Both the position numbers and the translations under genes were made by a program. This document shows, one piece after another, positions 1 to 64,000 of a stretch of DNA of 64,000 nucleotides. The notes below the pieces were generated by a model. That model had not been told where the DNA came from, ran no database searches, and saw only the letters and a program-made list of their open reading frames with translations. Numbering within the stretch: position 1 is the stretch's first letter; every line of letters starts with the position of its first letter. This DNA comes from a virus. The stretch lies in the IMG/VR virus record IMGVR_UViG_3300024344_003209, positions 1-64,000 of that record. One strand, 5' to 3'.

Positions 1-14
1 ATTCTACAAACATA

Positions 15-263
15 TTAAAAAAGTTTTGAGTCTTCGTCTTTAGTCTTTAATATAATTTTCTGTACAGAAAATTTAAAAGCAAAAAATGAAATCACTGGCC
101 AAATAAATAGAATCAAAAGGTTAAACCAAGCGGCTTGCTCAAGGCCCTCTACGTTTCTTTCTCCGCCGATGGCCATTACTACTCCTACTGTAAACCCTAA
201 GCAGAAAAGTCCTGCGAAGTTTAAGCCTACGAATGCTAAAAATGCTAATATATATTTCTTCAT
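15..263 (-). CDS. Small two-helix membrane protein, unknown function
   Basis: The 82-residue product has two hydrophobic stretches, about residues 4-32 and 46-65, separated by a short charged loop, and ends in a charged tail rich in K, D and E. This predicts a small inner-membrane protein with two transmembrane helices. I recognise no family. Its start overlaps the end of the upstream cupin gene by 4 bases (ATGA), so the two are probably translated together. The first hydrophobic stretch could instead be read as a signal peptide, but its length favours a helix. Confidence 0.6.
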   Translation of the reverse strand: MKKYILAFLAFVGLNFAGLFCLGFTVGVVMAIGGERNVEGLEQAAWFNLLILFIWPVISFFAFKFSVQKIILKTKDEDSKLF

Positions 264-649
264 GTTATTGAAAGTTGTTTTGGTAGTTCTCGGTATAGTC
301 TATAGCTATCGCTATCTTCATGGAAGGTGCTTATCTCTACAAATTTTACACCTCCGCTTTTATTGGCTATTAGTCTATGAGGAATGAGTCTGTCTAATAC
401 AAATACTTCTCCCTCATTTACAGTTTTTGTATATTTCTCTGTAGTAATAGTGCAGATGATTTCTATATCTAAGCTTCCCTCTAAGATATAAAACGTTTCG
501 TGTTTATTCTTATGGAGATGCATTGATGTGGAATGAGGGAAGTTGATCTGAAGAATCTTACCGCAGTAATTTTCTTTCTCATTATTGGCCATCCATATCT
601 CATAGCCCCAATCTTTATGTACTTTTTTTGCTTTTGCTAATGCACTCAT
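260..649 (-). CDS. Cupin-fold protein (sugar-phosphate isomerase-like)
   Basis: The 129-residue protein is a single cupin barrel. The first cupin motif is visible as HLHKNKHETFYILEG (about residues 44-58), with two histidines and a glutamate placed to bind a metal. A second motif around VFVLDRLIPHR supplies a further histidine. The N-terminus (WGYEIW) resembles cupins of the mannose-6-phosphate isomerase type that accompany sugar-nucleotide pathways. A role in the sugar chemistry encoded elsewhere in the window is possible but only inferred. A sigma-70-like promoter lies 14 bases upstream of the ATG, so the transcript would have almost no leader. Confidence 0.7.
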   Translation of the reverse strand: MSALAKAKKVHKDWGYEIWMANNEKENYCGKILQINFPHSTSMHLHKNKHETFYILEGSLDIEIICTITTEKYTKTVNEGEVFVLDRLIPHRLIANKSGGVKFVEISTFHEDSDSYRLYRELPKQLSIT

Positions 650-737
650 TGCAGTATAGTTTTATCTTACCTTTAACTTGTATCCAAGTCAAGTCAATTT
701 CTTTGAAATCTTTCTTGCATTTACTACAAGGATTCAC
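615..737 (-). CDS. 40-residue zinc-ribbon microprotein (GTG start)
   Basis: A reading frame of 40 codons starts with GTG inside the stop of the upstream gene (GTGA overlap) and ends inside the start of the cupin gene. The predicted protein has two CxxC pairs, CSKC at residues 4-7 and CNEC at residues 29-32, the spacing of a zinc ribbon. The rest is lysine-rich. The translational coupling and the paired cysteines suggest a real gene rather than a chance frame. A small nucleic-acid-binding or protein-binding zinc ribbon is the likely role. The cupin promoter lies within this frame. Confidence 0.55.
   Translation of the reverse strand: MNPCSKCKKDFKEIDLTWIQVKGKIKLYCNECISKSKKST
664..692 (-). promoter_or_regulatory. 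Sigma-70-type promoter for the cupin gene
   Basis: On the minus strand, TTGACT (687-692), a 17-base spacer and TAAGAT (664-669). The start codon at 649 is 14 bases past the -10 box, so the expected leader is only about 7 bases and has no Shine-Dalgarno sequence. Confidence 0.65.
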
Positions 738-946
738 AAATCCGCCTCTCCTATATCAATAAAATATAAAAGTCTGTAAATCTTTTCTCTACCGACTCCA
801 GTTTCTAGTAGGTCTATCGGCATTTCCATGTTTAAGTCTCTATTTGGTGTTAATAACCAATCTGCAACATTGTCATGATCCATGACGGCGCAGCACTCAT
901 TAACAATATTAACAAATTCAATTAAATTATCTTTTCTTACTCTCAC
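734..946 (-). CDS. DUF2384-like (MbcA/ParS/Xre antitoxin C-terminal domain) protein
   Basis: The 70-residue protein matches the pattern of the toxin-binding domain of Xre/MbcA/ParS antitoxins (DUF2384): an alanine-aspartate-tryptophan-leucine segment, PNRDLNMEMPIDLL, TGVGREK, then a leucine-rich helix ending in IDIGEA. In that family the domain normally follows a helix-turn-helix and pairs with a RES-domain toxin. Here the DNA-binding part is absent and no RES toxin is seen nearby. It could be an orphan antitoxin acting against a host toxin, or a domain reused for something else. It overlaps the GspC-like gene upstream by 4 bases and is followed by the zinc-ribbon frame through a GTGA junction. 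Confidence 0.6.
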   Translation of the reverse strand: MRVRKDNLIEFVNIVNECCAVMDHDNVADWLLTPNRDLNMEMPIDLLETGVGREKIYRLLYFIDIGEADL

Positions 947-1629
947 TTGTCTCTCCTACGTTCGTCATACTGTCGTCGTCTTTCATTACTGTCAATTTTT
1001 CTGTTCAAACTGCTTTGGCCACTCTGAAGTCCTTCTAGTCTTTTAAGAATATATTCTCTTTTTTCTTTATCGTCTATCCTGTCTATATACTCTAGTCCTT
1101 TTTGAATAATTCTAGGATCAATTTTAGGCGTCCTTGAAGGAACTTTGATTATATTTGGTTGTGCTGGTTTTGGTGAAACTTTGACAGATTTAGAACCTTC
1201 TCTTCTGGAGCTTTCTTTTTTATCTTTTTTTATAACTGTTGGTTTAGAAAGCGGAGCGATAGTAGTGGTGGATGGCAACTTATGAGTATCAAAAGATAGA
1301 AGCTCTACTACTCCGTTATTATTAACCTCTACTAAGCCTCTGCTGACACTCAACAAAGTCACGCCCGAGTCTGTCCTCCGTTTGCTATTCAGAGTCAAAA
1401 ATCTTTTAGGTATGTCGTTAGAAAAAAGATATACATTCGTTTCGTTTTTATATTTCATTATTCCAGTTAGGTTTAGTTTAACTGGTGCTTGTTTTAATAT
1501 CTCGGTAACTGGGGGTAGTTTTGGTACATCATTTAACAAAGAAAACGCATTTCTTTTATTAATCGAGTCGTATGGGTTTTCTTCTGCAAATACAGAAGCC
1601 GCTAACAATAATGGTAATAATTTTTTCAT
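943..1629 (-). CDS. GspC/PilP-like exported protein of a pseudopilin cassette
   Basis: I place the start at the ATG at 1629 because it opens with a clean signal peptide ([15 protein letters not shown], cleavage after about residue 15) and overlaps the upstream pseudopilin stop by ATGA; a start at 1656 would add nine residues before the signal. The mature part begins with a NKRNAFSLL segment and a proline-rich stretch, followed by a small beta domain (LNLTGIMKYKNETNVYLF onward). This layout resembles the GspC/PilP-like proteins common in Verrucomicrobiota, where they link type II secretion or pilus parts in the periplasm. The C-terminal half is basic and low in complexity. It is the third gene of the cassette with two pseudopilins. 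Confidence 0.6.
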   Translation of the reverse strand: MKKLLPLLLAASVFAEENPYDSINKRNAFSLLNDVPKLPPVTEILKQAPVKLNLTGIMKYKNETNVYLFSNDIPKRFLTLNSKRRTDSGVTLLSVSRGLVEVNNNGVVELLSFDTHKLPSTTTIAPLSKPTVIKKDKKESSRREGSKSVKVSPKPAQPNIIKVPSRTPKIDPRIIQKGLEYIDRIDDKEKREYILKRLEGLQSGQSSLNRKIDSNERRRQYDERRRDK

Positions 1630-1907
1630 GGTGATGATGCGTGACACTTGTAACATTTAGTTTGAATAAGCCATTCGTCGAGATTAATCAATTCATCTTT
1701 AAAAGAAGAATCTCTAGGCCCAGAAAATCCGTTTTCGTCGTAGCCTTCCGAATAATAAAAAATAGTCAGTTGCCTTCTATAATTGTGACATTCAGCAATT
1801 TGAGCTGCATCTTTAGCTTTAGAAAGCGCAGATAATAGCATTCCTACTAAAATAGTAATTATAGACAATGTGATTAAGAGTTCCAAAATTGTATAGCTTT
1901 TATTCAT
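1626..1907 (-). CDS. Small type IV pseudopilin with a C-terminal CxxCH motif
   Basis: The ATG at 1907 gives a 93-residue protein with a class III (prepilin) leader: MNKS, then YTILE with glutamate at position +5 of the mature protein, then about 20 hydrophobic residues. Processing by a prepilin peptidase between Ser4 and Tyr5 is expected. A start at 1982 would bury the leader, so I reject it. The helix is followed by [21 protein letters not shown], split here as [10 protein letters not shown] and [11 protein letters not shown], a pattern similar to Verrucomicrobiota pseudopilins. The tail ends CYKCH (residues 85-89), which matches a c-type haem attachment motif but may be coincidental. It overlaps the larger pseudopilin by 8 bases and the GspC-like gene by 4. 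Confidence 0.7.
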
Positions 1908-2880
1908 GGTAGGGCTTCCATGTTGGATGATGCCCCCAGCTATCGTTCCAATACCAGCCCCAAGAATCATAAACTTTCCCATTTACCTCTCTTGTATTCC
2001 AATCCCTATCATATCTAGCTATCCCTCCGATAACCGATCTCCAATTATGATTATTGTAATCAGTCTCTGTGGATCTTTCTCCTAGCCATTTCAAATCACG
2101 ATTATCAGGACTAACATACATATCTCTTGTGGTAGTTGGATTTTGAAGATGCTTAGGTATGTTTTTAGTATCTTCCTCTAGCCATCTTTTAAATTCAACG
2201 TGAGCATCAACAAAAGAAATAACTGAACCATTATTATGATAGACACCGGGCCAGTCCATGGAGAACGCATGCTCTTTTCCTTTTAATACTGGGGGAACTC
2301 TGAAATTCCCAGCGTTAATTGAGTTTGGAGGCATCTCAATAAAAGTAAAAGTTTTGCTAGTGTCTTTTACTTCTTCGTAGCGATGATGTATCTTGTATTG
2401 CGTGTCTTCCATAAATGGCCAGCCAGACCATCCTCCCACAAAAATATTGACACTATACGAGCGCGGCCTCGATACTCTCTTTGTCTTCCAATCTTCATTT
2501 GGGGATTTCGACTCGTATACTACAGTAGATCTATCGCCGGGGCAATGAAAGATGTTCATCCCTGCATAAGGCTTTAGAGGGGAGTAGAATAAGGGTCTAT
2601 CAGTTTGGCCCCAAGCTCCGTTACCGCTCATGCTGTCAGCTACCCAAGCCCACATTCCTGTCGGTTCATTTCTCCAAGCAGAAGCATAGGGGAATCTATC
2701 TTCGTGATCTCCAGCAAATTGGGTATAAGCTAGATTCAGTTGACGTTGATTATTTAAACAACTGGCTTGCCATCCTGTTTGTTTTGCGGAGCCGAGAGCT
2801 GGGAGTAATAAAGCAGCTAATATTGCAATAATTGCAATAACAACTAATAACTCTATTAAACTAAAAGCCCTTTCATTCAT
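1900..2880 (-). CDS. Type II secretion-type pseudopilin (H-X9-DG family)
   Basis: The 326-residue protein starts MNERA then [15 protein letters not shown], a textbook prepilin leader with glutamate at +5, cleavable by prepilin peptidase between Ala5 and Phe6. The following [10 protein letters not shown] and [12 protein letters not shown] segments are characteristic of the large pseudopilin-like family found mainly in Verrucomicrobiota, Lentisphaerota and Planctomycetota. Around residue 214, [13 protein letters not shown] is a variant of the H-X9-DG motif of this family, with alanine replacing glycine. The body is rich in Trp, Tyr and Asn and probably forms a surface domain. It heads the cassette with a small pseudopilin and a GspC-like protein. 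It is the best clue to the host phylum. Confidence 0.85.
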
Positions 2881-3109
2881 TTTCTAACCTATTTACGTAC
2901 TTATTAAGTTTACACAATTCTTCGAGTAAATGTATAGATGTTGTTCTCCAATATTTTCCAACATCCCTTAATGCTTCGTTTTGGTCTCTTAGTTCTTCTA
3001 GATATTGTTGAGCTTTATCAATATGAGGGCAAGTATTACCCGGTATTTCGGGGCAATCGTCATAAAGATCTTTATAGCCTCTAGTTGGGAAGCTCACGAA
3101 TGCCTCCAA
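2873..3109 (-). CDS. Hypothetical protein with helical C-terminus
   Basis: The 78-residue product is not recognised. From about residue 30 onward it is leucine- and glutamate-rich ([19 protein letters not shown] and [17 protein letters not shown]), suggesting a coiled coil or helical hairpin. It has three cysteines but no paired metal-binding motif. It overlaps the pseudopilin start by 8 bases and the upstream gene by 16 bases, so it lies in the same transcription unit. Confidence 0.5.
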
Positions 3110-3636
3110 AAGCTAAGTTTTTCTTTTTCTTCCTCTCTCTTTTCTACTGGCATTGAAATATAGTTTACATAAGTCTTTTGCTCCGACCAACTTAAAAGTT
3201 TTCTTAAGAATCTGGTAAGCTTAGAAAAGAATCTATATCTAAAAGTTCTTTGGAATAATTTCCTTTTAGCGTTAGCTACTTCGTAATCTTTCTCTCGTTC
3301 TTCTGCTTCTTCAGCAGTCTCTTCTATTTCAAATTTTATTAATTCTTTTTTATCAACGACTCCATTAACAAAAGTGAATTCAAATTCTCTCCACCATATG
3401 TTTTCATCTTTATCACGAAAAGATGTGTAGAAATTAATTTTTCCGCTGCGGGTATCTTTAATCCATTCTTTACCCTCTTTTACAAAGAGCTTTTGTCTAT
3501 AAACTTTATATTGACCTAAAAAGTTTTCAAGACTTTTAGTTTGGTAGTTGTTACTTTTAACTAACTTCTCCTGCTCTTTTGTTAACAAGCCTTTTAAGTA
3601 AGACTTCGGTACGATTATATCATCAAACATTCCCAT
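3094..3636 (-). CDS. Phage hypothetical protein (MGMFDDI family style)
   Basis: The 180-residue protein begins MGMFDDIIVPKSYL, an opening seen in a widespread family of small phage proteins of unknown role. The first 100 residues look like a compact alpha/beta domain with several aromatic residues. The rest is a charged helical segment (EETAEEAEEREKDYEVANAK) followed by a basic region rich in Arg, Lys and Phe. No signal peptide or catalytic motif is visible. It overlaps the pyrophosphatase gene upstream by 14 bases. Confidence 0.55.
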   Translation of the reverse strand: MGMFDDIIVPKSYLKGLLTKEQEKLVKSNNYQTKSLENFLGQYKVYRQKLFVKEGKEWIKDTRSGKINFYTSFRDKDENIWWREFEFTFVNGVVDKKELIKFEIEETAEEAEEREKDYEVANAKRKLFQRTFRYRFFSKLTRFLRKLLSWSEQKTYVNYISMPVEKREEEKEKLSFWRHS

Positions 3637-4159
3637 AAGGCATTCTCTCCTTCCATCTATCGTGTGCGTGTTTTACAACTGACATAGCTTTCTTTCCATT
3701 TTTCCATTCTCCTACTTTGGTAGAGGAACTTCGATCTATTTTGTAGATCCTAAAAAACTGTTTAAATATCTTTAAGTGGCTGTCTTCTATGCCTTCCAAG
3801 GTGCTATACCTGTCCAGAGGTGACCAATGCGGGGCTACAATTAGCTTGTAATCAATTTCTTCGTCATCTACGAAGTCAAGTACCCCAAGAGGTCTACACT
3901 TCACTAGACTGCCTCTGTCGATAGGATCATGATTGAATATCAGAACATCGAGAGGATCGTTATCTAGCGCATAGGTCTGAGTCACAAATCCATAATTTAT
4001 TGGATATTGTAGTGACGAAACAAGACATCTCTCTAATTCAAAAATATTATACTTTTCGTTGTATTCATACTTTGTATTAGTTCCTTTTGGTATTTCTACA
4101 ACGCAGGATATGTGTTGGAAATCATCACTTGTTATTGGTATATCGTTAACTAAATTCAC
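3623..4159 (-). CDS. ppa: Inorganic pyrophosphatase (family I)
   Basis: The 178-residue protein is a family I soluble pyrophosphatase, which hydrolyses pyrophosphate to phosphate and so pulls DNA and nucleotide synthesis forward. Visible signatures are EIPKGTNTKYEY (residues 22-33), YPINYGFV (52-59) and the metal-binding DNDPLDV (66-72), a match to the family signature D-[SGDN]-D-P-x-D. The C-terminal region keeps the K...KHAHDRWKE helix. Length is normal for the bacterial family. It fits with the polymerase and nucleotide-synthesis genes of this genome. It overlaps the HMA-domain gene upstream by 4 bases (ATGA). Confidence 0.9.
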   Translation of the reverse strand: MNLVNDIPITSDDFQHISCVVEIPKGTNTKYEYNEKYNIFELERCLVSSLQYPINYGFVTQTYALDNDPLDVLIFNHDPIDRGSLVKCRPLGVLDFVDDEEIDYKLIVAPHWSPLDRYSTLEGIEDSHLKIFKQFFRIYKIDRSSSTKVGEWKNGKKAMSVVKHAHDRWKERMPYGNV

Positions 4160-4500
4160 GGCTTGTTATATCTATTGGGTTTCTTTTCTTTTAACCACTT
4201 TATAGATTTTAACTCGTAGCCAGCGTCTTTAACAATTTTTTTCATCTGTGATGGATGAATTTCTATACTAATGAATTCAATTTGGCATATTTGGTTTTTA
4301 GTGTCAAATTTTATTAGTTTAGTTAACTTAGTTTTTTTGAATCCGTTTCTGATACCAATACCACAAGAGGAACATACAAGTCCCGGTATCTTTAGTTCTA
4401 CATCTGGATCAAAATTAGCTTGGTCTCCTGAGAGGGTGGTAGTTAAAACCCATCCAGCTAGAAAGCAAGCTATGATAATTATAATAGTTTTTTTATTCAT
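4156..4500 (-). CDS. Membrane-anchored heavy-metal-associated (HMA-like) domain protein
   Basis: The 114-residue protein has an N-terminal hydrophobic helix (residues 4-22) that would act as a signal anchor, then a domain resembling the ferredoxin-like HMA fold of MerP and copper chaperones. The metal site is GLVCSSCGIGI, with Cys43 and Cys46 in a CxxC at the usual loop position; the usual GMTC has become GLVC. The domain would sit in the periplasm. The C-terminus is basic. Such genes are not usual phage cargo, and metal delivery to a surface or periplasmic partner is an inference. It overlaps the genes on both sides. Confidence 0.6.
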   Translation of the reverse strand: MNKKTIIIIIACFLAGWVLTTTLSGDQANFDPDVELKIPGLVCSSCGIGIRNGFKKTKLTKLIKFDTKNQICQIEFISIEIHPSQMKKIVKDAGYELKSIKWLKEKKPNRYNKP

Positions 4501-4753
4501 ACATAACCTCGTAATCTTCTATAATCTCATTGTATAAGAGTTTGTCTATTGCCTCTTGCACATTCTTCTTTACTTCTTCCTTTGGCCCTTCTTCTAGTTG
4601 TATCTCTATGTAGCGACCAATACTTACTTTTTTTAAAAATTTTATTCCTAAGCTTCTCTCAAGGTTGCTTTTCACTACAACTCCTTGTGGGTCAAGGGTG
4701 TTAGACTTTGGTCGAGTCATGACTCGCGCCTTTTTTAGTTTTCTGGCTTCCAT
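4493..4753 (-). CDS. purS: Phosphoribosylformylglycinamidine synthase subunit PurS
   Basis: The 86-residue protein aligns with PurS, the small subunit that bridges PurL and PurQ in the fourth step of purine synthesis. The family pattern is visible: KKARVMTRPKSNTLDPQG (residues 7-24), a middle LGI..L.KVSIGRYIEIQLEE strand pair, and a C-terminal LLYNEIIEDYEVMYE helix and strand. Length is normal. No PurL or PurQ gene is in the window, so it would have to work with host enzymes, as proposed for purine genes carried by other phages. The gene overlaps the thyX stop by 19 bases and ends inside the HMA gene start. Confidence 0.85.
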   Translation of the reverse strand: MEARKLKKARVMTRPKSNTLDPQGVVVKSNLERSLGIKFLKKVSIGRYIEIQLEEGPKEEVKKNVQEAIDKLLYNEIIEDYEVMYE

Positions 4754-5418
4754 CTGTAATCAGTGTGTTTGTCTCCCCATAGGGCTTCTGAGACGTTAGG
4801 TAGCTCTTTTATAAATATATCTTTACACTTATTAGCTATATCTCTGTGTTCTTTTTGGGTATTTTCCTCTGTACGAAGATCAATATAATGAACCCAACTC
4901 CTAACGCTACCTTTCATATACATAGTAGTCTCGGTTGTTAGTGGTAGTATCATTCGAGCAGACTCTTTAGCTACCCCAGCTCTAATCAACTCATTGTAAA
5001 GAGACACTCCTCTTGCGGTATGTTCTCTGACTTTCGCTAAAAGTTGACCATCTTTAAACGGTTCACTGCTGCTCTGTCTATTTTTATCAGCTTGAACTCT
5101 GAGTTCTAACTCTTCTAAGACCTGAGCTTTTGAGTATCTCTGGCTAAACTCTTGAAAGCTAAAACTTCTATGCCTAAGTATCTGCGCTGCGATAGCTCTG
5201 CTAGTTTTTATCTCCACAGTCATGTCCACCATTTCAAAAGGAGACCAGTGCTTGTGTTTGATTAGAAACTTTAAAAGTCGCGGCGCTGTCTTTGTGTTGC
5301 TTTGATTTTCTGGATTACTGACTCTAGCGCAATAAGCTATTAAATCCTCTGGCTTGGTCTCTGGCTGATTTAAATGATAATAATACGGCTGAGTAATAGA
5401 TATTAATTTTACTTGCAT
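4735..5418 (-). CDS. thyX: Flavin-dependent thymidylate synthase ThyX
   Basis: The 227-residue protein is ThyX, which methylates dUMP to dTMP using methylenetetrahydrofolate and FAD. The diagnostic ThyX motif RHRSFSFQEFSQRY is at residues 82-95. HWSPFEM (57-63) and the LPLTTETTMYMKGSVRSW segment further along are also typical. Length is normal. It works with the dCMP deaminase and dUTPase encoded on the plus strand, which supply dUMP, and with ribonucleotide reductase. The start is an ATG that overlaps the small gene upstream by one base. Confidence 0.95.
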   Translation of the reverse strand: MQVKLISITQPYYYHLNQPETKPEDLIAYCARVSNPENQSNTKTAPRLLKFLIKHKHWSPFEMVDMTVEIKTSRAIAAQILRHRSFSFQEFSQRYSKAQVLEELELRVQADKNRQSSSEPFKDGQLLAKVREHTARGVSLYNELIRAGVAKESARMILPLTTETTMYMKGSVRSWVHYIDLRTEENTQKEHRDIANKCKDIFIKELPNVSEALWGDKHTDYRWKPEN

Positions 5419-5612
5419 TATTTTCCAGACTTAAATAATTCCTTCAGTTCTTGTAATTCTTTTTCGAAATCGTGAGCCATTTCTACTTTGGTAGCGTCAT
5501 CGTCATCCATCATTTCATGGTTACGCCAAATTTTTTTATATTTATTTATAAGCTTGTTGATAAAAGCCATAGTCTTTTTTGGTTTATTTCTTTCAAACTC
5601 TGAGATATTCAT
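5418..5612 (-). CDS. Small helical hypothetical protein
   Basis: The 64-residue product is charged and probably all helical: a basic first half (KPKKTMAFINKLINKYKKIW) and an acidic second half (DDDDATKVEMAHDFEKELQE). No family is recognised. It sits between thyX (1-base overlap) and a HAD phosphatase gene (20-base overlap), so it is part of that operon. Confidence 0.5.
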   Translation of the reverse strand: MNISEFERNKPKKTMAFINKLINKYKKIWRNHEMMDDDDATKVEMAHDFEKELQELKELFKSGK

Positions 5613-6066
5613 TGAGGTGTTCCTTTTTAAGTCCTTCGTTTCTTTTTAAGTTGATAGCAAAAGCAGTTTTAATTTCATGATTGTTTTTAACTGCACCCTT
5701 TGGTTTGATATCATTTACTAGGATTCTAGCTCCTGCAGCAATATCAAAAATAATTTGGTTATATTTAATACCCACGTATTCCAATACTTTAATTGTGTGA
5801 TCTTTGTGGCGCTTCGCTCTAGCTGTAGTAAGGACTACTTGGTCGGACTTAGGTATGTTTTTTAAAAATTGCTTGCTAGATGTCAGAACTTCTTCTTGTC
5901 TATGGGAAGATTTGCCATATTTAGACATTAACTGATCTAGCTTTTCATTGGATGTGCTTTTTAGTAATGTTCCATCTAGATCAAAAAACCATGTTTTTCC
6001 AAGCTTATTATGAATTTGTTTATTTTCTTGGACTCTCTCGTCTTCGGTAAATGTATTTTCTATCAT
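5593..6066 (-). CDS. HAD-superfamily phosphatase
   Basis: The 157-residue protein carries the HAD hydrolase motifs: DLDGTL with the nucleophile aspartate at residues 29-34, TTAR around residues 80-83 as motif II, and GARILVNDIKPKG near 112-124 as the acidic motif IV. The cap is small, as in phage and capsule-cluster HAD proteins that act on nucleotides, sugar phosphates or polynucleotide ends. I cannot choose among these substrates. It is the first gene after a strong promoter and heads the thyX-purS-ppa operon, which favours a role in nucleotide metabolism. Confidence 0.75.
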   Translation of the reverse strand: MIENTFTEDERVQENKQIHNKLGKTWFFDLDGTLLKSTSNEKLDQLMSKYGKSSHRQEEVLTSSKQFLKNIPKSDQVVLTTARAKRHKDHTIKVLEYVGIKYNQIIFDIAAGARILVNDIKPKGAVKNNHEIKTAFAINLKRNEGLKKEHLNEYLRV

Positions 6067-6081
6067 TTAACTTATGTGTTT

Positions 6082-6110
6082 ATTATATCGTATACTTACA
6101 CTTAGGTCAA
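6082..6110 (-). promoter_or_regulatory. Sigma-70-type promoter for the HAD/thyX operon
   Basis: On the minus strand, TTGACC (6105-6110), a 17-base spacer and a perfect TATAAT (6082-6087). The start codon at 6066 follows 15 bases after the -10 box. No Shine-Dalgarno sequence is present. Confidence 0.75.
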
Positions 6111-6142
6111 GCAAAAAAGAAAGAGGGAGCCGAAGCTCCCTC
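6111..6142 (-). terminator. Intrinsic terminator after the EF-hand protein gene
   Basis: A perfect 8-bp stem GAGGGAGC/GCTCCCTC with loop CGAA (6123-6142) is followed on the minus strand by a T-rich tract (6113-6121). It lies between the EF-hand gene and the next promoter, insulating the two units. Confidence 0.8.
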
Positions 6143-6165
6143 CTAGTTAGTTGACTCTTATTCAA

Positions 6166-6573
6166 TCACTTGCGAGACCTGCGCTTCTTGCCTTTGCCTC
6201 TTTTTTTATTATCTCCTCTTTTCTTTCTCGCCTCCATAGCTTTCTTCATAGCTGCCTTCTCGTTGTCGCAAAGCTTGCCATCTTTGTTTTTATCAAACCT
6301 TTTAAGTAGGCCTTGTCTGTTAGGAGCCATCTTGCTTCTTAGCGCGGCGTATTTCTTTTTAGCTTCGGCTTCGCTGAGCTTTCCTGCTTTTACAGCCTCT
6401 CTGATCTTCTTAGCAGCAGCAGCGTACTTTTTCCTAGCTTCTGCTGATGCCTTGTTAGGGGCTGTTTTGCTTTTAGCTTGAGCTACCTTATTTGTTTTCG
6501 AATGATGATCAGCTTGTGCTACGCTTCCGCCTAGCATAAAAACTGCCGCGATAATGAATGTGATGTATTTCAT
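6166..6573 (-). CDS. Exported, very basic EF-hand protein
   Basis: The 135-residue protein has a signal peptide (about residues 1-21, ending SVAQA) and a mature part rich in Ala and Lys. One canonical EF-hand loop occupies residues 94-105 (DKNKDGKLCDNE), with Asp, Asn, Asp and Glu at the calcium-binding positions. Before it is a charged helical region with KLSEAEAKKKYAALR, and after it a strongly basic tail ending KKRGKGKKRRSRK. Single-EF-hand exported proteins of this style are common in Planctomycetota and Verrucomicrobiota. In a phage it could act in the periplasm or on the cell surface. It is expressed alone, between a TAGTGTAAT element and an intrinsic terminator. Confidence 0.7.
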   Translation of the reverse strand: MKYITFIIAAVFMLGGSVAQADHHSKTNKVAQAKSKTAPNKASAEARKKYAAAAKKIREAVKAGKLSEAEAKKKYAALRSKMAPNRQGLLKRFDKNKDGKLCDNEKAAMKKAMEARKKRGDNKKRGKGKKRRSRK

Positions 6574-6604
6574 AATTAAAATTTATTCTATCTCTCTATA
6601 TCTG

Positions 6605-6615
6605 ATTACACTATT
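6605..6615 (-). promoter_or_regulatory. TAGTGTAAT element upstream of the EF-hand gene
   Basis: Minus-strand AATAGTGTAAT, 31 bases before the ATG at 6573. The same core precedes four other genes in the window (near 6909, 20645, 33368 and 63658). No TTGACA-like -35 box is seen. It is a candidate phage-specific (perhaps late) promoter element. Confidence 0.5.
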
Positions 6616-6634
6616 TAAGAATGTTTTTTGTATT

Positions 6635-6829
6635 TTACCATTTGTGAATTATATTAGCTACTATAAAGAAACATGTCACTATATTGACAAGTATTATAAA
6701 GCTACGTAAAAATAAACTAAACTGAGCTTCTTTTAGTGAGAGGATCGGTATATTTGGTTCGTCATCATTAGTCTTCCCGATCCGATGATCTACTGTCCTG
6801 CACCAAATTAACCAAAGCTTTTTAAGCAT
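6635..6829 (-). CDS. Small membrane protein with one C-terminal helix
   Basis: I choose the ATG at 6829, giving 64 residues, because it overlaps the stop of a 23-codon gene as TAATG; a longer open frame to 6952 exists but runs back through the upstream regulatory element. The N-terminus is MLKKLWLIWCRTVDHRIG, the middle is polar, and about 24 residues near the C-terminus form a clear transmembrane helix (FIILVNIVTCFFIVANII). No family is recognised. Small membrane proteins in this position could be lysis- or superinfection-related, but nothing in the sequence shows that. Confidence 0.5.
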   Translation of the reverse strand: MLKKLWLIWCRTVDHRIGKTNDDEPNIPILSLKEAQFSLFLRSFIILVNIVTCFFIVANIIHKW

Positions 6830-6900
6830 TACCAAAACCAAACCGTATAGTCTTCTCCTCCAAAATCCTCTGGTAATATATCGTAATTTTTTCTTTTCAT
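6829..6900 (-). CDS. 23-residue peptide gene coupled to a membrane protein
   Basis: An ATG at 6900 opens a 23-codon frame ending in TAATG, so its stop overlaps the start of the membrane-protein gene. The peptide is basic at the front (MKRKNY), acidic in the middle and ends in VWFW. Its start lies 8 bases after a TAGTGTAAT element, the same distance as at 20637. It is either a small protein or a leader peptide that couples translation to the membrane-protein gene. Confidence 0.4.
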   Translation of the reverse strand: MKRKNYDILPEDFGGEDYTVWFW

Positions 6901-6908
6901 CTATATTA

Positions 6909-6919
6909 ATTACACTAGA
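6909..6919 (-). promoter_or_regulatory. TAGTGTAAT element upstream of the 23-codon gene
   Basis: Minus-strand TCTAGTGTAAT, followed by TAATATAG and the ATG at 6900. One of five copies of this core upstream of genes in the window. Confidence 0.45.
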
Positions 6920-6999
6920 CACGAGAAGACAGAAGCCTTTTAACCCTTTCAAGCAAAAAGAACATCTGTTGAATTAGCACTACGCGAACCTTAAGAACC

Positions 7000-7242
7000 C
7001 TAAGCTCCGTTTGAACCCGAAGACCCACTCGAGCTTGAACTGCTTCTACGGCCTTTGCTTGGCGCTGGGGAAGGAGTTGGAGCTGGTTTGCTTGAGCCTA
7101 CGTTGCCAGAGCTGCCGGAGCCTACGTTGCCAGAGCTGCCGGAGCCTACGTTACCAGAGCCCACATTACCTCTTGATTTAATTGGCTTATTGTAGCGCCC
7201 TGAGTTATGGCTGTCATCTCTTCTAGCTGTTGATATTTTCAT
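7000..7242 (-). CDS. Low-complexity Gly/Ser-repeat protein
   Basis: The 80-residue protein starts with a short basic segment (MKISTARRDDSHNSGRYNKP) and then consists of the repeat GNVGSGSS in about three copies, a Pro/Ala linker (PAPTPSPAPSKG) and a serine-glycine tail. No fold is predicted. Such flexible, repeat-based proteins in phages often decorate or link structural parts, but this is a guess. The repeat is also visible in the DNA (24-bp units), so copy number may vary by slippage. Confidence 0.5.
   Translation of the reverse strand: MKISTARRDDSHNSGRYNKPIKSRGNVGSGNVGSGSSGNVGSGSSGNVGSSKPAPTPSPAPSKGRRSSSSSSGSSGSNGA
7094..7165. repeat. 24-bp tandem repeat, three copies
   Basis: The unit GAGCCTACGTTGCCAGAGCT plus GCCG occurs at 7094-7117 and 7118-7141 identically, and at 7142-7165 with a few changes. 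It codes for the GNVGSGSS repeat of the minus-strand gene around it. The identity of the first two copies suggests recent duplication. Confidence 0.85.
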
Positions 7243-7298
7243 GGTCTTTAATTTATAGTTACTTTTCTTGGAAAGAGCAAATATTTTTTTCGTAACAC

Positions 7299-8318
7299 CT
7301 AGAAGTCATCTTCAAGTGACCCCGCTTGTTGGTATTCTCTAACCCGTCTCTCGAAAAAGTTGCCCATTGCTTGCACGTCAACGACTTCCCCGAGCCACGG
7401 GAATGGGTTTTTGTCCGATGGGAATCTATATTCGAGCCCAATTCCTTCAAGTCTCCTATTACCGATATAATGCATGTAATCAACAAACATATCGGCATTA
7501 AGACCAAGAATACCTCTAGGTAGTACGTCATTAGCATAAGAAATTTCAAGCTCTACAGCTTTTTTAATGTGGCTGGTTATCTCCTCTTGGAAGCTTTTCG
7601 TCCAAATTTTTGGATTCTGATCGATGATTTGATTGATTACGTAAGTACCGAACTGAATATGGGAGCTTTCATCCCTTAAAGTATACTTTATCTGGTCTGC
7701 AACACCTTGCATCTTGTTTTGTCTGCCAAGAGCCAGAAGCATAGCGAACCCACTAAAGAAAAATATACCCTCGCATACAATCCAGTAACTGATAAAGTTC
7801 CTCAAAATTTCTTTCTTCCCTTCTTGTGTGTTTGGGTTAAAATCTGCTCTACTAAGATCAGTAGTGATTTCCATCAAGAAATCATCCTTAGCTTTAATTG
7901 TTGGTATATTGATGTACGCTTGATATACTTCATCTATTTTAAGATCCAAAGAATCACAAACGTAAACAATAGTAAGATTATGAAGGCTCTCCTCAAACGC
8001 TTGTCGTAAAATATACTGCCTACACTCAGCATCAGTAATGTAACGAAAGCCACTGATAAGAAGATTATTACCAACAAGAGATTCACTACCAGCAAAAAAC
8101 CCAAGTGAACGTTTGACCAAAAGCTTTTCATCATCTGTTATTTCTCCATTTTTCCATTGTTTTATGTCCTCTGCCATTGATATTTCTGTTGGCATCCAGT
8201 TGTTCGCGCAGCCTTTTAAAAATAAATCCCATGCTGTCTTGTGTTTGTGTGGAAGTATGCAGTTTACGCCAGCAATATCTTTCCCCAATATTTGTCCAGT
8301 TTTACTCTCCTTTTTCAT
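7299..8318 (-). CDS. nrdB: Class I ribonucleotide reductase beta subunit, radical Tyr replaced
   Basis: The 339-residue protein is a class I NrdB, the radical-generating subunit that partners NrdA. The six metal ligands are all recognisable: Glu45 (WMPTE), Glu110 and His113 (EESLH), Glu183 (VCEG), Glu217 and His220 (DESSH). Aligned to HTHAYQY of standard subunits of this subfamily or HTHTFQY of the Chlamydia type, the phage has HNLTIVY: the radical tyrosine, four residues after the histidine, is Ile117, while the tyrosine at +6 (Tyr119) is kept. This points to a tyrosyl-radical-free cofactor as in class Ic or Id enzymes. It overlaps the glycosyltransferase gene by 4 bases. Confidence 0.95.
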   Translation of the reverse strand: MKKESKTGQILGKDIAGVNCILPHKHKTAWDLFLKGCANNWMPTEISMAEDIKQWKNGEITDDEKLLVKRSLGFFAGSESLVGNNLLISGFRYITDAECRQYILRQAFEESLHNLTIVYVCDSLDLKIDEVYQAYINIPTIKAKDDFLMEITTDLSRADFNPNTQEGKKEILRNFISYWIVCEGIFFFSGFAMLLALGRQNKMQGVADQIKYTLRDESSHIQFGTYVINQIIDQNPKIWTKSFQEEITSHIKKAVELEISYANDVLPRGILGLNADMFVDYMHYIGNRRLEGIGLEYRFPSDKNPFPWLGEVVDVQAMGNFFERRVREYQQAGSLEDDF

Positions 8319-9079
8319 TTGTAAAAAATTTTTCTTTGTTTGTTAAAATCTCCTTCGAATTCTATACTACCTCTATGTTTTAATTTAATATCTGTTAGCG
8401 CGTGGATTTTTCCTCCGAGCTCTTGCCAGACTTTACAGAAGCCATAATCTTCACTTTCATATTTTTTGCTTTCTGGATTAACCCAGCACCTAAAAAAATC
8501 ATAAAAATTGTCACCATAACTCATATATCCGTCAATGTCATTGTTGTATTTCAAATCTGGCTTGCTTTTTGCTATGCTATTAAATACACTTGTCTTGATG
8601 AGCATGAACCCAGTTGCTGCATAATTCACTTCTATTAAGTTTTCATTATTTTTAAAAACTTTATTATCAAACTCAGAAGAGAAATCTCCTACAAGCTCCC
8701 TCCAGAAAGCTGGCATTTGACTGTACTTCCTTGATAAAAACTGAACCTTTTGGTCGCTTATATACTTCTTTGGGTAAAGACCAACTGCGACATCTTTATC
8801 TGCGTTTATTAGTTTAACTACGTCATTGGCATCGAAGATAACATCTGTGTCGATGAACATCAAATAGTCATCTTCATTAGACAGTGCGGCGGCTGCACTT
8901 GCGTTTCTAGCTCTGCTAATCAAGCTTTCAAACCAAATAGAGGGGCAGCTAACATTCATGCCAAGCGCGGCTAACTTATTAACAAGGTTAATCATGCCCA
9001 TCATATAGCTGCTATGAACCATTCCTCCATAGGCTATAACTGGCAGACTTATTTTTTTATCTTTATAACTTACTGACAT
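8315..9079 (-). CDS. GT-A fold glycosyltransferase lying between nrdA and nrdB
   Basis: The 254-residue protein resembles phage glycosyltransferases of the GT2/GT-A type. A Rossmann-like start (SLPVIAYGGMVHSSYM) is followed by RARNASAAAALSNEDDYLMF, split here as RARNASAAAAL and SNEDDYLMF, and then the metal-binding FIDTDV (DxD) motif that binds the nucleotide sugar. Later come TGFMLIKTSVF, an acidic ESEDYGFC segment likely to hold the catalytic base, and KLKHRGS. The acceptor is unknown: virion protein, lipopolysaccharide or modified DNA are possible. It overlaps nrdA by 10 bases and nrdB by 4, so it has been placed inside an otherwise conserved gene pair. Confidence 0.75.
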   Translation of the reverse strand: MSVSYKDKKISLPVIAYGGMVHSSYMMGMINLVNKLAALGMNVSCPSIWFESLISRARNASAAAALSNEDDYLMFIDTDVIFDANDVVKLINADKDVAVGLYPKKYISDQKVQFLSRKYSQMPAFWRELVGDFSSEFDNKVFKNNENLIEVNYAATGFMLIKTSVFNSIAKSKPDLKYNNDIDGYMSYGDNFYDFFRCWVNPESKKYESEDYGFCKVWQELGGKIHALTDIKLKHRGSIEFEGDFNKQRKIFYK

Positions 9080-11505
9080 GCTTCACAAGATTCTGGATTA
9101 GCGATTGAACAAGCTATTTGCTCTTCTTCAGTATATTCTTTTTTAGTTGATTTCTCAACTTTAGAAGCACCTCTGTTTCTTAAATAGTATGTAGTTTTTA
9201 ATCCTGCTTCCCACGCAGCCATATAAATATCATTTAAATACTTTAAACTTGTTTCTTTATTATATAGATTAAATGATATTCCTTGGTCAATCCATTTCTG
9301 CCTTGCTGCATTACATTTAATAAGTTTGAATATGTCTCTATCAAAAGCTGTTTTATACTTTTCAATATATTTTTCTGGTATATCTAAAAGAGCAACGTCT
9401 CCGTCTACATCTTTTACTGCTTCTGCTAATTGAGGGCTCCAAAGACCTTCTTTCTTCATATCGTTTACAAACTGTTCGTTGGTAACATAAAAATTACCGC
9501 TCTTGCATTCGTAAACAAACATTACCGAGAAGTTCGGTTCGATGCTCTGCTCCACGCCGTTAATATAGCCAATAGTGGCAGTAGGAGCAATTGCCATAGT
9601 GTTACTATTTCGCATTCCATATTTTGTAATGTGTTCTCTGAGGCTGTCCCAGTTGATATTTGAACTACTCAACGCTGGTTTTTTAACGCCGCGTCCACTC
9701 ATTAGTGTGTTGTAGGTGTCTATTGGTAGCATTCCTTGATCCCATAATGAACCGGAATAAGTTTTATAACTGCCTTTTTCTTTAGCTAGCTCACTCGAAG
9801 CTAAGATAGCATTATAAGAAAAGAACTCTGTGAGCTCACCAACAAATTTTACTGCTTCATCTGAGTCATACTGTATATCTAAAACCTGCAATACGTCATG
9901 AGTGGCCATCATACCTAAACCAATGGGACGATGCTGCATATTAGAATTTCTAGCTTCCTCGGTAGGGTAGAAGTTTAGATCAATAACGTTATCAAGGATT
10001 CTGATAGCTGTGCTTACAGTAGAGGCCAAAAGCTTCCTGTCGATCCTTGGCTGTTCTGCTTCGCTAGGGATTCTAAGATGATTCTTAAGATTGACAGAGC
10101 CAAGATTACATACAGCAGTTTCGCCAATCTCCGTTTTAGTTCCGTTCTCATAAGTAGATGGTTTTGTATGAAGCAAAATCTCCGTACAAAGGTTGGAACT
10201 ATGTACTACACCCAAATGCTGGTTGCTATAACGAATATTTGACGGATCTTTGAAGGTAATCCAAGGATGAGAGGTCTCGAAAAGAACCTTCAACATCTTT
10301 TTCCATAGATCTTTAGCGTTAACGGTGCGATAATTTGATAACTCTCCGTTGTCTGCTTTTTTACACATCTCATTGTAAACTTTTTTGAATTCCTCACCGA
10401 AAGTTTCATGTAGATCACGACAGTCAGAGGGACAAAACATATACCAACTCTCGTTATCCTTAACTTTCTGCATGAATAGGTCAGGAACCCAAGAAGCTGT
10501 ATTCATATCGTGACAACGCAAACGGTCGTCACCTGTGTTTCGGCGCAAATTGAGAAAATCTTCAAAATCAAGATGCCAAGGTTCTAGATATGCACATCCA
10601 GCACCCGGTCTTTTCCCGCCTTGGTTTACTGCGACAAGTGTGTCGTTGAGGATTTTGAGCCATGGCACAAGACCTCCAGAAATCCCGTTTGTGCCTTTGA
10701 TGTAAGCGCCAGAAGCGCGAAAATTAGAAACATCAAAACCAAGACCTCCAGCGTATTTACTCTTACGCGCCTCTTGCCAGACTCCCTCGAAGATTCCATC
10801 AATGCTATCATCAAATGTATTTAAGTAACAAGAGCTTAATTGTGAATGAGTGGTTCCACTATTGAATAATGTTGGAGTGGAAGGTGTATACAACATATTA
10901 CTGAATAAATTGTAAAACTCAATTGCTCTTTCTTCTTTATTTTTTTCATTAATTGCTAATCCCATGGCAACCCTCATCCAAAAGGCTTGAGGAGTTTCCA
11001 TTATCTTGTTATTATGTCTTATAAAGTATCTATCAATTAAAATTTGCAGGCCTAAATATTTGAATAGAGAATCGCGTTCTGGCTGCATAGCTGCTGAAAG
11101 CTTTTTTAAATCAAATTCCAGCAATTTTGCAGATAGAATGTCTTCTTTAACTAATTTTTTTATATTTAATACAAATGATTTTTTATATTGTAGCTCAAAA
11201 GTATCGCTGTCGACGCTCTCCCTAAATACTTCTTTATATAGAGCGTTGGCAGCTAGCGCGCTAGCGACTTTACTATAATTAGGCTCTTTTTCTATTTTTG
11301 CTCTGGCAGATAAAATTAAAGCTTCATCTATTTCCTTAGTTGTTATCTTATCAAATAATTGTAACTGAGCATCTAAGATTATCTCGCTTGCTGAGACGTT
11401 GTTTCCACCAATCCCTTCGCAAGCTCTATAGACGCACTTATTTATCTTCTCTACATCGAACTCTTCTAATTTTCCGTTTCTTTTCTTTACTTTAAGATTC
11501 TGCAT
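9070..11505 (-). CDS. nrdA: Class I ribonucleotide reductase alpha subunit
   Basis: The 811-residue protein is the catalytic subunit that converts ribonucleoside diphosphates to deoxyribonucleotides. An ATP-cone occupies about residues 1-95 (VKKRNGKLEEFDVEKI at the start), so overall activity is probably tuned by ATP and dATP. The substrate-site cysteine is Cys226 in SQLSSCYLN, a second active-site region is NLCTEI, and the C-terminal redox pair is CEAC just before the end. Length is normal for class Ia-like enzymes. A sigma-70-type promoter precedes it with a leader of about 45 bases, unusual in this genome, and no Shine-Dalgarno sequence. It heads the nrdA-glycosyltransferase-nrdB unit. Confidence 0.97.
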   Translation of the reverse strand: MQNLKVKKRNGKLEEFDVEKINKCVYRACEGIGGNNVSASEIILDAQLQLFDKITTKEIDEALILSARAKIEKEPNYSKVASALAANALYKEVFRESVDSDTFELQYKKSFVLNIKKLVKEDILSAKLLEFDLKKLSAAMQPERDSLFKYLGLQILIDRYFIRHNNKIMETPQAFWMRVAMGLAINEKNKEERAIEFYNLFSNMLYTPSTPTLFNSGTTHSQLSSCYLNTFDDSIDGIFEGVWQEARKSKYAGGLGFDVSNFRASGAYIKGTNGISGGLVPWLKILNDTLVAVNQGGKRPGAGCAYLEPWHLDFEDFLNLRRNTGDDRLRCHDMNTASWVPDLFMQKVKDNESWYMFCPSDCRDLHETFGEEFKKVYNEMCKKADNGELSNYRTVNAKDLWKKMLKVLFETSHPWITFKDPSNIRYSNQHLGVVHSSNLCTEILLHTKPSTYENGTKTEIGETAVCNLGSVNLKNHLRIPSEAEQPRIDRKLLASTVSTAIRILDNVIDLNFYPTEEARNSNMQHRPIGLGMMATHDVLQVLDIQYDSDEAVKFVGELTEFFSYNAILASSELAKEKGSYKTYSGSLWDQGMLPIDTYNTLMSGRGVKKPALSSSNINWDSLREHITKYGMRNSNTMAIAPTATIGYINGVEQSIEPNFSVMFVYECKSGNFYVTNEQFVNDMKKEGLWSPQLAEAVKDVDGDVALLDIPEKYIEKYKTAFDRDIFKLIKCNAARQKWIDQGISFNLYNKETSLKYLNDIYMAAWEAGLKTTYYLRNRGASKVEKSTKKEYTEEEQIACSIANPESCEACQ

Positions 11506-11556
11506 GTGTGTGGTATAATAATTACAGTTAAATTGGCTAACTGACCCAGAAATACT

Positions 11557-11585
11557 ATTCTAACCTAAACTTTTTTCTAGGTCAA
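11557..11585 (-). promoter_or_regulatory. Sigma-70-type promoter for nrdA
   Basis: Minus-strand TTGACC (11580-11585), a 17-base spacer and TAGAAT (11557-11562). The TGA stop codon of the polymerase gene lies within the -35 hexamer. The start codon is 51 bases past the -10 box. The leader contains AACTGTAATTA, which partly resembles the TAGTGTAAT element. Confidence 0.7.
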
Positions 11586-14149
11586 GCAATATCCTTTAAT
11601 TCTGACAACTTTGTGAATATTTTTTGACTTTGAATCCCAATATCATCAATAAAAACACAATCGTCTCGCTTTGATCCTCTGATTATAACAACGTCGTCTT
11701 TAACTGGTGCTCTGCCGTTAACGAGTTTACTCTCATCGATCTTCTGATTAAACTGAAGACAAGTTATGTTTCCTGTCTCATCAGAGCAAAGTAGACGCAT
11801 ATACTCAGAGCCTTTTTTAGACTTACCTTTAAAATAGTCAGCAACGCTAGATATAAAAACAACTCTCTCTCCGACTCTGCTATTGTTTACATTGTAAATG
11901 CTCATTAGATTTGGAACCTGCTTTGAATAAACTTGCTTTAGTGAGTTAGCATGAGAATAACCCAAAAGTTTCTTTTCGTAATACCAGTTAGCTAAGCTCT
12001 CAGATTTACTGTTCTGCATATAGATGTCTTTATAGGGTTGGTACTTTTTCTTAACTGTTCCGAACCTAGACTCTTTAATATGAACTTTTCCGTTCTCATC
12101 CTTTCTCTCTGTTAAGTCTTTTATAACTTTAACTAGATCAAAGTCAAATTTTTCTCCAAGAGAATATGCTATCCTTTTCTCTCTTTGTGTTAATAGGTTC
12201 CAAAGCTGAGCCTCTAAGACAATCTTACTTCTGGACTGAGAAAACCCTTCGAATGCTCCTGCTTGTATTAAAGCTGAGAGGACTCCTATTCCTACCTTAG
12301 CTTCACTTGCGGCTTGGAATACCTCAAACTTATTAGCGAAATCAGACCTAAAGTTATTTAACTTTTCTATAGTCTTATCAGATATCCCTTTGATTGATGT
12401 AAGTCCGTACCTAATATTTTCACCTTCAATAGAGAAATCCATTTTAGATTTAGTTATATGGGGTGGGAGTAGTTTAATATCGAATAACCTAAGCTCAACT
12501 TGAATCTTGTTAATTTCTGCAAGAGGATCTGGTTCATGCTTTGTCATTTTAAGTAATGAAAGAAAGAACTCTTTAGGATACTTGAACTTCAAGTAAGTTG
12601 TTATTGCGGCTAAAGCAGCGTAACAAATAGAGTGAGACTTATTGAAAGAGTAATTAGCTGAATCCTCTAATACTTTCCATAAGACATCTCCTACATCAGA
12701 GCTAAGTTTATTCTCTTTAACTTTTTCTGAGATCTTCTTCTTCCACTCTCTTACCTCTTTAACTTTCTTCTTACCTACGATTCGTCTTAGAATCTCTGCT
12801 TCATCAAGAGTAAAACCAATTTTGTGAGCCATTTGCATCAACTGCTCTTGGTATAACGCAACTCCACCAGACTTCTTTAGGATATCGTCAAACAAAGGGT
12901 GAATAGGTTCATATACATCGTTATTAGAATAACTAGCGTACTGATCTACGAAGCCTAAAGCACCCGGTCTTCCTAAGGCTAAAACAGCACTAAGCTCCTC
13001 TAAGCTCTTAGGCTTTACTTTCTGGCACACGCGATAGTTAGTGTCAGCTTCAATCTGAAAAAGACCATGAGGGGTCTCTAGATCCTGAAGATTTCTATAT
13101 ATAAAGGGATCACTGAGGTCAATGTCGGTAATATTAAGTCCAACTTGTTTGCATACGTCATCAACTACAGAGACACTACGTAAACCAAGGATATCAAGTT
13201 TGACATTAAATAAAGATACCCAATTCATATCATAAGATGATACTATAGCTTTATCTGACGTTAATTCTACTGGGCAGCTATCCTGTAACTGGTCATAAGA
13301 AAGAAGAATACCAGAAGCATGGACACTCTTATTTTTAATTAAACCTCTTAACTTAAGAGATATATCGTAAGCCTCTTTGTTTTCTGGGTCATCCGCCCAA
13401 TCTCTGAAATCTGGAACTTCTTCGTATGTTTCCTCGAGGTCTTTTACTTGCCCGAAAATTTTAGGTATGTATCCAGAAACAGTGTTCATCTCTGTTTCGC
13501 TTTTGCTGGCTATAATCTTGCCGCATTCTTTTATTAAAAGCTTTCCGCTTAGGGTGTTGAGTGTTAGTATTTTAGCCGTCTTGCCTTTGAATTTATTATC
13601 TATATATTCTAAGACTTGTTGTCTTTTATAATAGCATACATCATTGTCAATATCAACCATTAGATTTCCATCTAGGTAAGTTATGTCATCAACGACTTTC
13701 TTCTTAGCTCTAATCTTTGATATAAATCTTTCAAAGAATAAATCGTATTTTATCGGATCTAAGTTGGTGACTCCCAAAAGAAACAGAACAAGACTACCGG
13801 CAGCGGAACCACGGCCTAACCCAATTGGGATATCGCTCTTTTTACAAAAATCAATAACATCCCAAGTTAGCAGCATGTAATCTACAAAGCCTAGCTCTAT
13901 CATTGTATCAAGCTCATGCTTAGCTCTGTCAGCGTATTTTTTAGCTTTGGAGGGGTCTATATCCTTAGCTTTGACTTTGGTCTTGTAGCCTTCGTTACAG
14001 AGCTTCTTTAGGATTGAGGTGTTGTCTTCGTCTTTGTCCGCTCCAAGCCTGTCCCTAAGAGATTCGCTTGGCTCGAAAGATGGTAGCCTTACTCCGTGGA
14101 GAGGCAAATCAATTTTTTTAAATTTTTTAATAAAAGTCTCTGTTTTCAT
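11582..14149 (-). CDS. dnaE: DNA polymerase III alpha, catalytic part (split gene)
   Basis: The 855-residue protein is the polymerase part of a DnaE-type replicase. GRGSAAGS (residues 112-119) is the palm signature, and the three catalytic aspartates are recognisable in VDIDND (166-170) and VKLDILGLR (Asp319). Downstream are GRPGALGFVDQY, YQEQLMQMAHKIGF, a YSFNKSHS thumb/fingers segment and a C-terminal OB-fold (GERVVFISSVADYFKGKSK). The N-terminal PHP domain is missing; it is encoded separately at 15376-16137. Between them lie an exonuclease gene and an HNH endonuclease gene. The two parts together (1,108 residues) match a normal DnaE, so they presumably assemble. It overlaps the exonuclease by 4 bases. 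Confidence 0.95.
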   Translation of the reverse strand: MKTETFIKKFKKIDLPLHGVRLPSFEPSESLRDRLGADKDEDNTSILKKLCNEGYKTKVKAKDIDPSKAKKYADRAKHELDTMIELGFVDYMLLTWDVIDFCKKSDIPIGLGRGSAAGSLVLFLLGVTNLDPIKYDLFFERFISKIRAKKKVVDDITYLDGNLMVDIDNDVCYYKRQQVLEYIDNKFKGKTAKILTLNTLSGKLLIKECGKIIASKSETEMNTVSGYIPKIFGQVKDLEETYEEVPDFRDWADDPENKEAYDISLKLRGLIKNKSVHASGILLSYDQLQDSCPVELTSDKAIVSSYDMNWVSLFNVKLDILGLRSVSVVDDVCKQVGLNITDIDLSDPFIYRNLQDLETPHGLFQIEADTNYRVCQKVKPKSLEELSAVLALGRPGALGFVDQYASYSNNDVYEPIHPLFDDILKKSGGVALYQEQLMQMAHKIGFTLDEAEILRRIVGKKKVKEVREWKKKISEKVKENKLSSDVGDVLWKVLEDSANYSFNKSHSICYAALAAITTYLKFKYPKEFFLSLLKMTKHEPDPLAEINKIQVELRLFDIKLLPPHITKSKMDFSIEGENIRYGLTSIKGISDKTIEKLNNFRSDFANKFEVFQAASEAKVGIGVLSALIQAGAFEGFSQSRSKIVLEAQLWNLLTQREKRIAYSLGEKFDFDLVKVIKDLTERKDENGKVHIKESRFGTVKKKYQPYKDIYMQNSKSESLANWYYEKKLLGYSHANSLKQVYSKQVPNLMSIYNVNNSRVGERVVFISSVADYFKGKSKKGSEYMRLLCSDETGNITCLQFNQKIDESKLVNGRAPVKDDVVIIRGSKRDDCVFIDDIGIQSQKIFTKLSELKDIA

Positions 14150-14784
14150 AGTTCTAATGCGTACTTTAGTTTATTCCATACTTTAAGGTTTAATTCTAAA
14201 TCTACTATTGCATTATGTAATTTGTCATAATCATGCTCAATATTAAATTCTTTTCCTAAAAGCGTTAAGCTGCTTCTAATTCCTTTTCTTCTTGTGTTGA
14301 CGATCCTGTATTGATACTCAGTAAAATCTTCTTCTGGCTTGTATGGTATCTCCATCTTGACTCCTCTTGCTATGCAGTTAGTGTCTATTAATTTAGGGAT
14401 AAGGGGTTTGTAATCTTCCCCAAACATTTTATACATCTCTTTAATTAAATATATATCAAAACCTATAATATTATGCCCGACAATATAATCAGCACCGTCT
14501 AACCATTTTTTTATAGTAGGGAAAACGTCTTTAGGCTCTCTTCCGTTCTTTCGAACAAACTTGTCGTCATATCTAGTTATCCTTTTAGCGTCATCACTTA
14601 TCTTAAAAGGAGTATCCCATTTTATATAAAAGTCCTTCTCGTCTTTCTTATACGTACCGTCTGTGCTAATCATCGATATCTGCCAAGCTACGTTATGGCA
14701 AAAGTTAAGGCAAAGGTTATATGTCTCGCAGTCTATAAAGACTACTTTTTTGTCTTTTCTGAATCTGAGTAAATGTTCGTCCAT
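14146..14784 (-). CDS. DnaQ-like 3'-5' proofreading exonuclease
   Basis: The 212-residue protein is a DEDDh exonuclease. Asp18 and Glu20 lie in IDCET, Asp110 in GHNIIGFD, and His190 with Asp195 in HNAIVD, the four acidic residues plus histidine that bind two metals and excise mispaired ends. It would proofread for the split polymerase III, which itself has no exonuclease domain. It lies between the two polymerase parts, followed by the catalytic part through ATGA. This order (PHP, exonuclease, polymerase) recalls PolC, in which the exonuclease is inserted in the PHP domain, although the catalytic part here looks DnaE-like. Confidence 0.9.
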   Translation of the reverse strand: MDEHLLRFRKDKKVVFIDCETYNLCLNFCHNVAWQISMISTDGTYKKDEKDFYIKWDTPFKISDDAKRITRYDDKFVRKNGREPKDVFPTIKKWLDGADYIVGHNIIGFDIYLIKEMYKMFGEDYKPLIPKLIDTNCIARGVKMEIPYKPEEDFTEYQYRIVNTRRKGIRSSLTLLGKEFNIEHDYDKLHNAIVDLELNLKVWNKLKYALEL

Positions 14785-14788
14785 CTTA

Positions 14789-15370
14789 TTAAATGCTTTT
14801 AAAATTTGTTCTGAAAACTAAATCTAATAAATCTATCTTGCTTTCTTTTTTTCTTTGCGGGTTCTTTCTGTTGTCTGATTCATTTGACCATCTTAGGTTT
14901 GCAGGCCTCCAGTCTAAATACTGCCAACCAGCGCTTATATCAAGGGGGTTCCAATTGAAAGCTTCGTAGATCTTGTATATAGTCTGTTCGTTGTCTTCGT
15001 TGATATGATCTACTATAATTTGCGATCCCGGTTTTGAGTTTTTATGAAAGCAAAGACTCACTAATTTATGAATAGCTATTGTAACACCACCGGGGCTAAC
15101 AGCAGGGTATTGATTCCTATTTGGACTTACAGAATAAACCTCTTTACTTTTAACATTTTTAACGTACGGCATACAAGACAACTTAGGGTGACCTTCTGGA
15201 TAAATAAAGTAAGTGTTACTATTTAAACTTTTTAACTTTTTTATCAATCTATTTCCTTCTTGAGAATTTATATCTCCTCCTTTGTATTCAATATTTATTT
15301 TAGATATGTCGAAGGCATCTTCGTATACTTTTGGTTCGTTGCAATCAGCAAAAAGCTCTAACTGTTCCAT
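14789..15370 (-). CDS. HNH homing-type endonuclease within the split polymerase locus
   Basis: The 193-residue protein has the layout of phage HNH homing endonucleases. A NUMOD4-like region (residues about 60-105, with VYSVSPNRNQYPAV and IAIHKLVSLCFHKN) precedes the HNH core: IIVDHINEDNEQ with Asp121-His122, and NLRWSNESDN (158-167) as the closing part, where the last histidine is not obvious. Such enzymes cut an allele lacking the insertion and spread their own gene. It sits 5 bases after the PHP gene and 4 bases before the exonuclease gene, which makes it a plausible cause of the polymerase split. Confidence 0.8.
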   Translation of the reverse strand: MEQLELFADCNEPKVYEDAFDISKINIEYKGGDINSQEGNRLIKKLKSLNSNTYFIYPEGHPKLSCMPYVKNVKSKEVYSVSPNRNQYPAVSPGGVTIAIHKLVSLCFHKNSKPGSQIIVDHINEDNEQTIYKIYEAFNWNPLDISAGWQYLDWRPANLRWSNESDNRKNPQRKKESKIDLLDLVFRTNFKSI

Positions 15371-15375
15371 TCTAT

Positions 15376-16137
15376 TTAAGCTTGGGATTCTTTCCAGCTC
15401 TCAAAGCTGAATTCATTAGAGCAAAGGTGGTCAAACCTTGGGTTCTCTAGAGTTGTTCTGTTGTTAATACATTTAAATGTTAAGTAAGCTTTGAAGTCTT
15501 CTTTCTTTTCGTAGTAAACCGATTTGACGTCAAGGGTATTAAATTTATTATCTTTGCAGTAATTTAAAACTTTTTTCCTTATTAAGTAATCAAATGGTAT
15601 ATCGTTATCTTCTATAAAGAACATGGGTTTAGTAAAAGAAAAGTCAGGGAAACATAAACCGAAAGTTAAAGTATTATTAAATAAAAACGAATCATAAAAT
15701 GGAACACAAAGCTGTAAGTCGTTATCTGACCAGAGGGACTTAATTTTTTTTAGGTCTGTTCTCGGTTGATAATAAAAACCATCACACGCAGCATCGCTGG
15801 ATATTTTAATGAGCCTTTTGTAGCCTTCTTGGTTTTTAGCAAGGATAACATACTTAGATTCTTTACTTACGGAATCCTTATCTTTTACGGAGGAATCTTC
15901 GCATACGCTGACTCTAAGACCAAAGACTAGTTTTATGTTGTTATTGTCGCAGTTTTGAAAAGCCTCAAGAAAACCATTCATGCTATCCTCAACCAAGAAA
16001 ACAGAACTTAAATTATTCCTTTTAGCTATTTCTATGATAGAGGACGGCTTCTTTGGGTTAGCTTCGTCATTATCTTCCAAGGTAAGTATGGACTTACCTA
16101 TGCTGTAGTGAGATTTAAATAAAGGTACAGATTGCAT
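15376..16137 (-). CDS. dnaE: DNA polymerase III alpha, N-terminal PHP part (split gene)
   Basis: The 253-residue protein corresponds to the PHP domain at the front of DnaE. Its opening LFKSHYSIGKSIL is the counterpart of the usual HLHVHSDYSLLDG, but with only one histidine left, so PHP phosphoesterase activity is probably lost, as in Escherichia coli. Later pieces such as IKLVFGLRVSV, AKNQEGYKRLIKISSDA and YLTFKCINNRTTLENPRF match the rest of the domain, and the C-terminus stops just where the palm domain would begin. No intein-like ending is seen. It is the first gene of the polymerase unit, with a promoter 12 bases upstream. Confidence 0.85.
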   Translation of the reverse strand: MQSVPLFKSHYSIGKSILTLEDNDEANPKKPSSIIEIAKRNNLSSVFLVEDSMNGFLEAFQNCDNNNIKLVFGLRVSVCEDSSVKDKDSVSKESKYVILAKNQEGYKRLIKISSDAACDGFYYQPRTDLKKIKSLWSDNDLQLCVPFYDSFLFNNTLTFGLCFPDFSFTKPMFFIEDNDIPFDYLIRKKVLNYCKDNKFNTLDVKSVYYEKKEDFKAYLTFKCINNRTTLENPRFDHLCSNEFSFESWKESQA

Positions 16138-16149
16138 CTTCCTTCAATT

Positions 16150-16178
16150 AGGATAACGCAAACTTTAAATTATGTCAA
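16150..16178 (-). promoter_or_regulatory. Sigma-70-type promoter for the split polymerase operon
   Basis: Minus-strand TTGACA (16173-16178), a 17-base spacer and TATCCT (16150-16155). The start codon at 16137 is 12 bases past the -10 box, giving a leader of about 5 bases. Confidence 0.7.
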
Positions 16179-16179
16179 G

Positions 16180-17160
16180 TTAAAAATCAGAGAAGTCGAA
16201 AGCTTGAGTTGAGGAAACAGATTTTGGTATATTAGACCAAGCGGGACATCCTTCATAGTCTTTTTTTGTTATTTCATATTTTCCACCTTTGTCGTCCAGC
16301 TCCTCTTTAGAAAAAGCGCTTTTAATTATTTTGCCCGTCTCTTTATTCTCTAGGGCATAAAACTGGAAAGGCTTTCTTACTGGGCAAATCCATTTTCCCG
16401 GTTTATCACTACCACAAAGCCATCTGTACTTCCTTCCTTCTTTGGCTAGATTTTCTTTAGCTTTGTTTTCATCGAAAGTAGCTATCTGATCAGCGAGTGA
16501 TTCAAGGAATAATTCGAAACCTTCTAGTTCTTCTTTAGTTAGTTGCGGAGCCGCTTGCTCTGGGGAGTCTGGGAACCTTAAGAAAAGGAATTTCACAGTA
16601 GGTATTACTCCATCTTTTTTTAAAGTTGCTAAAGAGTACATTAAAGCTTGGTAGTTAGAATTTATTTCTTCTTTATTAAATTTAGCTTTACTACTTTTGT
16701 AATCCCAAATATCTATTTTATTTTTATAAAAAGCTTTTTTATCAATGAAGCCGTTAATAACAAAATTTGAGCCCTCTATTTCAAAGTGTTCCTCTGGCTT
16801 TAAATCTTTAGAGCCTTTGCAGTAAAAGTTATAATTTAGTCCCACGTAAATCATCTTATAGATTAGGGATAAATTTTCTTCATCGTCTACTCCTAGTAAC
16901 TTAGCGTGACTCAATACGTGTCTGTGAACTGCTTTGCATTTGAATATTGACTCTGGGCTTTTTTTAAGCTTATTAAAGTATTTAGCTTTATGCTTAGGGT
17001 TCAGTAATAGCTCGAAAACTAAATGTACGATGGTGCCTCTATAGGCACCGTCGTTGCCGGTATCCGGCGTTTTTAAATTGTATTTAGAATAAAAAAGCCA
17101 ACTACACGTATCTAAAGTTTTGATTTTACTGGCGCTAAGCCGTACTTTGGGGTTGTTCAT
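16180..17160 (-). CDS. PD-(D/E)XK nuclease, RecB/Cas4-like, possible Fe-S cluster
   Basis: The 326-residue protein is a RecB-family exonuclease. Core residues are His46 (GTIVHLVFE), Asp140 (GFIDKK), Asp153-x-Lys155 (WDYKSS) and the QxxxY motif at 171-175. One cysteine near the front (Cys19) and three near the end (Cys249, Cys259, Cys305) have the arrangement by which AddB and Cas4 hold an iron-sulfur cluster around the nuclease. It probably processes DNA ends in replication or recombination with the RecA-like protein. There is no sign of a CRISPR system, so Cas4 proper is unlikely. Its start overlaps the primase gene by 26 bases. Confidence 0.85.
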   Translation of the reverse strand: MNNPKVRLSASKIKTLDTCSWLFYSKYNLKTPDTGNDGAYRGTIVHLVFELLLNPKHKAKYFNKLKKSPESIFKCKAVHRHVLSHAKLLGVDDEENLSLIYKMIYVGLNYNFYCKGSKDLKPEEHFEIEGSNFVINGFIDKKAFYKNKIDIWDYKSSKAKFNKEEINSNYQALMYSLATLKKDGVIPTVKFLFLRFPDSPEQAAPQLTKEELEGFELFLESLADQIATFDENKAKENLAKEGRKYRWLCGSDKPGKWICPVRKPFQFYALENKETGKIIKSAFSKEELDDKGGKYEITKKDYEGCPAWSNIPKSVSSTQAFDFSDF

Positions 17161-18094
17161 AGAAAAAATTTCTTAAAAGAGTGGGCTCTTGCTGATGCAT
17201 TTCGTTAAAGTCGTTATGCCCTCTCGGTAACTTGATAGTTATCTGATCATAATCAAAAAAGTCCAACATTTTCTTTCTAGCTATGTAGGCAGCTTTGTTT
17301 CCTGCTCCGCTGTTAGCGGAATCATCGTTAAAGGATATGAAAATTTTATCTGGGTCGAGCCTTGTCAATACGCTGAGCATATCTGGTGATATAATTACAC
17401 CAAAAGAAACTATAACATTTTTAATATTGTTTTCCCATAATGAAAGCATATCTCCAATACTTTCAACTATTATTATAGACTTTTGTTTTCTGATTATTTG
17501 AAGATTGTTGAGTAGCGGATACCTCCATTTAGATTTGTCGCCAATGTGCTTCCATTTGGGCCTAAAGAACTTAGGGTTTTCGTTGCTGCTAGGTTTCAAG
17601 TCTCTACCTGAAAAACCAACTATCTTCTCTTGCTTATTGAATATAGGGAAGACGTATCTATTTGCCATCTTTCCATTCTCTGTTACTCCACCTTTAAAAT
17701 GAGAGAGAGTGTCATTGCTGATTCCTCTGTTATTCCAGTATGAATGCTCTGGTATTAATTTACTTAATAATTCATTTTTAAAAATCTTAGTTTGTTGAAC
17801 TTGAGGTGGTCTTTTCTCAAAGCTGTCTTCGCTTGGGTTTATTCCTTTATCAAAAAGCCACTTGGTAGCTTCTCCATGCGACTTAAGCTTTAATGTAAGT
17901 CTTATTAAATCTTCAAAAGACCCTCCTATATCTGCTCTGAAATCCTTCCATCTGCCATTAGACTTATCAATACTTAATACAGTATGGCTACTTGAGTCGC
18001 GGTAGAGAGGTTTAGTTCTATAATACTTGCCTTGGTCGCTTAGTGAGTAACCTATTTCTGTTAGTATATCTCTTATTTGGTCTGGGTCAGTCAT
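17135..18094 (-). CDS. DnaG-type primase without an N-terminal zinc finger
   Basis: The 319-residue protein has a primase core with a TOPRIM domain: Glu211 in IIIVESIGDMLSLW, and Asp257-Asp258 in FISFNDDSANSGAGNKAA. The N-terminal region (YYRTKPLYRDSSSHTVLSID, then GRWKDFRADIGGSFEDLI) is laid out like a CHC2 zinc-binding domain, but it has none of the cysteine or histidine ligands. It would lay RNA primers for the DnaB helicase and polymerase III encoded alongside. At 319 residues it is shorter than bacterial DnaG because the helicase-binding C-terminus is absent. It overlaps the GIY-YIG gene by 4 bases. Confidence 0.85.
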   Translation of the reverse strand: MTDPDQIRDILTEIGYSLSDQGKYYRTKPLYRDSSSHTVLSIDKSNGRWKDFRADIGGSFEDLIRLTLKLKSHGEATKWLFDKGINPSEDSFEKRPPQVQQTKIFKNELLSKLIPEHSYWNNRGISNDTLSHFKGGVTENGKMANRYVFPIFNKQEKIVGFSGRDLKPSSNENPKFFRPKWKHIGDKSKWRYPLLNNLQIIRKQKSIIIVESIGDMLSLWENNIKNVIVSFGVIISPDMLSVLTRLDPDKIFISFNDDSANSGAGNKAAYIARKKMLDFFDYDQITIKLPRGHNDFNEMHQQEPTLLRNFFYEQPQSTA

Positions 18095-18846
18095 GCTTTA
18101 AATATTCCATTCTTTTCGTATCGAAGGCAGAAATTTTTTAATTTTTCTTCTTCTTGGTAAGAAACTTTAAACCATTCGTTTCTCCAATTAAGGTTTCTAT
18201 GGTGTAGTCTGTTATGAATCAAATTCTCAGGTGTACTGGCAATAAACCTAAACTCAACACATGGGTTAGAGGTCGAGATGCTTTGGTATCTCTTTATGCA
18301 GTTTGTGCTCTTGCCTACCTTGCAAAAGTCAGAGCCCCCCTGCCTAAGAAAGTACGAAAACTCTTTAAACTTCACAATACTTTTACTACTCTCCATGAAT
18401 TCCCATTTTATGTCTCCTTCCTTAAAGGGTCCTTTTTCATCACCCCATATACCATGTATCGAATAACACTCTCCTTTACAGAGAGACGTCATGTCTTCTT
18501 TAGAGACCACCAGTCCACTTATGTCACCTTTTTGAACAAATTGCGGAATAGAAGATCCTGTGCTTATTGCTCTTTTTCCAGCTGCACTTGGACTTATGCT
18601 TTCAATTACATGATCTATGCCATGCTTTTTTATGAGCAAAGTATACAGCTCCTTTATTCTTTGTGTTTGTTCGTATTGAAACTTATATCCATCACCTAAA
18701 AAAGTACATTTATATATCTGTTTTAATGTAAGATAGTACAGATCAGAGCGATGACGATTGACATAAGGGGGTCTTAAATCATAGATTTCAGTCTGAGATC
18801 CATCTTTAGAGAATAAATCACTATATAGCCTATGCGTGCTTATCAT
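18091..18846 (-). CDS. GIY-YIG (T5orf172/MUG113-type) nuclease-like protein
   Basis: The 251-residue protein ends in a domain like the T5orf172/MUG113 branch of GIY-YIG nucleases: FCKVGKSTNCIKRYQ (residues 174-188, with a likely catalytic Arg186), Glu207 in PENLIH, and NEWFKVS (223-229). The first 170 residues are not recognised; they include several cysteines and a FSYFLRQGG stretch that may form the first strand of the domain. It lies between helicase and primase genes with 4-base overlaps on both sides, a place where homing-type nucleases often settle. A repair or recombination role is also possible. Confidence 0.6.
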   Translation of the reverse strand: MISTHRLYSDLFSKDGSQTEIYDLRPPYVNRHRSDLYYLTLKQIYKCTFLGDGYKFQYEQTQRIKELYTLLIKKHGIDHVIESISPSAAGKRAISTGSSIPQFVQKGDISGLVVSKEDMTSLCKGECYSIHGIWGDEKGPFKEGDIKWEFMESSKSIVKFKEFSYFLRQGGSDFCKVGKSTNCIKRYQSISTSNPCVEFRFIASTPENLIHNRLHHRNLNWRNEWFKVSYQEEEKLKNFCLRYEKNGIFKA

Positions 18847-20306
18847 AAAAGCTCTCCCCTTCCTTGTTCTTGGTCATCTAGCGTTGCTTGCATGGCTCTA
18901 TTCTCTGTGATGGTCTGTAGTGTTCCATGTTCTGACACGCTAAAGTTTTCTATATTGTAATTGATGAAGTTAGGTACGTACTTGTATCTATTACCTTCTG
19001 CTACCCTAACTAGGTCAGTATGCCCTTGAGCTTCTCTCCCTTGAAACCTAGTTGCTAAAGGTATTAGTTTGTGAGTGCCGAATTCCCTACCCTCTTCCGA
19101 TATCTCTTCTGGGCTCTTCCTTCTAAAGATAGCAACAAAAGAGGCAAACCACTGCAATCTGTCAGACTGCGCAATAGCGCTACTATCATCCACTCCGCTC
19201 TCAGCAGATCTGTTCAACTGACATGCAGTAAGTAATGGTATCTCTAGCTCAAGTGTTAATTCTTTTAACGTGTTTACTTTTTCTCCTATGAGCTCATACT
19301 CTTTTTTATTGTTGTCTTTCTCTCCTGTCAGCTTAATGTAATCGTATACTACAACACAGTTGTTTCCTCTCCCTACGTGTGTGTAATACCATCTCCTAAC
19401 TATAGAACAAATCTCTTGTATAGGTTTCCCTGCTACTGTCATGTGCATGACATTACGCTTAGCTTGATAAAATCTTTCTTTATTGTCTTCAAATCTTTTT
19501 ACCATATCTTCGTTCTTCCTCCATTGCCCGGTTTCTAGATACCATACAGGTATCCCGGTGACTGCTGAGGCTATTCTGAATTGAACATCTACAGTTGACA
19601 TTTCTGTATCAAGAATTAAAGCAGGGCATTCGTTTATAACAGACATTTCTGTAGCTAAGTGAGATAATATAGTGGACTTTCCATGCTTAGGCCTACTCAC
19701 CCAAGCATATATATTGCCTTTCCTTATCCCGCCGAACATAGTATTAAAATTATCATACGGAGTTTTCAGGCCCATCTCGTCTTGGGGATCTAAACCTCTT
19801 TCGTTAATAAGATCCTCTATACCGTCAAATAAAGCCTCTGGTTCATTAAGTTTAGAGTATTCTTGTATTTTATTATTGTATATTTGATCCGCTTCTGTTA
19901 CTATAGAGTCTGCGTCTTTGTGGCCGTTTGTCTTTACAAAATCTTTTAATTTGTCTGCTGTCTCGTCTAGTTCTCTTCTTATTCTAATTTTACATAACTC
20001 TTTACATGCTTCAATTAGTGCTTCTTTTTTGATTTGAGTAAAAGATATATCCTCAATATAATTAAAGATGTCTACCTCGCTTTTAAAAGATACTCCTAAA
20101 TTTTTAATTTGATGAGCTAAAAGTGTCTTATCTAGCTTTCTACCTGACGAAAGAATATCCTTTATTGTGGAGTATATTACATAATGCTCCTTAGATACGA
20201 AATCTGAAGTCGTTACAAACTTATCTACATCAAAGAATACCTCTGGGTACTTAAGTAAGCCGCCTAGAACGTGTCTTTCTATTTTGAGAGAGGATATGTT
20301 GGGCAT
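18843..20306 (-). CDS. dnaB: Replicative DNA helicase, DnaB family
   Basis: The 487-residue protein has a DnaB N-terminal domain (IERHVLGGLLKYPEVFFDV at the start) and a RecA-like motor with Walker A SRPKHGKST (residues 204-212), a Walker B-like NCVVVYDYIKL region, and the LTACQLNRSAESG segment typical of DnaB. It would unwind DNA as a hexamer ahead of polymerase III and recruit the primase two genes downstream. Length is normal. The ATG start leads into the expected N-terminal domain, and the transcript probably starts at a weak promoter just upstream or at the TAGTGTAAT element before the 98-residue gene. Confidence 0.95.
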   Translation of the reverse strand: MPNISSLKIERHVLGGLLKYPEVFFDVDKFVTTSDFVSKEHYVIYSTIKDILSSGRKLDKTLLAHQIKNLGVSFKSEVDIFNYIEDISFTQIKKEALIEACKELCKIRIRRELDETADKLKDFVKTNGHKDADSIVTEADQIYNNKIQEYSKLNEPEALFDGIEDLINERGLDPQDEMGLKTPYDNFNTMFGGIRKGNIYAWVSRPKHGKSTILSHLATEMSVINECPALILDTEMSTVDVQFRIASAVTGIPVWYLETGQWRKNEDMVKRFEDNKERFYQAKRNVMHMTVAGKPIQEICSIVRRWYYTHVGRGNNCVVVYDYIKLTGEKDNNKKEYELIGEKVNTLKELTLELEIPLLTACQLNRSAESGVDDSSAIAQSDRLQWFASFVAIFRRKSPEEISEEGREFGTHKLIPLATRFQGREAQGHTDLVRVAEGNRYKYVPNFINYNIENFSVSEHGTLQTITENRAMQATLDDQEQGRGELL

Positions 20307-20315
20307 CCTAAACCA

Positions 20316-20344
20316 AGCTTAACACAAACTTTGGTAAACATCAA
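20316..20344 (-). promoter_or_regulatory. Weak sigma-70-like promoter upstream of dnaB
   Basis: Minus-strand TTGATG (20339-20344), 17 bases and TAAGCT (20316-20321), 9 bases before the dnaB start. Spacing and distance match the other promoters of this genome, but both boxes are poor. Confidence 0.35.
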
Positions 20345-20637
20345 GAAGAAAAATCTGAATCGTCGTCAGGGTCGAAATCATCCAACCATTCCTCGTTGTC
20401 GTCAAAACCGTCTGAGTTGTCTATTTCTGTTTTCATTTGCTCTAGATTTGCCGCTTCCATGCCTTCAATCCAATACTCCGCTGTCTTTTGTAGGGCAAGT
20501 AAGTGCATTTCAGAATCAAATCTTACATAAGATCTAGCTGTTCCTATTTCATCAAAGGCGAAAAGAAGAAAGCCCCCACTAGAGCATTCGTTTAGTTGCG
20601 ATAAAATGGCTTTAGGTATAACGAAGCTCTTTTTCAT
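20341..20637 (-). CDS. Small protein with a strongly acidic C-terminus
   Basis: The 98-residue protein has a compact front part (MKKSFVIPKAILSQLNEC and FLLFAFDEIGTARSYVRF) and ends in about 25 residues that are nearly all acidic (DDNEEWLDDFDPDDDSDFSS). Acidic tails of this kind occur in ssDNA-binding proteins and DNA mimics, but no OB-fold is evident, so I leave the function open. It is preceded by a TAGTGTAAT element 7 bases before the ATG and followed by dnaB, which suggests a link with replication. Confidence 0.5.
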   Translation of the reverse strand: MKKSFVIPKAILSQLNECSSGGFLLFAFDEIGTARSYVRFDSEMHLLALQKTAEYWIEGMEAANLEQMKTEIDNSDGFDDNEEWLDDFDPDDDSDFSS

Positions 20638-20644
20638 ATTATTA

Positions 20645-20655
20645 ATTACACTATA
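20645..20655 (-). promoter_or_regulatory. TAGTGTAAT element upstream of the acidic-tail protein
   Basis: Minus-strand TATAGTGTAAT, 7 bases before the ATG at 20637. It overlaps the stop codon of the nuclease-like gene upstream. Confidence 0.45.
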
Positions 20656-21067
20656 AATCCACTTTAAATTTATTTTTAAAAAAGTCTTTACTCAAAAGGT
20701 CGACTTCATCATAGTTGATTTCTATTAAGTTATAGTCGTTTTGCTCTAACCATTCTAACTTTTTAAAATCTCTGTTAATAGACTTTAGGTAATTTACCCT
20801 AGAATTTGCATGAAAAAACTTATTGAAATTGCCATGTTGAGCACCATTTACTTCAATAGCAATCTTTTTTGTGGCGTTTAGGATATCTACTTTCATTCGA
20901 CTCCCATAAACAGGGAACTCTTCGTAGACAATGCAAGGCTTCCAGTACCTTTTTAAGAATTGTTTTACATCAAATTGAAGCTTTGATCTGCTTTTCCCGT
21001 CCCATTTTATTAAATATTTATTAACACCTTTGTTTTCAAGGCGTCCATATATATTATAGAGTCTCAC
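20651..21067 (-). CDS. Vsr/DUF559-like PD-(D/E)XK endonuclease
   Basis: The 138-residue protein has the core of a small restriction-type fold: Asp in RMKVDILN (about residue 61), IAIEVNGAQHG (about 71-81) with the second acidic residue, and RDFKKLEWLEQNDYNLIEIN near the C-terminus, which matches the DxxK...L...G/N-x-x-L/V-I-x-I pattern of Vsr and DUF559 proteins. It could act as a nicking or junction-resolving enzyme, or as a homing-type nuclease. The first 40 residues are basic and aromatic. It overlaps the basic protein gene upstream by 4 bases. Confidence 0.65.
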   Translation of the reverse strand: MRLYNIYGRLENKGVNKYLIKWDGKSRSKLQFDVKQFLKRYWKPCIVYEEFPVYGSRMKVDILNATKKIAIEVNGAQHGNFNKFFHANSRVNYLKSINRDFKKLEWLEQNDYNLIEINYDEVDLLSKDFFKNKFKVDL

Positions 21068-21330
21068 GACATGACTTGATTTATTTGAGATTCTAGTTTT
21101 TTAATATGAGAGATAAGCTCTGAGTTGCCAGCGTGGTTTCTTTTAGTTCTAAGGAAGCCTCGTTTAATCTCTTGCTTTAATCCTCGGACAATCATGTCTC
21201 GGTTGTCAATGATACCAAGCTTAACGCTTCTAGTCTTTTTAAGCTTTTTTTTCTCAGCCTTCTTTTGTGCGTGTTTTGTTTTCATCTTCTCTTCTCGTTC
21301 GAATGCTCTTAAAAGCTCTATATAATCCAT
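21064..21330 (-). CDS. Small basic protein downstream of a terminated leader RNA
   Basis: The 88-residue protein is lysine- and arginine-rich, with a long helical stretch (EKMKTKHAQKKAEKKKLKK) and a second helix near the C-terminus (ELISHIKKLESQINQVM). It may bind nucleic acid. I recognise no family. Its ATG comes just 3 bases after the U-tract of an intrinsic terminator, so its expression should depend on readthrough of the leader RNA described at 21334-21542. A Vsr-like nuclease gene follows through a 4-base overlap. Confidence 0.55.
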   Translation of the reverse strand: MDYIELLRAFEREEKMKTKHAQKKAEKKKLKKTRSVKLGIIDNRDMIVRGLKQEIKRGFLRTKRNHAGNSELISHIKKLESQINQVMS

Positions 21331-21333
21331 ATT

Positions 21334-21371
21334 AAAAAAAATGGTGGTTGGATTATTTGTTTACCAACACC
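21334..21371 (-). terminator. Intrinsic terminator abutting the 21330 start codon
   Basis: On the minus strand, GGTGTTGG (21364-21371) pairs with CCAACCACC (21343-21351, one bulged C), followed by A and eight T residues. The ATG of the next gene starts 3 bases later. Confidence 0.75.
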
Positions 21372-21542
21372 TTTTCGGTTCCCGAGAAACAAAGTTTCTT
21401 ATCAACCTACTTCGGACTCGCTCACGTTTTTCATCTGCCACTTGGCCGTCTGTACTTCCGCAAGCGCTACGTTACCCCCTTGGGAGGAATTATTCCGTCA
21501 CACCGCCTCACTCCGTCGAGGGAGGAAATTGTTTGCTAATGT
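21334..21542 (-). ncRNA. Structured leader or stand-alone RNA upstream of a small basic gene
   Basis: A minus-strand transcript of about 209 nt is bounded by a clear promoter (TTGACA-17-TATATT) and an intrinsic terminator. It is more GC-rich than its surroundings and has no credible reading frame. Hairpins visible from the 5' end are: CCUCCCUC/GAGUGAGG with loop GACG (one mismatch); GGAA/UUCC; a GUA...UAC arm around CUUGCGGAAG; GCC/GGC; and AGAAAC/GUUUCU. It ends in the terminator stem. It matches no riboswitch, RNase P, tmRNA or 6S pattern known to me. It could be an independent small RNA or an attenuator. Confidence 0.65.
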
Positions 21543-21548
21543 TTTAAT

Positions 21549-21577
21549 AATATAACATGAGCTTAACTATATGTCAA
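21549..21577 (-). promoter_or_regulatory. Sigma-70-type promoter for the 21.4-kb leader RNA
   Basis: Minus-strand TTGACA (21572-21577), 17 bases and TATATT (21549-21554). The TGA stop of the recA-like gene is contained in the -35 hexamer. The predicted start point is near 21542. Confidence 0.75.
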
Positions 21578-22707
21578 GCTAAAGTTTCCTTAAATTTATT
21601 ATAAAAGTAATTAGTCGCTTCTGAATTTTCTTCTAAATAATTAAATAAACCATTCTTTCCTTGGAACTTATCTGGAATATCTATCTTATTTTCTTCTAAC
21701 TCTTTTACTACTTCTTCTGACACTTTAATCCAAGCTCCTGACTTTGTAACAAATTCATACTGAATTAAAAGATCAACAATTTCTAATTCTTTCCAAATAC
21801 TAGTGCCTCCTACTCTGCCTCTTTTAATCGGGTAAGGGATAACAACATTAGTCTTTTCATTTGGAGACTTTTTTACGGTAACTTTAGACCATTGACCAAG
21901 AATCTTATTTGAGACTCTATCTGGAGCCTTCTTATCGTCTTCTAAAATATAATCTTTTTTGTAGCGAGGCTCAAATTCCAATATCCAATTAGCAAAGTGA
22001 AGCAAAGCATTTCCTCCTGTTGCTGAGGTTTGCCTAATAGGGGCTTTAGAATAAGGGTCAAGTTGGATATCTGCTCTAACTTGACTAATGAATATAGCCA
22101 TATGACCTCTTTTAGTAAGGGCAGTGGCGACTTTTTTCATGAAGACAGAGCTTATAGTAGCCCCTCCTGCGACCTTAGTGGCATCGTGAAGGGCTTTTTC
22201 GCTATCACCCTTGGTCTGGAGGCCATCAACTGAATCAAGTATAAAAAGATACTTTTTTCCTTCTTCATTAAACTGTATAAGCATCTTCATCATATCGAAG
22301 ACAGACTCGTAGATATTGCTTTCATAAATAAAGCAGGTTCCGTCCTTCCAGCTTTCTGGCTCCCTAGTGTCAACAAAATTAACCCCGCACCTATCTCTCA
22401 TCTCTGGGCTTAGTCTTCCTTCGCATTTAAAGTATACAGCCCTAGAATTAGGCATCTGGAGAAAATGTTTAGCAACTTCGAAGGCCTCAGAAGTTTTACC
22501 TCCTTCGTTGATGCCGCAAAAACGATGCAAACCGGGACCTAATCCTCCGCCTGTCTCAATATCTAAAGTAAGAGAGCCTGTCGAAACTTTATACTCAATA
22601 GTTTCCTCATAATTATAGTGGTCCTCTTTATGTGTCTTCAGGAACGAAGACAATTGTTCCGCTGAAGTTACTATTCCCTCTTTATTTACTTTCTTCTTTA
22701 CTGCCAT
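21574..22707 (-). CDS. recA: RecA-like recombinase
   Basis: The 377-residue protein is a phage RecA/UvsX-type ATPase that forms filaments on ssDNA for strand exchange. The Walker A loop is GINEGGKTS (residues 65-73), slightly unlike the usual GPESSGKT; Walker B lies in KKYLFILDSVDGL; and FISQVRADI plus the glycine-containing SATGGNALLHFAN are the L1/L2-like DNA-binding region. The front MAVKKKVNKEGIVTSAEQL is short, as in phage proteins. It would work with the annealing candidate and nucleases in this window. An extended -10 promoter lies within the upstream gene. Confidence 0.9.
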   Translation of the reverse strand: MAVKKKVNKEGIVTSAEQLSSFLKTHKEDHYNYEETIEYKVSTGSLTLDIETGGGLGPGLHRFCGINEGGKTSEAFEVAKHFLQMPNSRAVYFKCEGRLSPEMRDRCGVNFVDTREPESWKDGTCFIYESNIYESVFDMMKMLIQFNEEGKKYLFILDSVDGLQTKGDSEKALHDATKVAGGATISSVFMKKVATALTKRGHMAIFISQVRADIQLDPYSKAPIRQTSATGGNALLHFANWILEFEPRYKKDYILEDDKKAPDRVSNKILGQWSKVTVKKSPNEKTNVVIPYPIKRGRVGGTSIWKELEIVDLLIQYEFVTKSGAWIKVSEEVVKELEENKIDIPDKFQGKNGLFNYLEENSEATNYFYNKFKETLA

Positions 22708-23050
22708 CTCTTAAAAATTCTAATAATGTTTTAGGTTTTGCCTTATTTATTTTAGGGTCTTCTCCTATCTTCTCTTTATCTAGTATAGCATGTTCTTTTC
22801 TGAAGTCAAGCTTAGAAAGCTCTTTCTGTTTATTTAGATAATTTTTAAATTTTTCAGTGCGAAACTGAGCGAGGCTCTCTATTTTGATGCTATCAAAGGA
22901 AAGATCTTTGAATATTTGCTCTCCGTGATCTTTTATTAAAGACTTAGCAATTACTATTTCTTTTGGCCAGTTTACTTTTTCTGGTTCTTGGCAAAACTTC
23001 CAAACCAGATATTGGTAGATATTATTGATCTTCTTGCGCTTGCTTTGCAT
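22682..23050 (-). CDS. Hypothetical charged helical protein
   Basis: The 122-residue protein is not recognised. It is rich in Lys and Glu, probably helical, with an opening MQSKRKKINNIYQYLVWKFC and a C-terminus NKAKPKTLLEFLRDGSKEE. Its 3' end overlaps recA by 26 bases and its 5' end overlaps the GDP-mannose dehydratase gene by 29 bases. It contains the recA promoter. A role alongside RecA is possible from position only. Confidence 0.5.
   Translation of the reverse strand: MQSKRKKINNIYQYLVWKFCQEPEKVNWPKEIVIAKSLIKDHGEQIFKDLSFDSIKIESLAQFRTEKFKNYLNKQKELSKLDFRKEHAILDKEKIGEDPKINKAKPKTLLEFLRDGSKEESK
22782..22809 (-). promoter_or_regulatory. Extended -10 promoter for recA
   Basis: Minus-strand TTGACT (22804-22809), 16 bases and TATACT (22782-22787), with TGC before the -10 box (extended -10). 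It lies within the preceding gene and would give a leader of about 70 bases. Confidence 0.6.
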
Positions 23051-24077
23051 AAATAGCTAAGTCACATTTTACCATGTCCTCGATCATTTTGTCAAACGAA
23101 ATCTCTCGTTTCCAGCCAAGTTCTTCTTCTGCGTTTGAAGCGTCTCCGTGAAGTAGGTCAACTTCTGCAGGCCTAAACCATTTCTCGCTAATTTCTGCAA
23201 GAACAGTGTTTTCTTGAAATAACCTAAACTTTGCGTCTAGACCTTCTCCGCTCCAAAGACCGGGAATGCCTGCTGAGCCAAAAGCTTTAGTTACAAAGTC
23301 TTTTACAGAATTAGTCTCTCCGCTTGCTAAAACGTAGTCTTTAGGCTTGTCTTGATTGAGCATAAGCCATATGCCTCTCATAAAATCTCGGCTATCGCTC
23401 CAATCTCTTCTTGAATCTATATTGCCTAGTTTTAGTGTTTCAAAGGTTTGTTTATTTTTAACTTTGTGGTAAATCTCGGCAACCTTTTTAGTTATTTTTC
23501 TAGTGACAAACTCAGAACCTCTTCTTGGCCCTTCGTGGTTAAATAAGATTGAATGGACAGCGTAAAGATCATAAGATTCTCGGTATACTTTTACTAAATG
23601 CCTAGCCGCAGCTTTGGAAGCTCCGTATGGACTCCTAGGTTTGATTGGATGTTTAATATCTTGAGGGCTATAATCAACATCTCCTAGTTCTTCAGATGAA
23701 CCTGCGCTGTAAAACCTACAGTCTGGTTTATGTTTTCTGATTGCTTCTAAGCACCTAATGACACCAGAGGCATTAATATCAAAAACACTCAGGGGAGTGT
23801 CCCAACTAACGCCAACGTAAGAATTAGCTCCAAAGTTAATAAAATAGTCGGGTTGTATTTTGATGACTAGATCATTTATGCTTGAAGAATCTGTAAGTTC
23901 TCCGTCAACTAAAGTAAACCTATCGTGAGCAATAAATGATTTAATGTTAGTAAGGTTAGGTGTTCCTGAGCGGCGCTGCATTCCATACACTTTATTATCT
24001 GTGTTATTTAAAAGGTACTCAGCCATATTAGAGCCATCTTGACCTAAAACGCCAGTTATTAAAACTTTCTTACTCAT
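23022..24077 (-). CDS. gmd: GDP-mannose 4,6-dehydratase
   Basis: The 351-residue protein is an extended short-chain dehydrogenase of the Gmd type, which turns GDP-mannose into GDP-4-keto-6-deoxymannose, the precursor of fucose, rhamnose or perosamine sugars. Visible are the NAD(P)-binding GVLGQDG (residues 9-15), the catalytic YGASK (151-155), FNHEGPRRGSEFVTRKI and the late RPAEVDLLHGD. Length is normal. No partner reductase or epimerase for the GDP sugar was recognised, so the host may supply the next step. It has its own promoter 8 bases before the ATG and lies directly after the nonulosonic acid genes. Confidence 0.95.
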   Translation of the reverse strand: MSKKVLITGVLGQDGSNMAEYLLNNTDNKVYGMQRRSGTPNLTNIKSFIAHDRFTLVDGELTDSSSINDLVIKIQPDYFINFGANSYVGVSWDTPLSVFDINASGVIRCLEAIRKHKPDCRFYSAGSSEELGDVDYSPQDIKHPIKPRSPYGASKAAARHLVKVYRESYDLYAVHSILFNHEGPRRGSEFVTRKITKKVAEIYHKVKNKQTFETLKLGNIDSRRDWSDSRDFMRGIWLMLNQDKPKDYVLASGETNSVKDFVTKAFGSAGIPGLWSGEGLDAKFRLFQENTVLAEISEKWFRPAEVDLLHGDASNAEEELGWKREISFDKMIEDMVKCDLAIYAKQAQEDQ

Positions 24078-24085
24078 GTCAATAC

Positions 24086-24114
24086 ATTATACGCTAAACC
24101 GAAAAATAAGTCAA
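24086..24114 (-). promoter_or_regulatory. Sigma-70-type promoter for gmd
   Basis: Minus-strand TTGACT (24109-24114), 17 bases and TATAAT (24086-24091), with only 8 bases to the ATG at 24077. The mRNA should be leaderless or nearly so. Confidence 0.75.
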
Positions 24115-24116
24115 CA

Positions 24117-24797
24117 CTAATTAAATATTGGGTAAAGTTTTTCTGCTACTTTAAACTGCCATTCGTAATCAATATCGAAGGCCTCTAGCTCTTCCATTAC
24201 AAAAAGCTCAGGCTCTGGCGGTGAATTAGAGTCCATCCAATAGCCTTGCGAAATGAAATCCATTCTGCTAGCATAAAGACAATGAGCTGCTTCGAAAACT
24301 GGCTCGGCAATCTTAGTATTCATTATTGTGTGGCTTTTCCAGTCTGTAATAGACTTGCCTTCTTTATTCCAATAATAAGTTTTCTTCTCAAATACGGCAA
24401 ATCCTCCATCTTTCTCTGAATTTAAAAAACTTTTAATAAAAGAGTCTATAGTTTCTATCTTTAGAAGAGGGTTGCACGCACTAACTAGCACAACATATTT
24501 AAAAGGTAAATCTTTATGCCATTCATAAATTTCTGATAAAGGGTCTCCCTCTGACTTTGCTGAAGTCTCACTTCTGTTGTATACATTTATGCCATGTTCA
24601 TTCGCTATGTTTTTAAGTTCTGGCTCGTAAGCAGATAAAAAGATATTGTCGATCGAGATCGCCTTTGACTTTTTTAACTTATTAAATAATATGCTGACTA
24701 AAGAAGAGCCACAAAAGGGCTTTATCATTTTTTTTGGCAACCTTTGTGAGCCAAGCCTAGCTTGTACTACTAAGCAAACTTCATTTATATTTTTCAT
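24117..24797 (-). CDS. Acylneuraminate-type cytidylyltransferase (NeuA/PseF-like)
   Basis: The 226-residue protein matches enzymes that join CMP to nonulosonic acids. The nucleotide-binding opening is VQARLGSQRLPKKMIKPFCG (residues 11-30), and ACNPLLKIETID gives the next conserved stretch. It would activate the sugar acid made by the NeuB-like synthases two or more genes upstream, giving the donor for glycosyltransferases. Related enzymes act on pseudaminic, legionaminic or sialic acid; the sequence does not show which. It overlaps the 58-codon gene upstream by 4 bases. Confidence 0.8.
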   Translation of the reverse strand: MKNINEVCLVVQARLGSQRLPKKMIKPFCGSSLVSILFNKLKKSKAISIDNIFLSAYEPELKNIANEHGINVYNRSETSAKSEGDPLSEIYEWHKDLPFKYVVLVSACNPLLKIETIDSFIKSFLNSEKDGGFAVFEKKTYYWNKEGKSITDWKSHTIMNTKIAEPVFEAAHCLYASRMDFISQGYWMDSNSPPEPELFVMEELEAFDIDYEWQFKVAEKLYPIFN

Positions 24798-24970
24798 TTT
24801 AATTTTCCTAAGAGCTCAGATATTTCGTTATCTGATTTATTTATTCTCTTGATAAGGTTTTTTGTTTCTTCTGGAGCATGTTTTAGCGCAAGACGGAGTA
24901 TGTCCATCCAGTTTACATTATTTTTGCTCCTTACTTCCTGTATTGCATCTATGACTTCTAAATCTTTCAT
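24794..24970 (-). CDS. 58-residue protein between GNAT and cytidylyltransferase genes
   Basis: A 58-codon frame starts at the ATG at 24970 and ends with TGA overlapping the cytidylyltransferase ATG (ATGA). Its start overlaps the acetyltransferase stop by 4 bases. The protein reads as a compact helical unit: KDLEVIDAIQEVRSKNN, then NWMDILRLALKHAPEE and an acidic-basic C-terminal helix. As I recall, similar short NWMDILRLA proteins accompany cytidylyltransferases in other surface-sugar loci, so it may be an accessory of that enzyme; this should be checked. The double coupling makes it very likely real. Confidence 0.7.
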   Translation of the reverse strand: MKDLEVIDAIQEVRSKNNVNWMDILRLALKHAPEETKNLIKRINKSDNEISELLGKLK

Positions 24971-25407
24971 TTTTTTAAAATATAATACAAAAGGTCTTCG
25001 CTTTTTTTAGTGCGTAATTCAAAGCCGCTTCTTTCTGCTGCTTTTATTGAGGCTATATTGTCTTTTTTTATAGCACATAGAAACTCACCTTCCTTATTGT
25101 GAATAAAAAGCCTTATCATTAACTCTCCTAGTTTTTTACCTTGCTCGTTAGGACTGATGATGTAAGACAACTCGTAGCTATTTTTGCCTATAATATCTTG
25201 TCTTATTGTCCCTGCTGGATTGTTATGTACTAAAAATAAATATTGTTTTTTATTTTCGTCTTTAATTAAATTTTTTATGTACTGTTTGTGATTGTCTTCT
25301 TTTATTTCTTCTGTACTTATAGAGCGTTGTCTGACTGCGGGATCGTTCCTCCATTTTAAAAGTATTTCCCAGTCTTCAAAAACTATTGGTTTAAAGGCAA
25401 AATTCAT
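24967..25407 (-). CDS. GNAT acetyltransferase (PseH/WecD-like)
   Basis: The 146-residue protein is a GNAT-fold acetyltransferase: an opening that includes LLKWRNDPAVRQ, a central strand YELSYIISPNEQGKKLG where the QGKKLG loop would bind the acetyl-CoA pyrophosphate, and a closing AIKKDNIASIKAAERSGF. The WRND start is typical of the acetyltransferases that modify amino groups on UDP-sugars, such as PseH in the pseudaminic acid route. Its place among aminotransferase, synthase and cytidylyltransferase genes fits that step. It starts 14 bases after the NeuB-like gene. Confidence 0.75.
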   Translation of the reverse strand: MNFAFKPIVFEDWEILLKWRNDPAVRQRSISTEEIKEDNHKQYIKNLIKDENKKQYLFLVHNNPAGTIRQDIIGKNSYELSYIISPNEQGKKLGELMIRLFIHNKEGEFLCAIKKDNIASIKAAERSGFELRTKKSEDLLYYILKK

Positions 25408-25421
25408 CTTACTTTTCGTTA

Positions 25422-26429
25422 TTAAAATCTTTCTGTGTAGATTTCCAAGCCAGATATTGCTTGGTCTACATCAAAGTCCGCTGAAACTTTTTGTCCTATT
25501 GCAAATTCGTAGTTTATAGCGGGTATGTCATATTCAAAACAGGGTCTTTTTGTTGTTATGTTATCTTCTGACAAAATATCTCCTTTTTTTATTTGTTTTT
25601 TAGCTACGATAGATCTCATAGCAAACCTAAATTTCTCTTCAGATTTAGTAAAATGAGAATCCTTGACGCCGCATGCTTCTTCCGTAAACCTAATATACTC
25701 AACCATTTTTTGTAACTCGTCTGCCTCTAATGCAAATTTATGATCTGGCCCGATTAGGTTTCTATCTAAAGTAAAATGTTTCTCTATTACTTGAGCGCCA
25801 AGAGCAACAGCTAGTGATGGAGTTAGTATGGAGGTTGAATGATCAGATAAGCCGACCTTGCAATCGAACCTTAAACTTTTACTTGAAAACATAGACTTCA
25901 AATTTAAATCTGAAGTAGGAGTTGGGTAAGCGTTGTTGCAGTGTAGGAGAGTAAGCTCATTAGAGTGCTTCTCGCATATATCAAATATCTTACCTAAATA
26001 GTTAGCCGGAAAACCTATCCCTAGTGATATAACTAAGGGTAATTTAGAAGAAGCTACCATCTCGACGAATCTAAAATCTGTTGATTCAAAACCGGAAATT
26101 TTCAATCTATTAACACCTATGCCGACTAACTCTTCTACAGCCTTCTCGTCAAAAGGGGTAGACATAAATTCTATACCTTTGCCATCACAATATGACTTAA
26201 GCTGAGGTTGCCACTCTCTTGGCATTTCTATTCCTTTAATGAGGTTGTTTATGTCTTTGTAACCAGCAAAATCTGGTGTGTTTTTTCTGTATAGAGTGTC
26301 AGAAGAATAAGTCTGGAACTTTACAGCGTCACAACCAGAGACCACAGCTAAATCAACTAGCTCTAAGGCTTGTTTAAACTTTCTGTCGTGGTTGGCTCCT
26401 GCCTCAGCTATGATAAAAGTCTTATTCAT
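25422..26429 (-). CDS. neuB: NeuB/PseI-type nonulosonic acid synthase with SAF domain
   Basis: The 335-residue protein condenses phosphoenolpyruvate with an N-acetylated hexose to give a nine-carbon acid. The TIM-barrel start is FIIAEAGANHD, with CDAVKFQTY, HCNNAYPTP and DHSTSI further on, and EKHFTLDRNLIGPDHKFAL as a signature of the family. The last 60 residues (from about 275, SIVAKKQIKKGDILSEDN) form the antifreeze-like SAF domain normal for NeuB. A shorter NeuB-like protein is encoded at 30661-31491. It overlaps the aminotransferase by 8 bases. Confidence 0.9.
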   Translation of the reverse strand: MNKTFIIAEAGANHDRKFKQALELVDLAVVSGCDAVKFQTYSSDTLYRKNTPDFAGYKDINNLIKGIEMPREWQPQLKSYCDGKGIEFMSTPFDEKAVEELVGIGVNRLKISGFESTDFRFVEMVASSKLPLVISLGIGFPANYLGKIFDICEKHSNELTLLHCNNAYPTPTSDLNLKSMFSSKSLRFDCKVGLSDHSTSILTPSLAVALGAQVIEKHFTLDRNLIGPDHKFALEADELQKMVEYIRFTEEACGVKDSHFTKSEEKFRFAMRSIVAKKQIKKGDILSEDNITTKRPCFEYDIPAINYEFAIGQKVSADFDVDQAISGLEIYTERF

Positions 26430-27504
26430 TTATTATCTTTATTATTTTATCTAAATCTTGTTTAGTTAAATTTTGATGAATGGGTAGATTGATTACTCTG
26501 TCTTCTAGGGACTCTGAGTTTTCAAGACTAACATTAAGGCATTTATCTTTGTAGTATTTAGTTTTGTGCAAAAGCGGATAATGAAAAGATGCTGCTGCCC
26601 CTTTATTAATAAGCTTACGTCTTAGCTCGGTTGAAGATAACTGCGATTTTAAAATGAGAGTGCATAGGTAGTAAGATGAATTTTTGTCATGCTTGGTAAA
26701 GTAGCCTATGTTTTTTAATTCAGATTTTAAATATTCATAGTTACTTTTCCTTATATTAATATTTTTTTGAACGCTTTCCATCTGCCCTAAGCCTATAACA
26801 GCATTTATATTATTCATATAAAAATTAAAACCATCTCCTACTATATCGTAAGAAAGATCCGTATTTTTTCTACCAAAATTTCTGTAGTCTCTTACGTAAG
26901 AGTCTGCTTCGCTGTCATTTGTAGCTATCAAGCCTCCATTAGCCATTGTAAGTGGTTTTATTGGGTGGAAAGAAAAGAATGCATAGTCATAATCTATTCT
27001 AGGATTCAAGCAATGAGCAGAGTCTATAACTATAATATCATTCCAATTAGTATCTTTGACTCTTTCTATTAAGCCGGATATATCTGAAATACCTCCGTAT
27101 AAAACAGGCATAAAAACAGATTTATTAAAAGTTGCGTTATGTTGCCTCTCTAAATGAAATCGTCTTATATCCCAATAAGAATCAAAATTTACTGACAGAT
27201 TTTCATCTACATCTAAAAAATAAACATTATGACCATTAGCCATTGCTGCCCAAGCTGGAGAAGTAAATCCTATAGATGGAGTGTACACATCGCAAGACCC
27301 ATGCTTGCTGTAAAGATAAGAGAATAAGCAAAAGGCGGCGGAAGAAGCAGAATTTATACCTATATTATAGTCTTTTTTGGAAAAAGATTTGAACGATTGC
27401 TCGAACTTCGACACTTCTGAGCCAAAACCTAAAGATCCACCTCTAAGTAAATCAGAGACAGACTTTATTGTGCTTTCTTCTATTGTGGCTTCGAAGCAGT
27501 TCAT
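26422..27504 (-). CDS. DegT/DnrJ/EryC1 aminotransferase (PseC-like)
   Basis: The 360-residue protein is a sugar aminotransferase of the DegT family. The PLP-binding lysine is Lys183 in FSFHPIKPLTMANGG, and the cofactor aspartate is Asp161 in IDSAHCLN. It would transfer an amino group to the 4-keto sugar made by the PseB-like dehydratase two genes upstream, as PseC does for UDP-4-keto-6-deoxy-AltNAc. The front MNCFEATIEESTIKSV is a little shorter than usual. It overlaps the metallo-beta-lactamase-fold gene by 4 bases. Confidence 0.9.
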   Translation of the reverse strand: MNCFEATIEESTIKSVSDLLRGGSLGFGSEVSKFEQSFKSFSKKDYNIGINSASSAAFCLFSYLYSKHGSCDVYTPSIGFTSPAWAAMANGHNVYFLDVDENLSVNFDSYWDIRRFHLERQHNATFNKSVFMPVLYGGISDISGLIERVKDTNWNDIIVIDSAHCLNPRIDYDYAFFSFHPIKPLTMANGGLIATNDSEADSYVRDYRNFGRKNTDLSYDIVGDGFNFYMNNINAVIGLGQMESVQKNINIRKSNYEYLKSELKNIGYFTKHDKNSSYYLCTLILKSQLSSTELRRKLINKGAAASFHYPLLHKTKYYKDKCLNVSLENSESLEDRVINLPIHQNLTKQDLDKIIKIINE

Positions 27505-28838
27505 GAGTGAAAGAAGTTCATTGAGTAATAAAGTTTTCTCTCGTATACTTCTGGTTTCCTGAAAAATTCTATATGAGAGCCAATTTCTGCGTTATTCCAA
27601 TGAGCATATTTAGGCCCTCTTAAAATCCTATATAAGAGCTTGAAATTTAATTTATAAGATACAAATCTTTCGTCGCTAAAGTCTGCCTTATTTATGACAT
27701 TATATCCGCTTCCGTCGGCAGAAATCTTTAACATCTTTTCTTCTGGTAAATAAATGTAGATATTAGTATTAGTGGAAAAAGCTAGCTCTTCTCTTTTCTT
27801 GTTATATCTATTATAGGCTTCTGGTATTAATGATATTATAGAACTTAAACTAGGCTCTTCATCTTTGTCAAATATATATTTTTTATTTATTAAAACCTCT
27901 TCGCAGTGTTTTATTTGAGCCTCTCTATCTAAGGGTTTGTATTCTGGAATTGATTCGTTGTTAAGATTAAAAGAGGAAAAAGAGTTTAAGAGTAAGCCTT
28001 TACTTGAGTTGTTCTTTTCTTTGTAGAAATATAAAGCTTCGTCTAGAGTTGGCACTACCCTAAATCTCTCTAATTTAGCATTTCTACCAGATAGAACGTA
28101 AGTTCCAGCGAAGGGCATGTAGTATTTTGGTTGGACTTGATTTATGTAATCCAAACCCATATTAAGAAAATGATTTTTCTTTTTTACGCCATATCTATTA
28201 AGTTTATCTTTGTCAGAGTAACATGACCAACATTGAGGGTAAGACCCTGCTCCTGCATAACCAACTAAAAGCAAGTCAACAGGCTTGTGATTTTTTAAGG
28301 CTCTACTTAATGCGGTCTTGGAAAGCTCGTAAGGGCAATCATTTACATTAAGTATGCAATAACTAGAACTCTCAAATACAGACATTGTGTCTATACCTGT
28401 AGAGCCGCCGTCTACGCTTTTTGATTTACCGCACCCAAAGAATTTAAAACATATTTCTGGGTTGCAATCGTCAGAGGCATATATATGAATGTTAAGATCC
28501 GCTCCACATTTAAACTTTTCTCCGTGTTTTAACTCTATGACGTTTCTTCCTAATCTAGTTAAATTTCTTTTTAGGAATGGCTCATCGTACTTATGTATAA
28601 GCACAGGTATATCTTTTCTTATTCTCTTTAATGTCTCTTCACTAAGGTGGTCAGGATGTATGTGGCTAATATAAATATAATCTACGTCGTCGAACATAGA
28701 AAAATCCACCTCATCTAAAGAAGGGTGAATAGTCCAAGAGCCATAATATTCATCCCCAACTAACCAAGGATCACATAAGACTTTAGTGCCTTTGTTCTCT
28801 ATTAAAACTGCTGCCGAAGAAATATGAGTTATCTTCAT
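27501..28838 (-). CDS. CMAH-like metallo-beta-lactamase-fold protein without Rieske domain
   Basis: The 445-residue protein has a metal site HIHPDH (residues 59-64) and other pieces that line up with the non-Rieske part of vertebrate CMP-N-acetylneuraminate hydroxylase: YISHIHPDHLSEETLKRI, ILNVNDCP, LLVGYAGAGSYP and QVQPKYYMPFAGTYVLSG. The C-terminal 150 residues end in SHIEFFRKPEVY and YYSMNFFH. No Rieske iron-sulfur motif is present, so hydroxylation would need another electron donor or the reaction differs. Its place among nonulosonic acid genes supports action on the sugar or its CMP form. It overlaps the aminotransferase by 4 bases. Confidence 0.7.
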   Translation of the reverse strand: MKITHISSAAVLIENKGTKVLCDPWLVGDEYYGSWTIHPSLDEVDFSMFDDVDYIYISHIHPDHLSEETLKRIRKDIPVLIHKYDEPFLKRNLTRLGRNVIELKHGEKFKCGADLNIHIYASDDCNPEICFKFFGCGKSKSVDGGSTGIDTMSVFESSSYCILNVNDCPYELSKTALSRALKNHKPVDLLLVGYAGAGSYPQCWSCYSDKDKLNRYGVKKKNHFLNMGLDYINQVQPKYYMPFAGTYVLSGRNAKLERFRVVPTLDEALYFYKEKNNSSKGLLLNSFSSFNLNNESIPEYKPLDREAQIKHCEEVLINKKYIFDKDEEPSLSSIISLIPEAYNRYNKKREELAFSTNTNIYIYLPEEKMLKISADGSGYNVINKADFSDERFVSYKLNFKLLYRILRGPKYAHWNNAEIGSHIEFFRKPEVYERKLYYSMNFFHS

Positions 28839-28839
28839 T

Positions 28840-29829
28840 TTATTCTAATCCTGACTTTATTAGTGAGATAAGATGGCTTATATCATCATTTATATGTAGC
28901 GAAGAATTCAACTCTCGACCTTCGTACTTAGGCCAGTCTGACTGATAATTTATCTTGCTGTACTGAGGTCTCACTTGGATTAGATCATGAGTCGGAGCTA
29001 AGAAAGAAAAAGGCAATTCTGTGATAGAGAGCATATCCTCATGTATCTTTTCTCCGGGCCTCATTCCTGTAATTTTAGTTGGTATATCTTCTCCGTTTTT
29101 ACCGGAAATATTTTTTACTGCCTCTATAATAGACCCCATCTTAAAAGAATTTATTTGAGGTATAAAAACCTCACCACCTAAAGAATGGATAATAGCGTTT
29201 AACACTGTATCAACTGCGTCGTCTAGGGTAAACAAAAACCTAGAACATTCTAAAGAAGTGATGTTTATGCGTTTGTTTTCTTTGATGAGATCCATCCATA
29301 GTGGAATAAAGGATCCTCTGCTGGCTATAACATTCCCGTACCTTACTGATAGGAACTTAGTAGAGTTGGAGTTATAGTTATAGTTAGTAAAAATTCTTTC
29401 TGCTATGAACTTGGTGGAACCATAAACATTAACAGGCATACAAGCTTTATCTGTTGATATTAAAGCGCACTTGGAGACATCTGACTCTAAGCTAGCTCTA
29501 GCAACGTTATCAGAGCCTTCTATATTTGTCTTTACGCATTCGTCTGGATGACGCTCCATATCGTCCACCCTCTTCATGGCAGCGGTATGTATAACCAGAT
29601 CGGGTCTTTCTAAAAGCAAGGAGGTCTTAAGCTTTCTGTAGTCTCTGACATCGCCAATAATTGTTTTTACGTCTTTATCTTGTCCGAAATAAAGAGCCTG
29701 TTTTCCTTCATCCCTGCTGTAAACAACTAGTGAAGAATTGCTAGATTTAAGTCTTTTTATAAGACTTCTACCGAGCGATCCGGTACCGCCTGTTATGAAT
29801 ATTTTTTTATCTGAAAAGAAATCTGACAT
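28840..29829 (-). CDS. pseB: UDP-GlcNAc 4,6-dehydratase (PseB/CapD-type)
   Basis: The 329-residue protein is an extended short-chain dehydrogenase. It has ITGGTGSLGRSL (residues 12-23) for NADP, HTAAMKRVDDME, and the catalytic stretch STDKACMPVNVYGSTK (125-140) with Asp127, Lys128, Tyr136 and Lys140. This matches PseB and related inverting or retaining UDP-GlcNAc dehydratases, the first step of the pseudaminic acid route. It opens the seven-gene unit with the PseC-, NeuB-, GNAT- and cytidylyltransferase-like genes. A promoter lies 9 bases upstream of the ATG. Confidence 0.9.
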   Translation of the reverse strand: MSDFFSDKKIFITGGTGSLGRSLIKRLKSSNSSLVVYSRDEGKQALYFGQDKDVKTIIGDVRDYRKLKTSLLLERPDLVIHTAAMKRVDDMERHPDECVKTNIEGSDNVARASLESDVSKCALISTDKACMPVNVYGSTKFIAERIFTNYNYNSNSTKFLSVRYGNVIASRGSFIPLWMDLIKENKRINITSLECSRFLFTLDDAVDTVLNAIIHSLGGEVFIPQINSFKMGSIIEAVKNISGKNGEDIPTKITGMRPGEKIHEDMLSITELPFSFLAPTHDLIQVRPQYSKINYQSDWPKYEGRELNSSLHINDDISHLISLIKSGLE

Positions 29830-29838
29830 TCAACATTA

Positions 29839-29867
29839 ATTATAATATTAACTTAGTAATAAGTCAA
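29839..29867 (-). promoter_or_regulatory. Sigma-70-type promoter for the pseB unit
   Basis: Minus-strand TTGACT (29862-29867), 17 bases and TATAAT (29839-29844), 9 bases before the ATG at 29829. Nearly leaderless. Confidence 0.75.
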
Positions 29868-29869
29868 CA

Positions 29870-30661
29870 TTAAAAATTTCCTATTTTAGACAAAACATTG
29901 CAATCATGTCCTGCTCCTAAATTATTAAATACCACATCTTGACCTATCTCTTTTTGTAAATACGTTTTTAAGGTTAGATAGTGGTAGTAAAGTAATTTAT
30001 AAGGGTAGCCAGCTTTGCAGGGTTTGTTTTTTTCAAAAGAATGATTGTTTAAGTCTCCGACTTTGTAATCTTTAGAAGGTGGGCCATCTATGCCAGCAAA
30101 ATCAACTTGGCTAGCCCCTAGTAAAACTGCTAAAATAATTAGCTTAGGAGCAACTCCTATTTTGCCTTGAAATCTTAAAACACAATCAAAAACATTATTG
30201 GGTATTGTGTCATTTAATACTTTTACATTATCTGAACTTTTATTGTAGTCTTCAAAGCCTACTAATGTGTTGTTTTTAGTTACATAATCAATAAACTTAT
30301 CTCCTTTCAAATCTACCTCGTCGCATAATAAAATTAAATCTACTTTGCATTTAGATAGTTTTTCATTTAAAAAGAAATGATTGCAAGAAAATATATGGTC
30401 ATATTCATCTGGATTCCAATCGTACCAATTTGTTGTAGGGCCAGCGCCTAAAACTAGGATCTTTTTATTTTTAAACTTTTTTAATTCTGGGTTGTCTCTA
30501 TATATTATCTGAGAAGTTTTTATTAAATCTTTTTGTAAGAAATCGTATCTATTTAAATAATTAGCCCCTCTAGTTTTATTATTAGCGAAGTTTTCGGAGT
30601 TAGCTATAAAACAAGATAAAGGATCACTGTTTTCCCAAGTTAAATCGTAAAAATTCACCAT
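29870..30661 (-). CDS. GT42/DUF115-like Rossmann protein (putative sugar transferase)
   Basis: The 263-residue protein has a nucleotide-binding opening KILVLGAGPTTNWYD, then IFSCNHFFLN and, near residue 170, APKLIILAVLLGASQVDFAG followed by IDG. This order (GxGP loop, cysteine-asparagine segment, then a hydrophobic helix and a G-x-D strand) resembles Campylobacter CstII sialyltransferases and DUF115 proteins such as Maf, which transfer nonulosonic acids. The match is weak in detail, so the function is tentative. It overlaps the shorter NeuB-like gene by one base and has a partner of similar type at 31488-32144. Confidence 0.5.
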   Translation of the reverse strand: MVNFYDLTWENSDPLSCFIANSENFANNKTRGANYLNRYDFLQKDLIKTSQIIYRDNPELKKFKNKKILVLGAGPTTNWYDWNPDEYDHIFSCNHFFLNEKLSKCKVDLILLCDEVDLKGDKFIDYVTKNNTLVGFEDYNKSSDNVKVLNDTIPNNVFDCVLRFQGKIGVAPKLIILAVLLGASQVDFAGIDGPPSKDYKVGDLNNHSFEKNKPCKAGYPYKLLYYHYLTLKTYLQKEIGQDVVFNNLGAGHDCNVLSKIGNF

Positions 30662-31491
30662 TAGCCTCTTAGTTTTCTTCTAACTGGAAACTCAGAAGCT
30701 GATATGTATATTTCTCCATCTCCGTGAGCTTTTTCTAGTTCTCTTACACCACTAACTAACTTAAATAATCCTTGAGGCTCAACTGAGCTCATATGATCAG
30801 ACCCCCACATAGTTCTATCTAAGGTAACATGCCTTTCAATTATACTGGCCCCAAGGTAAACAGAAGCGACAGAGGTTCCTAGCCTGAACTCATGCCCGCT
30901 GTAACCAACTTCGCAATCGTATTTTTCTTTAAGTGTTTTTATGCAAGAAAGATTTAATTCATCTATAGGTGCTGGGTAGGTAGAGTTACAATGGAGAACG
31001 GCTAAATTCTTAGTGTATCGCCTTATAAGGGCAACGCAATCATCTATTTCTTGCTCAGAACTCATACCTGTTGAAATAATTATCTTTTTACCTGTTTTTG
31101 ATGCCTCTGCGACTAAGTTTATATTTGTAATCATAGCCGAAGGTATTTTAATAAACGGTATGTCGTACTGCTGTAAAAACTTCAAACTATCTAAATCCCA
31201 AGGAGAGGCGCTCCAAGATACGTTTTGTTGCTTGCAGTAGTTATCTATCTCGTTATATTCTTCTTGATTAAATTCTACTTTATATTTATATTCTAAGTAG
31301 GTCATCTCGCCCCAAGGAGTTTTCCGTTTTATATTTTTTTGATGTTCTGGAACGCAAACGTCAGGGTTTCTTTTCTGGAATTTAACAGCATCACATCCTG
31401 CTGCAGCAGAAATATCAATAAGTCTTTTGGCTGTATCAAGGCAACCATTGTGATTAATGCCGATTTCCGCTATAATGTAAGTCTTTTTCAT
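30661..31491 (-). CDS. Second NeuB-like synthase, lacking the SAF domain
   Basis: The 276-residue protein is a NeuB-type TIM barrel: YIIAEIGINHNG, CDAVKFQKRNPD, HCNSTYPAPIDEL and the signature ERHVTLDRTMWGSDHMSS. It stops at about the place where the SAF domain would begin, ending FPVRRKLRG. In NeuB and PseI the SAF domain helps close the active site of the neighbouring subunit, so this form may be specialised or inactive. Short forms are known in some sugar loci. It lies between two GT42/DUF115-like genes, while the longer NeuB is in the next unit. Confidence 0.85.
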   Translation of the reverse strand: MKKTYIIAEIGINHNGCLDTAKRLIDISAAAGCDAVKFQKRNPDVCVPEHQKNIKRKTPWGEMTYLEYKYKVEFNQEEYNEIDNYCKQQNVSWSASPWDLDSLKFLQQYDIPFIKIPSAMITNINLVAEASKTGKKIIISTGMSSEQEIDDCVALIRRYTKNLAVLHCNSTYPAPIDELNLSCIKTLKEKYDCEVGYSGHEFRLGTSVASVYLGASIIERHVTLDRTMWGSDHMSSVEPQGLFKLVSGVRELEKAHGDGEIYISASEFPVRRKLRG

Positions 31492-32144
31492 GACAATATG
31501 TTTAAACTAACTCCTTTAGAGGATAGCCAATCTTTTATGCTGGGTACAGCTTTTGAATTTAGTACTATGTCCCAAGGTATTTCGCAACCTTTATTGGAAA
31601 CAGAGCCTTCTTTATAGAAATGACTTCCGTGTCTATCTAGATCCCAACCTATTGTAGTTATGGAGGATACTCCAATATGTAAAGCCATGTAGAGAACAGT
31701 CTCCAGCATTATGCCGGGACCTGTGCATCTTTCTGTGCAGGTTTTACTTATCAGAAAATCATCATAATTTTTCTTAAAAGCTAATACATTTTCTTTACCT
31801 CCTATTTCTTCTATTAAAGGTATTCTAAAAAATATATCATGATGTTGTTGTGGGTTCCATCTGGCTCCTAATTCATAGTTGCTGCTAGCGACAACAATTT
31901 CAGGCTTATGATCAACATACCTGTAGGGTATATTCATATAATCTATAGGAAGATTTGAGCAATTCCAGAAATGAAAGTCAGTTTCTTCTGGAAACCTATC
32001 GTAAGCTTGCTTGATAGAAAATACTAGATTATTTTTTAATTTATTTCTAGTATCTTTATTATCGTGTTTGTTTAAAGATGGGCCGCAAGCTAATATGTAG
32101 CAATCTTGCCCGTTTTTGCAATTTTCTAAATCTTTAAGATCCAC
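31488..32144 (-). CDS. GT42/DUF115-like protein (putative sialyltransferase-type)
   Basis: The 218-residue protein begins with a nucleotide-binding YILACGPSLN loop. It later has TGPGIMLETVLYMALHIGVS and a TTIGWDLDRHGSHFY segment. This parallels CstII-type GT42 sialyltransferases and DUF115 proteins (AGNGPSLK, then a TSGV helix and SGIDFY). I infer transfer or handling of the CMP-activated nonulosonic acid. It is the first gene of a three-gene unit with the short NeuB and the other GT42-like gene. A promoter lies 10 bases upstream of the ATG. Confidence 0.55.
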   Translation of the reverse strand: MDLKDLENCKNGQDCYILACGPSLNKHDNKDTRNKLKNNLVFSIKQAYDRFPEETDFHFWNCSNLPIDYMNIPYRYVDHKPEIVVASSNYELGARWNPQQHHDIFFRIPLIEEIGGKENVLAFKKNYDDFLISKTCTERCTGPGIMLETVLYMALHIGVSSITTIGWDLDRHGSHFYKEGSVSNKGCEIPWDIVLNSKAVPSIKDWLSSKGVSLNILS

Positions 32145-32154
32145 TATACTTGGT

Positions 32155-32183
32155 ATTATAGCATCAACTTAAAAATTTGTCAA
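32155..32183 (-). promoter_or_regulatory. Sigma-70-type promoter for the GT42-like/NeuB2 unit
   Basis: Minus-strand TTGACA (32178-32183), 17 bases and TATAAT (32155-32160), 10 bases before the ATG at 32144. Consensus boxes make this one of the strongest promoters here. Confidence 0.8.
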
Positions 32184-32185
32184 CA

Positions 32186-32701
32186 TTAAGTTGGAAGTAT
32201 TTTTATGAGCTGATCGTTAACTCTAGCAAGACCCTCTGGTGTGTCTTTGCCTTTCATTTTAATTTTAATTTTTGTTAAATTTTCTTGACCTCTGGTCCCT
32301 GTTATTTGAGCGGATAGCTTATTATTGTTGTTGTTTATCTCGTCTTCGAAGTGGCTAAGATTTACAGATAGCTCCATCTCGAGCTCGTCAATAGCTAAGT
32401 GAGCATTATTAGTCAGGGTTATTAAGGGTATATGTGTCTCTGTTACTTCTCCGTTATTTCCGGGAAGTTTTACCTTAAAAGTTTTTGCGTTCCCATCGCT
32501 GTCAAAATATGTAGACATTACCCTGCCTAAATGCTCGGTCTCTACTTTTCTTTGAGCAAAAGCGACAGAATTATATATAGACTGAACTAACTTATCTAAT
32601 GAATTAGAATCCTCCTGACCACCTTGCCCCTCGCTTGAAAGCGAGGGTTGGGGTGGTTCGGTGGGAGGTGAAATTCCTAAAGAATAATTAGTTAATCCCA
32701 T
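32186..32701 (-). CDS. DUF2589-like protein
   Basis: The 171-residue protein starts with a proline- and glycine-rich stretch, then LDKLVQSIYNSVAFAQRK, and a beta-rich core with THIPLITLTNNAHLAIDELE, followed by a closing KGKDTPEGLARVNDQLIKIL. These match the pattern of DUF2589, a family of unknown function found as neighbouring pairs in many bacteria. Here the second member is the next gene upstream. The shared PEGL(A/M)(R/K)V near both C-termini supports a common fold. A virion or membrane-associated role is possible. Confidence 0.65.
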   Translation of the reverse strand: MGLTNYSLGISPPTEPPQPSLSSEGQGGQEDSNSLDKLVQSIYNSVAFAQRKVETEHLGRVMSTYFDSDGNAKTFKVKLPGNNGEVTETHIPLITLTNNAHLAIDELEMELSVNLSHFEDEINNNNNKLSAQITGTRGQENLTKIKIKMKGKDTPEGLARVNDQLIKILPT

Positions 32702-32714
32702 TTATTGTCTTGAT

Positions 32715-33344
32715 TTACGGGCCTGCGGGGGCGGGTGCTGGGGCTGAAGCTCCACCTTGAGGCGCGGGTTTGATAGCGTCTCCTAATATATCCAGCACTT
32801 TCATTAGACCTTCTGGGGCTCCATCATCTCTTGCTTCACAGTGAACCGTGTACCTAGCTGAGTTATCACTCTTTCTTGTGTTTTCGCTCTTACTACCTAC
32901 AGAAGCTGTAACTGAAGCGCTAACAGGAGACCACCAAGCTTTATAATTCGCTTTAGTCGTAACGTTCGCTGTCGTTGAACTTTTGCTTTCGCTAGTAGAT
33001 TGAACCTTCATATCAAAGTCAATCTTAACATCTTTAACAGATAAATTTGGGGTATTTACGATAGCTAAAAGAGGAACCTTCATGGTTCTAGGTTCGGCTA
33101 CAGTAGTAGTGGTTTCTACTCCATTACCATCAGTACTTTTGTGCTCCACAACAGCATCGTAGTCGAACTCAACAGTTCTGGCACTAAGTTTTCCTGTGTT
33201 AGAATCTTTTTCTAGCCCTACTTCTTCGATAAATTGCTCGGTAATTCCGGCTAATTTACCTTGGGCTTGAGCAGCCGCGATAAGTGGGTTTGCGATGAGC
33301 TCGCCAATTGGGAGCCCTTTAAATTGATCTGATATACTAGACAT
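32715..33344 (-). CDS. DUF2589 family protein
   Basis: The 209-residue protein is a clearer DUF2589 member: FKGLPIGELIANPLIAAAQA and GKLAGITEQFIEEVGL at the front, then KVPLLAIVNTPNLSVKDVKI and IDFDMKVQSTSESKS in a beta-rich core, a VTASVGS segment and an Ala/Pro-rich tail (SAPAPAPAGP). Function of the family is unknown. It heads a two-gene unit with a DUF2589-like partner. The TAGTGTAAT element 23 bases upstream is shared with the giant structural-looking gene, which suggests late expression and perhaps a virion role. Confidence 0.75.
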   Translation of the reverse strand: MSSISDQFKGLPIGELIANPLIAAAQAQGKLAGITEQFIEEVGLEKDSNTGKLSARTVEFDYDAVVEHKSTDGNGVETTTTVAEPRTMKVPLLAIVNTPNLSVKDVKIDFDMKVQSTSESKSSTTANVTTKANYKAWWSPVSASVTASVGSKSENTRKSDNSARYTVHCEARDDGAPEGLMKVLDILGDAIKPAPQGGASAPAPAPAGP

Positions 33345-33367
33345 AATATTTATATGTTATACATTAA

Positions 33368-33378
33368 ATTACACTATT
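33368..33378 (-). promoter_or_regulatory. TAGTGTAAT element upstream of the DUF2589 pair
   Basis: Minus-strand AATAGTGTAAT, 23 bases before the ATG at 33344 and just before the lipoprotein gene's end region. TATAAATATT lies between the element and the ATG. Confidence 0.5.
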
Positions 33379-34170
33379 TCACAACATATGTAGCTTTTGT
33401 TTGGCTTGAGCTATCATCCATCTGTCCTTCTTGTCTAAGTGTGAACGAAGGTGGTCATCAATCTGCCTAAGCATCTCTGGTTTCTCTCCCATATGATGAT
33501 CTCTAACTTTCTGAATTCCTTGTACTACTTTAAGAAGCGTACCTGTCGCTCCTGAGGCTGGCATAGCAAAGGGGGCTACCATTGTTACTATCTTAAATCC
33601 TATGGCTAAAACAACTAGGAATACGACAACACCAACAATCCAATATACTTTGCTCATTAGGCTTGAGTATTTAGTAGCTTGTAGTGCATTTTCTTGGTTT
33701 ATTGCTTTTAATTTGGTTTGTGCGTTTTGTAATTGACCAGACAAAATTCTATTTTGGTTTTGAATAGCTATTAGATCTTTATCCATAGTAGCTAAAATTT
33801 CTTTCCCTTTCTTTACTTCTGATGGGTCGGTTGAAAGTAGACCGTTTACCATTTGATCAGACTTCATAGCGTTCTCCATCTGAGGAGGTCCAAGTGCTGT
33901 AACCCCTCTAGTGGTCATTTGTTTAGCTACTTGAGACTGAGGTGAGGGGTCTGGGTCTTTTTGTAGGGCTTGGTCTGCTGCGTATACAAACGTCCTTCCG
34001 CTTTCTACTTTTTTTGTATCGTTATTAGCTTTCTCTTGTTGTATGTTCTCTACAACTTTCTCTTGTTTGTTAAACTTTCCTAATGGAGTAGCGCAGCCAC
34101 CTAGAACGACCAAAGCTAGAGCCATAATATAAAAAACATCTTTAAAATAGTTATTTTCTTTTTCTCTCAT
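33379..34170 (-). CDS. Lipoprotein with coiled coil and C-proximal transmembrane helix
   Basis: The 263-residue protein has a lipobox VVLGGC with the acylated cysteine at residue 26, a polar region, a likely coiled coil (about 125-170, QNQNRILSGQLQNAQTKLKA), a strong transmembrane helix (about 175-198) and a 65-residue basic tail that would be cytoplasmic. A lipid-anchored N-terminus plus an inner-membrane helix is the plan of unimolecular spanins, which fuse the two membranes during lysis, although the cytoplasmic tail is long for those. A structural envelope role is also possible. It overlaps the upstream gene by 4 bases. Confidence 0.6.
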   Translation of the reverse strand: MREKENNYFKDVFYIMALALVVLGGCATPLGKFNKQEKVVENIQQEKANNDTKKVESGRTFVYAADQALQKDPDPSPQSQVAKQMTTRGVTALGPPQMENAMKSDQMVNGLLSTDPSEVKKGKEILATMDKDLIAIQNQNRILSGQLQNAQTKLKAINQENALQATKYSSLMSKVYWIVGVVVFLVVLAIGFKIVTMVAPFAMPASGATGTLLKVVQGIQKVRDHHMGEKPEMLRQIDDHLRSHLDKKDRWMIAQAKQKLHML

Positions 34171-34706
34171 AGATACTTATCCTTTATTACTTCTAATACC
34201 TCTTTACAGTTATGTACGTTTACATCCTTTTTGCAATTTTTTAAACTCTCTTTTATATGATTATCGTATGCTTTTATAGTTTGTTCAAAACTCTCTTCTA
34301 TTTCGTTTTTTTCGCAGTAATTTCTCAAAGCTCCAGAGAATAAAACAGTTACGATTAAGCAAACAGCAGCAGATTTTTCATTCTTCTCTTCATTTTTTTT
34401 TCTTGTTATATCTAAGTTTGGTTTTAAGTCTTTTTGGGATAGGCAAAAGAAGTAATTGTTTAGAGAGTTAGAGAGAAATATACAGTCATCTTCTGATAAT
34501 CCCTTTTTGGCCCCCTCTTTAAAAACCATCAACTGAGACGAGATTTTAGAGTCAATATTTTTTAAAATTTTTTTATTAAGCCTCTTTTTAGATGCATGTT
34601 TAACTAACTCAAGCCTATCTGATTCTTCCTCTGTTAGTTTCCTTACTACTTTCTCGTCGGAATTTAAAAGCTTAGCTATATAGGATACTGTTGAGCTGTT
34701 GAGCAT
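34167..34706 (-). CDS. Hypothetical protein with one hydrophobic segment
   Basis: The 179-residue protein is mostly helical and charged, with a hydrophobic stretch near the middle (SAAVCLIVTVLFSGALRNYC) that may be a transmembrane helix. Several cysteines lie in the C-terminal third (YCEKNE, LKNCKK, HNCKEV), possibly disulfide-bonded if exported. I recognise no family. It overlaps the lipoprotein gene by 4 bases, and together they could form a membrane-linked pair. Confidence 0.5.
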   Translation of the reverse strand: MLNSSTVSYIAKLLNSDEKVVRKLTEEESDRLELVKHASKKRLNKKILKNIDSKISSQLMVFKEGAKKGLSEDDCIFLSNSLNNYFFCLSQKDLKPNLDITRKKNEEKNEKSAAVCLIVTVLFSGALRNYCEKNEIEESFEQTIKAYDNHIKESLKNCKKDVNVHNCKEVLEVIKDKYL

Positions 34707-34707
34707 G

Positions 34708-35049
34708 TCATTGCTTTTCTTTGTATTTCATGCCTTTTCTTTTTTCAGAATACTCTTTTTTGGCTTTATTTCTTATGGGGTCTGATCCTCCTGTTACTTC
34801 TTTTCGTTTATCGCTAAGCTCTTTTGAGTAATCCCACATATCTCCCATAGTCCCTTTCATATTTTTAGTTTTTTCTGAAAACTGCTGAGAAGAAAATGGA
34901 TCAACGTCGCTATCAATAGCAGCGTTAGGCACTGTAAAGATCCTATTGAAGGTCTTGCCTTCTTCTTTATAGGAATGTTCTTCATTTATTCCTTGGGTGA
35001 CGGATATTATTTCGCCTGTATCTGGATTTTCGTAAAGATATTCTGGCAT
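34708..35049 (-). CDS. Phage hypothetical protein (MPEYLYENPDTGE type)
   Basis: The 113-residue protein begins MPEYLYENPDTGEIISVTQG, a short beta-hairpin opening that recalls FmdB-like zinc ribbons and a family of small phage proteins, but without zinc cysteines. The middle (AAIDSDVDPFSSQQF) and the basic helical end (RNKAKKEYSEKRKGMKYKEK) are typical of those phage proteins. Function is unknown. It starts one base after the GT4 gene stop and is followed after one base by the next gene, so it belongs to that unit. Confidence 0.5.
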   Translation of the reverse strand: MPEYLYENPDTGEIISVTQGINEEHSYKEEGKTFNRIFTVPNAAIDSDVDPFSSQQFSEKTKNMKGTMGDMWDYSKELSDKRKEVTGGSDPIRNKAKKEYSEKRKGMKYKEKQ

Positions 35050-35050
35050 T

Positions 35051-36139
35051 TTACAAATCGTAAAGAAGATTCAAAATATCATTAGTAGTTCTTTTGTAAG
35101 TGAACTCTTTCTGAAGTTTAAGCCCTTCTTCGTTAACTCTATTAGATTCTACTCTTTTTATTGCTTTTTCGCAACTCTCAATGAAAGCGTCTTCATTAAA
35201 ATCAAATATCTTACCTTGATTAAACTCTGATCCTTTATGGAAAAACACCCCATCAGCTGAATCTATTTTAGAATCTGGCTCAAGTAAAACGCTGTTTGCC
35301 TCGTTAGCCCATTCCTTATACCCTGTAGCATTTGTTATAACTGCATGCTTACCTATAGCTACAGAGTGAAACTCAGGCAAACCCCATCCTTCGCCGCCAG
35401 AGCAACCTAGGATTATGTCAGCGGAGTTTAAGTAATCATTGTATACATCATTCTTAGACATGAAATCAAGAAATTGTATATTAAAATATTTCTTTCCGCC
35501 TAACATTCTATTGATCAATACTGGCATTTCTTTTTTTAGAAAATGATTGTGTATCGAACATTGCAGGTGGTACTTTTTATCTCCTCCAAATCTTTTAGCC
35601 CAAGACTGAATTACTTTCTGATGTCTTTTTCTTTTTTCTAGCTTTCCGCAAAGATTGAACACTATTCTTTCGTCATCGTAATACTGCTTGTCTAGCTTAG
35701 AAAAATGTAACGAATCAAAACCTAAAGGTATTACGGTGGTGTGACGAACGTCTTCTTTAAGAAAGACATCTTTTGAGTGTTGGCAGGTGAAGGCTAGCTT
35801 ATCAATATTATTAGCTATGTTAATTTCTGACTCAGTTGGGGAATCTAACTCATAAAATGAAAGCATAACATTCCTTCTTGAAGGATTGTCTAATGCAGTA
35901 GCGTTCAAATGCCATAATTGAAAAACTGGATTTTCTTTACTATGTTTCGAAGATGATTTTCTTATGCAGTCCTTAAGCCATTGAATAAATTTAGGATCCA
36001 AACTGTAAGCGGAAATATCTTCGTTTATAGGGAATAAGCAAGGCTCAAGCCCCTGTTTGTATAGCTCATTTAAGATACAAATAGAGACTTGGCCAAAGCT
36101 TAGACCGTTAACAGGTAGTTTTAAAGCGAAATCGCTCAC
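35051..36139 (-). CDS. GT4-family glycosyltransferase
   Basis: The 362-residue protein has the GT-B fold of GT4 enzymes. The acceptor domain starts FALKLPVNGLSFGQVSICIL. The donor domain has the strand VFNLCGKLEKRKRHQKVIQS and the signature GCSGGEGWGLPEFHSVAIGK, where the glutamate pair (E-x7-E type) binds the nucleotide sugar. It probably adds a sugar to a phage or host surface structure. A second GT4 protein is encoded on the plus strand at 41688. It overlaps the small upstream gene by 4 bases. Confidence 0.85.
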   Translation of the reverse strand: MSDFALKLPVNGLSFGQVSICILNELYKQGLEPCLFPINEDISAYSLDPKFIQWLKDCIRKSSSKHSKENPVFQLWHLNATALDNPSRRNVMLSFYELDSPTESEINIANNIDKLAFTCQHSKDVFLKEDVRHTTVIPLGFDSLHFSKLDKQYYDDERIVFNLCGKLEKRKRHQKVIQSWAKRFGGDKKYHLQCSIHNHFLKKEMPVLINRMLGGKKYFNIQFLDFMSKNDVYNDYLNSADIILGCSGGEGWGLPEFHSVAIGKHAVITNATGYKEWANEANSVLLEPDSKIDSADGVFFHKGSEFNQGKIFDFNEDAFIESCEKAIKRVESNRVNEEGLKLQKEFTYKRTTNDILNLLYDL

Positions 36140-36432
36140 AGCAATGCTTCGCTTGTCTCCTCCTGAGTTTGTGTTTCCGCAGTGGCGGTTGTTGCCTCTC
36201 CTGTTGAACTAGCGGGCCTAGAAAGATAAATCCTAAAGTCAGGAGAATTCTCAGACTTCTTATCTTTATTATGGAAGGCCACTACGTTAATCTTTTTCTC
36301 CTCACCAAAATCTGTTTGGATTTTAATGTGCCCTGAGAAGTATTTACGGCCAGAACCTTGTGCTTCTTTTGTCCACAAGGCTCCTAGCTCTCTCTTCTCC
36401 CAATCGTTATTAGACTTACTTGTATCAGCCAT
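36136..36432 (-). CDS. DUF736-like small protein
   Basis: The 98-residue protein reads WEKRELGALWTKEAQ, then GRKYFSGHIKI, NVVAFHNKDKKSENSPDF and RIYLSRP before a Thr/Glu-rich disordered tail. The order ELGALW...K..SG.I...F.NK.K...PD..I recalls DUF736 and small phage proteins thought to bind nucleic acid, but the role is unproven. A promoter lies 9 bases upstream of the ATG, and the gene leads a unit that continues into the GT4 gene. Confidence 0.5.
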   Translation of the reverse strand: MADTSKSNNDWEKRELGALWTKEAQGSGRKYFSGHIKIQTDFGEEKKINVVAFHNKDKKSENSPDFRIYLSRPASSTGEATTATAETQTQEETSEALL

Positions 36433-36441
36433 ACTCCAATC

Positions 36442-36470
36442 AGTATATTACAAACCTAAACAGTTGTCAA
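36442..36470 (-). promoter_or_regulatory. Sigma-70-type promoter for the DUF736-like/GT4 unit
   Basis: Minus-strand TTGACA (36465-36470), 17 bases and TATACT (36442-36447), 9 bases before the ATG at 36432. It overlaps the 3' end of the sigma factor gene. Confidence 0.75.
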
Positions 36471-37034
36471 GTTTTTTATTTTAATTTTTAGTATATCTGC
36501 TCCTCTCCTATGTAGATTTATCGCTGTCTGAGAACTAAAACCCAATTTTTTTCCTATCTCAGACCAAGTCATCTTTTTTTCAGAGAAATACCTAAGTGAG
36601 TATACTTCTGAAACCCTTTTATCTTTTATAGATGATAAAGCCTTGTTTAGCTCTTGCATTAGGCTTATTCTTTCCATAGGGTTTATTACGAATAAATTAT
36701 CATCAGTATGTATTTTATTTTTATACCTCTCCTTTAAAGCACATTGCTTTCTAGACTTATTCATTAAATGCAAACATTTATATTTAGTTATATTGCTTAA
36801 CCAAGTACAAAAACTAACACCTTTATCTTTTTTAAAGCTTTTTACGGCTTCATAAATAATCATGTCTTTATCGTCTAAAATATCCGAAGGGTCAGCTCCG
36901 GACTGCTTTATTGAAGATATAAACCTTGAATACATAGAGAGGAAAACTGGAGAGTATCTCTCTATCACAGAAGATAGAGAATCTTCGCATTCTTCATCTT
37001 GTACTTTTTTTATTTGGATATAATAATTTTTCAT
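36456..37034 (-). CDS. Sigma-70-family RNA polymerase sigma factor
   Basis: The 192-residue protein is a short two-domain sigma factor. Region 2 is recognisable in DMIIYEAVKSFKKDKGVSFC and TWLSNITKYKCLHLMNK. Region 4 is ISLMQELNKALSSIKDKRVS followed by a helix-turn-helix, MTWSEIGKKLGFSSQTAINL, which would contact the -35 element. Region 3 is absent, as in ECF-type factors. It would redirect host RNA polymerase to phage promoters; the TAGTGTAAT elements upstream of five genes are candidate targets. Its ATG lies just after the terminator of the 37.2-kb leader RNA, so expression may depend on readthrough. Confidence 0.85.
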   Translation of the reverse strand: MKNYYIQIKKVQDEECEDSLSSVIERYSPVFLSMYSRFISSIKQSGADPSDILDDKDMIIYEAVKSFKKDKGVSFCTWLSNITKYKCLHLMNKSRKQCALKERYKNKIHTDDNLFVINPMERISLMQELNKALSSIKDKRVSEVYSLRYFSEKKMTWSEIGKKLGFSSQTAINLHRRGADILKIKIKNLTTV

Positions 37035-37040
37035 AATTTA

Positions 37041-37076
37041 AAAATAAATAAAAAGGAGGATTCCGCAAGCGGAATC
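37041..37076 (-). terminator. Terminator-like hairpin before the sigma factor start codon
   Basis: On the minus strand, a perfect 8-bp stem GATTCCGC/GCGGAATC (37059-37076, two-base TT loop) is followed after CTCC by TTTTTATTTATTTTT. The U-tract is offset by 4 bases, so it may be weaker than the 21.3-kb one. The ATG follows within about 7 bases. Confidence 0.6.
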
Positions 37077-37441
37077 GGCGTATTTTTTTAGTGTTTCGCT
37101 TGCGAGACGAAAGAAAGCTTTTTGGTAATAGGCACACCTCACCCAACTTACATAAGTAACAAAAACAATTACAAAAGAACGCCTTAGCTTCCATATTAGT
37201 TCTATTCGCAGGGGCTTATACCCTTTTCGACCCTTTTATTAAGAGCCTAGCTAATGACTTTCGTAATCTATTTTACTATATGATCTTGTAACAGTAGAAC
37301 TTTCTTAGATGTTACTCCTCTCTAACGCCGCCTGCACCCGCTTGTAGCGTGCTACTATTCAGTAGCTTGAGAAGCCCCTTCGGGGTTGTTGGTCTCTTAA
37401 GAGTTTCCAGACTTGCTTACGCTTAAACTGTTAATCATACT
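37041..37441 (-). ncRNA. Long structured leader RNA upstream of the sigma factor gene
   Basis: A 462-base stretch without a credible gene lies between the sigma factor and the plus-strand genes. A minus-strand transcript of about 400 nt is bounded by a promoter (TTGACA-17-TATAAT) and a terminator-like hairpin. Visible stems are CCCC(GAA)GGGG with flanking pairs, GCUACU/AGUAGC with loop GAAU, GUAACA/UGUUAC, AGAAC/GUUCU, GUCUCGC/GCGAAAC and GAUUCCGC/GCGGAAUC. It shares an 11-base piece, CGCTTGCGGAA, with the 21.4-kb RNA. I found no tmRNA, RNase P or group I intron core. A 66-codon frame inside it (36994-37194) lacks support. Confidence 0.6.
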
Positions 37442-37447
37442 TTGAGT

Positions 37448-37476
37448 ATTATAAAATTAGCTTGACTTTTTGTCAA
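37448..37476 (-). promoter_or_regulatory. Sigma-70-type promoter for the sigma factor leader RNA
   Basis: Minus-strand TTGACA (37471-37476), 17 bases and TATAAT (37448-37453). It overlaps the plus-strand promoter: both -35 boxes form the palindrome CTTGAC-TTTTT-GTCAAG (37461-37477). Confidence 0.75.
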
Positions 37477-37490
37477 GTCTTTTTTAAAAT
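37462..37490 (+). promoter_or_regulatory. Divergent promoter for the dCMP deaminase operon
   Basis: TTGACT (37462-37467), 17 bases and TAAAAT (37485-37490), only 6 bases before the ATG at 37497, so a leaderless mRNA is predicted. Its -35 region overlaps that of the leftward promoter, so the two probably compete. Confidence 0.65.
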
Positions 37491-37496
37491 TTAAAA

Positions 37497-37901
37497 ATGA
37501 GCAGATTGAATTGGTTTCAGTATGGCATGCAGCTAGCTAGGACAGCTTCTTTAAGAAGTGAAGATCCATACATACAAGTTGGCTGTTGTATTCTTAGGCC
37601 TGATAACAGTATAGCATCTTTAGGATACAACGGAGCTCCTCCCGGAGTAGATATCGATTGGTCAGACAGAAACGATAGAAGAAAACGAGTTATCCATGCT
37701 GAAACAAATGCTTTAAGGTTTATAAGACCGGGAGAAGGAGATAGAATGTTTGTCACATTAATGCCTTGTTCTGAGTGCCTTAAGAATGCAGTGTCATACG
37801 GCATTAAGCGAATATTTTATGAAAAAATTTACGATTTTGATACATCTTCAGAAGAGCTAGCGGTAGAGTTTAAAGTAACACTACAACAAATAAATCCATG
37901 A
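37497..37901 (+). CDS. dCMP deaminase-type cytidine deaminase
   Basis: The 134-residue protein has the zinc site of the cytidine/deoxycytidylate deaminase superfamily: HAET with His67 and catalytic Glu69, and PCSEC with Cys91 and Cys94. GYNGAPPGVD is the substrate-binding loop typical of dCMP deaminases. It makes dUMP from dCMP for ThyX. It is short for the family, which may affect dCTP control. It is the first plus-strand gene after the divergent promoter and overlaps dUTPase by 4 bases. Confidence 0.9.
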   Translation: MSRLNWFQYGMQLARTASLRSEDPYIQVGCCILRPDNSIASLGYNGAPPGVDIDWSDRNDRRKRVIHAETNALRFIRPGEGDRMFVTLMPCSECLKNAVSYGIKRIFYEKIYDFDTSSEELAVEFKVTLQQINP

Positions 37902-38323
37902 TACTAGTAAAAATAAAGAAATTAAATAGCGAAGCTCAAATACCATCTAGAGCTACTTTGTCGGACGCAGGTTACGACCTTTACTCAAACGAATCGGGCT
38001 GTATACCACCTAACAGTAGATCAATAGTAAAAACAGGTATCTCTATAGCTATACCTACGGGTTATTACGGCAGAGTCGCTCCTAGATCGGGTTTAGCAGT
38101 AAAGTTTGGCATAGACGTACTAGCGGGAGTAATAGATTCAGGGTATAGAGGAGAAATAGGAGTTGTTCTACAAAATCTTTCTAAGGATTCTTTTAACTTC
38201 AGAGAAGGAGATAGGATAGCTCAATTGATCCTAGAACAGTGTAATAGTGTGGAGTGGGTTGAGCTAGACCAACTAGAGGACTCACAAAGATCAGATGGAG
38301 GCTTTGGCAGCACAGGTAATTAA
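37898..38323 (+). CDS. dut: dUTPase (trimeric Dut)
   Basis: The 141-residue protein has all five dUTPase motifs in order: DAGYDLYS, APRSGLA, GVIDSGYRGEI, GDRIAQLI and RSDGGFGSTG at the C-terminus. It hydrolyses dUTP to dUMP, keeping uracil out of DNA and supplying ThyX. Length is normal. It overlaps the deaminase by 4 bases and the membrane-protein gene by 29 bases. Confidence 0.97.
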   Translation: MILVKIKKLNSEAQIPSRATLSDAGYDLYSNESGCIPPNSRSIVKTGISIAIPTGYYGRVAPRSGLAVKFGIDVLAGVIDSGYRGEIGVVLQNLSKDSFNFREGDRIAQLILEQCNSVEWVELDQLEDSQRSDGGFGSTGN

Positions 38324-38669
38324 GACAGTAGCGGCTTCTTTTGCTGCTTCTGGAATTTTATTAATATGGTTTAATACTGATTCTTTTGTTCAGTATATTA
38401 AGTTGTTTAGGCTATCTAAGTTTACTTATATAAAAGAGTATGAACAAGAGCTTTTCGAAAACCCTGATTTAAAATATTTAGATTTTGCTTATTTTAAAGA
38501 GCCATCTTTTTTTAATAAATTAATTAGCTGTCCTTATTGTTTATCTTTTTGGATATCTTTAGTGTCTGCTTTTATAGCTACTGATAACTTTTTATTAGGT
38601 TTTGTTGTCTACCCAATATCTCTAATAATCTACTTTAGTTTTATTAAAATTTTTTTAAAAGATGCCTAA
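38295..38669 (+). CDS. Membrane protein with a CPYC segment (DUF1360-like)
   Basis: The 124-residue protein has an N-terminal hydrophobic helix (about residues 5-26), a polar stretch, and then a C-terminal hydrophobic region (about 77-120) that starts LISCPYCLSFWISL. A cysteine pair followed by tryptophan before a membrane helix recalls DUF1360 proteins. Function is unknown. Its start lies within the dut 3' end and it overlaps the next gene by 8 bases, so it is co-translated with nucleotide genes, whether or not it is linked to them in function. Confidence 0.55.
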   Translation: MEALAAQVIKTVAASFAASGILLIWFNTDSFVQYIKLFRLSKFTYIKEYEQELFENPDLKYLDFAYFKEPSFFNKLISCPYCLSFWISLVSAFIATDNFLLGFVVYPISLIIYFSFIKIFLKDA

Positions 38670-38964
38670 AGGACTACTAGTTTTAAACGGTTGCGGTAAA
38701 TTTTGTTCTTTACTTTTGTCTAAGCCTATGGTAATATTAAAAATACCGGCGCTAAAGCGTTTAATTGATCAATGTTCAGTTTCTTTAACAGGCTGTAATT
38801 GCAGCAGGAAAGACAGAAACAGACTAGCTCAGAAAGGTGCATTTGAAATACTTTCTAAACTAGATAACGAAGACAAAGATCATTTAAAGCAGCTCTACGA
38901 CGAAAAAGAATACAAAGGCATAAATGTTCAATTCGAAAGTATAAATAAAAATATCGTAATATGA
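38662..38964 (+). CDS. Hypothetical cysteine-containing protein
   Basis: The 100-residue protein is not recognised. It has cysteines at CGKFCS near the front and CNCSRKDRN in the middle; the spacing does not fit a standard zinc ribbon but metal binding is possible. The C-terminal half is charged (KLDNEDKDHLKQLYDEKEY). It overlaps both neighbours by a few bases. Confidence 0.45.
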   Translation: MPKGLLVLNGCGKFCSLLLSKPMVILKIPALKRLIDQCSVSLTGCNCSRKDRNRLAQKGAFEILSKLDNEDKDHLKQLYDEKEYKGINVQFESINKNIVI

Positions 38965-39164
38965 TAAGATCAGACGAAGAAAAAAAGAAGATGGTAGACA
39001 TCAACAGGAAGATGGTAGACAAAGTAGTTAAAATCGTCGACTTGAATGACTCCTATTGGGTGGGCAAAATCATGGACGTAATAGATCATGAAACATTCTC
39101 TATACGAAAAAATAAAAATAGCGACCCGAAAGACGTAAACATATTTAACGTACGGTCAATGTAA
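38961..39164 (+). CDS. Small basic hypothetical protein
   Basis: The 67-residue protein has a repeat-like opening (KKMVDINRKMVDKVVKIVD) and then a small beta-rich part (SYWVGKIMDVIDHETFSIRK) that may be an SH3- or KOW-like barrel. No family is firmly recognised. It overlaps the upstream gene by 4 bases and the next by one base. Confidence 0.45.
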   Translation: MIRSDEEKKKMVDINRKMVDKVVKIVDLNDSYWVGKIMDVIDHETFSIRKNKNSDPKDVNIFNVRSM

Positions 39165-39730
39165 TGAACTTGTCTGAATTAAACATGTTCGATAGAGTAT
39201 ACTTCGAGGCAGACTTACCCTTAGATAAGCTGCCAGAAGAAATCCGAGGCCAAGATTTTTCTGAGTTAGAATTCCAAACTTCTGACCTAGGAAACGGTAT
39301 GGACACTTGGTCTGTGTCTTCAGCAGGAGAATTATTTTTTCATGAAGTGGATCAGGAAATAGTTAAAGACTGCGATGAAGGCTTTGAGATTAAATCGAAC
39401 CATAAAGGAATACGCAAGGCAGAAGAAACAACTTCTATTAATTTTTATAGAATTTTCGAAGGCGAAGAGAAAGACTACTGGGTTTCTTTTGATACCCTTT
39501 TTCACAAAGGAAAACTTGTATTGGTGGAGCTGAACGAATTAAATGAAGTAGATAAAGAAGAAAGGCAAAAAGCTAAGTCTCACGCAGAACAATTCATGAA
39601 TGACATGAAAGCTAAGATGAATAAAAAGACTAATGTATTTTTCTCTCCTTTTAAATTTATTATAGGGCTGTCTTTAGTTGCTTTGAATTGGCTTGGCAGA
39701 AACTTATCTAAAATCCATTCTAAAATATGA
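39164..39730 (+). CDS. Hypothetical protein with C-terminal hydrophobic tail
   Basis: The 188-residue protein has an acidic, beta-rich front (NMFDRVYFEADLPLDKLPEE), a helical segment with KEERQKAKSHAEQFMNDMKA, and a hydrophobic stretch near the C-terminus (FIIGLSLVALNWLGRNL) that may anchor it in the membrane. No family is recognised. It overlaps the dNMP kinase gene by 4 bases. Confidence 0.5.
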   Translation: MNLSELNMFDRVYFEADLPLDKLPEEIRGQDFSELEFQTSDLGNGMDTWSVSSAGELFFHEVDQEIVKDCDEGFEIKSNHKGIRKAEETTSINFYRIFEGEEKDYWVSFDTLFHKGKLVLVELNELNEVDKEERQKAKSHAEQFMNDMKAKMNKKTNVFFSPFKFIIGLSLVALNWLGRNLSKIHSKI

Positions 39731-40317
39731 TCGGAATTAGTGGAATAGCAGCGTCTGGTAAGGATTTATTTTGCCGTCTCTTATTAAGAGAGGTTAAAGG
39801 GCACAGGATAGCTTTAGCAGACCAACTCAAGGAAGAGGTAAGACCTTACATCGTTTCTAAGTTCGGTATTGATGTAATAAATTGCTCAACTGAATCTAAA
39901 AACAAAGTGAGAGACCTCTTGGTTTTTTATGGAGGCTTAAAAAGATTCCAAACAGGAGGCAAATATTGGACTGATATAGCTCAGAAAAAAGTACAAGGGT
40001 GCAAAGGGACACCAATTGTAACAGACATTAGGTATGACGATCATAAAAATGACGAAGTCGACTGGGTAAAAGGAAAAAATAAAGGGGTTTTAGTTCATAT
40101 AAGAAAATATTGGGAGACTGAAGGTTTATTCGAGATGAAAAGGCATTACTTTGACCCCCCAAATGAAGACGAAAAAAGAAATGATCCAAAACTTAGGTCT
40201 AAAGCAGATTATCATATTGAATGGCCTCATTTAGAAAACCAAACAACCAAACAAATCGAAGATACTTTAGAGCCATTTGCAAAAGAGTTTGCTGAATGGT
40301 ATAAAAACAAGAGCTAA
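39727..40317 (+). CDS. Deoxynucleoside monophosphate kinase-like P-loop protein
   Basis: The 196-residue protein opens IGISGIAASGKDLFCRLL, a P-loop with Lys12, as in phage T4 gene 1-type dNMP kinases and related phage kinases. Later parts include YWTDIAQKK and the acid-rich TDIRYDDHKNDEVDW, which would help bind magnesium and substrate, and a closing DYHIEW strand typical of these phage kinases. It would phosphorylate dNMPs after host-DNA breakdown or de novo synthesis. It fits the surrounding dCMP deaminase and dUTPase. A helical 85-codon gene follows after 2 bases. Confidence 0.75.
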   Translation: MIGISGIAASGKDLFCRLLLREVKGHRIALADQLKEEVRPYIVSKFGIDVINCSTESKNKVRDLLVFYGGLKRFQTGGKYWTDIAQKKVQGCKGTPIVTDIRYDDHKNDEVDWVKGKNKGVLVHIRKYWETEGLFEMKRHYFDPPNEDEKRNDPKLRSKADYHIEWPHLENQTTKQIEDTLEPFAKEFAEWYKNKS

Positions 40318-40319
40318 TT

Positions 40320-40577
40320 ATGTTTTATAAAGCATTAAAAAAGAAATACGAAGCGGAGATCGAAGAGTCTTTAGTTACCCTTGGGATCTATATGAATAAA
40401 AGCGTTGGCATCGGGGAACATTCTGATCTAATCACAGAATTAGACAAATATGTGAATAAGCTTGCAGCGGCAGAAGATAGCTTAGAGACACTAGAGAGAC
40501 ATAAAGTCTCTATTTGTGCGACAGCCACCGGGACAGAAAGTACCGAAGCACTTCAAACCCACACCCTAAACACCTAA
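40320..40577 (+). CDS. Small helical hypothetical protein
   Basis: The 85-residue protein is mostly helical (FYKALKKKYEAEIEESLVTL, then DLITELDKYVNKLAAAEDSL) with a Thr/Ala-rich end. It is the last gene of the deaminase unit, 56 bases before hsp20. No family is recognised. A short CCTAA/TTAGG stem after it may be a weak terminator. Confidence 0.5.
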   Translation: MFYKALKKKYEAEIEESLVTLGIYMNKSVGIGEHSDLITELDKYVNKLAAAEDSLETLERHKVSICATATGTESTEALQTHTLNT

Positions 40578-40604
40578 AACCTTAGGAAATAATAGTTTTT
40601 TAGT

Positions 40605-40621
40605 TTGGCACGGAAATTGCA
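40605..40621 (+). promoter_or_regulatory. Sigma-54-type (-24/-12) promoter for hsp20
   Basis: TTGGCACG (40605-40612) and TTGCA (40617-40621) match the sigma-54 consensus TTGGCACG-N4-TTGC, with GG and GC separated by exactly 10 bases. Transcription would start near 40632, one or two bases before the ATG at 40634. Such promoters need an ATP-dependent activator, which is not seen in this window. Confidence 0.7.
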
Positions 40622-40633
40622 TATATAAATACC

Positions 40634-41059
40634 ATGAGTAATACATTATCATTTAACAATATGGGCCTAAGTAACATATCAGACATGTTCAGATGGGCAG
40701 ACGAAGCGCTTAGTCATACTTATGACGATGACTGGATTAGTGCTTGGAGGACAGGAGCACCTAATAGAGCTACAGGAAAAGGTAACTCTATTTTTGAAGA
40801 ATCAGAAGACTCCTATTCACTTTACGTACCTTTAACTGGGCTCGGCAAAGAAGACGTTAATGTCTCCGTTTTAGATGGAGTCACTAAGCTAACAGCGAAA
40901 GGAAAAGTCGCAGGGCAGGAACTAGACATTTCTAAAACCTTTCCTCTTCCCGCAAAAGCCGACCCAGAAACTTTGGAAGCTAAAATGGAAAAAGGATTGC
41001 TGAGTATCTCAGTGCAAAAAAGGCAAAAGGATAAGCAAAAAGTAATAACAGTATCGTAA
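40634..41059 (+). CDS. Small heat shock protein, Hsp20 family
   Basis: The 141-residue protein has an alpha-crystallin domain from about residue 53: SIFEESEDSYSLYVPLTGLG, KEDVNVSVLDGVTKLTAKGK and FPLPAKADPETLEAKMEKGL, with the GLLSISV ending typical of the family. The usual IxI tail at the C-terminus is not obvious. It would hold unfolding proteins during infection or help virion assembly; hsp20 genes occur in T4-like cyanophages. It is preceded by a sigma-54-type promoter and followed by a strong terminator, so it forms its own unit. Confidence 0.9.
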   Translation: MSNTLSFNNMGLSNISDMFRWADEALSHTYDDDWISAWRTGAPNRATGKGNSIFEESEDSYSLYVPLTGLGKEDVNVSVLDGVTKLTAKGKVAGQELDISKTFPLPAKADPETLEAKMEKGLLSISVQKRQKDKQKVITVS

Positions 41060-41090
41060 GAGACAAATAGCAACCTTAAGCTTCTATTAA

Positions 41091-41120
41091 ATCGCCCCCC
41101 GAGAGGGGGTGATTTTTTTT
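41091..41120 (+). terminator. Intrinsic terminator after hsp20
   Basis: ATCGCCCCC and GGGGGTGAT form a 9-bp stem (one G-T pair) around a CGAGAG-type loop, followed by eight T residues. It separates hsp20 from the next promoter, which starts two bases later. Confidence 0.85.
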
Positions 41121-41121
41121 A

Positions 41122-41150
41122 TTGACATTTAGTTAAGTTCATCTTATAAT
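41122..41150 (+). promoter_or_regulatory. Consensus sigma-70 promoter for the putative SSB gene
   Basis: TTGACA (41122-41127), 17 bases and TATAAT (41145-41150), both perfect. The ATG at 41159 is 8 bases past the -10 box, so the mRNA is predicted to be leaderless. Confidence 0.85.
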
Positions 41151-41158
41151 CATAGGAC

Positions 41159-41701
41159 ATGATACAGTTTTACAAAGCAAACCCAAAGGTAACAGGAACA
41201 GCTTGTTCGTTCTCAGTAAACCCTAAAGACAAGTCTGTCTACGCCAGTTTAATTAAGCAAAAAAGCTGGGACGACAAAACTAAGACAGGAAGATTCGATG
41301 CGGACAGTAAGTGCATTACCAAACTCAGCACGATGGAGCTTGGAGCTTTAATTCATGCTATAGAAAGCAAAACAGATTGGTCTGCATATCACGGAACGCA
41401 AACCAGAGCTACTAAAATGAACTTTTCTCCATATTCTCAAGGAGGTAATGAGGGTTTTAACTTTAGAGTTACGGCAGACTCAAAAGAAGATTCAGAAAAT
41501 AAATCCACTTACTCAATGGGTTTCAGGTACGGAGAAGCAGAAGTTTTAAAGCAATACTTTGGTTTTTCTATGCAAGCTATATTCCAACAATCACACGAAG
41601 ATATGCTAGCGTCAATGTCAGGAAATAAAAAGACTCCTTATTCTAACAAGTCTCAAACTCAAAAGAAAGAAGAGAGTGTAGACGAAGATGTCGTCTGGTA
41701 G
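41159..41701 (+). CDS. Putative ssDNA-binding protein with acidic tail
   Basis: The 180-residue protein starts MIQFYKANPKVTGTACSFSV and has a beta-rich core of paired strands and a helix (STMELGALIHAIES, AEVLKQYFGFSMQAIF), with KMNFSPYS and FNFRVTADSKEDS between them; this recalls PC4/Whirly-like single-strand-binding proteins found in phages. The last residues are acidic and end with an aromatic residue (EESVDEDVVW), as in bacterial and phage SSBs, where the tail recruits replication partners. A strong promoter and the missing SSB in an otherwise full replication kit support this. The family match is from memory and needs a structure search. Confidence 0.55.
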   Translation: MIQFYKANPKVTGTACSFSVNPKDKSVYASLIKQKSWDDKTKTGRFDADSKCITKLSTMELGALIHAIESKTDWSAYHGTQTRATKMNFSPYSQGGNEGFNFRVTADSKEDSENKSTYSMGFRYGEAEVLKQYFGFSMQAIFQQSHEDMLASMSGNKKTPYSNKSQTQKKEESVDEDVVW

Positions 41702-43607
41702 AAAAAAAAGAGTTTTATTCCATAGTGATTCAGCCTTAGCAAAAACAGGCTTTGGAAGAAACTCTAAGGAGATCCTCTCGTACTTATACAAGACAGGTAA
41801 GTATGAGATATTTCATTATTGCTGCGGCACATCTAAGAAAGACAAGAATTTAAATAAAACCCCATGGAAAAGTATGGGGACTATGCCGAATAACAAACAA
41901 GAACTGGCAAGATTAAACCAAGACCCCGAGCAAGGAAGAGATTTAAGCTATGGTGGGTACTTTATAAATGAAGCGATTAAAGAATCAAAACCAGATGTTT
42001 ATATAGGTGCTCAAGACATATGGGGTTTGGAGTCTTGTACGAAAAAAGACTGGTTTGATAAAGTAACTTCCGTTGTATGGACAACACTAGACTCCTTGCC
42101 GCTTTACCCAAACGCTATAAAAGTAGCCAAAAAAATAAAAAACTTTTGGGTATGGAGCTCTTTTGCTGAAAAAGAATTTAATAGGTTAGAAATTAAAGGA
42201 GTAAAAACTGTTCATGGAGCTTTAAATCCTGAAAATTTTTGCAAGTTGCCAGATGAAGCCAGACTAACGCTAAGAAAAAGATTTAATATAGAAGAAGATG
42301 CTTTTATTATTGGTTTTGTTTTTAGAAATCAATTAAGGAAGTCTGTGCCTAATCTTATTGAAGGTTACGCATTATGGAAAGAAACTTATAAACCAGATAA
42401 AAAAACTTATTTATTATTTCATACTCACTGGGGGGAAGGCTGGAATATTCATAGATTATGTGAAGAATATAAAGTGCCAAAAGATGAAGTAATAACTACT
42501 CACATTTGCTCTAAATGTAAAAACTATTTTGTTAAGCCTTACAAAAAACAAGGAGACACTTGTGATATTTGCAAGTCAGAAAAAAGTCAAGTAACTTGTT
42601 CTGTTTCCTTAGGTATAGAAGAAAAAGAACTTAACGAAGTTTACAACTTAATGGATGTCTACTGTCACCCATTCACTAGTGGCGGTCAGGAAATACCAAT
42701 CCAAGAAGCAAAGTTTACGGAGTTAATGACTCTGGTAACTGATTACAGTTGCGGAGAAGAAAGTTGCGAAGAAGGATCTCAATCTATTCCTCTCGCTTGG
42801 TCAGAGTATAGAGAACACGGAACTCAATTTAGAAAAGCATCTACGTGCCCAACAGATATATGCGAAAAACTTCAAAAGGTATACGAAATGCCAGAGGGAG
42901 AAAAGAGAGAGAAAGGTAAACTAGCAAGAGAATGGGCAATTAAAAATTTTTCTATAGAGACAACTGGAGCTATACTCGAGAAATTTATTGACGACGCTCC
43001 TTATACAGATTTCGACTTTGACAGCCTAACGTGGAAACCTAGAGACCCAGAGGCTAAAATACCAAGTATAGCCAGTGACTCTGAATGGCTTACATATATG
43101 TATAAAAACATATTAAAAATGGAAGTATGCGATCAAAACGATGGACATAAATACTGGATGAACCAAATAGAAAATAAAGTTCCCAGAAATAATATAGAGA
43201 GCTTTTTTAGAAATAAAGCTAAAGAAGAAAATAAAGAAAATATTCCTTTTAAAATAGAGGACTTGTTAGATAAAGATGATGAGAGCAGAAGAATTTTAAT
43301 TGTAATGCCCGGAAGCATAGGGGATGTTTTCCTTTGCACTTCCGTCTTAAAGAGCCTGTCTGAGACTTATCCAGACTATAATATATATTTTGCCACTAAT
43401 CCGTCTTACTTTCAAATATTAGAAGGTAATGATTTCATACATAAGGTTATACCTTATAACTCTAAAATGGATGACCTATTGTGGCTTGAAGGAAGAGGGG
43501 ATCATCAAGGCTTTTTTGAAATAGCTTATTTACCTCACATAGGAACACAAAGAATGTTTAATTACCAACACAACGGTAAAGATAAAATAGCACTAAATCT
43601 TTCTTAA
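41688..43607 (+). CDS. GT4 glycosyltransferase fused to the N-terminal half of a GT9 domain
   Basis: The 639-residue protein begins with a GT4-type domain (VLFHSDSALAKTGFGRNSKE, then FVFRNQLRKSVPNLIEGY and a donor site around SGGQEIPIQEAKFTEL) that contains a zinc-ribbon insertion (about 273-295, CSKCK and CDICK). From about residue 533, RRILIVMPGSIGDVFLCTSV and the following YFATNPSYFQILEGNDFI match the N-terminal Rossmann half of GT9 heptosyltransferases. The protein ends right after that half (KDKIALNLS), and the C-terminal half resumes in the gene at 44287 after an FkbM methyltransferase gene. It probably acts on surface sugars. Confidence 0.75.
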   Translation: MSSGRKKRVLFHSDSALAKTGFGRNSKEILSYLYKTGKYEIFHYCCGTSKKDKNLNKTPWKSMGTMPNNKQELARLNQDPEQGRDLSYGGYFINEAIKESKPDVYIGAQDIWGLESCTKKDWFDKVTSVVWTTLDSLPLYPNAIKVAKKIKNFWVWSSFAEKEFNRLEIKGVKTVHGALNPENFCKLPDEARLTLRKRFNIEEDAFIIGFVFRNQLRKSVPNLIEGYALWKETYKPDKKTYLLFHTHWGEGWNIHRLCEEYKVPKDEVITTHICSKCKNYFVKPYKKQGDTCDICKSEKSQVTCSVSLGIEEKELNEVYNLMDVYCHPFTSGGQEIPIQEAKFTELMTLVTDYSCGEESCEEGSQSIPLAWSEYREHGTQFRKASTCPTDICEKLQKVYEMPEGEKREKGKLAREWAIKNFSIETTGAILEKFIDDAPYTDFDFDSLTWKPRDPEAKIPSIASDSEWLTYMYKNILKMEVCDQNDGHKYWMNQIENKVPRNNIESFFRNKAKEENKENIPFKIEDLLDKDDESRRILIVMPGSIGDVFLCTSVLKSLSETYPDYNIYFATNPSYFQILEGNDFIHKVIPYNSKMDDLLWLEGRGDHQGFFEIAYLPHIGTQRMFNYQHNGKDKIALNLS

Positions 43608-44296
43608 TGACTAAAAAGAATTATATGATAGCGGTAAGAGAAGGTACTTCCGACGAACAAATCGTCCACGAAGTATTCGATCAAGACTGTTATAAGCTAT
43701 CAGAGTGGAATCCCAAAAGATATCCTAAATTTATAGTGGATGTAGGATGCCAAGTAGGATCCTTCTCCATACTAGCTAACCATCTTTACCCAAAATGTTC
43801 TATCCTTGCTTTTGAAATGATGCAAGAAAATCACGAGATTGCCTCAAAGAACTTAGAAGAATTAGAAAACACAACATGCTTTCACGGAGCAGTAGTCGGC
43901 AAAAATAAACCCATAGGCTTCATGAAGAACGAGAATAACACAGGAGGCCACAAAACAATATACGAAGGCAAAAGCTCTTATTTGAGTGAATCAAGATTCG
44001 ACGCGGACTATAAATTAAAACACGATTTTAAATCTTTTGATTTCTTAGAAATCTTTTCTAATAATAATATAGATAGAATAGACTTTCTTAAGATGGACTG
44101 TGAGGGCTCAGAATACGAAATAATACCTCATTTGATAGAAACAAATTTAATTAAAAAAATAGATAATATTTCAATAGAACTTCATGGAAGAGATCAAAAA
44201 GAATATAAAGAAACATTAGACTTTCTTTCTAAAAGTTATGAAAAAGTAACAATGGACGGAGACTACTTAGGTCATTTTAGAAACTTATGCATTTAG
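43607..44296 (+). CDS. FkbM-family methyltransferase, inserted in a split GT9 gene
   Basis: The 229-residue protein is a SAM-dependent methyltransferase: VDVGCQVGSFSILANHLYP (about residues 44-62) is the SAM-binding loop, FEMMQENHEIASKNLEEL follows, and IDFLKMDCEGSEYEIIPH (about 162-179) is characteristic of the FkbM family, which O-methylates sugars and other hydroxyls. It starts in the stop of the GT4/GT9 N-half gene (TAATGA) and overlaps the GT9 C-half by 10 bases. It thus sits in the middle of a GT9 domain and may methylate the sugar that the glycosyltransferase handles. Confidence 0.85.
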   Translation: MTKKNYMIAVREGTSDEQIVHEVFDQDCYKLSEWNPKRYPKFIVDVGCQVGSFSILANHLYPKCSILAFEMMQENHEIASKNLEELENTTCFHGAVVGKNKPIGFMKNENNTGGHKTIYEGKSSYLSESRFDADYKLKHDFKSFDFLEIFSNNNIDRIDFLKMDCEGSEYEIIPHLIETNLIKKIDNISIELHGRDQKEYKETLDFLSKSYEKVTMDGDYLGHFRNLCI

Positions 44297-45471
44297 TAGA
44301 ACAGTACGCTTTAGCTTGCGGCGCAAAGATAAACAAACCTTATATTTATGAGAAGTTTGCTCCTTTGCCATTTAACAACTATGTAACTTTTTCTCCCTAC
44401 TCTAAACCAGCAAAAAACTACGACTATTGGCGCGAAGTTTTATTTATGCTTTTAAAAGATTTTCAAAAACTTGGTGTTAATATAATCCAACTAGGATTAA
44501 AAGACGAAAAACTCATAGAAGGCTGCTACGATATGAGAGGTAAGCTTGATATAAACCAAACAGCCTACCTAATAAAAAGGAGCCTGCTCCACCTAGGAAC
44601 AGACTCTTTCCCAACTCACATAGCTTCTTCTTTCGGTAAGAAAATAGTCTCTCTATATTCTAATTCTCCAACCCAAAACTGTGGACCTTTCTTTTCTGAC
44701 AAAAAAGACACCTTCCTTATCTCAAGCCCGAAAGAAGGAAACAAACACTCTTACGCACTCGAAGAGAGCCCTAAAACAATAAATAAAATTGGACCAGAAT
44801 TTATAGCACAAAAAGTTTTTGAGCTTATGGGCCTTGAGGCTAAGATAAAAAATAAAACAGTTAATATAGGCCCTAAGTGGATTCATGAATTCATAGAAGT
44901 TGTTCCTTCTGCTGTTACGAAGTTTAGTAAAGAGGTCCCAAAAGATAGGCATATTATCAGAATGGACTACCATTACGATGTCAACGTAATGAAAGAACAA
45001 CTAAAAACAAATAAGGGCGTAATAGTAACTGAAAAGCCTATACCCATAAAAGACTTAGCGGAAGTAAAAGAAAGAATAAACCAAGTCATCTTTCTTGTAA
45101 CAAGTAAGTCTTATGATAAAAACTTTCCCAGAGATCTGGAAAAAAATAATGTTCCTAATTGTATATTTTCTAAATTAGAAGGAGAAGACTTAGAGAAGCT
45201 TAAGTTTGATATATTAGACCTAGACAAAAACATTCAAATAATAGACAAAAAAAGCAAGGAACTTTTGCCTAACTATGATAATCTAGATCTAAACAAACTA
45301 ACGTTTAGAAGCAGAAAATTTATTATAGAAGGAGATACTATTTACCCCGGTAAAGCCGCTTACATTAACAAAGTTAGTATTCCAAACTTTTTCACTAAAC
45401 CTATCCCAATAATCGATAGTCCAGAATTCTGGGAAGAAATGGATTTTTTCTGGATAACAGAATCAGTATAG
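44287..45471 (+). CDS. C-terminal half of a GT9 domain plus extra C-terminal region
   Basis: The first 140 residues of this 394-residue protein match the C-terminal half of GT9 enzymes: MHLVEQYALACG at once, then YVTFSPYSKPAKNYDYWREV, LGVNIIQLGLKDEK, SLLHLGTDSFPTHIASSFGK and KIVSLYSNSPTQNCGPF. The matching N-terminal half is the end of the gene at 41688, and an FkbM gene lies between. The remaining 250 residues are not recognised; they may carry another transferase-related domain. The two halves could assemble into a working enzyme, or this is a decaying split gene; the clean reading frames favour function. Confidence 0.75.
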   Translation: MHLVEQYALACGAKINKPYIYEKFAPLPFNNYVTFSPYSKPAKNYDYWREVLFMLLKDFQKLGVNIIQLGLKDEKLIEGCYDMRGKLDINQTAYLIKRSLLHLGTDSFPTHIASSFGKKIVSLYSNSPTQNCGPFFSDKKDTFLISSPKEGNKHSYALEESPKTINKIGPEFIAQKVFELMGLEAKIKNKTVNIGPKWIHEFIEVVPSAVTKFSKEVPKDRHIIRMDYHYDVNVMKEQLKTNKGVIVTEKPIPIKDLAEVKERINQVIFLVTSKSYDKNFPRDLEKNNVPNCIFSKLEGEDLEKLKFDILDLDKNIQIIDKKSKELLPNYDNLDLNKLTFRSRKFIIEGDTIYPGKAAYINKVSIPNFFTKPIPIIDSPEFWEEMDFFWITESV

Positions 45472-45482
45472 GTATATTTTTC

Positions 45483-45511
45483 TTGACTTTAAGTTTAGTT
45501 TGTCTTATAAT
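45483..45511 (+). promoter_or_regulatory. Sigma-70-type promoter for the annealing-protein gene
   Basis: TTGACT (45483-45488), 17 bases and a perfect TATAAT (45506-45511). The ATG at 45518 is 6 bases past the -10 box, so transcription should begin at or next to the A of the ATG. Confidence 0.8.
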
Positions 45512-45517
45512 AGTCAA

Positions 45518-46231
45518 ATGTCTGAAGCACAAAAACTTTCAAGAGACGACAAAGGACTTTTAGTCAACCCAACAATAGATTATCTTTTTAACGAAGATGG
45601 TAGCGTTAACTGGCGCAAGATGGTCCGTAAAGAGTTTTTAGTTGCAAACAAACAAAGAACTAATGAGACTGACGTTTCCGTGCTAGAAGACAGAGACTTA
45701 CTTATTTTATTGGGCGGCATTAAAGAGTTAGCTCAAATCAGAGGGTATTCCAATGTTAACTATACTGTTCACGCTGCAACGCAAGATTATTTTTCTACAA
45801 CTTGCACGATTGAGTGGATACCAAATTACGAGACAGATAATAAGATTGTTTCGTTCTCAGCTATAGCAGACGCTCATCAAGAAAACACATACAGCTTTGC
45901 TTCTAACTTTTTAGCCGCAACAGCAGAAAATAGAGCTTTTGTTCGTTGCGTAAGAAACTTTTTAAAGATTAACGTTGTAGGCCAAGAAGAGATGGGGGGA
46001 GGTCAAAAAACAAACAGGGCTTTCTCTCAAGCATCTCCTAAAGCTGACTCTAACCCAGCAACGCTTCTTCAGTCAATTATGTCTAGTAAAGGCATACAGT
46101 TTGAAGCAGTCAAAAGCAAGCTAGTAGAAGAAGGATATTCAGGCGCAGAAAGCTTGACCTCTGTAAATGAGATTTCTAAAAGTAAAACGTTCGAACTTAT
46201 AGGCAGACTGAAAAAAGCAACCGCAAAATAA
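45518..46231 (+). CDS. Putative Rad52-like ssDNA-annealing protein
   Basis: I choose the ATG at 45518 because a TTG at 45500 would lie inside the promoter; the product is then 237 residues. Its core NYTVHAATQDYFSTTCTIEW and the later AATAENRAFVRCVRNFLKI with VGQEEMGGG resemble the central helix of Rad52/Sak-like annealing proteins and related phage proteins, in which an A-x-T-R-A-x-x-R-A-L-R-like helix binds ssDNA. The C-terminal 60 residues look like a small helical domain (SIMSSKGIQFEAVKSKL). It would pair with RecA in phage recombination. The match is partial. Confidence 0.5.
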   Translation: MSEAQKLSRDDKGLLVNPTIDYLFNEDGSVNWRKMVRKEFLVANKQRTNETDVSVLEDRDLLILLGGIKELAQIRGYSNVNYTVHAATQDYFSTTCTIEWIPNYETDNKIVSFSAIADAHQENTYSFASNFLAATAENRAFVRCVRNFLKINVVGQEEMGGGQKTNRAFSQASPKADSNPATLLQSIMSSKGIQFEAVKSKLVEEGYSGAESLTSVNEISKSKTFELIGRLKKATAK

Positions 46232-46237
46232 AAAACT

Positions 46238-46576
46238 CTACCATTTGTCAATAGGACATTTCTCTTGAGTAAAGTACGCTTTAAGCGGCACTACGCATCC
46301 ACACTTTTGGCATCTTTCTCCTTTGTCTGAAAACCAAGGGCAGCTTCTGCATATGGAAGTTCTTTTTGAGTAAAGTTCCTGTTTAGCTACTATTTCTTTT
46401 CCTTGTAAAGCTGCCTTTGTAGTATTAGCGATACTTCTTGTTATATTTTTCGCCATTTTGAATCCGCTAGGCATCTTCACTACTTCTTTTTTTTCTAAAT
46501 TTTTTAAAGATCTAGTTCTAGATGTACTTCCGAAGGAAGGCTCTTCTCCCGCTTTTTCTTTATACTCGTTAGCCAT
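46238..46576 (-). CDS. Phage zinc-ribbon protein at the end of the giant gene unit
   Basis: The 112-residue protein has a disordered, basic front and a C-terminal zinc ribbon: RTSICRSCPWFSDKGERCQK, then CGCVVPLKAYF and KCPIDKW. The arrangement CxxCP...CxxCGC...CP..KW is common in a small protein of tailed phages. It overlaps the end of the giant gene by 8 bases, so it is expressed with it and may be a structural or assembly factor. It converges with the plus-strand gene, leaving 6 bases. Confidence 0.65.
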   Translation of the reverse strand: MANEYKEKAGEEPSFGSTSRTRSLKNLEKKEVVKMPSGFKMAKNITRSIANTTKAALQGKEIVAKQELYSKRTSICRSCPWFSDKGERCQKCGCVVPLKAYFTQEKCPIDKW

Positions 46577-49500
46577 TTTTCATCAAGTCGAACCTTAGTT
46601 GCTCATCACTAATCATAAAGACTTTTCTACCAAAAGGCGAACATTTATGAACACAAGGGCCTGCTTGGAAGTTTTGGTTAAACAAACCATCGGATCTTCT
46701 AACTATCATTTCTGTTTTGTTCGTACCGTAAACAGCAAGAGCCTGAGTAAATTCTGGCTCTATTTTAAATGTTTGTTTTCCAGCAGACGGATCTATTCTT
46801 TCTCTTGATGAAAACTCAAATTCTTGCATAGATGGCCCTATGATATCATCTCCATCAGCTAAGCCAAAATATTCTTCGTAACTTTGTACGTTACCTGTTC
46901 CACCTCTAACATCTCCGTCGGTGCATAAGCTGTGATAGCCTTGTTCCTTGTCGACTGTTCCTATCTTTTCGTTTTTACATATACCTCTAGTTTGCAGAAT
47001 TGTTCCATTTATGTTTTCTATCTTACCTAATCCATCTTCTCCTACAGCGCTCTTAAGGAAGCTAGGCGAAGGCACTATCTCAAATTCTGTCCATTCTATA
47101 GTTGTCTTTAAAAACGTAGACCAAAAAGGTTTTCCGCTTATCTGACACCCAAATATTATTTCGTTCTCGTAAGAAGTGTCTATTATTTCAGATCCAGCTA
47201 TATTGACAATAGAAACATCAGTATCCATAGTTTCGCTTGTAATATCATATTCCTCACTTGTATAAACTAGTTCGCCCCCGAACGCAAAAGCTCTTCTTTT
47301 ATTTAAGTTTGGCAAATCTAATCCTTTCTCTTGCGTAAGAACTTTTCCAGCACTATCTCCAGATACATCTCCATACGAAGCAGGGAAACAAAATACCCCA
47401 TTCTCTTCTGGTATATTTACCTTATTAGGCAGGCCTATATCTTTGGGAATATAATTTGCATCAAACACTTGATCTGTTTTAAACTCTTCAATATCATAAG
47501 TAGCTTTAGTTATATTTGACTTTACTTGACCCTGCAGCCCTTTAAAGCCGGAGAACCAAGCTCTCTTATATTTCTTTTCTTTATGGTCGTAAAAATCTAT
47601 AAAATTTTGCTTAGATAAAGCTTCGTATGTTAATGCTTGATAACTTTCATTTATTCTAACAATCTCTTCTCCTGCATTGCTAGGATCTTCCGGAGAGAAT
47701 GTCATATTAGCCATATCCTCTACATACCTATATTCATATTTTCTATATTTTCTTACCTTTGCGAACACAGGAACATAAGCCCCCAAGAATCTCATGTTAT
47801 TAATAGTTCTAACATAATTATTAAAGACTTCTCCAGTAACAGGAGACGTAGGATTAATACCAAACCCTTTAGGTAGGCTAGGATTTTGCTCTCTTGAAAA
47901 AGAACTTAACCAAGGTTGAGATTTATTGGCTATCTCATTTTTTACAACTCTATATTCCGCTATAGAATTATTATTAACTATTGCTGTTAAGACAGGTTTA
48001 GTTGGTTCTGGGAAAACTTCCTTCTCGCAACTGCCGTCTTCTTTTATAGTTACAGATATCTCTTGAGTAGCTTCTCTTTCGTCTGCTTCATATAGCCCTA
48101 AATGCTTACTGCTTTCTGTGCCTTGTAAATCGCTATATTCATCTTCTGTTGAAATTGCGTAAGATTGAGTATCTTTTATTTCTATGTTACGTTCGTTTAA
48201 ACTATCTTCTCTTGCTTTAATTTTTCTTTCTATATCTTCTACAGTGTTCCAGTTATCGCTTTCTGATACAGCATTTAAAGTATTAACATATTTAGTTAAT
48301 GTAGTTTTAAAATCTGCTATGGCTTGAGCACTTTCTGAGTCATCTACCCCAAAAGACTCCTCGACATATTCTGCTAAAGCTTCTGCCTCATCAGCTAATA
48401 TACCAAAATTCTCTTGGCATTCTCCCGTATCTTCTGTAATATTATTAACTGTGACATCGGCCGTCTTTACCCCTTTATGCTCTGAAAGCGATATATAAGG
48501 CATCTGACGCTCTTTATAGTCTATTGAAATCGAAGAAGCCTGAGTGGCAGTAGCCTGTTTACTTAGTGTGAATTGAGTCAAGCTGTTTATCTTTTCTACT
48601 CTTGTGTCAGAGGGTACGCCAGTTCCCGAGACTCTAGCTCCTAATATTATATTCTTTTGTCCATCGTGATTAACTAGTTTACTATTGTTAGTTAAATTAA
48701 AAGTATGAGTAAAGCTAGAATCCTGTATAACCATACTATGAAAAACAAAAGGAATATCGCCCTTCGCCCTATCTATAACTTTTTGCTTGCCTGCTTCAGA
48801 ACTTACATCAGAATATCCAGCCCCCGAGTCAGAAACCTCTACATAAATAACTTTTCCTGACTCAATATGAGCTATAGCTTTCGAGGTTTTAGTTAGTAAT
48901 CCTTTTTTAGGCTCCGGATCTTCTATTACAATGTCAGGAGCGACCCTGTAGTCAGAACCACCGGACTCTATAACTACCTTAGATATTCCTCCTACTGCTA
49001 TTTTATCTACATAGGATGCTTTTAGTCTATGGGAGAGTCTATACTTATATAATCTCTCATGAGGTATATTAATGTCGTAATTATCAGCTACCCTAGAGTA
49101 TTCATGACAACCAAAAAGACTTACCCCTTCCTTAGGAATAGATATAGAATTCCCTATTAAATGGTTCTCAGCGAGATCAAGGCTAAATATCCCATCTACA
49201 GACTCGCCTATATCAGACTGCCTTATTACAGATCGCCAATCAAAGGGAAGCCTCATTAACTCATTGCGTCTAAAGTGTTTTAACACCCCTTCGTCGTAAT
49301 ACTGGAAAGTCTCATTTTTTATAGCCATCCTGTAAGTGCCAGTAAACGAACCCGCAGTACCAGAAGAACCAGAACTTCCCGAGCTCCCTGAAGGACTAGC
49401 CCCTAAGGAGACTCTAAAATTTTGTTTGTCGTCTATCTCTATGCTTAAATTTTCCTTTCCTGAAACCTGAACCCAGCTACCAGACTCTAATCTCTGTAAG

Positions 49501-52500
49501 TTAAATCTTATTGACTTAGGTTTATTTCTAAACGAAGAAGAGCCATCGTCTTTAGGAGGCTCGAAACCGTTAATAAACCCTTTGACATGGTCCTCCGTTA
49601 AGCTAAAAGACAACTCCATTCCGCCGTCAAGTAATACTGGGTATATGTATTTAACTGTTGCTGGTAAAGGCCCGTCATAAGCTAGCCCGTGATCAGTTGT
49701 AGTACTCCTTAATAATTCATATTTTTTATCAAGACTAAATAACCTATCTAAATTTTCGGTATAAGAAAATGAAGAAGGAGTAAATAGAACGTGCTCTGAA
49801 TCTGCATTGTAATTATTTAAATTAGGTACTTGATAGTCCATATAATCAGCAGCTATGGTATCATCGTTAGTTGTTTTCTTTATTTGGTCAACATAGTAAG
49901 CTGACTCAGTTATAAATATAGAAGTATATAGAGTTTCTAGTAAATCTTTCTTTGCGTCACTAAATAAAAACTCCTCTGTGTCTTGCGCATCAAAATGAAA
50001 AAATGTTTCAGTGTTAAAATCCTTATATTTATAAAGTATTTCTATTTCTCCATTTTCACAGATAAAATAATCTAACTTCTTGCCGCTAATAGAAACTTCA
50101 GCCCCATTAATTAAAATCTTAGCTTCGTCGCCTTCGCCCTCTATATTGCCTCCATTTAATATATATCTATATTCTTTTCCTTTCGTTAGCTTGACTACTA
50201 CTCTAACCTCTTTGTTAAAAATACTTACAAAATCTATAGTAGTATTATTTCGGAATAATATATTTTTAAAGCTTGCAAATATATCTAAGTCATGCCAATA
50301 AATATTCTCATCCAAATCTATTAAAGATGTTCTAGCTTTAGTTTTGTCTCGGTTATTTCCTGTTAAGTCACTTTCGTTAGAGACTAAACCCTCAGCGACA
50401 GCAGATAACTCTAAGTTCGCTCTAACAGAAAATACATTTCCTTCTTGGGTGTATATATTATCTGAAGTTGTAGCAAAAGCTTCGGCTGTATTCGGGCTTT
50501 CGTAACTATCCTCATTTTCCTCGTCAGAAACCCCGACTGAATAATCTTTATAAGAAGGTCTTTCTAGATAAAATCTCTTATTGTTCACTATAATAGGAAA
50601 GTTAAGAGACGTATATTGAGTATCGTCTATTCCGTGATCGTATATTTTATTAATTACCGGATTCTGTCCCCTGTAACCATCTACTCTTCGCCCTTTGTTA
50701 TCTAGTTGAGGCTGCAGGTTGAAGTAGTTTACTATTTTGTATTTATTACCAGAGAACCCTGCGCTGTCTATAATATTAACAGCATCGTAAGTTAAATCTG
50801 TATTTCGTTCGTCGTTATCAAATACATTTAGCACTTCATATAAATTAGAGCCCTTTTCTTCCCCATCTGCTGCTACAGCAAAAATTCTTAAAAAGTACAC
50901 TCTCCCTGCTTTTATTTTATTAGGCCCAGATGTTCCTGCATCATGTTTGAATACTATAGCATCTCCGTTATCTACATTATTTAATCTTATAAAAGTCTTT
51001 CCATTATCAGTAGTCGCTTCTATATCGTTCCATCCACCAAAAGTATTAAGTTTTGCTACTCCTCCGGGTCTTGCTATGTCTTGATAAGATATTGATTCTA
51101 ACTCAGAATCTAATATATATCTAAGTTTAGCTTTGCTTGTATTATTTGTTAGGTATGTTCCTATTTTAGCATCTTTAGTTAAATCATTAAATACTATTTT
51201 TTTGTTAGTTAATTTTTTTAATCTAAACCTAACGCTACTATAAGAAGCTTTATCTCTATTTAAATTAAATCTGAATCCAACCATTGGGTCAGGCCCAGAA
51301 TGCACCCCAAAAGGAACAAAAGAATATCCATGATTATTTTTTAAAGACAAATGAGCTTTATGATTTCTTTGGTTTATCTCTATTTGATTAGCCTTCATGT
51401 ACTCATCAAGAGGCAGGAGTCTTTCGTCTGCATCTCTAACCTCCTTGCTTTGTTGTTCATATCGAGCTTTTATTCTGTCCATAGCTTTTACGCTTTGCTC
51501 TTCTGATATGGCTGAAGAAAAATCTTCATTAAGGCTTCTTACAACCCCGTCGGGAGCAAAAGGCGCACTGTCTTTATCTTCTATAGATAACCTTATTAAG
51601 TCGTGAGGAGCAGAATTTAACTTTAAGGAAGATTTTATCTTGTACTCATAAGCAGGAGATTCTATGTTAGACTGATTTCTTTGATTCTTATATCCAACTA
51701 AATTAACTCTTACCCTTATAACTTTTTCAACTTTATCTTCTATTGTTATCTTTTCATCCCCTGATTGAATTATTGTATAATCTGAAGCTAAGGTGCCCTC
51801 TAGCAATGGTATAGTAAATTCAAAATTTCTCGTGTGGTGCCAATTACCTTTTTCATATTCGTTAATAACAAAAAGACCACCACCTTTTTTATCTACTTCA
51901 TTAATATATCGCCCCTCTATATTTTTTATTTTTCTTCCCTGTATGAGTTCATAAGCAGCGCCGCTTGACACTTTTTCTTCTACCACCGCATTTAGAAAAT
52001 TATTTCTATGTTCGTTAAGAGAAACCTTACTCCAAGCGGGAGATTTAACAGCACTAGTGGGGTCATCTATTTTACTTTGAAATATTTTAGCAAAATCTGT
52101 TTTTTCGTCAGATTTAATAGAGGCGTCTTCAGCTGAATCATCTATATCTTCTACTCCGTATTGAGAAAATTTTAGATCAAAATGATAAGGCATATTTAGC
52201 TTATATTCAGTTAATCCAACACCTTTTATTTTTTCTCCGGGTCCGTAAACTTCTCCATTATACGTTAAAGTAACCTCTTCTGAGTAATCTTTTTGTTCGT
52301 ATTCCTTTTTATTAAAGAGTCTACTGAAATTATCTATTTCAATATTATTTAAATCATAAACAAAATCATAATCAAAAACTTCTTCCGACTCAAAAGAATG
52401 GTATCTATCCGGCTTAAAGCCTGATAAAGTTATTTCGCCTGTTCTTTCGTTAAAGTGAGAGCATTTTGTTATTCTTTCGTGGCCAGTATTGAGACCGTAA

Positions 52501-55500
52501 GCAATTATATCTTGCTTCATATCCCAAGGTATTTTTAAATACATTGGGCTAGTCATAGACGATATATCTTTCTTAAAAAATACATCTCTTTTCACGCCCC
52601 TTTGATTACTAAAGAAAGTAACACCAAATTTATATGCATCATTGTAATCTTCTATAGTTTGAAACCCTGTCTGGCCTTCTTTAGGCTCGTTTTTATTAGT
52701 GTTGAATATATTTGAAAATTTATACCTAGCTCCCTCATATTGAACATTAATGCCTCTCTTCTCTAATGTCCTCTCCATTTGCCATTCTTTTTCGTCAAAG
52801 TATGTTGGGTCTTCTATTAGATGAGGTATATCTAAATCTGTAAGCTTAATAAACCAATCTTCTCTTCTTTGCTTTCTTATTTCTGAATATGTTATATCGG
52901 TAGATGAAGTGAAGTCGGCTCTTTCACACGAGTAAACAGGAGAACTATAATTAATCAATTCATCCTCCTCGTTACTTTCTGAGTATTTTACATTTATTTC
53001 TCCATTTGAAATATTTGCTATCTTTAAATTATCAACACTTGCTACTTCTACATCTGCATTATGAGTTAAAATAAATACCTTGCTTGCGTTTGGAGTTATA
53101 GAGTATTTAGGTCTTACTAATTTTGTTCCTGCTCCCCAACTTCCAACTACATAAGAATTTTTAGAAAGTTGTAAATCCAAGCCTTCCTTTAAACAATCAT
53201 TCCCTGATACGTTTAAAAACACAGTTCCAGACTGTATAGTTCCCTCTACCTCAAATGGATCTTTAAATACTATAGATTTATTCGCATAAAGAGACTTTCC
53301 GCAATAAAATCTACGAAGAAACGTTCTTTCCTCATCTAGGATGTCTTCATTATATAAGTACCTAATTAGGTCAACATAGGATTGCTTTTTAGTAATGTTG
53401 CCAACCGCAGCTTCTCCGGCTTGAGTTATGTTATATAAGTTCTTGCCTGATAAAGACGCAAACCTATATGTGTCCTCATCGGCATCATAATCCACTGTTC
53501 CTTCTAGATTGAATTTGTATACATTTGTATCTTTTAGATTTCCCTCTATATCAAACCTATTATACAAAGACAAAGATATATTAGCTGACTTATCCAAAAT
53601 ATAATCAAAGTTTTTCTTTGGCAATAATATTTTATCATTCGCCTGAGACAACCTAAACTCATCCAGCCTACAGCCTATATCCACTAAGTCAAAGCTCGTT
53701 GAACCATTATTAGCCACGCTAAAAGAAATTGGGCCTACTGCGGGTATATTTTTTACAGAGCTAGCGGCATCCATTATAGAAAATCCATTAAAAGACATAG
53801 AAATAACAGAAGGAATCCCGCTTTTTCGGTCTTGATCTACTGTATCGCTAGAAATAAAAGGAATAAAGTCAGCGCTAAAAAACTGCGGAACGCTGAAAGA
53901 TCTAATGACTTGATCATTAAATAAAATAGCCTGTTTCTCGTATAACCCTTTGTCTAAATTTACTGTACCGTCTTTAATCTGCTTTATTAATCTATGTACG
54001 TTGTCTTTGTTTTTTAATACTAGAGCAGCAGAGCTAACTAGCATGTGCTTATCTTTATCTACTTGCAAGGTTTGGCTACTACCTATCAGCTTAAGGCCAA
54101 GGTTTGCTCCTGAGTTATTTATTATGTTTGTTTGTGGTATTTCATTATTTATAATAAAACTTGAGCTCTGCCTAGTCACGGTGAAAGCCTTTAAATCTTT
54201 CCTATAAATGCCCCTCTCTACTACTGTGCAATCAGAAGGGCCAGAAGATGCGAAAGCGTTTGAAGCATAACTTATTTTTATAAACTTACCCGACGCTAAT
54301 GTTGTGTTAAAAACCGCAGACCCTTCAGGAGAGGTTATCTGTATTGAGTCTCTAGATCCATTTATTATTATAAAATCAAAATCTCTTGTTATTAACTTTC
54401 TTCTCGGTAAGGATATGTTAGTGTTATCTGCTACAGATATTATAGCTCTATTTTTTTGTTCGCCATCTACTGAGGAATCAGAGAACAAAGCTTTAGATTC
54501 TTTTATTTTTAATAACTTTGCATCTCTTAAATCTACATTAACTAAATTTGATTGATAAACTTCTACTTCCGATTTTTCTCCTATGTCTCCTAGATTAATA
54601 TCGCCATTTATATAAAAAGCAGAGAACCCAGTATCATTGTAAGCAGAAAAGTTTGGCGAAAGCAGCTCTGCTACAGAAAACTGCAAAGCTTTATTTTTTG
54701 GCAACAAAGCAGGAGTTAAATCCTGATCGTAATATTTATCAAACCTACCGCCACTGTGAGTAAAAGATCTGTAAGCCCCTCTAGACGGTATAATTTTTTC
54801 ATTGATAAACGACTGCAAATGAGAAGAGAGAACAGCCGATTCAGCTCCACCGTTACCATCATAACCCTTAGCTGTAACAGACACATCCTCATATACAGTA
54901 TTGACTAAATTAAGTTTAACCAAACCCTCTTCCCCCACTCCCATGATCTTATAAATTGATTCATCGGCATGAGAAAAGTCTGTTTCGTCAGGAAGGACTA
55001 AGTAATCATTTATTTTCTTTGAGTCCGCAACGCTTAGACCTTCGTAATAAAAACCAATAGTAATTGGGCATTGAATACCAAATATGTTATATTTTTTCTC
55101 AGAATTTAAGTCTGCAGAAGAATAAACAAAGTCATCAGAAGTGTTTGCTGGATCAGTATCTTGCTCTATCTCTATATAGGTAAAGTATTCTCCAGAGTCG
55201 TCATCAAAAGCAAATTGAGCCAGTTCAGCAGTATAAAATTTAGAGGAATGCAATTTACCTTCAGAAGTTAAGTTCTCTATACCGTAGCTATCTGCTGATT
55301 CATAATTTATATTAACATTAATTGGCTCTTTAGATATATTAGATATAAAGAATTTTGTGTTTTCATCATACGCAGCTTTACCATAGTCATCCCCTATATT
55401 ACTTGAGACGTATGGCCTTAAGAAATTAATATCTCCATCTACTAAAATCTTCTTATTGTGATGTATGCTATGGTCAATAATTATATCGCCGGGTTTCATT

Positions 55501-58500
55501 ATGAAAAACTCAGCCGTCGATCCTTTTGTGACTTTAGCTATTTTGCTATCTTCGTCTATATCAAAAGTATAACCATTAACTTCATTAACATTAAACAAAG
55601 TATGATTTGTTGGATCACCGTAATTATTTTTGTCATTTATGAATGCAACTGAATCTGAGTTTAAAGTAAACCCTGTAGTATTATTAAAATTTTCAACCCT
55701 AACAGGCCTATCATGAAGATTAACAACAGCTACCTTACCACCATTAGAGCCAACTAAATCTTCTAGGTTAGCCCAATTATTTGGTAAAACTATTTTTAAA
55801 TCATCGCTATGCTCATCTGGCTTAAAGAATATAAAATTATGTTCAAGTCCTGAATCATCAGCCTTACTCAAATATTTTCTGTCTAATACGTGAAGCTCAT
55901 TTTTTGGATAGTATATTATATCGCTAGCGTTAGCAACGGTAGAGTTTTGATCCTGCTCAACAAACGTGCCACCGCTAGTGTGTTTTGCAACTCTGTTCTT
56001 TTTAATTTCATACTTAGCGTTATTATTAGTGTTAGATATAGCGACTTTACTTAAGCCCGCATTTATATAATAATCACCATCAAAATTAGAATCAGACAAG
56101 TCTGCCTTAGCATGAAACTTACCACTTAAAAATACAGTATCCTTACCTTGAAGGCTCTCTACAGAGCAGGTATCAGTGCTGCCATCCTCTGTGTACCCTG
56201 TTACGTAATGAACGCCGGAAGGAGTACTACTGCCACTTGTGTATACGTTAGAGTAATGCTGTTGCAATGATGCAGTTTTATTTATTTCTAGAGACTCAAT
56301 TAGCTGAACATTGTCAGAGAAAGTCTTTATAGCTTCCGCAGGGGCGTTATTAACTATGTCTAAACTAGAAGTGTCAATATTGTTTACATAAAAGGTATCA
56401 GTCAACCTTGAGTCCTCTTTTTCCAACCTTTCGTTAGTACTTAGAGCAGAATCTAAGTAAAGCTCTATATTATTACCATCTAAAACTTTTACAAAATATG
56501 TTTGCTTTCTAGATTCAGAAGAATCATCATCTGCAGAAATAGTCAAGCTGAACTCAGTAGCGGTTTCTGTAGAAAGGCCTGTTTTATTTCCAAAGAAATC
56601 GTACATCTTAGTTGTACCTTTTATATAAGCAAAAAGCCTATTTACCTCTACGTCGCCAGCCACTAACTTCCTAGAGCTAGTGTTTAAACCTAAAACATCA
56701 GAAAAACTATAAGGATAATCAAAGTTGGTTTTAATTAATTTGTAATCCGCCCCTCTATAGTAAGTAAAGTAATATGCACCACTAAGATAACAAAGAACGC
56801 TATCACCATCAGAGAAGCCTTGTGGGTTCTGCGGGGAAGTCTGGTTATGGTAATCATCCGGATCTCCAGCATAATAATGATCTGCTACTATAACCTTTTC
56901 GCAATTAAAAGTCAACTTTTGATATGTAGTCAAACCATGGTTTTTAAAATTAAATTTATTAGTACTAAAAGACAGGTATTCAATAAATTCACCTTCAGCA
57001 TTAAACATTGTTTCCATGTTTTTCTGCGAGTACTTGTGCTCTTTTTTTGTATAAATGTCTTTTTTAATCGCCGACTCTAAATATACATTATCTACTGATC
57101 CATCTAAAACAACAAAGTCGCCATCAGATAAATCTTGTGAATGATTTTGCGTCTTATTAGTATATACAAAATTATTATAATCAGTTTCTTTTCTTTCCGA
57201 CTTATCGTACAAAAAGTTAGTAGAACTAAATTCTGCAACTTCTGATATATCAAGCAAAACATCACGAGAAGAAGATTCTGCAGGTAAGGAAGCTTTAGCT
57301 CTAGTTTTAGCTAGATTGCAAAACACTAAATCAAACGGGTGATCATAAGTGTTGTCATTGATCGTAGGTAACTCAAGACCTAGGTCTTCGCTTCTGTTCA
57401 CTATCACTTTTTCCCCAGTCGAAGAAGGTTGATCAAATTTATACCTATCTGACTGGTCTAGCTCTTCGATCACAAAAGTAAATTGATTTTTACTTCTTAT
57501 AGATATAACTCTTTCTTTTGACAGCGGGGTATTATAGTAAAATCCAATCTCATCACCATACTTATCCACAAACTTAACCGACTCATCATCGGAAGATAAA
57601 CCAATCAAAACATCCTCATCGACGTCTTTTTTAGAAGTAACAAAAATTTCAAAATTACTATCGTATCTATCAGAGGCGAACTTAAAGTCTATTGAGCCAC
57701 CTTGACCTGAGTAGGAATATACTCCCTGAAAGTCCTCATTGCTAACTGAGACCTCGTTAAAAACTATAGGTTTTATATCTTTAAACTCGAAGTCAGACCC
57801 ATTAAATTTAATTCTAGTGCCAAGACTATTGCTTGGGGCAGTGTACTTCAAGACTCCATTTATAAAAATTCTCATCACAGGAGTAATCCAGTCCTCCCTG
57901 CTACCCTCTATATTAAAATTTTCTATTTGATTTCTAACTACATTTACGTATCTACCACTAGCTATAGTCCCTGTTATTTTTATGTCTACGTCTTCGTTGT
58001 GAACTATAGTGTTACCTGCAGATGCGAAATGAGAACTAGTTAAATTTAATTGATTATAGCTTACTACTTCGATATCACTTGCCGCCCAGTTGTTATTATT
58101 ATAAGTAAATTTTCTAGCTGCTTTGGGTGGTATATAATCTGTCAGTTTAGAGTTAACTGTATGACTAGAATTTTCTGCTAAAACTTTAGTCTCGTAATTA
58201 GTTGCGTTAAGGAAAGTTATATGCTGGCTGTTAGATAAGTTGTTTGGTAATATTAAATCTGCACTGCAATCAATAACCCCTGTTATGTTAGCATCATCGT
58301 TTGTCAGCTTTATCTTGTCGTGCTCCATTATTATAGCATTGCTATCTACGCTACCATTAGTAACACTAAGAGAACTAGTCGAAAGATTGATCACTTTATT
58401 AGTGCTGCCGCCAGCTATCGTAACTTTAGAGCAATCTTCTACGACAACTGGGTCATTTGTATCTGTTATTGTGGCAACAGGAATAGGTGTTTCTACGCTT

Positions 58501-61500
58501 CCGTCATTAGCTGTTATATTTAATACATCAGCTGGAATCGAGCCAACAGGATTTGATGATGCGGTATTAGCTACACTAGCCCCGGAAACTATAAAAGTTT
58601 TACCTTTGTCATCTTCTGTGGCTATTAAGTTGCTAGTTATAATTGGGGGGTTGTAAAAGTTGTCTACAGGAGAAAAAGTGAGACTACTAACGCTTGTTAG
58701 GGTTGAGGTGCCTCCATCACCAGTAGTAGCTGAAGAGCAAGAAAAATTAATTATTTTGTCATTATTATCTTTTAGTTCGTCGAAATGACTTCCAGTTATA
58801 GATGGGGTTACAAAAGCTCTTGTCTCTTCAGCAGGAAGTCCAAAAAGCTCAGCGTCTCTTTGGGTTCCTAAATAGCTATCTTCTTTTCTTGTCAATAGTA
58901 AACCGCTAGGCTTAGGCCCTAATACGGTATTTATGTTAGATAGAGAACTAGAAAAGCCTCCATTTTTACGTATCCTGACACCAGTTAAGCCAGCTAAAGA
59001 TATAGGTTTAGATGTTAAAGACGACTCACTAGATACAACATCACCATCTACGTTAGTTTGCAAAGTTTCTATTTTTAACTCGCTAACCAAGTCTTTATAT
59101 ATATTTTCACTTGTATTTTTTATTAAATAATACTCCCTTGTAGGATCAAGAGTAACGACAGCATCTCCGGCTGAATCTATAACTGTATCGCTAGCCTGCT
59201 GTGTTATATTCACAAGAGTCTGGCTAGTTGGCATAGTCACATCTAAAGGTAAGAAATTAATCTTTTTGATTACTTTAGTTAAATCATTTTCTAATTCTAT
59301 ATTCTGTTTCTTTTTTATTCTAAACTCTATTTCTTCTGGTCTATACTTTCTAGTTATATCTGTCCTCATTAATATATAAGGTATGGAGTTTACTACTTGT
59401 ATATTATTGAAAGAGTCGGCTCTGTTTTCTGTATAATCATTATTATAAAAAATTCTCTGCTCAACAGAAGTTGATGTAGGCTCGACATCTGACCAAGTCG
59501 TACCGGAATTCAAAGAGTATTGCAATTCATAATCCCAACCCCTTTGAGAGCTATAAGAATCTTTAGTGCCAAGATCTCCTATTAGTACCGCATTTTTAGT
59601 ATATATTTTATATACGTATTTAGTTATTCTTAATCTAGATCCAGCGGAGAACGCTCTTCTGTCTATGTCGTCTCTACTTGTTATGTAGTTGCCTCCCTTA
59701 ATGTTGGATCTTATAAAACCTATATCTTCCCCCGCCACATCTTCATAAAGGTAAGGGGCAGCTAGGAAGTCTTTCTTTGCGTCTTTTGCTCCGTCTTTGT
59801 ATTTATAACTTTCAAATCTTATTCTGTCTATATCGCTTATTGATGTTATAGGAGAACCTTCATAATTTTTATTTATATGAGGGTTATTTGGTGCTTGATA
59901 TGCGTACCCCCTTATATAATTAATCATAGCCCTACTTGAGCTAACGCTTAAATTATCTGACTCTGAAGATGAAGCGAGCCACTCACCCATATGGTAGGTA
60001 TCTTCCTCGTTTGTATTTTCTTTGTACTCGTTAGGTGGAGCTACATTGTTAAAAGAATTTTTATTTGTTATCCAGTTTCCGGGAACAACTTCTCTTCTAG
60101 ATAAGAATCTTAAAAGCTTATACGACCTAGGGTTAGCTTCTTTCTCTAATACTGGCGGAGAAGGCTTAGCGAACGTCCCATTTATCTCATTCGATTTACC
60201 AACATAAAGCCTAATGTTATAAAGCCTACCAATAAAACCATCCCCAATAACTAAAGATTTATTATTTTTTGCCTCTAAGTCATTAAATTCAAAAGCATTA
60301 TTTGTTTTCTCTTTGCCATCGACAAATAATTTTAAATCTATTTGTTTAGTTGACTTATTAAAAGTTGCAGATATAGCAACATGATGCCAAGTATCATTAG
60401 TTAAAGCTGACCACGTTATCGCATCTTGTCCAGATATTTTAAATTCTAATACATGGTTAGGCTTCATTGAAACTTCTATAACACCAGATTTGGTAATTAT
60501 TTTTTTATCTTGAGATCCGTTAGGCTTTATCCAAAAGTCCAAAGAGAAATTACCTTTTAAGATATTAAAAGATCTATGGCTACCTAAATCAAGCTTATCT
60601 CCGGCATCAAAGACCATAGCTTGGACAGATGTGCCAGATACAGTATCTGAAGTTGTAGTTACATGAGGATTATTGCTATCATCTTCATTTACGTTGTCTA
60701 TCTTATGCTCAAACTTAGACCAATCATAAATAGAGTTGCTGGCTTTAGATTTTAATATTAGACTATCAGCGGATTCATTAACGGTCCTTATGTTGGTTTT
60801 ATTAGTAGTGATCCTTGACTTAGTCCACTCGAGAGCCCTTATTTTAAGGTTGCTTGAAGGATTATTAAACGTTGAATTTTTTAAATTCACAGTTAAGCTA
60901 GAAGAGTCTAAAGCTTCTAAAGCTGGGCATACTTGAGACCAATCGCTAGTTCCGTCCTTTGCTTGTATCTCATAATAAACTCCCGCAGTGGGATTCTTTA
61001 TTGTTATGCTCCTTTCTCCTGCAGTTGACCCAGCGAAAGTCAAAGGGTCGGATGCATTTCCCTCTCCAGTAACAGAAATACCATCGTAAGACAAAACCCC
61101 TATTGCTTCATTTGCCCTAGAGACCCTATTGTTAACCAAGCTACATCTAAAATTGTCAGGCTGGTAAGTGTATACGCTATCTGTGTTAACTAAATCTATG
61201 TCAGTTATTTCGTAGTTGCTATTATTAGAATAGTGAAACTCATCTCTAACTTCGTTATTCAACAAAAAGTAAGAAGGGTCTTTAAAAGGAAACACTTGTT
61301 GTGAAATATGAGGCTTTTGGTAGACCTGAGTCATATATAACTTCTCCTCACCTAAAGCTTCTGGGTTTCTGGTAGAGGGGTTAATAGAGAATGGACTTAG
61401 AGCCTGCCCTTGTTTAGAAGAAAAAACAGAAGGAGAATAGTTATTAGCCTGAGTAGAATTATCAGAATCAATATATATATCTCTTTCTAAATAGAAAACA

Positions 61501-63635
61501 GTAGAGTCACCTAATTCACTAGCTTTAGCTTCTCTAACTATATCTTTTAATAAATTTAAATCTTTTTCAGGATTTTGCCCTGTAGCTAATATAGTTAATT
61601 CTCCTACGTAATTCTTTTCAAAAAATAAATTTGTTTTTCTTTCAAAGTCTTCTTTAGTTGATTTTAAATTTGATATTTTTATAGAGCCATCGCTAGCATC
61701 TATACCAAATAAATTAGCGTTTCTTAATATATTTCTACTCTCGTAATCATAATCAAGTATTTTAGTTTTTCCAACATCTCTATCTCCTAGCTCAGAAGCT
61801 GATTGGCCCAAACATAAAGAGTCTTCACTTATTCTTATTTGTTTTGGCTTTTGGTAATAATATTGCTCATCAGTATTAGCGTTAGAGTCAAATGTCCTGT
61901 ATTCAGTCAAAGCGTAATGACTATCTTCAGAGCCGTAGTTCTGACCACCTTGGTAAAAAGTTACCCTTGTCTCCCCGGCAGAGTAAAGAGCGTTGCCTTG
62001 TTCGGAATCTATCGAGTTATATCCTCCTTTAGGAACAGTAAGATACATCTCTCCTGAAGTATGTTCAGAGTAACCTATTCCACTAGATTCAAAACTAACA
62101 ACTTCTTGAGGCTCTAAGGAATAAAAAATGCCAGAGTTAATAGTCGGGCCATAATACTCCTCTCTGACTTGATTAACAGAATCTTGTAAAGCCGGGATCA
62201 TTTCGTCAACCTCGGCTATGCTATTTCCATGAACGTCAATCTCTATTTCGTCGTAAGCTCCATCTTCCTTTATTCCAGTATTTAAAAATACCGAATCTCC
62301 AACAGAAACTGTACCAACCCCTATGCTTCCATTACTAACTTGAGGTTTGGCATAATAAAGTTTCTTAGAAGATCTATCTTCTGGAACAAATTGATATTCT
62401 AGCTCATAAAAATTTTTATAATTATTTTCCCCCGTAATAGATCCGCTTACACCAGTCGTACTAGGCGAAAACGCCATCTCTACAGTCCCCATTATGTCGT
62501 GCTGTTCGTTTAAGCCTTGGCTAAAAAAAGAAACCCCTTTTTGTGTTACCCTTAAGCTTTCTCCGCTTTTAAAAATTAAATCTTTAGTCTCTTGACCGAA
62601 GGTATAGTCTTTCTTTTCTGACTTGCCCCAGTCTTCTATAAGATCAACCTCAAAAAAATCTTTTTCAACAGTGTGAGTATCTTCAGCTGAGCCAGTCGGC
62701 ACCACATCATAAACACCTTCGATTTCAAAATCTATATTTTTAGTAACTGTATCAGAAAATATTTCAGAGTCTTTGTATGGAAACGTAGCAGCAGTATCTA
62801 TAATCTCCCAAGTTGCAGGATTGTCCTGTGTTAAGTTACTTTCTCTGGTGACTTTTCTCTCTATAGTATATGCCTTGCCCGGATCAGCCGGATGATTAAT
62901 TACTCTAGGTTCCTTAAGATGACTGTCATCTTTAGCGACTTCAACAAGACCACTATCTAAAATTTTGTACTCTGTGAAAAGCTCATTTGTCCAACCAGAA
63001 AAACCAGACTCTCCTATATCTATGAATCTTCTAGCTACATTTGCTTCCTCATCTATACCTACAGCGTGAATGTCTTCACTACTAAACTCATGAACCTTAT
63101 TCCAGCCCGACTGTATTTCTGTAAGTTTATCGTTCTGCTTTTGAACTGCTGATGTTTTCCTATAAACATACCAGCCTTTTTTATTAGAATCTCCTTGAGG
63201 CGGTATCTCACCAATAGGATAAACCACAGCAGGAGGATCTGCGGTAACAAAATCTTTGTCATTTAAATTCACCGGATAGACAGTGTAAGTCTTCTCGTCA
63301 TCCGATAATATGCATTTTTCTAAAAAAAGTAAAGTCTCAGGTATCTTTCCGTCTTTATACTCGCTATTAATAGAAAGCCCTGATACGTTAATATCTGAAT
63401 TAACTACATCATTTAAAAGTATTTCTTGCTCTTCATAAAATTTACCAGAAGTATTTACTCTTGCGTTATATTCACTATCTGTTTCTGAAGAGAGCTTAGA
63501 AGCTTCTGAAAAGTAAGGCTCAAAGGTTGTTAGACCAGCAAGACGCAGTCTGTAATTAGTTTTAGGATAGTTTTCCCCAATTGTTTCATTAGGAAAAAAC
63601 TTTTCTATAAATTTTTTATTAAATTCGTTGGCCAT
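46569..63635 (-). CDS. Giant (about 5,688-residue) probable virion/tail protein
   Basis: I place the start at the ATG at 63635; a TTG one codon earlier is less likely. The protein is acidic and rich in Asp, Asn, Ser and Tyr, with no signal peptide. Residues about 985-1150 form a LamG/concanavalin-like domain (FSLDFWIKPNG, WHHVAISATF, KLFVDGKE). A flexible Ser-Gly tract (SGSSGSSGSSG) lies near residue 4753, and two phage-tail-like repeats (VIESGGSDYRVAPDIVIED near 4890 and SDSGAGYSD near 4938) follow. A helical region lies near 5080-5200. I infer a very long structural or receptor-binding protein. A TAGTGTAAT element precedes it. Confidence 0.75.
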   Translation of the reverse strand: MANEFNKKFIEKFFPNETIGENYPKTNYRLRLAGLTTFEPYFSEASKLSSETDSEYNARVNTSGKFYEEQEILLNDVVNSDINVSGLSINSEYKDGKIPETLLFLEKCILSDDEKTYTVYPVNLNDKDFVTADPPAVVYPIGEIPPQGDSNKKGWYVYRKTSAVQKQNDKLTEIQSGWNKVHEFSSEDIHAVGIDEEANVARRFIDIGESGFSGWTNELFTEYKILDSGLVEVAKDDSHLKEPRVINHPADPGKAYTIERKVTRESNLTQDNPATWEIIDTAATFPYKDSEIFSDTVTKNIDFEIEGVYDVVPTGSAEDTHTVEKDFFEVDLIEDWGKSEKKDYTFGQETKDLIFKSGESLRVTQKGVSFFSQGLNEQHDIMGTVEMAFSPSTTGVSGSITGENNYKNFYELEYQFVPEDRSSKKLYYAKPQVSNGSIGVGTVSVGDSVFLNTGIKEDGAYDEIEIDVHGNSIAEVDEMIPALQDSVNQVREEYYGPTINSGIFYSLEPQEVVSFESSGIGYSEHTSGEMYLTVPKGGYNSIDSEQGNALYSAGETRVTFYQGGQNYGSEDSHYALTEYRTFDSNANTDEQYYYQKPKQIRISEDSLCLGQSASELGDRDVGKTKILDYDYESRNILRNANLFGIDASDGSIKISNLKSTKEDFERKTNLFFEKNYVGELTILATGQNPEKDLNLLKDIVREAKASELGDSTVFYLERDIYIDSDNSTQANNYSPSVFSSKQGQALSPFSINPSTRNPEALGEEKLYMTQVYQKPHISQQVFPFKDPSYFLLNNEVRDEFHYSNNSNYEITDIDLVNTDSVYTYQPDNFRCSLVNNRVSRANEAIGVLSYDGISVTGEGNASDPLTFAGSTAGERSITIKNPTAGVYYEIQAKDGTSDWSQVCPALEALDSSSLTVNLKNSTFNNPSSNLKIRALEWTKSRITTNKTNIRTVNESADSLILKSKASNSIYDWSKFEHKIDNVNEDDSNNPHVTTTSDTVSGTSVQAMVFDAGDKLDLGSHRSFNILKGNFSLDFWIKPNGSQDKKIITKSGVIEVSMKPNHVLEFKISGQDAITWSALTNDTWHHVAISATFNKSTKQIDLKLFVDGKEKTNNAFEFNDLEAKNNKSLVIGDGFIGRLYNIRLYVGKSNEINGTFAKPSPPVLEKEANPRSYKLLRFLSRREVVPGNWITNKNSFNNVAPPNEYKENTNEEDTYHMGEWLASSSESDNLSVSSSRAMINYIRGYAYQAPNNPHINKNYEGSPITSISDIDRIRFESYKYKDGAKDAKKDFLAAPYLYEDVAGEDIGFIRSNIKGGNYITSRDDIDRRAFSAGSRLRITKYVYKIYTKNAVLIGDLGTKDSYSSQRGWDYELQYSLNSGTTWSDVEPTSTSVEQRIFYNNDYTENRADSFNNIQVVNSIPYILMRTDITRKYRPEEIEFRIKKKQNIELENDLTKVIKKINFLPLDVTMPTSQTLVNITQQASDTVIDSAGDAVVTLDPTREYYLIKNTSENIYKDLVSELKIETLQTNVDGDVVSSESSLTSKPISLAGLTGVRIRKNGGFSSSLSNINTVLGPKPSGLLLTRKEDSYLGTQRDAELFGLPAEETRAFVTPSITGSHFDELKDNNDKIINFSCSSATTGDGGTSTLTSVSSLTFSPVDNFYNPPIITSNLIATEDDKGKTFIVSGASVANTASSNPVGSIPADVLNITANDGSVETPIPVATITDTNDPVVVEDCSKVTIAGGSTNKVINLSTSSLSVTNGSVDSNAIIMEHDKIKLTNDDANITGVIDCSADLILPNNLSNSQHITFLNATNYETKVLAENSSHTVNSKLTDYIPPKAARKFTYNNNNWAASDIEVVSYNQLNLTSSHFASAGNTIVHNEDVDIKITGTIASGRYVNVVRNQIENFNIEGSREDWITPVMRIFINGVLKYTAPSNSLGTRIKFNGSDFEFKDIKPIVFNEVSVSNEDFQGVYSYSGQGGSIDFKFASDRYDSNFEIFVTSKKDVDEDVLIGLSSDDESVKFVDKYGDEIGFYYNTPLSKERVISIRSKNQFTFVIEELDQSDRYKFDQPSSTGEKVIVNRSEDLGLELPTINDNTYDHPFDLVFCNLAKTRAKASLPAESSSRDVLLDISEVAEFSSTNFLYDKSERKETDYNNFVYTNKTQNHSQDLSDGDFVVLDGSVDNVYLESAIKKDIYTKKEHKYSQKNMETMFNAEGEFIEYLSFSTNKFNFKNHGLTTYQKLTFNCEKVIVADHYYAGDPDDYHNQTSPQNPQGFSDGDSVLCYLSGAYYFTYYRGADYKLIKTNFDYPYSFSDVLGLNTSSRKLVAGDVEVNRLFAYIKGTTKMYDFFGNKTGLSTETATEFSLTISADDDSSESRKQTYFVKVLDGNNIELYLDSALSTNERLEKEDSRLTDTFYVNNIDTSSLDIVNNAPAEAIKTFSDNVQLIESLEINKTASLQQHYSNVYTSGSSTPSGVHYVTGYTEDGSTDTCSVESLQGKDTVFLSGKFHAKADLSDSNFDGDYYINAGLSKVAISNTNNNAKYEIKKNRVAKHTSGGTFVEQDQNSTVANASDIIYYPKNELHVLDRKYLSKADDSGLEHNFIFFKPDEHSDDLKIVLPNNWANLEDLVGSNGGKVAVVNLHDRPVRVENFNNTTGFTLNSDSVAFINDKNNYGDPTNHTLFNVNEVNGYTFDIDEDSKIAKVTKGSTAEFFIMKPGDIIIDHSIHHNKKILVDGDINFLRPYVSSNIGDDYGKAAYDENTKFFISNISKEPINVNINYESADSYGIENLTSEGKLHSSKFYTAELAQFAFDDDSGEYFTYIEIEQDTDPANTSDDFVYSSADLNSEKKYNIFGIQCPITIGFYYEGLSVADSKKINDYLVLPDETDFSHADESIYKIMGVGEEGLVKLNLVNTVYEDVSVTAKGYDGNGGAESAVLSSHLQSFINEKIIPSRGAYRSFTHSGGRFDKYYDQDLTPALLPKNKALQFSVAELLSPNFSAYNDTGFSAFYINGDINLGDIGEKSEVEVYQSNLVNVDLRDAKLLKIKESKALFSDSSVDGEQKNRAIISVADNTNISLPRRKLITRDFDFIIINGSRDSIQITSPEGSAVFNTTLASGKFIKISYASNAFASSGPSDCTVVERGIYRKDLKAFTVTRQSSSFIINNEIPQTNIINNSGANLGLKLIGSSQTLQVDKDKHMLVSSAALVLKNKDNVHRLIKQIKDGTVNLDKGLYEKQAILFNDQVIRSFSVPQFFSADFIPFISSDTVDQDRKSGIPSVISMSFNGFSIMDAASSVKNIPAVGPISFSVANNGSTSFDLVDIGCRLDEFRLSQANDKILLPKKNFDYILDKSANISLSLYNRFDIEGNLKDTNVYKFNLEGTVDYDADEDTYRFASLSGKNLYNITQAGEAAVGNITKKQSYVDLIRYLYNEDILDEERTFLRRFYCGKSLYANKSIVFKDPFEVEGTIQSGTVFLNVSGNDCLKEGLDLQLSKNSYVVGSWGAGTKLVRPKYSITPNASKVFILTHNADVEVASVDNLKIANISNGEINVKYSESNEEDELINYSSPVYSCERADFTSSTDITYSEIRKQRREDWFIKLTDLDIPHLIEDPTYFDEKEWQMERTLEKRGINVQYEGARYKFSNIFNTNKNEPKEGQTGFQTIEDYNDAYKFGVTFFSNQRGVKRDVFFKKDISSMTSPMYLKIPWDMKQDIIAYGLNTGHERITKCSHFNERTGEITLSGFKPDRYHSFESEEVFDYDFVYDLNNIEIDNFSRLFNKKEYEQKDYSEEVTLTYNGEVYGPGEKIKGVGLTEYKLNMPYHFDLKFSQYGVEDIDDSAEDASIKSDEKTDFAKIFQSKIDDPTSAVKSPAWSKVSLNEHRNNFLNAVVEEKVSSGAAYELIQGRKIKNIEGRYINEVDKKGGGLFVINEYEKGNWHHTRNFEFTIPLLEGTLASDYTIIQSGDEKITIEDKVEKVIRVRVNLVGYKNQRNQSNIESPAYEYKIKSSLKLNSAPHDLIRLSIEDKDSAPFAPDGVVRSLNEDFSSAISEEQSVKAMDRIKARYEQQSKEVRDADERLLPLDEYMKANQIEINQRNHKAHLSLKNNHGYSFVPFGVHSGPDPMVGFRFNLNRDKASYSSVRFRLKKLTNKKIVFNDLTKDAKIGTYLTNNTSKAKLRYILDSELESISYQDIARPGGVAKLNTFGGWNDIEATTDNGKTFIRLNNVDNGDAIVFKHDAGTSGPNKIKAGRVYFLRIFAVAADGEEKGSNLYEVLNVFDNDERNTDLTYDAVNIIDSAGFSGNKYKIVNYFNLQPQLDNKGRRVDGYRGQNPVINKIYDHGIDDTQYTSLNFPIIVNNKRFYLERPSYKDYSVGVSDEENEDSYESPNTAEAFATTSDNIYTQEGNVFSVRANLELSAVAEGLVSNESDLTGNNRDKTKARTSLIDLDENIYWHDLDIFASFKNILFRNNTTIDFVSIFNKEVRVVVKLTKGKEYRYILNGGNIEGEGDEAKILINGAEVSISGKKLDYFICENGEIEILYKYKDFNTETFFHFDAQDTEEFLFSDAKKDLLETLYTSIFITESAYYVDQIKKTTNDDTIAADYMDYQVPNLNNYNADSEHVLFTPSSFSYTENLDRLFSLDKKYELLRSTTTDHGLAYDGPLPATVKYIYPVLLDGGMELSFSLTEDHVKGFINGFEPPKDDGSSSFRNKPKSIRFNLQRLESGSWVQVSGKENLSIEIDDKQNFRVSLGASPSGSSGSSGSSGTAGSFTGTYRMAIKNETFQYYDEGVLKHFRRNELMRLPFDWRSVIRQSDIGESVDGIFSLDLAENHLIGNSISIPKEGVSLFGCHEYSRVADNYDINIPHERLYKYRLSHRLKASYVDKIAVGGISKVVIESGGSDYRVAPDIVIEDPEPKKGLLTKTSKAIAHIESGKVIYVEVSDSGAGYSDVSSEAGKQKVIDRAKGDIPFVFHSMVIQDSSFTHTFNLTNNSKLVNHDGQKNIILGARVSGTGVPSDTRVEKINSLTQFTLSKQATATQASSISIDYKERQMPYISLSEHKGVKTADVTVNNITEDTGECQENFGILADEAEALAEYVEESFGVDDSESAQAIADFKTTLTKYVNTLNAVSESDNWNTVEDIERKIKAREDSLNERNIEIKDTQSYAISTEDEYSDLQGTESSKHLGLYEADEREATQEISVTIKEDGSCEKEVFPEPTKPVLTAIVNNNSIAEYRVVKNEIANKSQPWLSSFSREQNPSLPKGFGINPTSPVTGEVFNNYVRTINNMRFLGAYVPVFAKVRKYRKYEYRYVEDMANMTFSPEDPSNAGEEIVRINESYQALTYEALSKQNFIDFYDHKEKKYKRAWFSGFKGLQGQVKSNITKATYDIEEFKTDQVFDANYIPKDIGLPNKVNIPEENGVFCFPASYGDVSGDSAGKVLTQEKGLDLPNLNKRRAFAFGGELVYTSEEYDITSETMDTDVSIVNIAGSEIIDTSYENEIIFGCQISGKPFWSTFLKTTIEWTEFEIVPSPSFLKSAVGEDGLGKIENINGTILQTRGICKNEKIGTVDKEQGYHSLCTDGDVRGGTGNVQSYEEYFGLADGDDIIGPSMQEFEFSSRERIDPSAGKQTFKIEPEFTQALAVYGTNKTEMIVRRSDGLFNQNFQAGPCVHKCSPFGRKVFMISDEQLRFDLMKNG

Positions 63636-63657
63636 CAAACCTTAAACCTTGCACTTA

Positions 63658-63668
63658 ATTACACTATT
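63658..63668 (-). promoter_or_regulatory. TAGTGTAAT element upstream of the giant gene
   Basis: Minus-strand AATAGTGTAAT, 22 bases before the ATG at 63635 and directly after the stop of the preceding gene. This spacing is close to that at the DUF2589 pair (23 bases). Confidence 0.5.
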
Positions 63669-64000
63669 CTAAGAGGTTATCTCCCTAGGATCTACATAAT
63701 CAAATAATGTTGGGTCCTCTTCTGAAGATCTTGATGCAATTTCGCTAAATTTCCAGTTAAGAGAGCTCGTCTGGTTGTATAAATCTAACTTTAGCGAATA
63801 AGGGTTAATGAACGCGCCACTCATAGCCCTAAAATAAAAGTCCATTTGAGCATAAGGCTCAGTATCCAAAATAGCCCCATTTGGAACTCTAGGAATTAGC
63901 TTAAGGAAGTAAAACCTCGGATAACAAGCTCCGAAAGGTCTATATCCGTCACCTTCGATAACCTCAGAATCAGAACCGTAATCGCCTACCATATTCCTCT
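63669..64000 (-). CDS. 3' end of a gene upstream of the giant gene (partial)
   Basis: An open frame runs off the right edge and ends at 63669. The visible 110 residues include YRPFGACYPRFYFLKLIPRV, PYAQMDFYFRAMSGAFINP and LDLYNQTSSLNWKFSEIA. They look beta-rich and aromatic, in keeping with a structural protein, but I recognise no family. The ATG at 63992 may be internal. It lies 33 bases upstream of the giant gene on the same strand, with a TAGTGTAAT element between. Confidence 0.5.
   Translation of the reverse strand, partial: RNMVGDYGSDSEVIEGDGYRPFGACYPRFYFLKLIPRVPNGAILDTEPYAQMDFYFRAMSGAFINPYSLKLDLYNQTSSLNWKFSEIASRSSEEDPTLFDYVDPREITS

What the first reader, a model, noticed from the sequence alone, without database searches (positions are those of the whole stretch)
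21331..21577. A complete RNA gene: promoter, hairpin-rich RNA and terminator ending 3 bases before a start codon
TTGACA-17-TATATT, about 209 nt of hairpin-rich and relatively GC-rich sequence, and a stem followed by eight T residues define a discrete RNA that matches no class I know. Its terminator abuts the ATG of a basic protein, so it may be both a stand-alone RNA and an attenuator.
Basis: partly seen in the sequence, partly recalled or inferred. Interest (0 to 1): 0.78.

Follow-up and report, generated by a model that had tools for sequence, protein, structure and literature searches.

The report
Divergent manA RNA with protein partner
This phage stretch encodes a real folded RNA, an unrecognised offshoot of the marine-phage "manA RNA" family whose function is still unknown, and in every related virus found it travels with the gene for a small basic protein, which suggests a two-part RNA-protein module rather than a simple gene switch.

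Summary
In detail: on the minus strand there is TTGACA-17-TATATT (with TG), a GC-rich folded RNA, a hairpin plus T8, then AAT-ATG. The claim that it matches no known class does not hold. It is a full-length but divergent match to Rfam manA RNA (RF01745; 44.1 bits, E=4.7e-8 over the 64 kb window). The score is below Rfam's 55.2-bit cut-off, so gathering-level annotation misses it. I found the same RNA in 12 distinct relatives (13 members with the window), and its stems show compensatory changes. Across manA RNAs the long-range pseudoknot covaries clearly. All 13 RNAs are followed by a gene of one basic-protein family, usually directly and in two cases after an intervening ORF. A protein-only search recovered two further lineages, both carrying the RNA. 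The RNA-protein pair sits at several genomic sites, and the recA-endonuclease site is empty in relatives. Upstream lies either its own promoter or, in seven members, another structured RNA. Elsewhere manA RNAs lie between tRNA genes. Most likely it is an autonomous, terminator-ended phage RNA that works with its co-inherited basic protein; operon attenuation is the main rival. New variant of a known family; transcription and function are untested.

The parts
21549..21577 (-). sigma-70-type promoter TTGACA-17-TATATT with TG two bases before the -10; overlaps the recA stop codon
   Evidence: (2 in window, 0.03 expected); same type just upstream of the RNA in L129, L131, L134, L136
21334..21525 (-). 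manA-family structured RNA (RF01745 match 21523-21337)
   Evidence: 44.1 bits, E=4.7e-8 over the window, model 1-192 complete; same in relatives; 11 pairs with compensatory changes
21506..21525 (-). P1 hairpin CCTCCCTC-GACG-GAGTGAGG (one C.U mismatch in the window, perfect in L123, L127, L136)
   Evidence: both-sided changes at columns 6/25, 8/23, 9/22, 10/21
21501..21504 (-). 5' strand GGUG of the manA pseudoknot; partner CACC 21346-21343
   Evidence: the two strands covary across manA RNAs
21469..21501 (-). conserved GUGAC-GAAUAA motif and P2 hairpin (CCUCC/GGGGG), then UAACGU
   Evidence: the AC/GU pair becomes GC/GC in L316 and L317
21419..21466 (-). P3 domain, arms CGCUUGCG 21466-21459 and CGUGAGCG 21426-21419
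   Evidence: fold; covariation at 70/113; sequences of L123, L127 and L131 keep the pairs with changed bases
21334..21371 (-). terminal manA hairpin extended into a terminator-like stem GGUGUUGG/CCAACCACC followed by A and U8
   Evidence: columns 165-193, UU/AA to CG/CG changes at 169/188 and 170/187; 7-8 U in the 9 nt at 21341-21333 and the matching positions of all relatives
21064..21330 (-). gene of the small basic helical protein (88 aa; conserved core begins at the internal Met of MKTKH) linked to the RNA
   Evidence: AlphaFold two-helix model; no Pfam family
21574..22707 (-). recA/UvsX-like gene directly upstream (context)
   Evidence: PF00154 E=6.4e-11; phrog_97
20651..21067 (-). homing-endonuclease-like gene directly downstream of the cassette; follows recA directly in relatives that lack the cassette (L008, L009, L015)
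   Evidence: phrog_559 and phrog_9084

Best explanation
It is a phage RNA gene: a divergent clade of manA RNA that forms a two-gene cassette with a small basic, helical protein. Shown: homology to manA, covarying stems and pseudoknot, linkage to the basic-protein gene in every relative found, different genomic sites, and a conserved promoter type upstream of the RNA or its array. Inferred: it is transcribed from the promoter overlapping the recA stop (start near 21542). It folds into P1, P2, P3 and the terminal hairpin, closed by the GGUG/CACC pseudoknot. Transcription usually ends at the U-run, giving an RNA of about 205-210 nt. Read-through or upstream transcription makes the basic protein, which most likely binds the RNA so that the two act as a small ribonucleoprotein during infection.
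For: Family: full-length RF01745 match in the window and in relatives at E 1e-9 to 4e-14 per genome; no hit in 14 control genomes or in the relatives without the RNA. Structure: 11 pairs with both-sided changes; pseudoknot types GGGAG/CUCCC, GGGUG/CACCC, GGAUG/CAUCC, CAUAG/CUAUG, AGGAG/CUCCU, AUGUG/CACAU and the clade's GGUG/CACC. Linkage: all RNAs have the basic-protein gene downstream, and a search by protein alone returned 11 contigs, all with the RNA upstream, including three contigs (two lineages) not known from the RNA pattern. Cassette: recA site filled in the window and L002-L005, empty in L006-L010, L015, L016; in G006 the RNA lies at 48.3 kb, about 30 kb from recA. RNA-gene context: promoters in 5 members, another structured RNA directly upstream in 7; other manA RNAs lie directly between tRNAs.
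Against: No transcript data. All clade scores are below Rfam's cut-off (38-49 bits against 55.2), and the middle of the RNA aligns poorly. RNA-protein binding is not shown: the protein has no recognised RNA-binding fold, and its model is just two helices (pTM 0.49). The position directly before a start codon, with a U-run, fits cis-regulation at least as well. L123 has no promoter between recA and the RNA. The sample is small (13 distinct RNAs, some closely related).
Confidence: 0.5

Rival explanations
1. Cis-acting attenuator or riboswitch-like leader of the basic-protein gene. CACC pairs either with the upstream GGUG (manA pseudoknot) or with the local GGUG (terminator stem). A ligand, or the basic protein itself as autoregulator, would shift the balance between read-through and termination.
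For: The local second GGUG is present in 11/11 clade RNAs tested but its equivalent in only 2/115 other manA RNAs, so the two pairings are mutually exclusive by sequence. U-rich tail in all members. The first ORF starts 12-17 nt after the pseudoknot strand in all 11 of the original clade set, and is the basic protein in 10 of them. Rfam and Weinberg 2010 class manA as cis-regulatory (PMC2864571).
Against: An unrelated ORF separates the RNA from the basic gene in L133 and L310/L320. The hairpin is weak in the window (-7.2 kcal/mol). CACC and both GGUG copies never vary inside the clade, so neither pairing is tested by covariation there. manA RNAs elsewhere precede tRNAs or terminators rather than one kind of gene.
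Confidence: 0.33
2. Type III toxin-antitoxin-like module: promoter, RNA antitoxin, attenuating terminator, small toxin gene.
For: The same order of parts (promoter, structured RNA with pseudoknot, terminator-like hairpin, small ORF) and strict RNA-protein linkage with site-hopping. Type III architecture is from general knowledge.
Against: Single non-repeated RNA, whereas type III antitoxins are short tandem repeats. The protein is a basic two-helix protein with no similarity to any Pfam family or to any solved structure at E below 0.05. The RNA family also occurs without this protein.
Confidence: 0.07
3. 3'-end element of the upstream gene: a structured terminator or stabiliser that ends the recA transcript.
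For: In L123 it follows the recA stop codon directly with no promoter. In cyanophages P-SSM2, P-SSM4 and P-SSM7 the manA match begins within about 25 nt of the preceding gene's stop codon.
Against: The upstream gene varies while the downstream basic gene is constant. The clade often has its own promoter between gene and RNA.
Confidence: 0.07
4. Not a structured RNA: chance hairpins in a GC-rich spacer.
For: Folding energy no better than shuffles (z = -0.22).
Against: Full-length Rfam match, covariation and conservation in relatives.
Confidence: 0.02

Closest known systems
manA RNA (Rfam RF01745)
   Same: P1 hairpin with GACG loop, GUGAC-GAAUAA motif, P2 with UAAnGU, P3, terminal hairpin with UA...AAU loop, pseudoknot; aligned over the whole model
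   Different: Scores below the gathering cut-off; much of the model's middle is gapped or mismatched in the alignment; pseudoknot of 4 pairs plus a conserved C.A mismatch; own promoter in several members; a second local GGUG that makes a terminator-like stem; linked to a basic-protein gene
wcaG RNA (Rfam RF01761)
   Same: Another marine-phage RNA reported with manA; both occur close together in cyanophage S-CREM1
   Different: Different fold; no wcaG hit in the window
Type III toxin-antitoxin loci (general knowledge)
   Same: Order promoter, structured RNA, terminator-like hairpin, small protein gene
   Different: No RNA repeats, no toxin homology, RNA belongs to another family
Cyanophage tRNA/ncRNA arrays (S-CREM1)
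   Same: manA RNA as one unit of an RNA array
   Different: The window has no tRNA; its relatives have other structured RNAs upstream

Membership tests
manA RNA RF01745 | Full-length covariance-model match | tested here: met
   44.1 bits, E=4.7e-8 in 64 kb, positions 1-192; same for all relatives
manA RNA RF01745 | Score above Rfam gathering cut-off (55.2 bits) | tested here: not met
   44.1 in the window, 38-49 in the clade. This is a curation threshold rather than a structural feature, but it is why standard annotation misses the clade
manA RNA RF01745 | P1 hairpin, GUGAC-GAAUAA motif, P2, terminal hairpin | tested here: met
manA RNA RF01745 | Pseudoknot between the segment before GUGAC and the 3' end | tested here: met
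   Position conserved, 4 of 5 pairs; covaries across the family, invariant within the clade
manA RNA RF01745 | Internal GUGGUGC and ACCA elements of the multibranch region | tested here: inconclusive
   Much of that stretch is gapped or mismatched in the cmscan alignment
manA RNA RF01745 | Location upstream of a gene (putative 5' UTR) | tested here: met
   Upstream of the basic-protein gene; not exclusive in the family
manA RNA RF01745 | Ligand binding or cis-regulation | not testable with these tools
   Not demonstrated for any manA RNA in the papers read
Type III toxin-antitoxin | Tandem repeats in the RNA | tested here: not met
   Single unit in all relatives
Type III toxin-antitoxin | Homology of the protein to a known toxin | tested here: not met
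   No Pfam family; best PHROG E=0.12; no solved structure below E=0.05. The PADLOC library was not searched

The most novel reading that the evidence does not exclude
manA RNAs are not riboswitches but autonomous phage RNAs, and this clade has recruited a dedicated basic protein to make a mobile two-part RNA-protein cassette that inserts between phage genes and acts on the host or on phage replication.
Probability: 0.35. Interest if true: 0.8.

Novelty: new variant of a known kind. Interest (0 to 1): 0.55.

Why it matters
manA RNA has been a riboswitch candidate without a function since 2010. This clade offers what the family lacked: a strict protein partner, a compact promoter-RNA-terminator unit, and a clear either/or pairing to test. 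The survey also shows that many manA RNAs lie directly next to tRNA genes or before terminators, and that the pseudoknot drawn with a question mark in 2010 covaries clearly. Both points bear on whether 'cis-regulatory' is the right label.

Tried and rejected
(1) Rfam at gathering threshold: nothing; only the E-value mode revealed manA. (2) MFE folding as evidence: z = -0.22, uninformative. (3) blastn of the RNA against INPHARED phages: no match. (4) The clade pattern in genome contigs: none, so no host or prophage copy is known. (5) Protein families of the basic protein: none; the AlphaFold model is two helices with low pTM, so I did not run a fold search. (6) I did not build my own covariance model; Rfam's model sufficed, and the pseudoknot was counted directly from anchored strands. 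That count is confined to the position next to the terminal hairpin, but it picks the best of a few registers; one search uses one fixed register. Its regular expression also caught non-manA sequences (L261, L269). (7) 'Terminator abuts the start codon' as proof of attenuation: rejected, since an ORF intervenes in L133 and L310/L320, and L123 and L127 start only at MKTKH.

Full report
What is there. On the minus strand of this 99-kb virus record, TTGACA-17-TATATT (21577-21549) overlaps the stop codon of a recA/UvsX-like gene. A GC-rich segment follows, ending in GGTGTTGG-12 nt-CCAACCACC, A and T8, then AAT-ATG of an 88-codon basic ORF. TTGACA-N14-TGnTAnnnT occurs twice in the window against 0.03 expected.

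What class it is. At gathering threshold Rfam finds nothing in the window. In E-value mode the segment 21523-21337 matches RF01745, manA RNA, over the whole model (1-192) at 44.1 bits, E=4.7e-8 for 64 kb, below the 55.2-bit cut-off. The same full-length match is found in 10 other contigs at 38-49 bits and in three more contigs (two lineages, L316 and L317 being alike) found through the protein. No hit arises in 14 control genomes or in seven contigs of recA relatives that lack the RNA. So it is a divergent clade of manA RNA, not an unknown class.

Structure. On 11 clade RNAs (87% mean column identity) RNAalifold predicts 52 pairs, 11 with both-sided changes, in P1, P2, P3, a small hairpin inside P3, the hairpin before the terminal one, and the terminal hairpin. 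The MFE of the window RNA alone is not better than shuffles. Across about 127 distinct manA RNAs in fetched contigs the pseudoknot strands take at least six fully paired forms (GGGAG/CUCCC, GGGUG/CACCC, GGAUG/CAUCC, CAUAG/CUAUG, AGGAG/CUCCU, AUGUG/CACAU) plus the clade's GGUG/CACC. Counting each combination once, and including the two false matches, 74% of positions pair against 53% when partners are permuted (maximum 71% in 2000 permutations). Weinberg et al. 2010 marked this pseudoknot with a question mark (PMC2864571).

The 3' end. In the clade the pseudoknot strand CACC has a second possible partner, a GGUG just upstream of the terminal hairpin. It is present in 11/11 clade RNAs, while the equivalent is present in 2/115 others. 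Using it gives a terminator-like stem (-7.2 kcal/mol in the window's subclade, -11.1 in the other) followed by 7-8 U in 9 nt. The two pairings exclude each other. This is a plausible switch, but neither pairing varies inside the clade, so sequence cannot say which forms. U-rich tails also occur in many other manA RNAs (51/115 with at least 6 T in 10), so the U-run alone is not specific to the clade.

Linkage to a protein. All 11 clade RNAs are followed by a gene of one basic-protein family (invariant KT-H...KA-K...TR), ten directly, one (L133) after a 65-codon ORF. A search with the protein alignment alone returned 11 contigs, all with the RNA upstream, three of them previously unseen; in L310/L320 an unrelated ORF lies between. 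The pair occupies several sites: between recA and a homing-endonuclease-like gene in the window, L002, L004 and L005 (in L003 after a further gene), absent at that site in L006-L010, L015 and L016, and in G006 at 48.3 kb, about 30 kb from recA.

Upstream context. Five members have TTGACA-17-TAnnnT just before the RNA (window, L129, L131, L134, L136). Seven have instead another structured RNA ending about 10 nt before it, in some of these with such a promoter 280-400 nt upstream. L123 has neither: the RNA follows the recA stop directly.

What manA RNAs do elsewhere. In Synechococcus phage S-CREM1 manA lies exactly between tRNA-Leu and tRNA-Asn. Of 116 non-clade manA-like sequences in fetched contigs, 20 have a same-strand tRNA within 150 nt, 12 with a tRNA starting within 30 nt downstream, and L277, L278 and L282 have tRNAs about 5 nt away on both sides. 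Fourteen of 103 have a strict intrinsic terminator within 130 nt downstream, against 2 in control stretches. Others precede gp32, talC or purL. This fits an autonomous RNA better than a regulator of one pathway, but does not exclude cis action. These contigs were found with patterns, so the fractions are not unbiased.

Mechanism. I favour an autonomous RNA ended by its own hairpin that works with the co-inherited basic protein (0.5), over an attenuator of that protein's operon (0.33). The steps shown are homology, covariation, linkage and change of site. Transcription, termination, binding and biological effect are inferred. The identification as manA-related is much firmer (about 0.95) than the mechanism.

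Novelty. The family is known, its function is not. The clade, its protein partner, its terminator-compatible 3' end and its site-hopping were not in the papers I could search.

Noticed in passing
L127:1400-1490, L320:1405-1492, L318 (minus strand, about 1695-1780), L137:1395-1495; longer variants in L130, L133, L135: A second, unclassified structured RNA of about 90-110 nt (GAGUUGACGGAGUUAAAUACCCC...UUUACUGCUGGUGGUGCGGCAGCAACUC) ends about 10 nt before the manA-clade RNA. Outer stem GAGUUG/CAACUC becomes AGGUUG/CAACCU in L318, and inner stems also show compensatory changes; no Rfam match at E<0.5.
   Followed up: partly
L085:10806-10856, L088:2121-2171 (-), L135:1934-1984 (-), L137:1299-1349, L313:2510-2560; second half only at L316/L317:2463: A further conserved stretch upstream of that RNA (AGTCTGGCAGGGCGGACTTAAAAGATTAGGGTAGGAATACAATGCTAATCA), possibly a third RNA of the same array.
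   Followed up: no
window 16150-16178, 21549-21577, 32155-32183, 36442-36470, 37448-37476 (all -), 41122-41150 (+): Six TTGACA-17-TAnnnT promoters (1.1 expected) and most share a spacer motif like TTAAGTT, which suggests a phage-specific promoter or operator type.
   Followed up: no
window 23022-27504 (-): Sugar-pathway cluster in the phage: GDP-mannose 4,6-dehydratase, cytidylyltransferase, GNAT acetyltransferase, NeuB, DegT aminotransferase, reminiscent of nonulosonic-acid synthesis; the dehydratase lies upstream of recA in the relatives too.
   Followed up: partly
L277, L278, L282, L110 and other cyanophage-like loci: manA RNA sits about 2-5 nt after one tRNA and 5-13 nt before another, as if it were a unit of the tRNA transcript.
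   Followed up: partly
L148, L150, L152, L159, L172, L177 and others, just 3' of manA: A recurrent hairpin AGACCTAAGATGCAACT...AGTGGGGCAGATGGTCTTTTT follows many cyanophage manA RNAs; probably a terminator with a conserved loop, unclassified here.
   Followed up: no
window, minus-strand ORFs: Only 9 of 37 long ATG ORFs have a Shine-Dalgarno core upstream, so SD-less starts, as for the basic protein, look common in this phage (crude count).
   Followed up: no

What the first reader, a model, noticed from the sequence alone, without database searches (positions are those of the whole stretch)
27501..28838. CMAH-like enzyme without a Rieske domain
Segments around HIHPDH, NVNDCP, GYAGAGSYP and QPKYYMPFAGTYV line up with the CMP-Neu5Ac hydroxylase family from memory. 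Loss of the Rieske part would change the chemistry. It could also fill the missing hydrolase step of the pathway.
Basis: partly seen in the sequence, partly recalled or inferred. Interest (0 to 1): 0.6.

Follow-up and report, generated by a model that had tools for sequence, protein, structure and literature searches.

The report
Rieske-less sugar hydroxylase relative in phage
A virus of microbes carries a set of genes for making a sialic-acid-like sugar, and among them a protein built like the enzymes that add an oxygen atom to the side group of such sugars in mycobacteria (and reportedly animals), but without the iron-sulphur domain that those enzymes use.

Summary
The gene is real: a 445-aa minus-strand ORF coupled between PseB- and PseC-like genes of a pseudaminic-type nonulosonic acid (NulO) cluster on a 99-kb virus record. 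All four motif blocks are there. No CMAH sequence was available, but a better relative was: NamH (Rv3818), the UDP-MurNAc N-acetyl hydroxylase of actinobacteria. Profile comparison aligns the whole protein (residues 1-443) with a Rieske-bearing set that includes NamH-type proteins (E 4.6e-46), and the C-terminal domain has NamH's kind of SCP2-like fold. The Rieske domain is absent; 52 of 66 relatives carry a Cys triad near the active-site motifs instead. Two of the usual metal-binding His of MBL hydrolases are replaced, which argues against an ordinary hydrolase. The 'missing hydrolase' idea is disfavoured: in 8 cellular clusters a PseG-type gene sits near this gene, although 13 of 13 virus records lack PseG. 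Best reading: a Rieske-less NamH/CMAH-type oxygenase that hydroxylates an N-acyl group of a NulO or its nucleotide-sugar precursor (N-acetyl to N-glycolyl), with electrons from elsewhere. Homology and context are shown; the chemistry is inferred. New variant of a known kind.

The parts
27501..28838 (-). the gene: 445-aa metallo-beta-lactamase (MBL) plus SCP2-like protein, no Rieske domain
27939..28838 (-). MBL domain, residues 1 to about 300
   Evidence: Pfam Lactamase_B_3 1.1e-10; structural matches cover model residues 1-318
27504..27887 (-). C-terminal SCP2-like domain, residues 318-445
   Evidence: model pLDDT 96.5; VIA-align Z 9.6, rmsd 3.2, 105 aligned to SCP2-like 3bdq; Foldseek top rows SCP2, E 1.6e-3
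28647..28664 (-). HIHPDH, MBL motif 1, residues 59-64
   Evidence: H59, H61, D63, H64 invariant 66 of 66
28431..28472 (-). D123-x-C125-x4-C130-x5-C136 loop, absent from NamH-type rows
   Evidence: all three Cys in 52 of 66 rows; absent from NamH-type rows
28389..28391 (-). D150, conserved Asp shared with NamH, possible metal ligand
   Evidence: 65 of 66; aligned with a NamH Asp
28335..28343 (-). N166-D167-C168 (motif 4 Asp plus a Cys that goes with the Cys triad)
   Evidence: D167 66 of 66; C168 with triad 49/3/1/13, Fisher p 3.6e-10, relatedness not corrected
28104..28115 (-). PFAG, residues 242-245, in place of the motif 5 His of MBL hydrolases
   Evidence: A244 66 of 66; aligned to the VPVHYNT region of UPF0173 and to PSAG of NamH-type rows
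28840..29829 (-). PseB-like UDP-GlcNAc 4,6-dehydratase (inverting)
   Evidence: TIGR03589 3.2e-76, 256 bits, below its cut-off of 407.75
26422..27504 (-). PseC-like aminotransferase, overlaps the gene by 4 bases
   Evidence: TIGR03588 1.8e-46; coordinates
25422..26429 (-). NulO synthase (NeuB/PseI) with SAF domain
   Evidence: PF03102, PF08666; TIGR03569 1.4e-86
24967..25407 (-). PseH-like N-acetyltransferase
   Evidence: TIGR03585 1.1e-13
24117..24797 (-). CMP-NulO transferase (PseF-like)
   Evidence: PF02348 3.2e-18; TIGR03584 7.2e-12
30661..31491 (-). second NeuB-type synthase without SAF domain
   Evidence: PF03102 only
31488..32144 (-). MptE-like protein, candidate NulO transferase
   Evidence: PF01973 3.9e-5, below cut-off; Maf-like role is recall and inference
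29870..30661 (-). unassigned cluster protein kept in related viral clusters
   Evidence: no family hit; relatives in clusters 12 and 36

Best explanation
The gene encodes a Rieske-less member of the NamH/CMAH type of MBL-SCP2 proteins. It most likely binds iron in the MBL site (H59, H61, D63, H64, D150, D167) and, with O2 and electrons, hydroxylates the methyl of an N-acetyl (N-acyl) group on the sugar being made by the phage cluster, so that the NulO carries an N-glycolyl group. The substrate would be a UDP-sugar of the Pse branch or the CMP-NulO. Shown: the gene, its coupling with pseB and pseC homologues, full-length homology to NamH-type proteins, the MBL and SCP2-like folds (predicted), loss of two canonical hydrolase ligands, absence of a Rieske domain, linkage to NulO synthases in viruses, bacteria and one archaeon. 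Inferred: iron, oxygenase chemistry, the N-acyl target, and the electron source (a host ferredoxin, or a metal site made by the family's own Cys).
For: HHalign against four Rieske-bearing homologues: probability 100, E 4.6e-46, residues 1-443, against probability 98.2, E 4.4e-14 and residues 1-294 only for UPF0173 hydrolases. L008 and L009 in that set carry Pfam SCP2_Rv3818 plus Rieske and L008 sits beside murB; NamH is Rv3818, UlaG plus Rieske, and N-glycolylates muramic acid (PMC10050696, passages). C-terminal domain is SCP2-like. Motif 5 His replaced by PxAG as in NamH-type rows. 17 of 80 cellular and 13 of 14 further viral loci hold a NeuB-family gene within the fetched stretch of up to 10 kb each side. 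Bacteroidia: 8 of 8 genomes with the MBL profile have NeuB against 162 of 295 overall, p 0.0076; Rhodobacterales 3 of 3 against 78 of 244, p 0.032. Pse5Am7Gc, an N-glycolyl pseudaminic acid, exists in Tannerella forsythia (PMC4030854, passages).
Against: No Rieske domain in the protein or on 13 virus records, so the electron path of NamH and CMAH is missing. Pfam SCP2_Rv3818 does not hit the protein even at E up to 1. Structural Z values do not separate CmlA from UlaG-like hydrolases and RNase J. 9 of 13 haloarchaeal genomes with the gene have no NeuB, and 0 of 26 haloarchaeal loci have NeuB nearby, so the family is not bound to NulO. Without the genomes known beforehand the co-occurrence is weak: p 0.046 and 0.31; five of the eight Bacteroidia matches are distant. 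No activity, metal or product has been measured.
Confidence: 0.5

Rival explanations
1. It is a metal-dependent hydrolase or other non-redox enzyme that modifies the sugar (for example N-deacylation or cleavage of a nucleotide sugar other than the PseG step) and that lost the redox domain together with the redox chemistry.
For: MBL fold with complete HxHxDH; structural matches include UlaG-like hydrolases, SaxA and NAPE-PLD with Z 20-22; no Rieske or other redox domain.
Against: Motif 5 His is Ala in 66 of 66 rows and motif 3 His is replaced, a PxAG state shared with the hydroxylase NamH; curated hydrolase model NF001911 reaches 27.6 of 144 bits.
Confidence: 0.3
2. It replaces PseG in the phages: it removes UDP from the 2,4-diacetamido sugar so that PseI can use it.
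For: No PseG (TIGR03590) on 13 of 13 virus records although PseB, PseC, PseI, PseH and PseF homologues are present in the window's cluster; some cellular NulO clusters with the gene, such as L011, have no convincing PseG in the genome.
Against: A PseG-type gene lies 1.1-8.9 kb from the gene in 8 of 17 cellular loci with NeuB; viral clusters L094-L096 and L099 have the gene but no PseC homologue nearby; canonical hydrolase ligands are lost; virus records may be fragments and a host could supply PseG.
Confidence: 0.1
3. It is a structural or regulatory remnant of the hydroxylase (for example a substrate-binding or scaffold protein of the cluster) without catalysis of its own.
For: Loss of the redox domain; stand-alone genes far from NulO clusters in several Bacteroidota (L010, L014, L056).
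Against: HxHxDH and D167 invariant over 66 rows from archaea, bacteria and viruses point to a working metal site.
Confidence: 0.1

Closest known systems
NamH (Rv3818), UDP-N-acetylmuramic acid hydroxylase of mycobacteria and relatives
   Same: MBL (UlaG-like) plus SCP2-like core, full-length profile match, shared DPW, HxHxDH, D150, ND167, YP201, PxAG
   Different: NamH-type proteins have a C-terminal Rieske domain and lack the Cys loop; peptidoglycan, not NulO, context; about 24% identity
CMAH, CMP-Neu5Ac hydroxylase of animals
   Different: CMAH has a Rieske domain (recalled; at the N-terminus) and is stimulated by cytochrome b5 (PMC4819959, passage); no CMAH sequence was available to compare
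CmlA and FrsH, diiron hydroxylases with an MBL domain
   Same: First Foldseek hit and best profile hit (FrsH entry 8a90) in the PDB; oxygenases without a Rieske domain (function partly recalled)
   Different: Their MBL domain starts about 250 residues into the chain; the match covers model residues 1-292 only
UPF0173/UlaG-like metal-dependent hydrolases and SaxA
   Same: Same MBL branch, HxHxDH and motif 4 Asp
   Different: Motif 3 and motif 5 His replaced in the window family; UPF0173 proteins align to residues 1-294 only
PseG, UDP-2,4-diacetamido-trideoxy-altropyranose hydrolase
   Same: Only the pathway context
   Different: Other fold (GT-B, recalled); no TIGR03590 match; both genes occur together in 8 loci

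Membership tests
NamH/CMAH N-acyl hydroxylases | MBL domain with HxHxDH and motif 4 Asp | tested here: met
   66 of 66 rows
NamH/CMAH N-acyl hydroxylases | PxAG in place of motif 5 His, and conserved Asp at 150 | tested here: met
NamH/CMAH N-acyl hydroxylases | SCP2-like domain after the MBL domain | tested here: met
   predicted fold, Z 9.6 to 3bdq; the sequence model PF25451 itself gave no hit
NamH/CMAH N-acyl hydroxylases | Rieske [2Fe-2S] domain | tested here: not met
   no Pfam hit or motif; 0 of 13 virus records
NamH/CMAH N-acyl hydroxylases | sequence match to an animal CMAH | not testable with these tools
   no CMAH sequence in the collections; PDB profile search gave none
NamH/CMAH N-acyl hydroxylases | O2-dependent hydroxylation of an N-acetyl group | not testable with these tools
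   needs an enzyme assay
UPF0173/UlaG-like hydrolases | motif 3 and motif 5 His of the dinuclear site | tested here: not met
   replaced by D123 and by PFAG; NF001911 27.6 of 144 bits
PseG UDP-sugar hydrolase | match to TIGR03590 | tested here: not met
   no hit of the protein or of the virus record
CmlA-type diiron hydroxylases | CmlA N-terminal domain before the MBL domain | tested here: not met
   the MBL domain starts at residue 1
CmlA-type diiron hydroxylases | carboxylate in place of motif 3 His (feature recalled) | tested here: inconclusive
   D123 or D150 could serve; no coordinates were at hand

The most novel reading that the evidence does not exclude
A phage-borne and widely spread family of O2-dependent N-acyl hydroxylases that works without a Rieske domain because its own four Cys (125, 130, 136, 168), next to the motif 3 and motif 4 ligands, hold a metal or iron-sulphur site; it makes N-glycolyl nonulosonic acids, so that phages, bacteria and archaea build counterparts of Neu5Gc.
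Probability: 0.2. Interest if true: 0.82.

Novelty: new variant of a known kind. Interest (0 to 1): 0.58.

Why it matters
N-glycolyl groups are described as rare, known essentially from Neu5Gc and N-glycolylmuramic acid (PMC6481270, passage). A Rieske-free branch of the same protein type inside nonulosonic acid clusters of viruses, bacteria and archaea would extend this chemistry to phage-made sugars, offer a simpler enzyme for studying how the MBL site activates an unreactive methyl group (a review of 2016 said that no CMAH structure had been reported: PMC4819959, passage), and give a gene marker for N-acyl-modified NulOs.

Tried and rejected
PseG replacement as a general role: rejected for cellular clusters because a PseG-type gene is near the gene in 8 of them; kept at low weight for phages. 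Plain UlaG-like hydrolase: disfavoured by the motif 3 and motif 5 changes. Phage records of GenBank: no relative. Structural comparison to choose between oxygenase and hydrolase: tied Z values, so not used. Viral predicted structures: no convincing full-length match. Papers on NulO plus metallo-beta-lactamase: one unrelated listing; phage NulO papers: listings only, among them a phage-encoded pair that turns pseudaminic acid into its 8-epimer (PMC12053666, start of abstract in the listing). The paper most likely to treat the spread of CMAH (PMC5767959) is not held. Tannerella as a direct test of the N-glycolyl link: its genome could not be reached by name; that species is an anaerobe (recalled), which speaks against an O2 enzyme there.

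A Rieske partner in trans: outside the MBL genes, four ORFs of the fetched loci hold the motif CxH..CxxH, of which I judge two Rieske-like (L032, L035), neither adjacent to the MBL gene.

Full report
What is there. The window is the first 64,000 bases of a 99,223-base virus record with phage-type replication genes: a DNA polymerase, DnaB-like helicase, UvsX-like recombinase, ribonucleotide reductase and thymidylate synthase. On the minus strand lies a tight set of genes: an MptE-like protein, a SAF-less NeuB, an unassigned protein, a PseB-like dehydratase, the gene in question, a PseC-like aminotransferase, a NeuB/PseI synthase with SAF domain, a PseH-like acetyltransferase, a CMP-transferase and a GDP-mannose dehydratase-like protein. 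One base lies between the PseB-like ORF and the gene, and the gene overlaps the PseC-like ORF by four bases (coordinates). None of the Pse-type matches reaches its curated NCBIfam cut-off, so the exact NulO is not known.

The protein. Pfam sees only MBL-type matches in the first 196 residues. An AlphaFold2 model from 66 aligned sequences has mean pLDDT 94.0 and pTM 0.92; residues 136-144 are below 50. Foldseek's first PDB hits are CmlA, UPF0173 of Thermotoga, NAPE-PLD, FrsH and SaxA. The second look gives Z of about 20-22 to UlaG-like hydrolases, CmlA, FrsH and RNase J alike and covers residues 1-318 only, so it does not tell function. The C-terminal part, folded alone (residues 318-445, pLDDT 96.5), matches SCP2-like domains: Z 9.6, rmsd 3.2, 105 aligned to 3bdq, Foldseek E 1.6e-3 to UbiJ-SCP2. 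The Foldseek E-values are modest, but nearly all top rows are SCP2.

The relatives. A protein search of plasmids gave full-length haloarchaeal relatives (34-36% identity) and, over residues 1-249, actinobacterial proteins (Rhodococcus ruber, E 7e-21). Two of the latter, L008 and L009, are 516-517 aa, end in a Rieske motif, match Pfam SCP2_Rv3818 at 2.1e-48 and 3.8e-48 plus Rieske, and the R. ruber one stands next to murB. NamH is Rv3818, has an N-terminal UlaG and a C-terminal Rieske domain and turns N-acetyl- into N-glycolylmuramic acid (PMC10050696, passages). I therefore take L008 and L009 as NamH-type. HHalign of the 66-row alignment with L008, L009 and two further Rieske-bearing proteins found in a Bacteroidia and a Rhodobacterales genome (L117, L123) gives probability 100 and E 4.6e-46 over residues 1-443; with nine UPF0173 proteins it gives 98.2 and 4.4e-14 over residues 1-294. 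The two E-values come from single-template comparisons and rank the likeness only.

The active site. Motif 1 (59-64) and the motif 4 Asp (167) are invariant in 66 of 66 rows. In the UPF0173 alignment the motif 3 His falls at about D123 (Asp in 51 of 66) and the motif 5 His falls in PFAG, where A244 is invariant. NamH-type proteins share the PxAG state and the Asp aligned with D150 (65 of 66), and lack the D123 loop. This ligand set differs from that of dinuclear MBL hydrolases; which residues bind metal is inferred.

Cysteines in place of Rieske? 52 of 66 rows have C125, C130 and C136; C168, next to D167, goes with them (49 with both, 3 triad only, 1 C168 only, 13 neither; Fisher p 3.6e-10, not corrected for relatedness). 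Three distant Bacteroidia relatives (L119-L121) have a C-terminal CxxCxxC instead, and others (14 of the 66 rows, and L122) lack the triad. So the same core occurs with a Rieske domain, with two different Cys-rich sites, or with none seen. That these sites carry electrons is a guess; C136 lies in a poorly modelled loop.

Where it occurs. One search kept 80 of 101 cellular loci. A NeuB-family gene lies inside the fetched stretch (up to 10 kb each side) in 17 of 80: 17 of 54 non-haloarchaeal and 0 of 26 haloarchaeal loci (haloarchaea counted by me from the record titles). In L011, L012, L020, L048 and L050 the two genes are 1.2-1.3 kb apart centre to centre. Of the 14 further viral loci 13 have NeuB; several look like near-copies because their neighbours have equal scores (L001 and L003; L090 and L091; L094-L096). 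Of 34 genomes whose locus mostly has no NeuB nearby, 22 have NeuB somewhere: 18 of 21 non-haloarchaeal (one of them a weak partial hit) and 4 of 13 haloarchaeal. In even samples, 8 of 8 Bacteroidia genomes with the profile have NeuB against 162 of 295 (p 0.0076), and 3 of 3 Rhodobacterales against 78 of 244 (p 0.032); without genomes known beforehand p is 0.046 and 0.31. The link with NulOs is thus real but not exclusive; haloarchaeal members can sit among other sugar-nucleotide genes or not.

PseG. TIGR03590 matches 18 of 39 genomes or records, 8 over the cut-off; 0 of 13 virus records. In 8 loci (L012, L025, L048, L050, L051, L055, L084, L085) the PseG-type gene is 1.1-8.9 kb from the gene; five of these eight genomes have a match over the cut-off. 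An organism with PseG beside this gene does not need it as a PseG. For phages the gap remains: the host may supply PseG, the records may be incomplete, or another protein does it.

Tree. On 70 rows eight viral proteins including the window's form one clade (99/93), with a Bacteroidota clade as neighbour (91/90, below the starred level). The NamH-type rows join by a branch of 3.68 changes per column, so their exact place is unsure.

Chemistry. A review states that CMAH is a distant homologue of the prokaryotic genes for N-glycolylmuramic acid and that both use a mono-oxygenase reaction (PMC6481270, passage); another says that CMAH is likely an oxygenase stimulated by cytochrome b5 and its reductase (PMC4819959, passage). 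N-glycolyl pseudaminic acid exists in T. forsythia (PMC4030854, passages); a study of its glycan cluster set aside eight ORFs of no evident role in carbohydrate metabolism (PMC6120980, passages). Most carriers named are aerobes by my recall, which fits an O2 enzyme. Together this makes N-acyl hydroxylation the likeliest reaction, at about one half, with a non-redox sugar modification next.

Verdict. The name should be 'Rieske-less NamH/CMAH-type MBL-SCP2 protein of a NulO cluster', not CMAH: a defining feature, the Rieske domain, was tested and is absent.

Noticed in passing
window 30661-31491: A second NeuB-type synthase lacks the SAF domain (276 aa); relatives of it stand in most related viral clusters, often beside a full-length synthase, and similar short NeuB matches occur in Rhodobacterales.
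   Followed up: partly
L094, L095, L096, L099 around 7.5-12.7 kb: Viral clusters with SAF-less NeuB, PseB, the MBL gene and a CMP-transferase but no PseC homologue within the locus; what NulO they could make is unexplained.
   Followed up: no
L117 10963-12498 and L123 7342-8868: A Bacteroidia and a Rhodobacterales protein with MBL and C-terminal Rieske domain (SCP2_Rv3818 match in L117 only), on contigs that also hold NeuB: possible Rieske-bearing NulO hydroxylases outside actinobacteria.
   Followed up: partly
L119 6455-7957, L120 8669-10168, L121 3080-4588: About 500-aa relatives that end in a CxxCxxC motif where NamH has its Rieske domain.
   Followed up: partly
window 31488-32144, L002 7442-8185, L093 8230-8988: MptE-like (PF01973) proteins in the clusters; by recall this domain is part of Maf NulO transferases, so the phage may also attach the sugar.
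   Followed up: no
L090 13121-13954, L092 11361-12200: PhyH-type dioxygenase genes (PF05721) in the viral NulO clusters: further oxygenases acting on the glycan are possible.
   Followed up: no
window 46569-63638: An open reading frame of 5689 codons; a 1213-residue piece from its N-terminal part includes a Laminin_G_3 domain.
   Followed up: no
window 1900-2880: A protein with a type IV pilin-like N-terminal methylation motif (PF07963) of the kind that I recall from Planctomycetota and Verrucomicrobiota; a possible hint at the host.
   Followed up: no
window 32186-33344: Two neighbouring DUF2589 proteins next to the sugar cluster.
   Followed up: no
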